In this document: positions 1 through 17,016 of the stretch, one piece after another
How the letters are laid out: the number at the start of each line of letters is the position of its first letter
Numbering within the stretch: position 1 is the first letter of the stretch
NCBI GenBank assembly: GCA_020723935.1
Contig: DYHY01000012.1
Span: forward strand, 18,860-35,875
DNA length: 17,016 nucleotides
Direction of reading: 5' to 3'
DNA from: Candidatus Micrarchaeum sp.
GTDB taxonomy: Archaea > SpSt-1190 > DYHY01
The notes under the pieces: model-generated
Seen by the model: only the letters and a program-made list of their open reading frames with translations
What the model was told of the DNA's origin: nothing
Databases searched by the model: none
Program-made: the position numbers and the translations under genes

Positions 1-73
1 CGTGGAAGCCGTACTTCTCCCTGTAGCCGTCCTTGAGGCCCCTCACCCTCTTCTCCTGCGCGCCGTATCTCAT
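1..73 (-). CDS. sufB: SufB, Fe-S cluster scaffold subunit (N-terminal 24 residues only)
   Basis: This is the 5' end of a leftward gene cut off by the window edge. The visible protein starts MRYGAQEKRVRGLKDGYREK and goes on to YGFH. A tyrosine-rich 'KYGF' stretch near the N-terminus is typical of SufB, the scaffold protein that builds Fe-S clusters with the SufC ATPase. The ATG overlaps the stop codon of sufC by four bases (ATGA), so translation is probably coupled. The assignment rests mostly on this position directly after sufC and only secondarily on the short peptide. SufD, which is a paralogue, is the alternative. Confidence 0.7.
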   Translation of the reverse strand, partial: MRYGAQEKRVRGLKDGYREKYGFH

Positions 74-855
74 TTCCGCCGGGGCCCCCCCCTTTCCCTG
101 AGCCAGCCGTAGCCCTTGGCTTCCAGGGTGCGCGCCAGCGCCGGCCCGCCGCTCCTGACGATCCGCCCGCCCAGCATGACGTGCACGTGGTCGGGGGCGA
201 GGTAGCGCAGGATCCTGTGGTAGTGCGTTATGACGAGCGAACCGAAGGACGGGCCGCTCATCCTCTTCACGGCGAGCGCGACGATCTTCAAGGAATCAAT
301 GTCTAGGCCCGAGTCGGTCTCGTCCAGGACTGCGATCTTGGGGGCGAGGAGCATCATCTGCAGGACCTCCGCCCTCTTCTTCTCGCCGCCCGAGAAGCCC
401 TCATTGAGGTACCGTTCTAGGAAGCCGGAATCCATTTTGAGGACCTTGAGCTTCTCCTCGACGATGTCCCTGAACTCTACGACCGAGAGGAGGTCGCCCC
501 TCTTCTCGGTCCTGCCCTGGACGCTGTTCATCGCGGAGCGCAGGAACCCAGAGAACGTGACGCCGGGAATCTCCGTCGGATACTGCATCGCGAGGAAGAG
601 GCCGGCCTTCGCCCGCTCGTCGGTCTCAAGCTTCGAGACGTCCTTCCCGCCGAAGATTATCCTCCCGTCCGTGACCTCGTATTTTGGATGGCCGAGTATG
701 GTGTTAGCGAGGGTGCTCTTCCCGCTGCCGTTGGGGCCCATTATCGCGTGGGCTTCGCCCTGCCGGACCGAAAGGTCCAGGCCCGTGAGTATCTCCTTGC
801 TTTCCACGCTCACGTGCAGGCCCTTTATCTCGAGGGAAAAGCCCGTTTTTGCCAT
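70..855 (-). CDS. sufC: SufC, ABC-type ATPase of the SUF Fe-S cluster assembly system
   Basis: Cytosolic ATPase that drives Fe-S cluster assembly on the SufB(D) scaffold. Counting from the ATG at 855 the protein has 261 residues, the usual SufC length. Visible motifs are Walker A GPNGSGKST (40-48), ABC signature SGGEKKR (155-161), Walker B with LDETDSGLD (177-185) and the H-loop ITHYHR (209-214). The 'DETDSGLD' form and FSGGEKKR are characteristic of SufC rather than of transporter ATPases. A TTG four codons upstream (867) is possible, but the TATA-like box at 886-894 places transcription start near 863, which favours the ATG. It is the first gene of a leftward operon and is followed by sufB with an ATGA overlap. 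Its promoter lies back to back with that of the divergent HxlR-type regulator. Confidence 0.95.
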   Translation of the reverse strand: MAKTGFSLEIKGLHVSVESKEILTGLDLSVRQGEAHAIMGPNGSGKSTLANTILGHPKYEVTDGRIIFGGKDVSKLETDERAKAGLFLAMQYPTEIPGVTFSGFLRSAMNSVQGRTEKRGDLLSVVEFRDIVEEKLKVLKMDSGFLERYLNEGFSGGEKKRAEVLQMMLLAPKIAVLDETDSGLDIDSLKIVALAVKRMSGPSFGSLVITHYHRILRYLAPDHVHVMLGGRIVRSGGPALARTLEAKGYGWLRERGGPRRK

Positions 856-885
856 AATTTGTAGCAAGTACAGTTTCTATACCGC

Positions 886-894
886 CCTTTTATC
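886..894 (-). promoter_or_regulatory. TATA-like box of the suf operon
   Basis: On the minus strand this reads ATAAAAGGG. It is centred about 35 bases before the sufC ATG, so the predicted leader is about 8 bases. It sits only about 12 bases from the hxlR TATA box on the other strand, so a single bound regulator could cover both promoters. Confidence 0.5.
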
Positions 895-906
895 GTTTGC
901 GGTTGC

Positions 907-915
907 TTTTTATTA
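907..915 (+). promoter_or_regulatory. TATA-like box of the HxlR-type regulator gene
   Basis: TTTTTATTA centred 28 bases before the ATG at 939. The predicted transcript would be leaderless, the common arrangement in this window. Confidence 0.5.
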
Positions 916-938
916 CCAGGTACTGAACCCTATCCGCA

Positions 939-1268
939 ATGGCGCAACGGCAGCAGCATCAGTATCCTCAGCAGGAGCATCCGGACGCGGTCACCTGCCC
1001 GATCTTCGACATCCTCGCCGTCTTCGAGAAGAAGTGGGCACTGGCCGTCCTCAAGGAGATCTACCGCGGGACGAGCAAGTTCAACGACCTGAAGCGGCGC
1101 CTGCACGGGATAAACCCCTCCATCCTCTCGCGGCGCCTCGCGGAGCTGGAGAAGCGCCAGCTGATACAGCGGAAGGTCTCTGCGGGCAGGCCCGTCGCGA
1201 TCGAATATTCCCTCACCGAGAGGAGCCGCCACCTTTTCACATGCTGGCCGATGAAGAGGGGGAGCTAA
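939..1268 (+). CDS. HxlR/DUF24-family winged-helix transcriptional regulator (probably frameshifted near its 3' end)
   Basis: Residues 18-95 match the HxlR fold in order. VTCPIFDILAVFEKKW carries the N-terminal cysteine (C20). It is followed by a helix, SKFNDLKRRLHGINPSILSRRL (recognition helix region), LIQRKV, and a wing ending in YSLTER. In HxlR proteins such as HypR this first cysteine senses redox or electrophile stress, so a similar role is possible here. The gene is divergent from sufC with 83 bases between start codons, which suggests it controls suf or itself. After SLTERSRHLF the reading frame gives a short unconvincing tail (TCWPMKRGS) and stops. The -1 frame instead continues for about 55 codons into a zinc-ribbon-like sequence (1241-1405). 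Adding one base in the TTTT run at 1234-1237 would join the two into a 155-residue protein. Confidence 0.85.
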   Translation: MAQRQQHQYPQQEHPDAVTCPIFDILAVFEKKWALAVLKEIYRGTSKFNDLKRRLHGINPSILSRRLAELEKRQLIQRKVSAGRPVAIEYSLTERSRHLFTCWPMKRGS

Positions 1269-1405
1269 GCCCCCCGGGGGCTTTTCTGGTCCGTCCCTGC
1301 CCGCGCTGCGGGGCGCGGATGGCGAATATCAACGGCAGCTTCAGGTCGACATGCCGCAACTGCAGGTCCAAGGACTCTTGCTGCGACCAGGCTGGGCCAG
1401 CTTAG
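1241..1405 (+). pseudogene. Zinc-ribbon-like C-terminal segment, probably the out-of-frame end of the HxlR-type gene
   Basis: Read from the ATG at 1241 this frame gives 54 residues that include CPRC, 14 intervening residues, then CRNC, and a further CC pair. A Cx2C-x14-Cx2C spacing is what a zinc ribbon needs. It overlaps the 3' end of the HxlR-type gene in the -1 frame and has no promoter of its own that I can see. Two readings are possible: the tail of the regulator separated by a one-base loss, or a separate small zinc-ribbon protein translated by coupling. I favour the first, because joining at the T run gives a continuous helix (LTERSRHLFHMLADEE) as in other HxlR proteins. Confidence 0.5.
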
Positions 1406-1515
1406 ACCGCCGGTAGCTGGAGAAAATCGCCCGGCCCGCCAGCTGCTCTCACCCGTAGCCCATCCAGCGCCCCGCCGTCCGGCCGGAGCCGGATGCTCTG
1501 CTGAGCAAGCGCTAG

Positions 1516-3195
1516 CTATTCATAATTCATCCAGCCCATGTTGGACTTGATGCCGCGGTACACGCGGAAGAACGAGTTGTAGGAGAACCAGCTCGCGCGG
1601 CGCAGGCGCGTGTCGAAGGTCTTTGGCACGTCGTTCCCGAAGAACTCCAGGACCGGCGTCATGCCCGCGAGGAACTTCCCCCTCCAGTCTATCGCCGACC
1701 TGTAGACGCCCGCATCCCCCCCTGCCTTGGGGTTGAACCAGTCGGAAAGGCCCTTGACGATGGAGGCCTTGGCCTGCGCCGGGGTCTTGCCCTTCTCCAT
1801 TTCCTCGGCGCCTATCTCCTCGGCGAGCCTGCTTATCTCCGCCTTCTCCTCGGCCGTGAGCGACCCCTTGGCCTTGAGCTCCTTGTACCTGTCCTTGCTC
1901 CTCTCGTCCTTGGTCTGGGCGATGCCCATCTCGGCGAGGTCCGAGTCGTTGTACCCGCCGTAGGTCTTCATTATCGTTGCGAAGTCGTTGTTCTGGAGCG
2001 TTAGCTTGCCCTTGAGCTTCCTCTTGTCGTCCTCGTGCATGACGCCGTACGTTATTACCGTGAAGCCGCGCACGAACTTGTTCCCCTGCAGCTCCGGGTT
2101 GTAGGACATCAGGAGCTGGATCGTTATGCACGGGATCCAGGGCTTCATCCTGTCCATGACTATCGGCCACTTCTGCTCGGGGTCGTAGTACATCTCCGTG
2201 ACGGTGTAGGCCATCGGGGCGAACTGCGGGAACTCCTCGGCGAAGATGCCGAACTGGGCGTCCATCTCCTCGTAGGGGATTATCATCTTCTCCGCCTCCT
2301 GGATGTTCCTCGTCGCCCACCTCATGTAGAGCTGCAGGTTCGCCCTCTGCTGGTTGAGGTTGTTGACGATCGACTCGTACGTGCGCTGCACGAAGGACTT
2401 GTATTCGATGCGCCAGTTGATATATTCCTGGACCTTGCGCTTGAGGTAGTTGGCCACCGCCGGGTTGAGCTCCTCGCTCTTCACGAACTCCTCGGCCTGC
2501 TTCTCCATGTCGGCCTTGACGGCGTCCAACCACTTCCTTTGGAAGTCGCCCTCAGACTCCCTGTCGCCCTTCTTGAGCCCGAGCAGCTCCGGCTTCTTCT
2601 CGTCGAGGCGGTAGAACCACGTGAGCGCGCTCCTGACGATCGGCACTTGGTGGGCGAGGGCCGACCAGCTCCTCGACGGGCCGCCGTAGTTGTCCACGAA
2701 CAGGCCCTTCACCTGCTCGGGGCTGTTGTTCTGGAACGCGTTCCTCTGCTCGCGGATCTTTTCGAGGTCGCTTTCCAGGTTGAGTATGACTGTCTTGAGG
2801 GTCTGGACAGTGGCCATCATCTCGCGCGCGTCCTTCCTCTGGAAGGACTGCTTGCCGAGCATGTCGCCCTGGACCCTGCTCATGGGCGAGAAGGCGATGC
2901 CCTCGCGCACCTTGATGTATTCCCACCACAGGCCCGTCGTCCCGCACATGTAGTCGGCTATCGTGTGGAAGATGGGCTCGGGGAGCGGCACGCCGAAGAT
3001 GAGCGCGTGGGGCTGCCATTGGGCGTTGTCCCAGGTGTTCCAGCGGCCCCAGTAGCCCCATTTCTTCGCGAGGGGGTTGCTCGGGCTCGCGGAATAGACC
3101 CGTCCCTTGAGAGGCCCTGTCCCGGAGTCGTAATACATCTTCTCCAGGAAATCGTCGAGAGTGACTCTGCCTTGCTTGGGACCTTCGTCAGCCAT
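1516..3195 (-). CDS. Unrecognised 559-residue Trp-rich, helix-rich protein
   Basis: I do not recognise this protein. It has 559 residues and no signal peptide or clear membrane span, so it is probably cytosolic or peripheral. Residues 45-100 are very aromatic, with five Trp between 46 and 60 and a WW pair at 90-91. Residues 121-155 and roughly 218-305 are charged, long-helix sequence with coiled-coil character. Residues 430-475 form another charged helical stretch (EERS/KELKAKGSLTAEEKAE). The C-terminus is aromatic again and ends NMGWMNYE. No Walker, Cys-pair or other catalytic motif is evident. A TATA-like box lies 31 bases before the ATG. Two coiled-coil genes lie directly upstream on the same strand, so a structural complex of the three is plausible. 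It ends in TAG, and codon use matches its neighbours. Confidence 0.9.
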   Translation of the reverse strand: MADEGPKQGRVTLDDFLEKMYYDSGTGPLKGRVYSASPSNPLAKKWGYWGRWNTWDNAQWQPHALIFGVPLPEPIFHTIADYMCGTTGLWWEYIKVREGIAFSPMSRVQGDMLGKQSFQRKDAREMMATVQTLKTVILNLESDLEKIREQRNAFQNNSPEQVKGLFVDNYGGPSRSWSALAHQVPIVRSALTWFYRLDEKKPELLGLKKGDRESEGDFQRKWLDAVKADMEKQAEEFVKSEELNPAVANYLKRKVQEYINWRIEYKSFVQRTYESIVNNLNQQRANLQLYMRWATRNIQEAEKMIIPYEEMDAQFGIFAEEFPQFAPMAYTVTEMYYDPEQKWPIVMDRMKPWIPCITIQLLMSYNPELQGNKFVRGFTVITYGVMHEDDKRKLKGKLTLQNNDFATIMKTYGGYNDSDLAEMGIAQTKDERSKDRYKELKAKGSLTAEEKAEISRLAEEIGAEEMEKGKTPAQAKASIVKGLSDWFNPKAGGDAGVYRSAIDWRGKFLAGMTPVLEFFGNDVPKTFDTRLRRASWFSYNSFFRVYRGIKSNMGWMNYE

Positions 3196-3222
3196 ATTGG
3201 CTAGAGTAATCCCTCCCTGGTG

Positions 3223-3230
3223 CTTAAATA
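3223..3230 (-). promoter_or_regulatory. TATA-like box of the 559-residue protein gene
   Basis: The minus strand reads TATTTAAG, preceded by a purine-rich CGAAAAAGG that could act as the TFB recognition element. It is centred 31 bases before the ATG at 3195. The gene therefore has its own promoter although two genes lie upstream on the same strand. Confidence 0.5.
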
Positions 3231-3274
3231 CCTTTTTCGGCCAAAACCGCGGACTGCCTTCCCTTTTGTCCGGC

Positions 3275-3703
3275 TCAGTCCTTCAGCGCCTCCAAAAGCG
3301 CCGGATTTACTTTGAGCGGCCTCCCCGCTAGCTCTAGGAGCGCCGCACCGTACCTCTCCTCCTGGCCGCCCCGGTCCTTGAGCGAGGAGATCTCGTCCTC
3401 GATGCGCGCGATCTTGGCGTCCGTCTGGGAGATGCGGTAGAAGATCTCGTCGAGGCGGCTCTCCAGGCCCTCGAACCTGTCGGCGATCGCCCGCGGATGG
3501 TCCTGCGTTATCGCCTTCTCGGCGCGCTCCAGGCGCTCCTTGAGCTTCTGGGTGTTCCCCGAAGCGCTGTGGGCGAGGACCTTTAGGTCCGCGCGCGTGA
3601 GCTCCAGCTCCTCGCGCTGCTTCGAAACCACCTCGGCGAGGCGCAGGACGAGCGTCGCAACCACCGCACCTCCCTTCTCGCCCGCTTCCCCTCCGTCGCC
3701 CAC
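3275..3703 (-). CDS. Short coiled-coil protein A (142 residues), likely paralogue of the gene upstream
   Basis: Function unknown. After a Gly/Glu-rich start, residues 14-110 are mostly heptad-like helix (KQREELELTRADLK, KLKERLERAEKA, FEGLESRLDEIFYRISQTDAKIARIEDEISSLK). This is followed by a linker and the C-terminal motif KVNPALLEALKD (131-142). The neighbouring upstream protein also ends in KVN followed by a matching amphipathic segment, and both share LRL-x-EV-x-x-K near the N-terminus (here 20-28). The start is a GTG at 3703, preceded by a good Shine-Dalgarno sequence GGAGGG (3713-3718, spacing 9). This supports the start and internal translation initiation in a transcript shared with the upstream gene, whose stop lies 18 bases away. 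It is probably a partner of the 559-residue protein. Confidence 0.8.
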   Translation of the reverse strand: MGDGGEAGEKGGAVVATLVLRLAEVVSKQREELELTRADLKVLAHSASGNTQKLKERLERAEKAITQDHPRAIADRFEGLESRLDEIFYRISQTDAKIARIEDEISSLKDRGGQEERYGAALLELAGRPLKVNPALLEALKD

Positions 3704-3712
3704 GTGCTTCTT

Positions 3713-3718
3713 CCCTCC
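3713..3718 (-). promoter_or_regulatory. Shine-Dalgarno sequence for coiled-coil protein A
   Basis: GGAGGG on the minus strand, 9 bases before the GTG at 3703. It decides this non-ATG start. It also shows that internal operon genes here can use Shine-Dalgarno initiation while first genes look leaderless. Confidence 0.6.
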
Positions 3719-3721
3719 GGA

Positions 3722-4072
3722 TTATTGCTCGAGGTGCTTGAGTATCCCCTGGTTGACCTTCGGGGACGCGGGCTGCTGCTGCTGTTGCTGCTGTTGCGCG
3801 GCCCTTGTCTCGCGCAGCTTGCTCTCGAGATCCGAGACGCGCGCGAGGAGGACCGCCTTCGTCGAGTCAAACTCGGACTTGAGGCCGTCCAGCTCCGCCT
3901 TGGCCGCGGACGCATCCGACGTCTTCCTGTCGAGGGCGCTTATCTGCGACTGGAGGCCGCCGAGGCGCTTGTTGAGCACCTCTATGAGCCTGAGCATGAA
4001 CTCGTTGAGTTCAATGTCCTGCTTCTGCTGCTGCTGGGCCTGCTGCATCTGCATCTGTCTTTGGTCTGCCAT
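3722..4072 (-). CDS. Short coiled-coil protein B (116 residues) with two poly-Gln tracts
   Basis: Function unknown. The N-terminus is rich in Gln and Met (residues 4-18). Then come LRLIEVLNK (27-35), a long heptad-like helix (38-91, including LKSEFDSTKAVLLARVSDLESKL), a run of eight Gln (93-100) and the C-terminal motif KVNQGILKHLEQ (105-116). The layout is the same as in coiled-coil protein A: an N-terminal LRL-x-EV helix, a coiled coil, a linker, then an extreme C-terminal KVN motif. The two are therefore probably diverged duplicates. The Gln run is encoded by a CAG/CAA triplet repeat and may vary in length. The ATG at 4072 is the first good start. A TATA-like box at 4166-4176 implies a leader of about 70 bases, longer than for other genes here. 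Confidence 0.8.
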   Translation of the reverse strand: MADQRQMQMQQAQQQQKQDIELNEFMLRLIEVLNKRLGGLQSQISALDRKTSDASAAKAELDGLKSEFDSTKAVLLARVSDLESKLRETRAAQQQQQQQQPASPKVNQGILKHLEQ

Positions 4073-4165
4073 TATCCGTCTAACACCTTTGCTTTCCTGC
4101 AGAAGGATTCCGGAATCCGGGGAGGAACCGCAATCTCTTCCTGCGAAGGCAGACCAATTGCCGCG

Positions 4166-4176
4166 TTTTATTTATC
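4166..4176 (-). promoter_or_regulatory. TATA-like box upstream of the coiled-coil pair
   Basis: The minus strand reads GATAAATAAAA. It is centred about 99 bases before the ATG at 4072, so the 5' leader would be about 70 bases. No nearer candidate is visible. Confidence 0.35.
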
Positions 4177-4258
4177 CGTTGCCCCGGTTTTACGAAAATG
4201 TTTTAAATTGTGACTTGCTAGTGGTTTCACGTCCGGAAAACAGTACGACGGGCTTGTC

Positions 4259-4636
4259 ATGGAATTCTACGAGATAAGCGGCGACCTCGCCGACCTGGAG
4301 GCGGCGGTTCCCGGCTCCCTCGTCGCTTCCTTGGGGCGCAAGGACTTGGAGTTTGAGCCCAGGGGCGCGGGGCCGGCGGTGAAGCTCGTCCTCCCGCCGA
4401 CCGCCGGATACGACGCGGCCTAGAGCGAGATTGCAAAGGAGACATCCCCCTTCGTCCTAGTCGGCCTCGGGACGCGAAGGCCGGCCGAGTTCGGGATTTC
4501 CTACGGCCCGGAGCGCGACATTGGCCCGGCATCTTACGTCGTCTACAGGCCGGAGGGCAAGCCTTCTGCGGCGGAGATGGACACCTGCCTCAACCCCGGC
4601 CACTACCAAGTCGAGGTCTGCCACCTGCGCGAATAG
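4259..4636 (+). pseudogene. Unrecognised gene interrupted by an in-frame TAG (codon 55 of 125)
   Basis: Read from the ATG at 4259 the protein begins MEFYEISGDLADLEAAVPGS and reaches GYDAA at codon 54. It meets TAG at 4421-4423 and then continues in the same frame as SEIAKETSPFVLVGLGTRRP to a terminal TAG at 4634-4636. Third-position GC bias and normal-looking protein continue on both sides, so the two halves were probably one gene of about 124 residues. A single C-to-T change from CAG would explain the stop. A TATA-like TTTTAAATT (4201-4209) lies about 54 bases before the ATG. No family was recognised. Alternatives are a true short protein of 54 residues, readthrough, or a sequencing error. 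Confidence 0.45.
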
Positions 4637-4694
4637 GCGGGAGAACTTGTGGTTTTGGGCAAGGCATTTAACCGGCCCGCGCGGCCCGCGCCCA

Positions 4695-5067
4695 CCCGCA
4701 ACGAGGGCTACCCCCGAGGACGGAGTGTAAGCTAAAGCACGTTAGGAGGAGACGGGGGCGTTAGTACTGCGGGAAACAGGCCCCGATCGGGCGCCGCCGA
4801 AAATTGGAATGTGTAGCGGCGCCTGTGACGGGCCACCACCGATCTGTTGAAAACAGCCCTTCGCCGCCCGGAGCGCAAAAGGGCGGCGCCGATACGCCCC
4901 GACTGCGCTCCACCTAGGAAATCGCGCGACGACAATGGGACGAGGTAAATCAAGAGGGAAGAGTCCTGCGACAACGACGGTTCCCCCCTTTCTGCCCTTT
5001 CAGGCTTTCAGTTCCGCGAAGGCAAGTCCCCCTCCGGACTTACCTCGCCTGGATCCTCCGTAGAGGA
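4695..5067 (+). ncRNA. Candidate structured non-coding RNA
   Basis: No convincing protein gene spans 4640-5260, yet this stretch has nested complementarity. An outer helix pairs 4743-4751 with 4908-4916 (9 pairs, one A-A mismatch). Inside it, 4755-4760 pairs with 4895-4900. That encloses three local hairpins: 4790-4797 with 4816-4823 (8 pairs), 4844-4848 with 4852-4856, and 4862-4869 with 4881-4888 (8 pairs). A second domain is closed by 4941-4948 with 5040-5047 (8 pairs) and contains 4956-4960 with 4981-4985. A hairpin at 5054-5067 follows. A weak TATA-like CATTTAAC (4664-4671) could start an RNA near 4695. I compared it with RNase P RNA and SRP RNA but did not find their signature sequences in order. 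The strand is inferred from the promoter only, and the ends are guesses. GC-rich sequence forms some helices by chance, so covariation is needed. Confidence 0.35.
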
Positions 5068-5131
5068 CCCGTGACGATATACGCACCGTTACTATATAAT
5101 AGTTGTGTATAATATCCTGTAATGCTGCGCT

Positions 5132-5150
5132 TGCGAAACATTTTTTCGCA
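5132..5150. repeat. Inverted repeat TGCGAAA / TTTCGCA
   Basis: The arms 5132-5138 and 5144-5150 are perfectly complementary with a 5-base spacer. It lies in the AT-rich gap between the candidate RNA and the gene starting at 5265. It could be a hairpin in RNA or an operator-like site. Confidence 0.4.
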
Positions 5151-5184
5151 TTTCCGCAACATACGCGTAGATTTTCGCGCCGCT

Positions 5185-5206
5185 CCTCCGGCGCGCGCGC
5201 CGGAGG
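5185..5206. repeat. Perfect 22-base GC palindrome
   Basis: Positions 5185-5195 (CCTCCGGCGCG) are exactly complementary to 5196-5206. It lies about 30 bases upstream of the TATA-like box of the gene starting at 5265. It could be an operator, a very stable hairpin ending a transcript from the left, or a cruciform. No poly-T follows directly, so a classical terminator is not favoured. Confidence 0.6.
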
Positions 5207-5233
5207 GCTGTTCCGCCCGCTTCCTGCATAACA

Positions 5234-5242
5234 ATTAAAAGG
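5234..5242 (+). promoter_or_regulatory. TATA-like box of the gene starting at 5265
   Basis: ATTAAAAGG, centred 27 bases before the ATG at 5265. It implies a leaderless transcript and supports that start codon. Confidence 0.5.
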
Positions 5243-5264
5243 GAGATTATGTATTCATTTCAGA

Positions 5265-5815
5265 ATGGCAACAAAAATATTCGAGTCATACGCATCCGCA
5301 GTTGATGCGTCTTACGAGGGCGCGGCGCGGACGGCTGTAGCGAAGGCGGCCGGACAGAACGTCAGGCACGCGGTCAACGTGAGGCTGGGCCCCGGGCGGG
5401 GGGAATACAGCACGCTCTACCCGAATTTCACGAAGGCCGATGGGGACGCGGGGCTCGTCCCTAACGCCCTGGTCGCGCAGACGGTCGGGAACATCGGCGA
5501 CTGGAAGGACGGCCTGGACCGGGAAGCCTTCACGGCTCTCGTCGGCGAGCTCTCCGGGAAGGGGCGTACTGGGAGGCGCCGGAGGGGGGCGACAGCCCCG
5601 AATTCGACATCCACGGCGGAGGCTTGGGCCAGCAGGTCCTCACCGAGCTCGCGGGGACGTTCGGCAGGAAATATCCGGCGCGGGCCCTCGCAGGCTACCG
5701 CTTCGGGCTAGACGCCGAGGACAGCGAGAGACTGATCGAGTTCCAGGATTACGTCCCGAGCAAGGCGGCCATGGTCAGGCTCGCGAAGGTCCTTGTCCAA
5801 GGCAAGGTCCGATAA
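5265..5815 (+). pseudogene. Unrecognised gene with one -1 frameshift (about 183 residues if restored)
   Basis: The protein starts MATKIFESYASAVDASYEGA and reads well to VGELSGKG near 5564. Beyond that the same frame becomes Arg-rich nonsense and stops at 5711. The -1 frame then takes over with AYWEAPEGGDSPEFDIHGGG and continues to VPSKAAMVRLAKVLVQGKVR, ending with TAA at 5813-5815. Adding one G to the GGGG run at 5561-5564 makes a continuous 183-residue protein. No signal peptide or membrane span is seen and no family was recognised. It converges with the gene ending at 5818, with two bases between the stops. Pseudogene, programmed -1 slippage at G-GGG and sequencing error cannot be separated from one sequence. 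Confidence 0.55.
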
Positions 5816-5817
5816 GG

Positions 5818-6390
5818 TCAGTCGGGCAGCCTCAGCCGCTCGGGCGTCGTCTTATTCACGATGTCCATGAAGCGCCTCGCAAGGGTCCCGCCTCGCGCGT
5901 TCACGCCGAAGACGTCCCTGGAATTTATGTAAAAGTCCACGTGCTCGCCCGTGACGATCGAGAAGGTCTGCGCGGTGACGCCCGCCCCCAGGGCCGTCGT
6001 GAAGCTCACGTTCTCCAGCTCCTTCCTGAGGCGCGCGGCGAGGGGCAGGGCGATGAATATGCGCATCACGTAGTTGTCCATCCCGATCCTCCCGACCCTC
6101 GCGACGCTCGCAGCCTTGATCTCGCCCGCGGGGAGGGCTATCTCCTTTGTCTCCTCCTCGGCCCCGGCGAAGCGCAGGACGACGCCGTCGTCGCTTGCTA
6201 CCATCTCGCCTATCTCGGCCGAGTTGAAAGAATAGATCTTCATGGAGATTTCCTGGGGGACTCCCTGGGGGACTCCCTGCGATGCGCTCTCCGGAGCCGC
6301 GGATTGCCCCGCGTTCCGCGCCGGATGCTCCGGACCCGCTACCGCCACCGAAGGTCCGCCCGTTTCCTCGGCTTCCTCGTTTTGCTTCAT
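5818..6390 (-). CDS. Unrecognised protein with disordered N-terminus (190 residues)
   Basis: I do not recognise the family. From the ATG at 6390, residues 1-48 are low complexity (Glu, Ala, Pro, Gly, Gln) and probably disordered. They include a tandem GVPQGVPQ encoded by a 12-base direct repeat (6253-6276). Residues 50-190 look folded and alternate short strands and helices (MKIYSFNSAEIGEMVASDDG, VMRIFIALPLAARLRKELEN, HVDFYINSRDVFGVNARGG). There are no Cys pairs, nucleotide-binding loops or membrane spans. A GTG at 6402 could also start it, but the TATA-like box at 6412-6420 is centred 26 bases from the ATG at 6390, which fits a leaderless start there. An internal ATG (6243) would give only the folded domain. 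It is convergent with the broken gene ending at 5815. Confidence 0.75.
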   Translation of the reverse strand: MKQNEEAEETGGPSVAVAGPEHPARNAGQSAAPESASQGVPQGVPQEISMKIYSFNSAEIGEMVASDDGVVLRFAGAEEETKEIALPAGEIKAASVARVGRIGMDNYVMRIFIALPLAARLRKELENVSFTTALGAGVTAQTFSIVTGEHVDFYINSRDVFGVNARGGTLARRFMDIVNKTTPERLRLPD

Positions 6391-6411
6391 CAGGCTTATC
6401 ACGCCCCCCCG

Positions 6412-6420
6412 ATTATTTAT
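6412..6420 (-). promoter_or_regulatory. TATA-like box of the leftward gene starting at 6390
   Basis: The minus strand reads ATAAATAAT, centred 26 bases before the ATG at 6390. This decides that start over the GTG at 6402. Confidence 0.5.
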
Positions 6421-6497
6421 GGCCTACACAACGCAAGGCATCGCCGGGAGCGCAATCTCCGAAAACCGCAAATGGCCCTTTCCCGGACTAAGCAAAG

Positions 6498-6508
6498 ATT
6501 TATTATTA
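6498..6508 (+). promoter_or_regulatory. TATA-like box of the nucleotidyltransferase gene
   Basis: ATTTATTATTA centred 28 bases before the ATG at 6531, giving a leaderless transcript. Confidence 0.5.
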
Positions 6509-6530
6509 CGCCATAATACTTGTCTCTCCC

Positions 6531-7670
6531 ATGAGAGCGCTCATACTTGCGGGGGGGTACGGGACGCGCCTGCGGCCTCTCACGCTGGAGATGCCCAAGG
6601 AGCTCCTACCAATAGTTGACAAGCCCGTCATAGAATACCTGCTGGAGAACCTCGCCAAGCACGGCATAAGGGACGTGCACATCTCGGTGAACAACGTCTT
6701 TGCCGAGGCGCTCAGGAAGCACATCGGCGACGGGGCGAGGCTGGGCCTGCGCTCGGTTGATTTCATAGTCGAGAACAGCGGCGGCGAGCACGGGAAGCTG
6801 GGCGCCGTCGGGGCGCTGGAATTCGTGGGAAAGAAGCTTGGGAAGGACGCCGACTACCTGATAGTGGGCGCCGACAACTTCTCCCCTGACTTCGACTTCT
6901 CCGCGATGATGGAATCGCACAAGCGGAGCGGGTGCGGGGTCACGATCGCCCTGCACAAGCTCAAGCAGAAGGAGCTCCTCTCGTTCCTGGGCGTCGCCGA
7001 GATACTCCCGAGCGGCCGCGTCCTGCGCTTCCGCGAGAAGCCCAAGGACCCGGTCTCCGACCTGATATCAACCGCCATCTACATCGTCCACCCTGCGTTC
7101 TTCCACGAGCACGTCCCGGCGTACGTCGAGAAGAAGCGGAAGGAGGGCGTCAAGCCCGACAACCTCGGCGACATCTGGGAGCACATGCTCAAGGCCGGCC
7201 ACCTCATCAACGGTTACGTCTCGACGCAGTTCTGGATGGACATCGGCAAGTCCCAGGGATACCTCCTCGCCCACGCGCACATGATGGAGAAGAACTACGA
7301 GAACCGCGTCGTCATAGACAAGCAGGCGGTCGTCGGGGGGAGCGTTGATGCGCACGGGCCGGTCCTTGTCAGCGCGGAGGCGAGGCTCGGGAAGGGCGTC
7401 GTCCTCGGGCAGTTCACACACATAATGGACGGCGCCGAGGTGGGCGACGGCACGAGCATCGAGAGCTCCCTTGTCTTCCCGAACGCCAAGATCAAGCCCG
7501 GCTGCTTCCTCAGGAACTGCATTGTCCCCAACGGGACGATTGTGCGCGCGGGGACCTTGATAGACGAGGGCTACCAGATAGTGGGCGCCGCCCTTCCGGC
7601 CGCGATCCCCGCCGGGCGCCACGCCTCCGCCGGGAACGGCGGCCACAGGCTTTCCGGAAGCGTCATCTGA
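6531..7670 (+). CDS. Sugar-phosphate nucleotidyltransferase (NDP-sugar pyrophosphorylase)
   Basis: Makes an activated NDP-sugar from an NTP and a sugar 1-phosphate, feeding cell-surface glycan or glycosylation pathways in the cytosol. The 379-residue protein opens with LILAGGYGTRLRPLT (4-18), the NTP-binding signature, followed by PKELLPIVDKPVIEYLL with the catalytic-site lysine K23. VGADNF near residue 113 supplies the metal-binding aspartate, and FREKP is also visible. The C-terminal part from about 255 on has hexapeptide-like repeats (VVGGSVDAHGPVLVSAEARLG), typical of a left-handed beta helix. The sugar and nucleotide cannot be read from sequence. Mannose-1-phosphate guanylyltransferase and glucose-1-phosphate thymidylyltransferase-like enzymes are the nearest types. 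The gene is intact although codons 8-9 lie in a run of seven G. The next, broken gene may start only six bases after its stop. Confidence 0.9.
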   Translation: MRALILAGGYGTRLRPLTLEMPKELLPIVDKPVIEYLLENLAKHGIRDVHISVNNVFAEALRKHIGDGARLGLRSVDFIVENSGGEHGKLGAVGALEFVGKKLGKDADYLIVGADNFSPDFDFSAMMESHKRSGCGVTIALHKLKQKELLSFLGVAEILPSGRVLRFREKPKDPVSDLISTAIYIVHPAFFHEHVPAYVEKKRKEGVKPDNLGDIWEHMLKAGHLINGYVSTQFWMDIGKSQGYLLAHAHMMEKNYENRVVIDKQAVVGGSVDAHGPVLVSAEARLGKGVVLGQFTHIMDGAEVGDGTSIESSLVFPNAKIKPGCFLRNCIVPNGTIVRAGTLIDEGYQIVGAALPAAIPAGRHASAGNGGHRLSGSVI

Positions 7671-7676
7671 TAAGCG

Positions 7677-8312
7677 ATGGCAGCTTCTGCGAAAGCGCCG
7701 ATTCCGGTCGCCCCCTTTCTGAGGTCTTTTCCGCCGGGACGATGGACGAGGCGGCGCATAGCGTCGCCAGGGGGCTTCCCTATTACGGGCGCTTCGTCCA
7801 GCTGCCCGACGATTCCCTAGCGGGAACCCCGCTCCCCGGGCGGTTCGTTGATCACATCTACGGCTCCGAGCTTTCGGCGGTGCCCGCGCGCGATGCGGCG
7901 GCGGGGAGCGCGCGGCTCGTCCTCCCCCTGGAGCGGGGGCTGGACGGCTCGAGGGATTTCTCGGGCGAAGCCGTCGGCCGCTTCTTCTCCGAGCTGGAAC
8001 CAGTCCTCGCGGGCGGGGCTATTCGGCGGTCCTTGAGGAGACAGACCCTCTGCCCGGGTTCCCCGAGCTGGTCTACGCCGTCTCGCGCGGCGGGATCCGC
8101 GTTGCGACGATCCGCGGCTACAGCATCGGGCCCCTGGAGCGGAAATCCGGATGCGTCTGCGTGTCCGTGCCGATGGCCCTCCCGATGCGAGGGACGGCGC
8201 ACCTCCCGGCGCACATCTCCTAGCCCTGGACGCCCTGGCGGAGCTATCCGAAATCTCGGCCGCCGCGGCCGAAACCCTGGCGAAGGGCTACTTGAAGCAC
8301 GACCTCTGCTAG
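7677..8312 (+). pseudogene. Unrecognised gene with two or three -1 frameshifts (about 212 residues if restored)
   Basis: Protein-like sequence passes through three frames. MDEAAHSVARGLPYYGRFVQ runs from 7742 to ELEPVLAGG. After a GGGG run (8015-8018) it continues in the -1 frame as YSAVLEETDPLPGFPELVYA to VPMALPMRG. Near GGG 8191-8193 it shifts -1 again to LALDALAELSEISAAAAETL and ends KGYLKHDLC with TAG at 8310-8312. A further start (ATG 7677, MAASAKAPIPVAPFLRSF) joins the front if one T is added to TTTT at 7727-7730. The ATG at 7677 is six bases past the nucleotidyltransferase stop, which suggests a common transcript. No family was recognised. The C-terminus is an Ala-rich helix. With this many breaks it is probably a pseudogene unless the sequence is poor here. 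Confidence 0.5.
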
Positions 8313-8381
8313 GCCCCCGCGGGCCGGGCGGCATTTTTCCGTAAACTCGCCGACGGTTATCGCAAAAGGCGCCTGGAAAGG

Positions 8382-8387
8382 TTAAAA
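8382..8387 (+). promoter_or_regulatory. TATA-like box of the methyltransferase-like gene
   Basis: TTAAAA centred 25 bases before the ATG at 8409 and 28 before the adjacent ATG at 8412. The 28-base spacing is the one usual in this window, so 8412 may be the real start. Confidence 0.4.
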
Positions 8388-8408
8388 CCCGGGAAAACAT
8401 CCTCTCCT

Positions 8409-9079
8409 ATGATGGGAGGAAAAACGGGGAGGGAGCGGATCTTCGAACTCTTCGAAGAGCTGAAGCGGGAGGCCGCAGAGGCCGGGACGTTCTACCAGCC
8501 GAAGCCCAAGCCCTATCTGGAGGACGTCCTCGCGGAAATCGGCGCGGGCGACAGGGTCCTCCTGATAGGCGGCGGCGAGGAGACGCCGGAATTCCGCGAG
8601 AAGGCGGGCGAAGTCGTGTGCGTCGACAACTACGCCGGCTCCGAGCACGTCAACGTCGTCGCGGACGCCGAGAACGGCGGCCTCGCGGGGCTCGTCGAGG
8701 AGGGGAGCTTCGACGCGGCCGCGATGTTCAACATCGCGGAGATATCCTACGACCCGGTGGGCCTCGCGGAGCAGGCGAACCGCGCCCTCAAGCCCGGCGG
8801 GAAATTCTACTGGGGCGAGATTATGGGGCGAAGCTCATGGGCTACGGGATGATGTACGGCATGCGGCCGGACGGGACCTTCACGTGGGAGGACCTGGACG
8901 CGGAGCTGCTCGCACGAGGCCTCATGAGGTGTGACGCATACGGGGAGGTGTTCTCCTTGGATTCCGCGGGCGGGTTCGCGATACTCGAGAAGGGCGGCTT
9001 CCCCCCGCAGGAGATGCGGCTCGTGAAATACCGCAGCGAGAGGGGGGAAGCGGGCCTCTTCATTGCCAGGAAGGGCTGA
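8409..9079 (+). pseudogene. SAM-dependent methyltransferase-like gene with one -1 frameshift
   Basis: The first part (to about 8828) reads as a class I Rossmann methyltransferase. GDRVLLIGGGEE (47-58) is the SAM-binding motif I, VVCVDNYAGS (69-78) gives the acidic residue after strand 2, FDAAAMFNIAEIS (101-113) is motif IV, and ALKPGGKFYWGE (126-137) is the typical post-motif loop. After GEIMG the frame stops at 8852, while the -1 frame continues as AKLMGYGMMYGMRPDGTFTW to EAGLFIARKG, with TGA at 9077-9079. One extra G in GGGG (8825-8828) restores 223 residues, a usual size. The substrate is unknown. It is convergent with the kinase gene, with one base between the stops. If the truncated form is made it lacks the C-terminal strands of the fold. 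Confidence 0.65.
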
Positions 9080-9080
9080 G

Positions 9081-10130
9081 TCAGAGGTCGAGCTCGTATG
9101 CGAGGAACGCCGCGATGAAGCTGTCCCCGAGGCCCACGCTCGCCTTGAGCTTCCTCGCCTTCCAGGCAGGGGCGATTATGCGCACGATGTCCCCTGAGCA
9201 TTCCGACGAGCAGGGCCCGTCCCTCCGCTCTATCATCCCGTTCTCTATCACGCAGCCCACCTCCTCCCTGCACGGGTCGTGGCCCAGGACCCCCTTCGTC
9301 GCCGCGACGGCGGACGCGAAGCCCGCGGCCTGCTCCTCCAGCTCCTTGGAATAGGGCCAGGCCTTCCTGGAATAGGCGATCTCCACAAAATCCCTGCCGT
9401 GGATTATGACGCGCCCCGCGCCCGTGAGCTTCATGAGCTTGTCTCTCCCCAGCTCCTCAGCCTCTTCCTCGTTGCACCCGAAGCTCGAGAAGCTCCCCCG
9501 CGCCTTCCTTATCGCGCGCAGGGCGAAGGCTTTGGGGCAGGAGCCGAATTCGAGATGCACCGGGACGCCCGCCTTGAGGATTTTCCTCGCGAGGGCCGCG
9601 GGCCCGGAGAAGGATCTGGCGAGATGGATCCCCCCGACGAGCGCGACGCCGACGTTACCGGCACGCAGCTCCGAGGCGGCGCGCCTCTCGAACTTCGGGA
9701 AGATCCTCCCTCCCGCGGCGTCCGGATCGTGGGTCAGTATTGCCCTGTTGTCCCTTTTCGCGCGCAGGAAACCCCCCGCCCGCCATTCCAGGACGATGTG
9801 AACCGCGGGCGGGCCCTCGCTCCCGACGAGCTCGACGTTCCTCGAGAAGAATTTCCTCAGGCGCCCGGAAACGGGGGCGTTGCAGACGGTCGGGACGCCG
9901 AGATTCCCGAACGCGTTCGCGGAATTCCCGGCCTGGCCTCCCAGGCGCATCTTCGCCTTGGCCGGAATCTCCAGGGGCTTGTCCAGGTTAGTTTCGAAGC
10001 CCGTGCCCGCGCGGGCGCAGGACCTTATCTTGTCCTTGATTCTCTTGGGACAGCCGTCGAGGATCTGCTCCGAGAGCATAACTACGGCGTCTATGCAAGA
10101 ATTGGAGAAACAGACGGCTTTGCGGGTCAA
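9081..10130 (-). CDS. ADP-dependent phosphofructokinase/glucokinase-like sugar kinase (short form)
   Basis: Belongs to the ribokinase-like fold. LGGQAGNSANAFGNLG (63-78) is the substrate-side glycine motif, and VGLGDSFIAAF (332-342) holds the catalytic base D336 in the GLGD form. Between them, VHLEFGS followed by GCNEEEAEEL and VIIHGRDFVEI resembles the HFE, N-x-x-E and IHTH-type segments of the archaeal ADP-dependent kinases, which phosphorylate glucose or fructose 6-phosphate in modified glycolysis. At 349 residues it is about 100 shorter than typical members, so a different sugar or nucleoside substrate is possible. A generic PfkB kinase is the alternative. The start is probably a TTG at 10128-10130 that overlaps the stop of the upstream gene (TTGA), implying translational coupling. 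The next in-frame ATG would remove the first strand. Confidence 0.7.
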   Translation of the reverse strand: MTRKAVCFSNSCIDAVVMLSEQILDGCPKRIKDKIRSCARAGTGFETNLDKPLEIPAKAKMRLGGQAGNSANAFGNLGVPTVCNAPVSGRLRKFFSRNVELVGSEGPPAVHIVLEWRAGGFLRAKRDNRAILTHDPDAAGGRIFPKFERRAASELRAGNVGVALVGGIHLARSFSGPAALARKILKAGVPVHLEFGSCPKAFALRAIRKARGSFSSFGCNEEEAEELGRDKLMKLTGAGRVIIHGRDFVEIAYSRKAWPYSKELEEQAAGFASAVAATKGVLGHDPCREEVGCVIENGMIERRDGPCSSECSGDIVRIIAPAWKARKLKASVGLGDSFIAAFLAYELDL

Positions 10131-10486
10131 GGCGCCTTGGCCAGTTCCTCTAGCTCTATCGTCGGCGACGCGTTCTCGACGGCATCGATCTTCGCGTGCG
10201 CGACCGACAGCCAGTTGGAGAATGAATCGTACGCTTTTGCGTACTTCTTCGAGGACGGGCGGTAGAGGTATCCCCGCTCAACGAGCTTCCCGAGGAGCGT
10301 GCGCAGCCACTTCCTGTTCGTGGGCTCCACGTTCAGGGATTTCATGACCTGATTGAGCTTGAATTCCTCCTTCACCTTGAAATTCTTCTTTATGAAGGCG
10401 AGAGCCGCGGCGACCTTGCTGTACTCCGCTTTGTGCGTCGTGAGGCCAAGGTGGTCGAGGACAACCAGCGACGATTCGTCGGCCAT
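10127..10486 (-). CDS. Small winged-helix-like protein of unknown function (119 residues)
   Basis: No family was recognised. Residues 22-80 have the helix pattern of a winged helix: KVAAALAFIKKNF, then FKLNQVMKSLNV, then NRKWLRTLLGKLVERGYLYR with a basic recognition-like helix and a short wing. The C-terminal 35 residues are helical and acidic. There is no Cys. A DNA- or RNA-binding role, for instance a small transcription factor, is an inference from the fold pattern only. It is the first gene of a leftward pair: its TGA overlaps the TTG start of the ADP-dependent kinase gene, so it may regulate or accompany that kinase. A TATA-like box 30 bases upstream supports the ATG at 10486. Confidence 0.8.
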   Translation of the reverse strand: MADESSLVVLDHLGLTTHKAEYSKVAAALAFIKKNFKVKEEFKLNQVMKSLNVEPTNRKWLRTLLGKLVERGYLYRPSSKKYAKAYDSFSNWLSVAHAKIDAVENASPTIELEELAKAP

Positions 10487-10511
10487 AATCTTACTTATAA
10501 AGGGCCAACTT

Positions 10512-10520
10512 GCATATATG
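10512..10520 (-). promoter_or_regulatory. TATA-like box of the winged-helix/kinase operon
   Basis: CATATATGC on the minus strand, centred 30 bases before the ATG at 10486. A second T/A-rich match (10495-10503) lies too close to the start codon to serve that ATG. Confidence 0.45.
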
Positions 10521-10649
10521 TCTTTGTTTCAGCTCCAAAGTGTCAATAACCAAACCGGCTGTTTTGGCCAGATAATGGTCTTATATTTGCTGCAAGGAAT
10601 AGCTCCGGCCCGCCTAGGATTTGCATCCTGCGAACCAGGATTTTGCGGC

Positions 10650-11006
10650 TTACTGGGCCGCGCCTTCTGAAGGCGGCTCCTTTTCCGGCGCCTCGTCGGC
10701 CTGGACGCGCGGCTCCTCGCCCGGGACGGCTTCCCCTTCCTGGTTGAGCGTCACGCCCTCTGCCTCGAATTCCTCATCCCCTTCGGCGAAGATGGGCTTC
10801 TCCTCGCCGACCGCGACGACCGGGATCTTGGAAGGAGTCAGAAGAGATGAGATGTAGCCAGCGATCCTGTTCCTCAGGCGGCGCGTGAGCTTGAGCTCCT
10901 CCAGGGACTTCTTGTTCTGGTCGAAATCCCGCGAGAACTTCTCCGGATATTTCTCGATCATCTTCTTCGCCACGCGCTTGACGAGCAGGATGCGGACTTT
11001 TCCCAT
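10650..11006 (-). CDS. rps17e: Ribosomal protein S17e with long acidic C-terminal extension
   Basis: Small-subunit ribosomal protein found in archaea and eukaryotes. Residues 1-55 match the family clearly: MGKVRILLVKRVAKKMIEKY, then FSRDFDQNKKSLEEL and TRRLRNRIAGYISSLL. Archaeal S17e normally ends soon after this point at about 60-70 residues, but here 118 residues are encoded. The extra 60 are acidic and low complexity (EEFEAEGVTLNQEGEAVPGE, then PEKEPPSEGAAQ), probably disordered. The frame is open and compositionally normal to the TAA, so this does not look like readthrough. It follows rpoK with five bases between them, as one transcript. A frameshift at the end of the core cannot be excluded. 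Confidence 0.9.
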   Translation of the reverse strand: MGKVRILLVKRVAKKMIEKYPEKFSRDFDQNKKSLEELKLTRRLRNRIAGYISSLLTPSKIPVVAVGEEKPIFAEGDEEFEAEGVTLNQEGEAVPGEEPRVQADEAPEKEPPSEGAAQ

Positions 11007-11011
11007 CTTGA

Positions 11012-11248
11012 CTAGAATGCGACCTCCACCCTTTCCGATTCGCCGTCCGGATACGACCTGATGACGAGCATTTTTATCGCGCCGGCTGTGAGCTCCTCGC
11101 GCGCGATCTGCACGGGCTCTATGGACTTGGTCTTCACAAGGATCGGAGCGCCGAGGGACACTTGGAGCGCCCGCGCGCCCAAGATTCTCGCGCGCTCGAA
11201 ACGACTGAGTGCCGACGAAGCCTTGGTTGCCGTGCTTTTCGCTCCCAT
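11012..11248 (-). CDS. rpoK: DNA-directed RNA polymerase subunit K (Rpb6/omega homologue)
   Basis: Small assembly subunit of archaeal RNA polymerase. The 78-residue protein carries the diagnostic segment SRFERARILGARALQVSLGA followed by PILV, then an REELTAGAIKMLVIRSYPDG-type C-terminal strand. Length and motif order match archaeal RpoK. It starts at the ATG at 11248 with a TATA-like box centred about 32 bases upstream, implying a leader of about 5 bases. It ends in TAG, five bases before rps17e, so the two genes are likely co-transcribed. Many archaeal genomes place rpoK among ribosomal and transcription genes, consistent with this pair. Confidence 0.95.
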   Translation of the reverse strand: MGAKSTATKASSALSRFERARILGARALQVSLGAPILVKTKSIEPVQIAREELTAGAIKMLVIRSYPDGESERVEVAF

Positions 11249-11275
11249 CTGGTGAAGCTTCCAGCGAGAAATGGC

Positions 11276-11284
11276 CTTTTTAAG
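11276..11284 (-). promoter_or_regulatory. TATA-like box of the rpoK-rps17e operon
   Basis: The minus strand reads CTTAAAAAGG over this site. The same TTAAAAAGG form precedes the gene starting at 12801, and a close variant precedes L37Ae. Confidence 0.5.
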
Positions 11285-11336
11285 CGTTACCGTGCGCCGC
11301 AGGCCGTCCCGGCGGGATTCTCGGGGGTCTTTTTTC

Positions 11337-11999
11337 TCAGTTGCGGTCCATCACCTTGCGGTAGACCTCTACTATCTCCTTCCCCTCGGGAGGGAGGGCG
11401 AGGCCCGTCCTGTCGAAGACCTCCTTTGCGGTCAGCACGCCCTCGTCGGTCCAGGTGACCTCGTAGCGGAACGCGCTTCCCGCGTCCTTGCCGCCGCGCA
11501 TGCCGGCCTCGACGAGCATCGTCGCCGTCTCCAGGCCCCTGTGGCCGGGCATCTGGTAGCGGAAGAGCTTCTGCGCCTGCGAGGGCGTCCCGAAAGCCTC
11601 GGCGGCCTAGGCTTCCGGCGCGCCGGCATCGAACGGAAGGTAGCGCGTGAGGCTCCGCAGGCCCATGACTTCCACCGACGGGTCGAACTTGACGTACGCG
11701 ACCCTGCCGCCCTTGGAGACGCGCACGTCGCCGTTGGTCCACGCCACGCCCGCCGCGCGGAGGAGGCTCGCCTCCATTATCGCCCGGTACTGCTCGACGT
11801 TTGGGTGCTTGTAGAAGCTTTCGAAGAGCCTGGCCGGCCTCGGGAAGGAATGCACTTCGCCGGCCTGCGCAGCGGCGAACGAGGCGTTGTGATATGAGCT
11901 CCTCGCCTTGTGCGCGAGGTTCAGGAGGACGTGCGCGGGTGCGCGCTCCTCGACCGCCTTTGCGAAATCCCTCTCCGTCTCATTTCTCGAAATCCGCAC
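11337..11999 (-). pseudogene. Unrecognised gene with one in-frame TAG (codon 131 of 220)
   Basis: From a GTG at 11999 the frame gives 130 residues starting with a basic, charged segment (RISRNETERDFAKAVEERAP) and ending LPFDAGAPEA. TAG follows at 11607-11609, and the same frame then continues AAEAFGTPSQAQKLFRYQMP through EVTWTDEGVLTAKEVFDRTG to VEVYRKVMDRN, stopping at 11337. Both halves have the codon bias of real genes. A CAG-to-TAG change would explain the break. No frameshift is needed. No family was recognised and there are no metal or nucleotide motifs. It lies upstream of rpoK on the same strand, but rpoK has its own promoter. Readthrough at TAG is possible, but TAG is a regular stop in this genome. 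Confidence 0.5.
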
Positions 12000-12302
12000 G
12001 CGCCACCAATCCGGGTTCCCCGGTCGAGGGCTGCGGCCGCTGCCTTGTAATATTCGCCCTTTTTCCGTGCCGCCGGAGTGGCGCCGATGAAGCCCTTTGA
12101 GGCTTCGCCTTGATCAAGCTCTCCAGAGGCCCGCCATCGGCGCGACGAGGCTCGCGCCCCGCCCTCGTCCGGAACCGCGGGGTCCTGCCCCCCTGTTCTG
12201 CGCCGTTCCTGACCCCCGCAATTGTGCCCGTCCCTCAGGACGGGCCTGCGCCCAAGTTATTGCTCGCGCTGCCTGGAGAATCTTGCGCGTATGTTCCGCC
12301 GA
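12000..12302. other. Gene-free GC-rich block with four tandem hairpins
   Basis: No convincing protein gene fills this gap. It holds four successive inverted repeats. Arms 12089-12094 and 12101-12106 give 6 pairs, extended by GGCG/CGCC outside. Arms 12139-12145 and 12152-12158 give 7 pairs. Arms 12177-12184 and 12211-12219 give 8 pairs with one bulged C. Arms 12227-12233 and 12238-12244 give 7 pairs with a CTCA loop. A structured RNA on either strand, or a 3' untranslated region of sepF read leftwards, would fit. I found no tRNA, RNase P or SRP signature. An AT-rich spot at about 12046-12056 may be the promoter of the leftward gene starting at 11999. Confidence 0.35.
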
Positions 12303-12680
12303 CTAGACGCGCTCAAGGCCCACCATCGGCGGGACGAGGATCACCCAGTTGTCGTCAATGGCGGCGAGGTCCGCCCCGGTTGCGGCGCAGTGCGTCTTGA
12401 ACCGATTTATCGCCCGCTTGAGCTCCGTCATATCCTTCTCCTTGAGGGGCGCTATCTTCACAAGGAGGATCCTATGCGAGCTCCTCAGGGATTCGAGTAT
12501 CCCCTCCGTGTCCTGGAACTTCTCCAAGGTCACGACCTGCAGGGCCATTTTCCCCTTCTCGCCGGACCTGTCCTTGACGTCTATCTGGACGACCGGAGGC
12601 TTTGCCGGCGCCTTCTTATTGTCGCCCTTCGACTTACCTGTGAACCTCTCGAACATTGCCTTGATGTGTTTCACGACCAT
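12303..12680 (-). CDS. sepF: SepF, membrane anchor of the FtsZ division ring
   Basis: Archaeal SepF tethers FtsZ to the membrane at mid-cell. The 125-residue protein starts with MVVKHIKAMFERFTGK, an amphipathic helix like the membrane-targeting segment of SepF. A Lys/Ala/Pro-rich linker (16-30) follows, then the SepF/DUF552 domain (about 47-125). That domain contains MALQVVTLEKFQDTEGILES, ILLVKIAPLKEKDMTELKRA and a final strand VILVPP, with the expected beta-alpha-beta order. The length is normal. The ATG at 12680 is preceded by a TATA-like CTTAAATAA (about 12722-12731), leaving a leader of about 20 bases. It is divergent from a broken gene at 12801. No ftsZ lies in the window. It ends in TAG. 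Confidence 0.85.
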   Translation of the reverse strand: MVVKHIKAMFERFTGKSKGDNKKAPAKPPVVQIDVKDRSGEKGKMALQVVTLEKFQDTEGILESLRSSHRILLVKIAPLKEKDMTELKRAINRFKTHCAATGADLAAIDDNWVILVPPMVGLERV

Positions 12681-12766
12681 TGCTTACAATTGCACCAGCG
12701 GCAGTGAAACATCTTCGGTTATTTAAGACTTTATCCCCCCGCGCGGGGCCCTCCAGCGATGAATTG

Positions 12767-12773
12767 TTAAAAA
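12767..12773 (+). promoter_or_regulatory. TATA-like box of the gene starting at 12801
   Basis: TTAAAAA followed by GGCGCC, centred 31 bases before the ATG at 12801. An intact promoter in front of a broken gene suggests that the damage is recent, or that the gene is still expressed. Confidence 0.45.
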
Positions 12774-12800
12774 GGCGCCCCGGCGCCGCGCAAGGCAGGG

Positions 12801-13417
12801 ATGGGGGAAGAGAAGACGGGCTTCCTGCGGGCGGAGCTGGGGAAGACGGCGGGCCTCTGGACTATTTTGAGGACACCGGCGCCCCCCAAGACGGCCCCTC
12901 CTACTGGGACGAGCCCACCGACCCCGAGATTGCCGCGCTTGACGGCGAGGATTCCTTCGTGCGCCTGCTCGGCGTGAGGTTCAAGCTCCCGGCGGATATC
13001 GGCGAGGACGCTCTTCGGGCGATAAACGACGCGGTGACCTCGCCCGGATCGTATTCCAAGTTCAGGCTCGGGATGGCGCCCGGCTACGAGGTCCGCGAGG
13101 GCGGCGACGGGATAAACATCCTGCTCTCCTTCCCCTGCAGGGAGCGCGAGATAGCGGAGGCCGTCAGGGAGAGCGAATATTTCACGAGGCTCGTCTGAGG
13201 GATTGCCTGCCCGAAGCTTGAGAGCATCTCTTTGCCCGAGCGCGCTGGGCTGGCGGCGGACAACGCGATCGACAGGGAGAAGACGTACAAGGTGAACTGC
13301 GCGCGCCTTCCAGCCCACATGCTCCGGGACTGGCAGATGCCGGCCTGGCTCTATCCGAAGGGATACGTGCGCACGGCGCGCGACGAGGCGCCGGCGAAAG
13401 GCGGCTACGTCAATTGA
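12801..13417 (+). pseudogene. Unrecognised gene with one -1 frameshift and one in-frame TGA
   Basis: The start MGEEKTGFLRAELG reads well but soon turns to nonsense. The -1 frame carries EDGGPLDYFEDTGAPQDGPS onward through FVRLLGVRFKLPADIGEDAL to AVRESEYFTRLV, then TGA at 13196-13198. The same frame goes on with GIACPKLESISLPERAGLAA to RDEAPAKGGYVN and a final TGA at 13415-13417. One G added to GGGG (12839-12842) restores the first break, and a CGA-to-TGA change would explain the second. The intact protein would have about 205 residues, with an acidic N-terminus and no cysteine motif or membrane span. No family was recognised. It could instead be two overlapping small genes, the second starting at the TTG at 13232, but the continuous frame argues against this. 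Confidence 0.5.
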
Positions 13418-13483
13418 AGCGCGCGGGCAGCCTCATTGCCGGAAAACGAAGCCCTGGTTCTGTCCTGCCCGAGCCGGGCCGGT

Positions 13484-13864
13484 TCAGTTCTTCTGCTGGC
13501 TTGCGAGCCTTTCCGCCTTGCCCGCTGCCTCTAGGAGCCCCGCGACCTGCCAGATGAAGGTCCTTGTGTGGGGCGGGACGCTGGGGTCGTTGTTTATGTC
13601 GTCGAGGAGCGAGGAGCAGGAGTTTATCCGGACAAGGAGGGGCCTTTGCGAGGCGGGGTGCAGGCGCGAGATTGCCTCTTCAACGCGCTTCTTGACGCTC
13701 CTGGGGACTGCCGGGTCTTTGCATATTTCCTCAAGAATCGACATCGCGCGGCCGTAGCTGGGGTTCCCGTGCCTCTCCCCGGAGGCCTGGCCGGCGGGAT
13801 CCTGCCGCTGAGATGACGGAGAAGCCAGCGTCCCTGGTGCCAAAGTCAAGTCGTTGCCATTCAC
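13484..13864 (-). CDS. UPF0147 family protein with N-terminal extension
   Basis: Small helical protein conserved across archaea, of unknown function. The family pattern is two related helical halves: MSILEEICKDPAVPRSVKKR (41-60) and SLLDDINNDPSVPPHTRTFI (85-104), each with the DP-x-VP turn. From the GTG at 13864 the protein has 126 residues, but UPF0147 proteins are usually close to 90. The first 40 residues here are Ser/Pro/Gly-rich. An ATG at 13744 (residue 41) gives 86 residues and may be the true start, although that would leave a 158-base gap after the DHH gene. It is the last gene of the housekeeping operon that begins with L37Ae. Confidence 0.85.
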   Translation of the reverse strand: MNGNDLTLAPGTLASPSSQRQDPAGQASGERHGNPSYGRAMSILEEICKDPAVPRSVKKRVEEAISRLHPASQRPLLVRINSCSSLLDDINNDPSVPPHTRTFIWQVAGLLEAAGKAERLASQQKN

Positions 13865-13902
13865 TAGCGGATAACCCCCTTCAAGGCGGTGTGGATTTGC
13901 GA

Positions 13903-14847
13903 CTATTTTCCGACCAAAACTTCCTTTATAAGCGTTGCTGCCTGCTGCAAAGCCGCATCCTCGGGCGTTCCGGCGGGCAGGTTCACGATCGCCGCGCCGG
14001 CGTGGCCGCCCCCACCGATCCTCTGGAAAGCGTCGCCTAGGTGGATCCGATCGCGCATCCTCTGGGACGCGCGCGCCGAGATCCGCACCTCGTCCTTCCT
14101 GTCGGTCGCGACGAGGGCGACGTCCGCGCCCATGTGCACGAGGGACGTCGCGACGGAACTCTCGAAGCTCCCTGCCCGCGTCCAGGCCAGGATCGTCTCG
14201 TCCGGGAGCTTCTCGAACTTGGCGCCGGTGACCGCCTTGATCGTCGCGACGCGCTGCGAATATTCCGGCCTGCCGTATGCGACGAGGTCCTTCGCCTCCG
14301 CGAAGCAGTCGTCGTCAATTGCAAGCTCCATCACCCTCCTGAGGGTCGGCATCCTCGCCATCGCGAGGTTCTTGGTGTCTGAGAATATCCCCGCGAGCGC
14401 CGCGACGCGCGCGCGCCTCGTCACGGGGCTTATGAAGTTGAGCACGACTTCCGCGCAGGACGGGAGCGGCTCGCTTATCACGCAGTCCGCCTCCGGGATC
14501 TCGCGCGGCGAATGGTGGTCGAAGAATATTATCGGGCGCGGGAGCGCCGAGAGGGCGAAGGGCTCGATTTGGCCAGGGTCCCCCGTGTCGACGACGACCG
14601 TCGCGTCGAACTTCTCCTCGCCGGGGGCGACCGATTCGAAGAGCTGCACGCCCATCTTCTCGGCCGCCTGCGCAGCCTGCCTGCTCGGGCCCACGGGGCA
14701 GACGATCTTCCCCGGGAACGCCTCGCAGACGAGTATCGCGCTCCCGAGCGCGTCCATATCGGCGTTCTTGTGGGTGAGGATCAGTATGTTCTTCCTCCCG
14801 GACAGGAACCTGAGGGGATCCGGCTTCCTTTCTCCTGGCGCCACCAT
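13903..14847 (-). CDS. DHH/DHHA1-family phosphoesterase (NrnA/RecJ-like)
   Basis: Manganese-type phosphoesterase that probably degrades short oligonucleotides or pAp-like nucleotides in the cytosol. All DHH motifs are visible in 314 residues: LTHKNADMDALGSA (24-37), VVVDTGDP with D87, FFDHHSPREIP (108-118), and a GIFSDTKNL segment with D157. GGGGHAGAAIVNLP near 281-294 is the DHHA1 substrate-binding loop. Length and order match the bifunctional oligoribonuclease/pAp phosphatase group rather than full RecJ. It lies 31 bases after prefoldin beta and 38 bases before UPF0147 in the same operon. This links it loosely with translation and RNA metabolism. It ends in TAG. Confidence 0.9.
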   Translation of the reverse strand: MVAPGERKPDPLRFLSGRKNILILTHKNADMDALGSAILVCEAFPGKIVCPVGPSRQAAQAAEKMGVQLFESVAPGEEKFDATVVVDTGDPGQIEPFALSALPRPIIFFDHHSPREIPEADCVISEPLPSCAEVVLNFISPVTRRARVAALAGIFSDTKNLAMARMPTLRRVMELAIDDDCFAEAKDLVAYGRPEYSQRVATIKAVTGAKFEKLPDETILAWTRAGSFESSVATSLVHMGADVALVATDRKDEVRISARASQRMRDRIHLGDAFQRIGGGGHAGAAIVNLPAGTPEDAALQQAATLIKEVLVGK

Positions 14848-14878
14848 CTCTTGCTTGCGCTGCGGGCCTGCCGCGGGC

Positions 14879-15319
14879 CTACTGCTCCTGCATGCCGGCC
14901 GACTTGATGAGCTGCGAGAGCTTCCTGGTGAGCTCCCGGAGCTTCTCCTTCACCTTGTCCTCCTGCTTCTTCATCGTCGCGACGCGGACCCTGGCGGTCT
15001 CAAGCATCTCCGATAGCTCCGCCTCGACCGTTTTCTTGTCCTTCTTGACCATGACGGGGCCCACTGCCTTGTAGACTGCCTCCTCTTTGGTGTCCTTCAC
15101 CGCGACGATCGCGGCCTCCACCTCGGCGATGGAGAACTCCATCTGCTGCCTCTGCGACTGGAGGGACTGCTGCTGCTGCTGGAAGACCTGGAGCTGCATC
15201 ATAGCGTGCTGCGCCTGCGCCTCGGCCTCCTCCTTCCCGAAATCCGTCCCAGGCTTCCCGTGGCCGTGGTCGTGCCCGCTGTGGTCCCCGTGGTTGTGAT
15301 TGTGCTCGTTTTCCGCCAT
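14879..15319 (-). CDS. pfdB: Prefoldin beta subunit with His-rich N-terminal tail
   Basis: Prefoldin is a hexameric jellyfish-shaped chaperone that hands unfolded proteins to the thermosome. The 146-residue chain has the beta-subunit layout: a first coiled-coil helix (about 33-75), the hairpin-bearing segment KAVGPVMVKKDKKTVEAELS, and a second coiled-coil helix with KKQEDKVKEKLRELTRKL. Most archaeal beta subunits are about 115-125 residues. The extra length here is a tail with seven His between residues 6 and 20 (HNHNHGDHSGHDHGHG), which looks able to bind Ni, Zn or Cu. The first helix also has a five-Gln run. The gene starts one base after the pcc1 stop, a sign of translational coupling. Confidence 0.92.
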   Translation of the reverse strand: MAENEHNHNHGDHSGHDHGHGKPGTDFGKEEAEAQAQHAMMQLQVFQQQQQSLQSQRQQMEFSIAEVEAAIVAVKDTKEEAVYKAVGPVMVKKDKKTVEAELSEMLETARVRVATMKKQEDKVKEKLRELTRKLSQLIKSAGMQEQ

Positions 15320-15320
15320 G

Positions 15321-15584
15321 TTATCCGTCGTTCACCTTTTTGAGGGCGGCGTGAGTGTTGGTCACCGCCTCGGCAACCCTTATCGCCGTGTTGACCCTCG
15401 ATCGCAGGTCCACCGAGCTGTCGCCTTCGCCCGCACAGACTACTAGAAAAGTCTTTCCCTCGCCCTCCCCGGCGCCCACCTGCGCCTGCGCGCCCAACTC
15501 CGCCCTGAGCGCACTCTCCAGGTCCGGCCCGCCGCCGTCAATCGTGACCCTTACGTAGACACCACCTTTCTGCGGGCCGGCCAT
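15321..15584 (-). CDS. pcc1: Pcc1-like subunit of the KEOPS complex
   Basis: KEOPS makes the universal t6A37 modification on ANN-decoding tRNAs, and Pcc1 is its small dimerisation subunit that binds Kae1. The 87-residue protein has an early strand (YVRVTIDGGG), a helix (LESALRAELG), a strand pair (TFLVVCAGEGDSSVDL) and the final helix with LRSRVNTAIRVAEAV, in which the R-x-x-x-N-[ST]-x-x-R arrangement is the Pcc1 hallmark. The family is poorly conserved in sequence. The identification therefore leans on size, this helix and the neighbourhood L37Ae-RpoP-Pcc1-prefoldin, which recurs in many archaea. Confidence 0.8.
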   Translation of the reverse strand: MAGPQKGGVYVRVTIDGGGPDLESALRAELGAQAQVGAGEGEGKTFLVVCAGEGDSSVDLRSRVNTAIRVAEAVTNTHAALKKVNDG

Positions 15585-15591
15585 CTGAAGA

Positions 15592-15726
15592 TCAGCGCGC
15601 CTTTATCGGCTTGCCCGCGCCGCTCCTCTGCTTGACGAGGACCTTGTATCCGCAGAACGGGCAGCGCACCCTCTTCTCCTTGGGCTCCAGCTTCACGTCC
15701 TTCCCGCACCTCATGCATCGGTACAT
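15592..15726 (-). CDS. rpoP: DNA-directed RNA polymerase subunit P (Rpb12 homologue)
   Basis: A 44-residue zinc-ribbon subunit of archaeal RNA polymerase that helps open the promoter. The peptide starts MYRCMRCGKDVKLEPKEKRV and continues RCPFCGYKVLVKQRSGAGKP to IKAR. Zinc ligands are C4, C7, C22 and C25. The basic C-terminal R-SG-GKP-K-R tail is diagnostic for RpoP. It lies between L37Ae and pcc1, seven bases from each. Confidence 0.95.
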   Translation of the reverse strand: MYRCMRCGKDVKLEPKEKRVRCPFCGYKVLVKQRSGAGKPIKAR

Positions 15727-15733
15727 GGCTTGT

Positions 15734-16048
15734 TCACTTCCTCTTCCTTGCGGCGGGCTCGGCGTAATCCTCGGGCATCGTTTCGAAGCCGCGCTTCGCC
15801 GACGGCGTCGTGCCTGCCTGCACGACCTCCTTCTCGGTCTTGGGTTGCCACGCGCCTCCGGCGAACTTGGCGCCGCAGTGCCTGCATCCCCAGATGCCCA
15901 TGCTGACCCTCTTGACCTTGACGTAATGGCAGACGGGGCATTCGTGCCTCTTCTTCTGCACTGCCTCGATCTCGGAGATCCTCTTCCTGACGCGCGTTCC
16001 GTACCTGACGCCGAAACGGCCTGAAGTCATCGATTTTTTCGTTGCCAT
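15734..16048 (-). CDS. rpl37ae: Ribosomal protein L37Ae (eL43)
   Basis: Large-subunit zinc-finger ribosomal protein shared by archaea and eukaryotes. Residues 10-70 match closely: GRFGVRYGTRVRKRISEIEA, then CPVC (37-40), KRVSMGIWGCRHC (46-58) and GAKFAGGAW. Zinc ligands are C37, C40, C55 and C58. The 104-residue length exceeds the usual 70-95 because of a polar C-terminal tail ending RKRK. It is the first gene of the leftward housekeeping operon. The TATA-like box at 16089-16100 implies a leader of about 20 bases. Confidence 0.97.
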   Translation of the reverse strand: MATKKSMTSGRFGVRYGTRVRKRISEIEAVQKKRHECPVCHYVKVKRVSMGIWGCRHCGAKFAGGAWQPKTEKEVVQAGTTPSAKRGFETMPEDYAEPAARKRK

Positions 16049-16088
16049 GTTTGTCGCCTTGGAATTGCGTCGGAAACTCCCGGAAGGG

Positions 16089-16100
16089 CCTTTTTAAAGG
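16089..16100 (-). promoter_or_regulatory. TATA-like box of the L37Ae operon
   Basis: The minus strand reads CCTTTAAAAAGG, centred 47 bases before the L37Ae ATG at 16048. It lies about 20 bases from the divergent TATA box of the heat-shock-like gene. Confidence 0.5.
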
Positions 16101-16113
16101 TTTTGAGCAATCG

Positions 16114-16120
16114 TTTTTAT
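16114..16120 (+). promoter_or_regulatory. TATA-like box of the small heat-shock-like gene
   Basis: TTTTTAT, centred 29 bases before the ATG at 16146. It overlaps the earlier ATG at 16119, which rules that codon out as the start. Confidence 0.5.
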
Positions 16121-16145
16121 GCTCCCTGCCCTGTCACTCCCCGCA

Positions 16146-16640
16146 ATGGCAAAGCATTCCGCGAACAGGCACATGAAACCCAAACACCGTTCAACTAGGC
16201 ACAAGAACCTCCCCGCGGCGGTCGCGAAGCAGTCCTTTCCCAGCGTCCCGCTCCTGAAGCGCGAGTTCGGCTCGCTCCTCAACGCCCGGTTCGGCCGCCT
16301 GGAAGCCGCGATTGAGAAGCGCTTTTCCGAGGTCTCCAGGGCGATGGAAGCCAAGATGGCGCCCCTCGAGAGGCGCCTCAAGCTCCACGACGGGCCGCAC
16401 GCTACAAAGGCCGTCGTGAGCCTCCCGGAGTTCCAGAAGAAGGACGTGCAGATCCACCTCACCGACCACAGCCTCACCGTCTCGGCCCAGGGGAAGGGCG
16501 CGTCTTTCTACCAGTCGATGAGCCTGCCGTTCCTCATTGTGCCCGAGAAGGCGAAGGCCGATTTCAAGGGCGGGAAGCTCACAGTGGTCCTGCCCAAGTA
16601 CAAGGAAAGAGTGGAAGGCGGAAGGAAGCTGAAGTTGTAG
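16146..16640 (+). CDS. Small heat-shock protein-like (Hsp20/alpha-crystallin domain)
   Basis: ATP-independent holdase chaperone candidate. The 164-residue protein has an alpha-crystallin-type domain at about 87-152. VVSLPEFQKKDVQIHLTDHS matches the usual V-LPG-KKEDI-I segment, followed by LTVSAQGKG. Then come an F-x-x-x-x-LPF strand and VPEKAKADFKGGKLTVVLPK, the A-x-x-x-NGVL-V-LPK signature. The C-terminus ends KLKL, which may serve as the I-x-I anchoring motif. The first 22 residues are very basic and His-rich (HSANRHMKPKHRSTRHKN), and residues 40-80 are a charged helix that could be a coiled coil. This N-terminal arm is unlike common Hsp20 and may bind nucleic acid or ribosomes. The gene is divergent from L37Ae. 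Confidence 0.8.
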   Translation: MAKHSANRHMKPKHRSTRHKNLPAAVAKQSFPSVPLLKREFGSLLNARFGRLEAAIEKRFSEVSRAMEAKMAPLERRLKLHDGPHATKAVVSLPEFQKKDVQIHLTDHSLTVSAQGKGASFYQSMSLPFLIVPEKAKADFKGGKLTVVLPKYKERVEGGRKLKL

Positions 16641-16824
16641 GACCGTCGTCAGCGGACGGCGGCAGGAAGCTCGAGCTCCAAGATGTCGCCCGGTCCCAAG
16701 TCCATCCGGCACGGGCCGGACCGCGGAGAAATGTGGACTCAATCTGTCTCCGACTCGGCAGGTAAGTGCGCCAGGAGTTGGAACGAAACAGGAGGAAATA
16801 GCCTACACTCTTTATTTTTGGCCG

Positions 16825-16832
16825 TTTTTTTT
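16825..16832 (+). terminator. Poly-T tract, candidate transcription terminator
   Basis: Eight consecutive T on the plus strand, preceded by another T-rich stretch at 16811-16819, 185 bases past the stop of the heat-shock-like gene. Archaeal RNA polymerase stops at such T runs without needing a hairpin. The stretch between 16641 and 16820 holds hairpin arms (16643-16647 with 16655-16659) but no gene that I can support. Confidence 0.4.
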
Positions 16833-16879
16833 GTCGTACGGATGTTAATCGTTAATTCCAGAATGCCCGCGCCGGTTGC

Positions 16880-17016
16880 GTGGGGTATCGGCGGATTGCA
16901 ATTAGTTGCATTCTTCTCATCCTTCTCCTTGCATCTTTTCTTTCTGCTCCAATTTTCGCAGTCTCCTTCCCCGACCGCCTTTCCGGCACCTTCATCTTGA
17001 TTAACGCCACAGAAAT
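16880..17016 (+). CDS. N-terminus of a possible secreted or membrane-anchored protein (runs off the window)
   Basis: From a GTG at 16880 the frame is open to the window edge for 45 codons. It starts VGYRRIAISCILLILLLASF, followed by LSAPIFAVSFPDRLSGTFIL. That is a textbook signal peptide or N-terminal anchor: a YRR basic start, a hydrophobic core of about 20 residues and a polar mature part. An overlapping frame from the ATG at 16842 also looks hydrophobic but stops at 17000. I prefer the GTG frame because it stays open and its signal peptide is better formed. A T/A-rich GTTAATT (16851-16857) lies about 27 bases upstream. Confidence 0.4.
   Translation, partial: MGYRRIAISCILLILLLASFLSAPIFAVSFPDRLSGTFILINATE

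Follow-up and report, generated by a model that had tools for sequence, protein, structure and literature searches.

Frameshifted and amber-interrupted accessory genes in a draft archaeal genome, most likely products of genuine gene decay

RESULTS

Interrupted and intact genes of the window

The window, a stretch of 17,016 nucleotides (positions 18860 to 35875 of contig C3) analyzed at its full length, belongs to a genome with archaeal-type gene content (hereafter G000) and carries intact conserved genes alongside interrupted genes, most of which are ORFans (Table 1). An initial annotation had proposed seven sites at which a gene would be one base short, all within or near homopolymer runs, and had held that none of them needs a base removed. 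We evaluated such breaks with a codon-usage model, trained on G000 by ORF self-selection and applied to all three frames downstream of each site, and with a frameshift-tolerant seven-state Viterbi HMM, in which frame changes and stop read-through are allowed at a fixed penalty. The HMM was run on all 47 contigs of the 1.14-Mb genome (91% complete; GC content, 63%), and the frame changes obtained were sorted into ordinary gene junctions, N gaps, and frameshifts. No bases were restored at the breaks, and the gene pieces were searched with X at those positions. The wrong frames of intact genes score above 8 bits in ≤0.2% of cases.

Table 1. Genes of the window, with coordinates relative to its first nucleotide
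Feature	Position	Strand	Evidence
sufC, intact core gene	70..867	-	TIGR01978, 338.7 bits, full profile
HxlR-type regulator	939..1405	+	Upstream ORF, PF01638, E 1.5e-16; TTTT 1234-1237
ORFan with in-frame TAG 4421-4423	4259..4636	+	HMM read-through; coding signal of 28 + 19 bits on either side
ORFan, one base short near GGGG 5561-5564	5265..5815	+	HMM switch 5560/5561, 37 + 40 bits
Sugar-nucleotide nucleotidyltransferase, intact, G7 run 6551-6557	6531..7670	+	PF00483, E 4e-42, one open frame
ORFan, one base short near GGGG 8015-8018 and near 8191	7742..8312	+	HMM, codon model
Class I SAM methyltransferase, one base short near GGGG 8825-8828	8409..9079	+	Methyltransf_11, E 3.9e-6 upstream
ORFan with in-frame TAG 11607-11609	11337..11999	-	HMM read-through, 60 + 57 bits on either side
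ORFan, one base short near GGGG 12839-12842, with in-frame TGA 13196-13198	12801..13417	+	HMM, codon model

The homopolymer runs lie where they had been placed, and the codon model upheld five of the seven proposed sites. The shifted frame scores +38.8 bits downstream of 5561 (the others, -38.7 and -91.4), +13.5 bits downstream of 8015 (-53 and -43), +8.1 bits downstream of 8191 (-19 and -33), +44.3 bits downstream of 8825 (-63 and -56), and +64.0 bits downstream of 12839 (-61 and -121). The site at 1234 is ambiguous, with -7.5 bits in the shifted frame and about -29 bits in the other frames; a run one base short there might lead into a zinc-ribbon tail of the HxlR-type regulator, a possible but uncertain reading. 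The shift proposed at 7727 proved unnecessary, since the HMM places the start of that gene at ATG 7742. In the methyltransferase gene, the frame upstream of 8825 runs into a TGA (8850-8852) that overlaps an ATG (8849); hence, two overlapping genes are conceivable and formally possible at this locus. The methyltransferase domain match runs to the end of the upstream piece, and we infer that the sequence after the site encodes the C-terminal remainder of this protein; no match to solved methyltransferase structures spanning the site was found.

The lesions of the window are not of one kind, as three in-frame stops that had been overlooked (TAG 4421, TAG 11607 on the minus strand, and TGA 13196) occur beside the frameshifts. 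Past TGA 13196, the coding signal picks up again in the same frame (21 bits). Searches of 150 genomes returned no relatives of the ORFans at 5265..5815 and 11337..11999. As the broken genes here are mostly ORFans, their lesions are called from codon statistics and not from homology. The nucleotidyltransferase and sufC serve as internal controls; the former keeps its G7 run, and no core gene of the window is broken, as had been noted initially. The segment at 4640-5260 was considered as a potential structural RNA, but it has no Rfam match and folds no better than its shuffles.

Burden of lesions across the genome and sparing of conserved genes

Throughout G000, we recovered 68 supported frameshifts, 38 of which lack a base and 30 of which carry an extra one, along with 34 nonsense lesions; approximately 89 of 1,154 genes (about 8%) are broken, and eight genes have two or more shifts. 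The strong frameshifts called by the HMM on the 47 contigs number 54 (29 short and 25 extra). When lesions were implanted in intact genes of G000, the procedure recovered 44% of deletions, 79% of insertions, 46% of TAG, 57% of TGA, and 50% of TAA codons. Most of the same-frame split pairs found genome-wide resemble ordinary neighbors, and the alignments to G001 often cover their halves separately.

No close relative of G000 was found in the collections searched, and a contig search recovered only one distant 47-residue match. We used for comparison G001, the sole available genome of the same family, 694 kb of which (most of it) was scanned; in all, nine genomes of the class other than G000 were available. 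In the same scan, the frameshift density per 100 kb of coding sequence is 5.4 in G000 versus 1.3 in G001, where sensitivity is somewhat lower (36 to 47% of implanted lesions recovered overall and 43 to 47% of frameshifts, versus 44 to 79% of frameshifts in G000). The lesions are distributed unevenly over gene classes. The 121 core-like genes with a strong match in G001 (117 kb) have no lesions versus 12.5 expected (P = 1.6e-6) and keep approximately 1,275 runs of four or more bases, while genes with no G001 match accumulate 10.2 shifts and 5.0 TAG codons per 100 kb. Core and broken genes are interleaved on the same contigs, with a median distance of 3.3 kb. The sole exception noted to this sparing is a TAG in secD (see below), which falls just outside the core-like set.

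Direction and sequence context of the frameshifts

The initial claim that no site needs a base removed holds for the supported shifts of the window and fails genome-wide, given the 30 shifts with an extra base. Under the genome-wide mix of directions, five shifts would be alike by chance in 5 to 16% of cases, so the uniformity of the window is not significant. After correction for sensitivity, deletions outnumber insertions by approximately 2:1. Both kinds favor homopolymers: the longest run averages 3.97 at short sites versus 3.02 expected (a value that none of 500 random sets reached) and 3.40 at extra sites versus 2.97 expected (P = 0.002). By eye, three or four +1 sites appeared to share a motif, GCC TTY C TTY, which we do not claim, because the alignment to a paralog at C27:24428 agrees with one additional C within a run of C.

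Known enzymes and transporters among the broken genes

Some 25 shifts, spread over 20 genes, fall within or next to a known-family match, an unbroken paralog, or a homolog in G001. Where alignments bridge a break, the homologs run on without interruption; the ORFans of the window have no relatives in 150 genomes. The lysine epsilon-aminotransferase at C38:2802-4118 combines one short and one extra base, and one match, about 430 residues long (E = 5e-109), extends across both. A malic enzyme, an MFS transporter, and a class I/II aminotransferase are interrupted within recognizable Pfam domains, as is an ABC-2 permease, which has three shifts. For a radical SAM protein, two P-type ATPases, and others, alignments to uninterrupted paralogs in G000 or to G001 homologs span the breaks; the P-type ATPase at C34:4662-7344 has two shifts and several TAG codons. 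A glutamate dehydrogenase contains two TAG codons, has an intact paralog at 49% identity, and is matched by solved structures across both.

Gene decay as the best explanation

Taken together, the broken genes are probably recent pseudogenes, arising through the decay of dispensable accessory genes. Selection on accessory genes would have been relaxed in this lineage; one-base slips in both directions would then build up in short homopolymers together with nonsense mutations, and the conserved genes in between would remain intact. The products of the broken genes are presumably not functional. Slippage decay of unselected genes was among the explanations offered initially and is the one sustained by the data: the lesions spare conserved genes, cluster in homopolymers, and break enzymes some of which have intact paralogs. 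It fits best. The core-gene sparing, the lower rate in G001, and the broken enzymes argue strongly against random errors of sequencing as well as against phase variation and programmed -1 frameshifting. The evidence comprises the lesions themselves, which are of mixed type and sometimes several to a gene, the direction and homopolymer setting of the shifts, the lack of lesions in core genes, and some intact paralogs. Three facts sit uneasily with gene decay, namely, the TAG in an essential gene, secD; an excess of TAG beyond mutational supply; and the predominance of ORFans among the broken genes of the window.

A comparable situation has been described in Saccharolobus solfataricus, in which up to 8.6% of the coding sequences are pseudogenes (van Passel et al. 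2007, cited in PMC8211752). The disrupted share is similar to that in G000, and the frameshifts, as described in that review, likewise fall at short homopolymers; the tracts there are A/T rich, in contrast to the 63% GC of G000, where the window tracts are mostly G runs and TAG accounts for almost every nonsense codon. The share of broken genes in G000 is thus at the high end of, yet within, archaeal reports.

Amber codons and the case of secD

The internal nonsense codons comprise 32 TAG, 2 TGA, and no TAA. Mutational supply predicts a TAG share of 63 to 68%, and the observed skew departs from it at P = 3e-5 to 3e-4. Twenty-one of the 32 TAG codons lie in a CCTAG or CTAGG context versus 26% expected (P = 4e-6; P = 2e-4 against the TAG codons at gene ends), and the residue replaced, where a homolog shows one, is often Trp or Gln. 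One TAG interrupts the frame of secD, an essential gene that is present as a single copy in G000 and is otherwise intact; it stands at codon 42, a position occupied by Trp in the class members G006 and G009. Candidate TAG codons in the secD genes of G004 and G007 are most likely natural ends, as they vanish once the last 35 query residues are dropped.

These features raise the possibility that UAG is partly read through, such that TAG-bearing genes, including those for SecD and glutamate dehydrogenase, still work and only the frameshifted ones are dead. The skew itself (implanted TAG, TGA, and TAA are recovered about equally), the Trp position in secD, and the many TAG genes with no other lesion are in its favor. 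However, TAG terminates 442 of 1,093 HMM gene ends; neither a tRNA with a CTA anticodon, introns allowed, nor a PylS over the cutoff was found in G000 (91% complete); and the replaced residues vary (Trp, Gln, and others). An ARAGORN call of a "tRNA-Stop (tta)" at C1:7985-8093 is consistent with an intron-containing tRNA-Lys(TTT). Furthermore, frameshifts are in excess among the TAG-bearing genes (5 versus 1.8 expected; P = 0.03), and the sequence context suggests a mutational hotspot. We consider general read-through unlikely, though individual codons such as the one in secD may be read through.

The CCTAG/CTAGG context and the replacement of Trp and Gln would fit a mutational hotspot at CCWGG. 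In the lacI gene of Escherichia coli, the 5-methylcytosines of CCWGG (Dcm sites) are known amber hotspots. The 21 TAG codons of G000 likewise stand where CCAGG or CCTGG would give rise to them; unlike in E. coli, no C5-methylase (PF00145) was found in G000 (91% complete), and hence the chemistry of such a hotspot is not established. It is conceivable, if doubtful, that either UAG in CTAGG/CCTAG is leaky with no dedicated suppressor tRNA, the secD codon being tolerated, or an unusual CCWGG-directed mutational process operates with no C5-methylase and turns almost all nonsense mutations into amber codons.

Sequencing error, programmed frameshifting, and phase variation

False frameshifts could stem from homopolymers miscalled in a draft metagenome assembly, and both the enrichment of the sites in homopolymers and the draft state of G000, whose N gaps measure 10 and 100 bases, are compatible with such an origin. 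Errors of this kind should strike core genes equally; instead, the 117 kb of interleaved core genes are free of lesions, even though about half of the broken genes have a core-like gene within 3 kb on the same contig. The runs of four or more bases kept in core genes and the intact G7 at 6551 point the same way, and substitution-type nonsense codons accompany the indels. Sequencing or assembly error, which had also been offered initially, is thus quite improbable as the general source of the breaks.

Still less probable is the suggestion that ribosomes make full-length proteins through programmed frameshifts, of -1 at G-GGG and of +1 at other sites. The sites at 5561, 8825, and 12839 do sit at zero-frame NNG-GGG, but 390 in-frame NNG-GGG sites in core genes show no shift. 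X-XXY-YYZ is the usual -1 slippery site, with one proven cellular case in archaea, the alpha-L-fucosidase of S. solfataricus, at A-AAA-AAT (PMC8211752). This gene, as the review describes it, is likewise interrupted, and -1 slippage at a homopolymer restores its frame (work of Cobucci-Ponzano et al., as covered in PMC8211752). In contrast, the heptamer is found at none of the seven window sites and at only 4 of the 38 short sites genome-wide (1.5 expected), and G000 displays shifts in both directions (30 of 68 being +1), as well as unshifted G-GGG in core genes. In addition, paralogs and family members are continuous at the break positions, and some genes carry several lesions of mixed kind.

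Phase variation, by which changes in run length would switch accessory genes on and off, is scarcely credible: transport genes are among those broken and the sites do fall in runs, but the window tracts are mostly of 4 bases and the longest run at shifts averages 3.4 to 4.0 genome-wide, tracts of 4 bases being too short for high-rate switching, many of the broken genes encode metabolic enzymes, and no single switch would restore the several genes with two or three lesions.

Implications

The sparing of core genes, the mix of directions, and the paralogs distinguish gene decay from sequencing error and recoding without recourse to reads. The interrupted genes of this draft archaeal genome thus most likely reflect genuine decay. 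The amber skew, if real and not mutational, would suggest that this archaeon, though devoid of the known machinery, tolerates the decoding of UAG.

Internal nonsense codons in the source genome

Across the whole source genome (G000), internal nonsense codons comprise 32 TAG, 2 TGA, and no TAA, and 21 of the 32 internal TAGs lie in a CCTAG or CTAGG context. Among its 209 best-conserved genes, the sole lesion is an in-frame TAG at codon 42 of secD (CCC TAG GGC), the rest of that gene being intact; the aligned residue is Trp in two class members and Arg in G001, the only same-family relative. A P-type ATPase pseudogene on contig C34 combines two +1 shifts with several TAGs, and an uninterrupted paralog is present at another place in the genome. 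Searches of the whole genome assembly (91% complete) found no C5-methylase, PylS, or amber tRNA. One ARAGORN prediction was tRNA-Stop (tta), its intron being 32 bases long; the Rfam alignment fits instead a tRNA-Lys(TTT) whose intron lies in the anticodon loop.

Features of the window and of the wider genome
Feature	Location	Strand	Remark
tRNA with intron	G000:C1:7985-8093 (L004)	minus	ARAGORN call, Rfam alignment
P-type ATPase pseudogene	G000:C34:4662-7344 (L048)	minus	
secD	G000:C31:29317-30741 (L156)	minus	
Intact 559-residue protein	window 1516-3195	minus	coding signal 395 bits (strong)
Intergenic stretch, 628 bases	window 4637-5264		no coding signal
Intact ADP-dependent phosphofructokinase/glucokinase-like kinase	window 9081-10130	minus	PF04587, E = 7e-19

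Other features of the window

The 559-residue protein had no significant match in Pfam or NCBIfam. The intergenic stretch, which matched nothing in Rfam, may contain an unrecognised RNA, but its folding was no better than that of its shuffles.

Follow-up and report, generated by a model that had tools for sequence, protein, structure and literature searches.

An undescribed protein family of small-genome archaea and the lineage-specific pair of short coiled-coil genes beside one of its members

Three consecutive genes on the minus strand of an archaeal contig raise the question of whether they work as one module or owe their proximity to something else. The window analyzed here is a whole stretch of 17,016 nucleotides of Candidatus Micrarchaeum sp. 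(contig DYHY01000012.1, positions 18,860 to 35,875), from an assembly of 1.14 Mb that is 91% complete. The original prediction, made from the letters alone, read the three genes as two paralogous coiled-coil proteins (P0002 and P0003) that might dock through their C-termini onto a large tryptophan-rich protein, here referred to as F559. All three open reading frames are present on the minus strand where they had been placed (Table 1), with gaps of 18 bases from P0003 to P0002 and 79 bases from P0002 to F559. As had been supposed, the three proteins fall outside known families, in that searches of profile libraries (Pfam, NCBIfam) gave no match above cut-off.

Table 1. Positions in the window of the three genes and of the sequence features discussed in the text
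Feature	Position	Strand	Basis and remarks
F559 (P0001), 559-aa protein	1516..3195	-	ORF, ATG start
Second pair-correlated F559 stretch, residues 494-515	1651..1716	-	Alignment; low model confidence
Pair-correlated F559 stretch, within residues 424-466	1798..1926	-	Alignment; found only in the two genomes with the pair
TATA-box-like TATTTAAG, candidate F559 promoter in the 79-base gap	3223..3230	-	28-35 bases upstream of the ATG
P0002, 142-aa coiled-coil protein	3275..3703	-	ORF, GTG start; C-terminal LKVNPALLEALKD
P0003, 116-aa Gln-rich coiled-coil protein	3722..4072	-	ORF, ATG start; C-terminal PKVNQGILKHLEQ

The short pair and its tail motif

Both short proteins carry the N-terminal LRL-x-EV-x-x-K motif (LRLIEVLNK, LRLAEVVSK), a weak similarity that was equalled in 50 of 2,000 shuffles, and both show the 3.5-residue hydrophobic periodicity of the coiled-coil middle that had been proposed for them; P0003 contains 22 Gln. 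The K-V-N-x-x-[IL]-L-x-x-L motif makes up exactly the final 12 residues of P0002 and P0003 (KVNQGILKHLEQ, KVNPALLEALKD). A C-terminal match as high was found in 246 of 200,000 random pairs of C-termini drawn from the fetched loci and in 4 of 100,000 letter shuffles, and is unlikely by chance. The claim of paralogy fared less well. BLASTP of P0002 against P0003 returned zero alignments, and the best ungapped match over the whole length was at chance level. Because nothing aligns between the two proteins beyond the short motifs, the word paralogous is a guess, and common descent is a possibility. Judged by sequence, they are two small coiled-coil proteins with a common tail motif. Neither had a match at the curated cut-offs of Pfam and NCBIfam, where only coiled-coil matches below cut-off were seen (for example SMC/Rad50 and DUF4404).

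Among the ten genomes of the class (Altiarchaeota), the pair was detectable only in this genome (G000) and in G001, the sole other genome of the same archaeal family. The P0002 orthologue in G001 was found with an E-value of 1.5e-5; directly before it lies a counterpart of P0003 that is weak by sequence alone (E 0.185), so placed that the two genes again stand in tandem, end to start, in the order seen in G000. Sequence and profile searches found no pair in the remaining eight class genomes, and a two-row P0002 profile gave no convincing member in 21 other genomes. Weak P0002 matches elsewhere (E 3.5e-4 to 0.7) were rejected as orthologues, being mostly far longer or generic coiled-coil frames. 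The tails of the G001 pair are EPSISTDLLKRLE and EPVKISSSLLEQFY, compared with SPKVNQGILKHLEQ and RPLKVNPALLEALKD in G000. The KVN ending expected of orthologues is thus retained as a motif, [VI]-[NS]-x-x-[LI]-L-x-x-[LF], but in an altered form from which the literal KVN has gone (G001 tails SISTDLLKRLE and VKISSSLLEQFY). As a tandem pair, P0002 and P0003 are specific to this lineage, and the motif at their tails is conserved.

Adjacency of the pair and F559

In G001 the pair is found on contig C3, where it abuts a dihydrouridine-synthase-like gene, and F559 is found on contig C25 beside a 187-aa gene. As far as a single informative genome can test it, the genes are therefore separate in relatives, contrary to the proposed three-gene module, and the position of the short genes beside F559 is probably a local arrangement, a feature of one archaeal family. 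In both genomes the pair stands downstream of the gene at window positions 5818-6402 (minus strand) or its orthologue in G001 (L041:7199-7606), which encodes a conserved protein without a Pfam family, and the G001 stretch with the pair also carries orthologues of several further window genes, as read by eye.

These arrangements would arise if F559 and the short genes were neighbours by chance, the pair being a two-gene unit with another job and F559 being transcribed separately beside it. We give this reading a probability close to even. It agrees with the observation that the pair keeps the same upstream gene in both genomes while F559 moves, and with the presence of a TATA-like box before F559 and of a Shine-Dalgarno-like site (GGAGGGAAG) preceding the GTG start of P0002; however, the comparison draws on one genome, and a 79-base gap is still compatible with co-transcription. 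The best 8-mer before F559 has 2 mismatches to TTTAWATA. Because about 6% of random window positions (238 of 4,000) match this consensus equally well or better, the box is suggestive only, and as such would fit a separate transcription of F559.

The module as originally proposed, with both short proteins docked on F559 via C-terminal peptides as parts of a single scaffold system of this lineage, seems unlikely to us. The three genes are adjacent, on one strand and with short gaps, and the tail motif is retained in G001, yet there the pair is distant from F559, eight other class genomes have no detected pair, and F559 is preceded by a promoter-like box of its own. In other lineages too F559 has small companions, as many as three in a row, that share a C-terminal helix, which would favour docking, but they have no detectable homology to the pair. 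Two extra segments of F559 are restricted to the two genomes that carry the pair (Table 1). Because of this restriction the short pair may be a local adaptor of F559; the link is a correlation over two genomes only, which are too few. The pair may or may not bind F559.

Family, distribution and predicted structure of F559

F559 was described as Trp-rich, and with Trp at 18 of its 559 positions (3.2%, against a family median of 1.7%) it is. No family match was found in Pfam (best E 0.07), NCBIfam (best E 0.096) or PHROGs (none), and a profile search of PDB sequences returned nothing. A search with the single sequence recovered F559 in all ten class genomes, including a large one of 3.8 Mb. An 11-member profile extended the family to 51 of 394 archaeal genomes and a 43-member profile to 93 of 394 at E 0.01, of which 89 were clear (best E 7e-25 or lower) and four marginal (9e-4 to 9e-3). 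The 89 genomes are the ten Altiarchaeota and otherwise only genomes of 0.5-2.1 Mb. Those outside the class are apparently DPANN lineages, a label that we infer because of their small genomes and their relationship. The gene is essentially single-copy: in most genomes with two matches, a contig end cuts the gene in two or the second match is a short additional fragment.

In a tree of 63 F559 members, the nine class members used formed one clade (support 1.0), and families f1 and f2 were likewise clades, as expected under vertical descent. A viral or plasmid origin was considered and set aside: tblastn of F559 in phages and of one F559 relative in plasmids gave no match, and no relatives were found in viral contigs. 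These sequence comparisons make F559 the Altiarchaeota representative of a family that is undescribed, single-copy, for the most part inherited vertically and spread across small-genome archaea.

The long helices ascribed to the large protein were borne out by AlphaFold2 models, which are mostly long helices. Mean pLDDT rose from 59.7 with 8 sequences to 72.8 with 43 sequences (pTM 0.55, with an arm pLDDT of about 90). The predicted fold comprises a small mixed alpha/beta base (helix 73-84, strand 92-102, strands 328-337 and 353-365) and an arm of roughly 7-9 nm, as estimated from helix length, formed by an antiparallel coiled-coil hairpin (helices 107-155 and 245-304) with a helical sub-domain in between. 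Residues 1-60, predicted to be disordered, and about 469-526 were modelled without confidence. Among 63 relatives, L251 and W261 are invariant, and K254 (97%) and F194 (98%) nearly so; judging from this list of conserved residues, F559 appears to have no recognised catalytic motif, as had been noted.

Foldseek searches returned no match below E 0.001, either for the first F559 model against the PDB or for F559 against viral models. Fold comparison gave only helical hairpins, with Z of 7.3 at most; it was the arm that matched. The arm (residues about 103-306) resembles EmrA, F-BAR/BAR domains, the dynein stalk and the PI3K inter-SH2 coiled coil (Z 6-7), values that are in the range expected for any helical hairpin, and these proteins have no sequence similarity to F559 and leave its base unmatched. 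The newness of F559 lies in the lack of a matching known family or fold; the evidence is for a new protein family and does not extend to a new kind of system. The short pair alone is of small interest and the large protein is the finding; the original prediction pointed at a real unknown, for reasons that were partly wrong.

Gene neighbours and possible roles of F559

In 34 of the 54 loci fetched from outside the class, the gene directly downstream of F559, on its own strand, encodes a xylose-isomerase-like TIM barrel; several of the loci are cut by contig ends. PF01261 was found in one member of these neighbours; it is a domain of the gene 3' of F559 outside Altiarchaeota and not F559's own. 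The next gene is often nucleotidyltransferase-like, and PF01909 was found in 11 scanned F559 neighbours. Searches of the ten class genomes gave no TIM barrel in nine, G000 among them, and only two short weak matches in G003. Because nine of ten class genomes have no detected TIM barrel, F559 is independent of it.

The most constant companion of F559 is a family of proteins of 160-200 aa, here referred to as 187-like, which was present in 80 of 394 archaeal genomes at E 0.01. At E below about 3e-5 it was found in 78 genomes, namely 76 of the 89 with F559 and 2 of the 305 others, leaving 13 F559 genomes without a 187-like match. Genomes that hold both families all belong to the class or are small, and the partner occurs alone almost never. 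Fisher's test of the co-occurrence, which ignores shared ancestry, gave 9e-65, a value that mostly reflects shared history because the two families follow the same lineages. Ten F559 loci have two tandem 187-like genes upstream in divergent orientation, often with a gene for a small membrane protein of about 110 aa between F559 and the tandem genes. The 187-like gene abuts F559 tail to tail in G001. In G000 it is not adjacent to F559 but about 14 kb away on the same contig (C3 5839-6402, L031; profile match C3:5908-6393, E 6.1e-36). About 1 kb from this gene, two ORFs have class-III-signal-peptide-like starts (SQISIEV, TQLSLEV), an observation made on the window's contig at L031:3761-4890 (minus strand) and L031:5839-6402 (plus strand).

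We also considered that the 187-aa protein might be the F559 base without its coiled-coil insert. This was rejected, as profile-profile comparison aligned only 18-20 columns at E 0.05-0.17 (E-values of a single comparison), with the same outcome when the insert was cut out. A weak profile match of the 187-like family to PH1819 (PDB 2een; 48 residues, E 0.059) was not significant.

The reading we prefer, held tentatively and at somewhat less than even probability, is that F559 is the cytoplasmic scaffold of a membrane-linked assembly, the family being single-copy and apparently DPANN-wide and the short pair probably a local matter. In the modelled fold the base would hold the coiled-coil hairpin arm, and F559 would work in an assembly with its 187-like partner, the physical assembly being suggested by conserved gene order. 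Outside Altiarchaeota, the TIM-barrel protein and the nucleotidyltransferase would join this assembly, and some lineages would add the small membrane protein. We favour this reading for three reasons: the confident part of the F559 model is the coiled-coil arm, in one lineage group the gene of a small membrane protein stands between F559 and its partner genes, and some lineages have genes for pilin-like proteins or a pilus platform near F559. The occasional linkage to pilin-like or type IV pilus platform genes faintly hints that F559 might sit under a surface structure.

Some neighbours fit roles other than a scaffold, among them translation-linked genes, histone and DUF373. In one genome group, NFACT and CRS1/YhbY genes lie just upstream of F559, or a coiled-coil gene lies between F559 and the TIM barrel. 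In f2 Altiarchaeota, F559 is followed by genes for histone, DUF373 and a winged-helix-like protein and is divergent from genes for pilin-like and secreted proteins. The divergent block is conserved (L020-L026) and consists of a short pilin-like protein, a second short membrane protein and two secreted proteins of 350-440 aa and roughly 1000 aa; block members sent to Pfam gave no match.

F559 could instead, together with the TIM barrel and the nucleotidyltransferase, be a core component of an enzyme complex related to nucleotides or RNA, and not a structural scaffold. The tight gene order of F559 with these two enzyme-like families and the NFACT and CRS1/YhbY neighbours of one genome group speak for such a complex, but Altiarchaeota retain F559 without a detectable TIM barrel, its invariant polar residues are few and its modelled arm is a plain coiled coil, and we regard the idea as improbable.

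We doubt even more that F559 serves type IV pilus-like machinery as an accessory part in the cytoplasm. G001, the f2 Altiarchaeota and some other loci do have pilin-like genes in the vicinity of F559. T2SSF was found in four scanned neighbours, and three to five loci have TadC/CpaF-like genes close by, with CpaF-like ones in up to five. However, CpaF/TadC-like pilus genes are missing within about 8 kb from most of the 65 F559 loci, and the window holds no pilus gene. Also in favour of such a part is the study of Ca. Nanohaloarchaeum antarcticus, which reported DPANN coiled-coil proteins (CCPs), NAR1_03220 and NAR1_01690 among them, beside type IV pilus-like loci, kept only where pilus or flagella genes adjoin, and likened them to viral attachment proteins (PMC11291902). 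Like F559, the CCPs are DPANN-specific coiled-coil proteins with one or two copies per genome; pilus genes adjoin the CCPs, whereas some F559 loci lie near TadC/CpaF-like genes and most do not within about 8 kb. Compared by description only, this shortage of pilus genes argues against F559 being one of these CCPs.

Another genome group has small proteins encoded near F559 and divergent from it; there are between one and three of them, they are disordered, and they share a C-terminal helix such as DQNEEIIDLLYDIRDKL. Four loci (L100, L101, L105 and L110) have three in tandem, divergent from F559, with a DQNEEIIDLLYDIRDKL-like C-terminal helix motif and also a shared short N-terminal helix, and elsewhere some loci encode one such protein with a similar end. 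Homology of P0002 and P0003 to these helix-tailed proteins was looked for and was not detectable. A wider proposal would see one undescribed cellular machine in F559, its 187-like and nucleotidyltransferase partners, the TIM barrel and a varying set of small helix-tailed proteins. The machine would be characteristic of DPANN archaea and would date back to the ancestor that DPANN share with Altiarchaeota; P0002 and P0003 would here take the small helix-tailed role, docking by their C-terminal motif on the lineage-specific F559 segments. We consider this proposal a long shot.

In a survey of protein families in archaea, no block of families that occur together was shared by every DPANN lineage while being missing from the remaining archaea (PMC8204110). 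The pair of F559 and the 187-like family comes close to a DPANN-common block in our sample, where 76 of 394 genomes hold both. No described DPANN cluster of this make-up was found in the literature, in a search largely confined to openly available papers. Should F559 prove central to DPANN cells, it would be a clue to the physical features that these archaea have in common, and the occurrence of both families in Altiarchaeota bears on the debated membership of Altiarchaeota in DPANN.

An Rfam search of the window found no RNA. On the plus strand at window positions 4259-4636, an ORF of about 125 codons has one in-frame TAG near 4421-4423 and then stays open for about 70 codons. It had no clear homologue in five relatives. 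Possible explanations are that it is a pseudogene, that the sequence contains an error or that the codon is read through. Also on the plus strand, the 148-aa ORF at 5265-5815, which starts with MATKIFESYASAVDASYEG, seems to continue in another frame (5624-5815), as if frameshifted.
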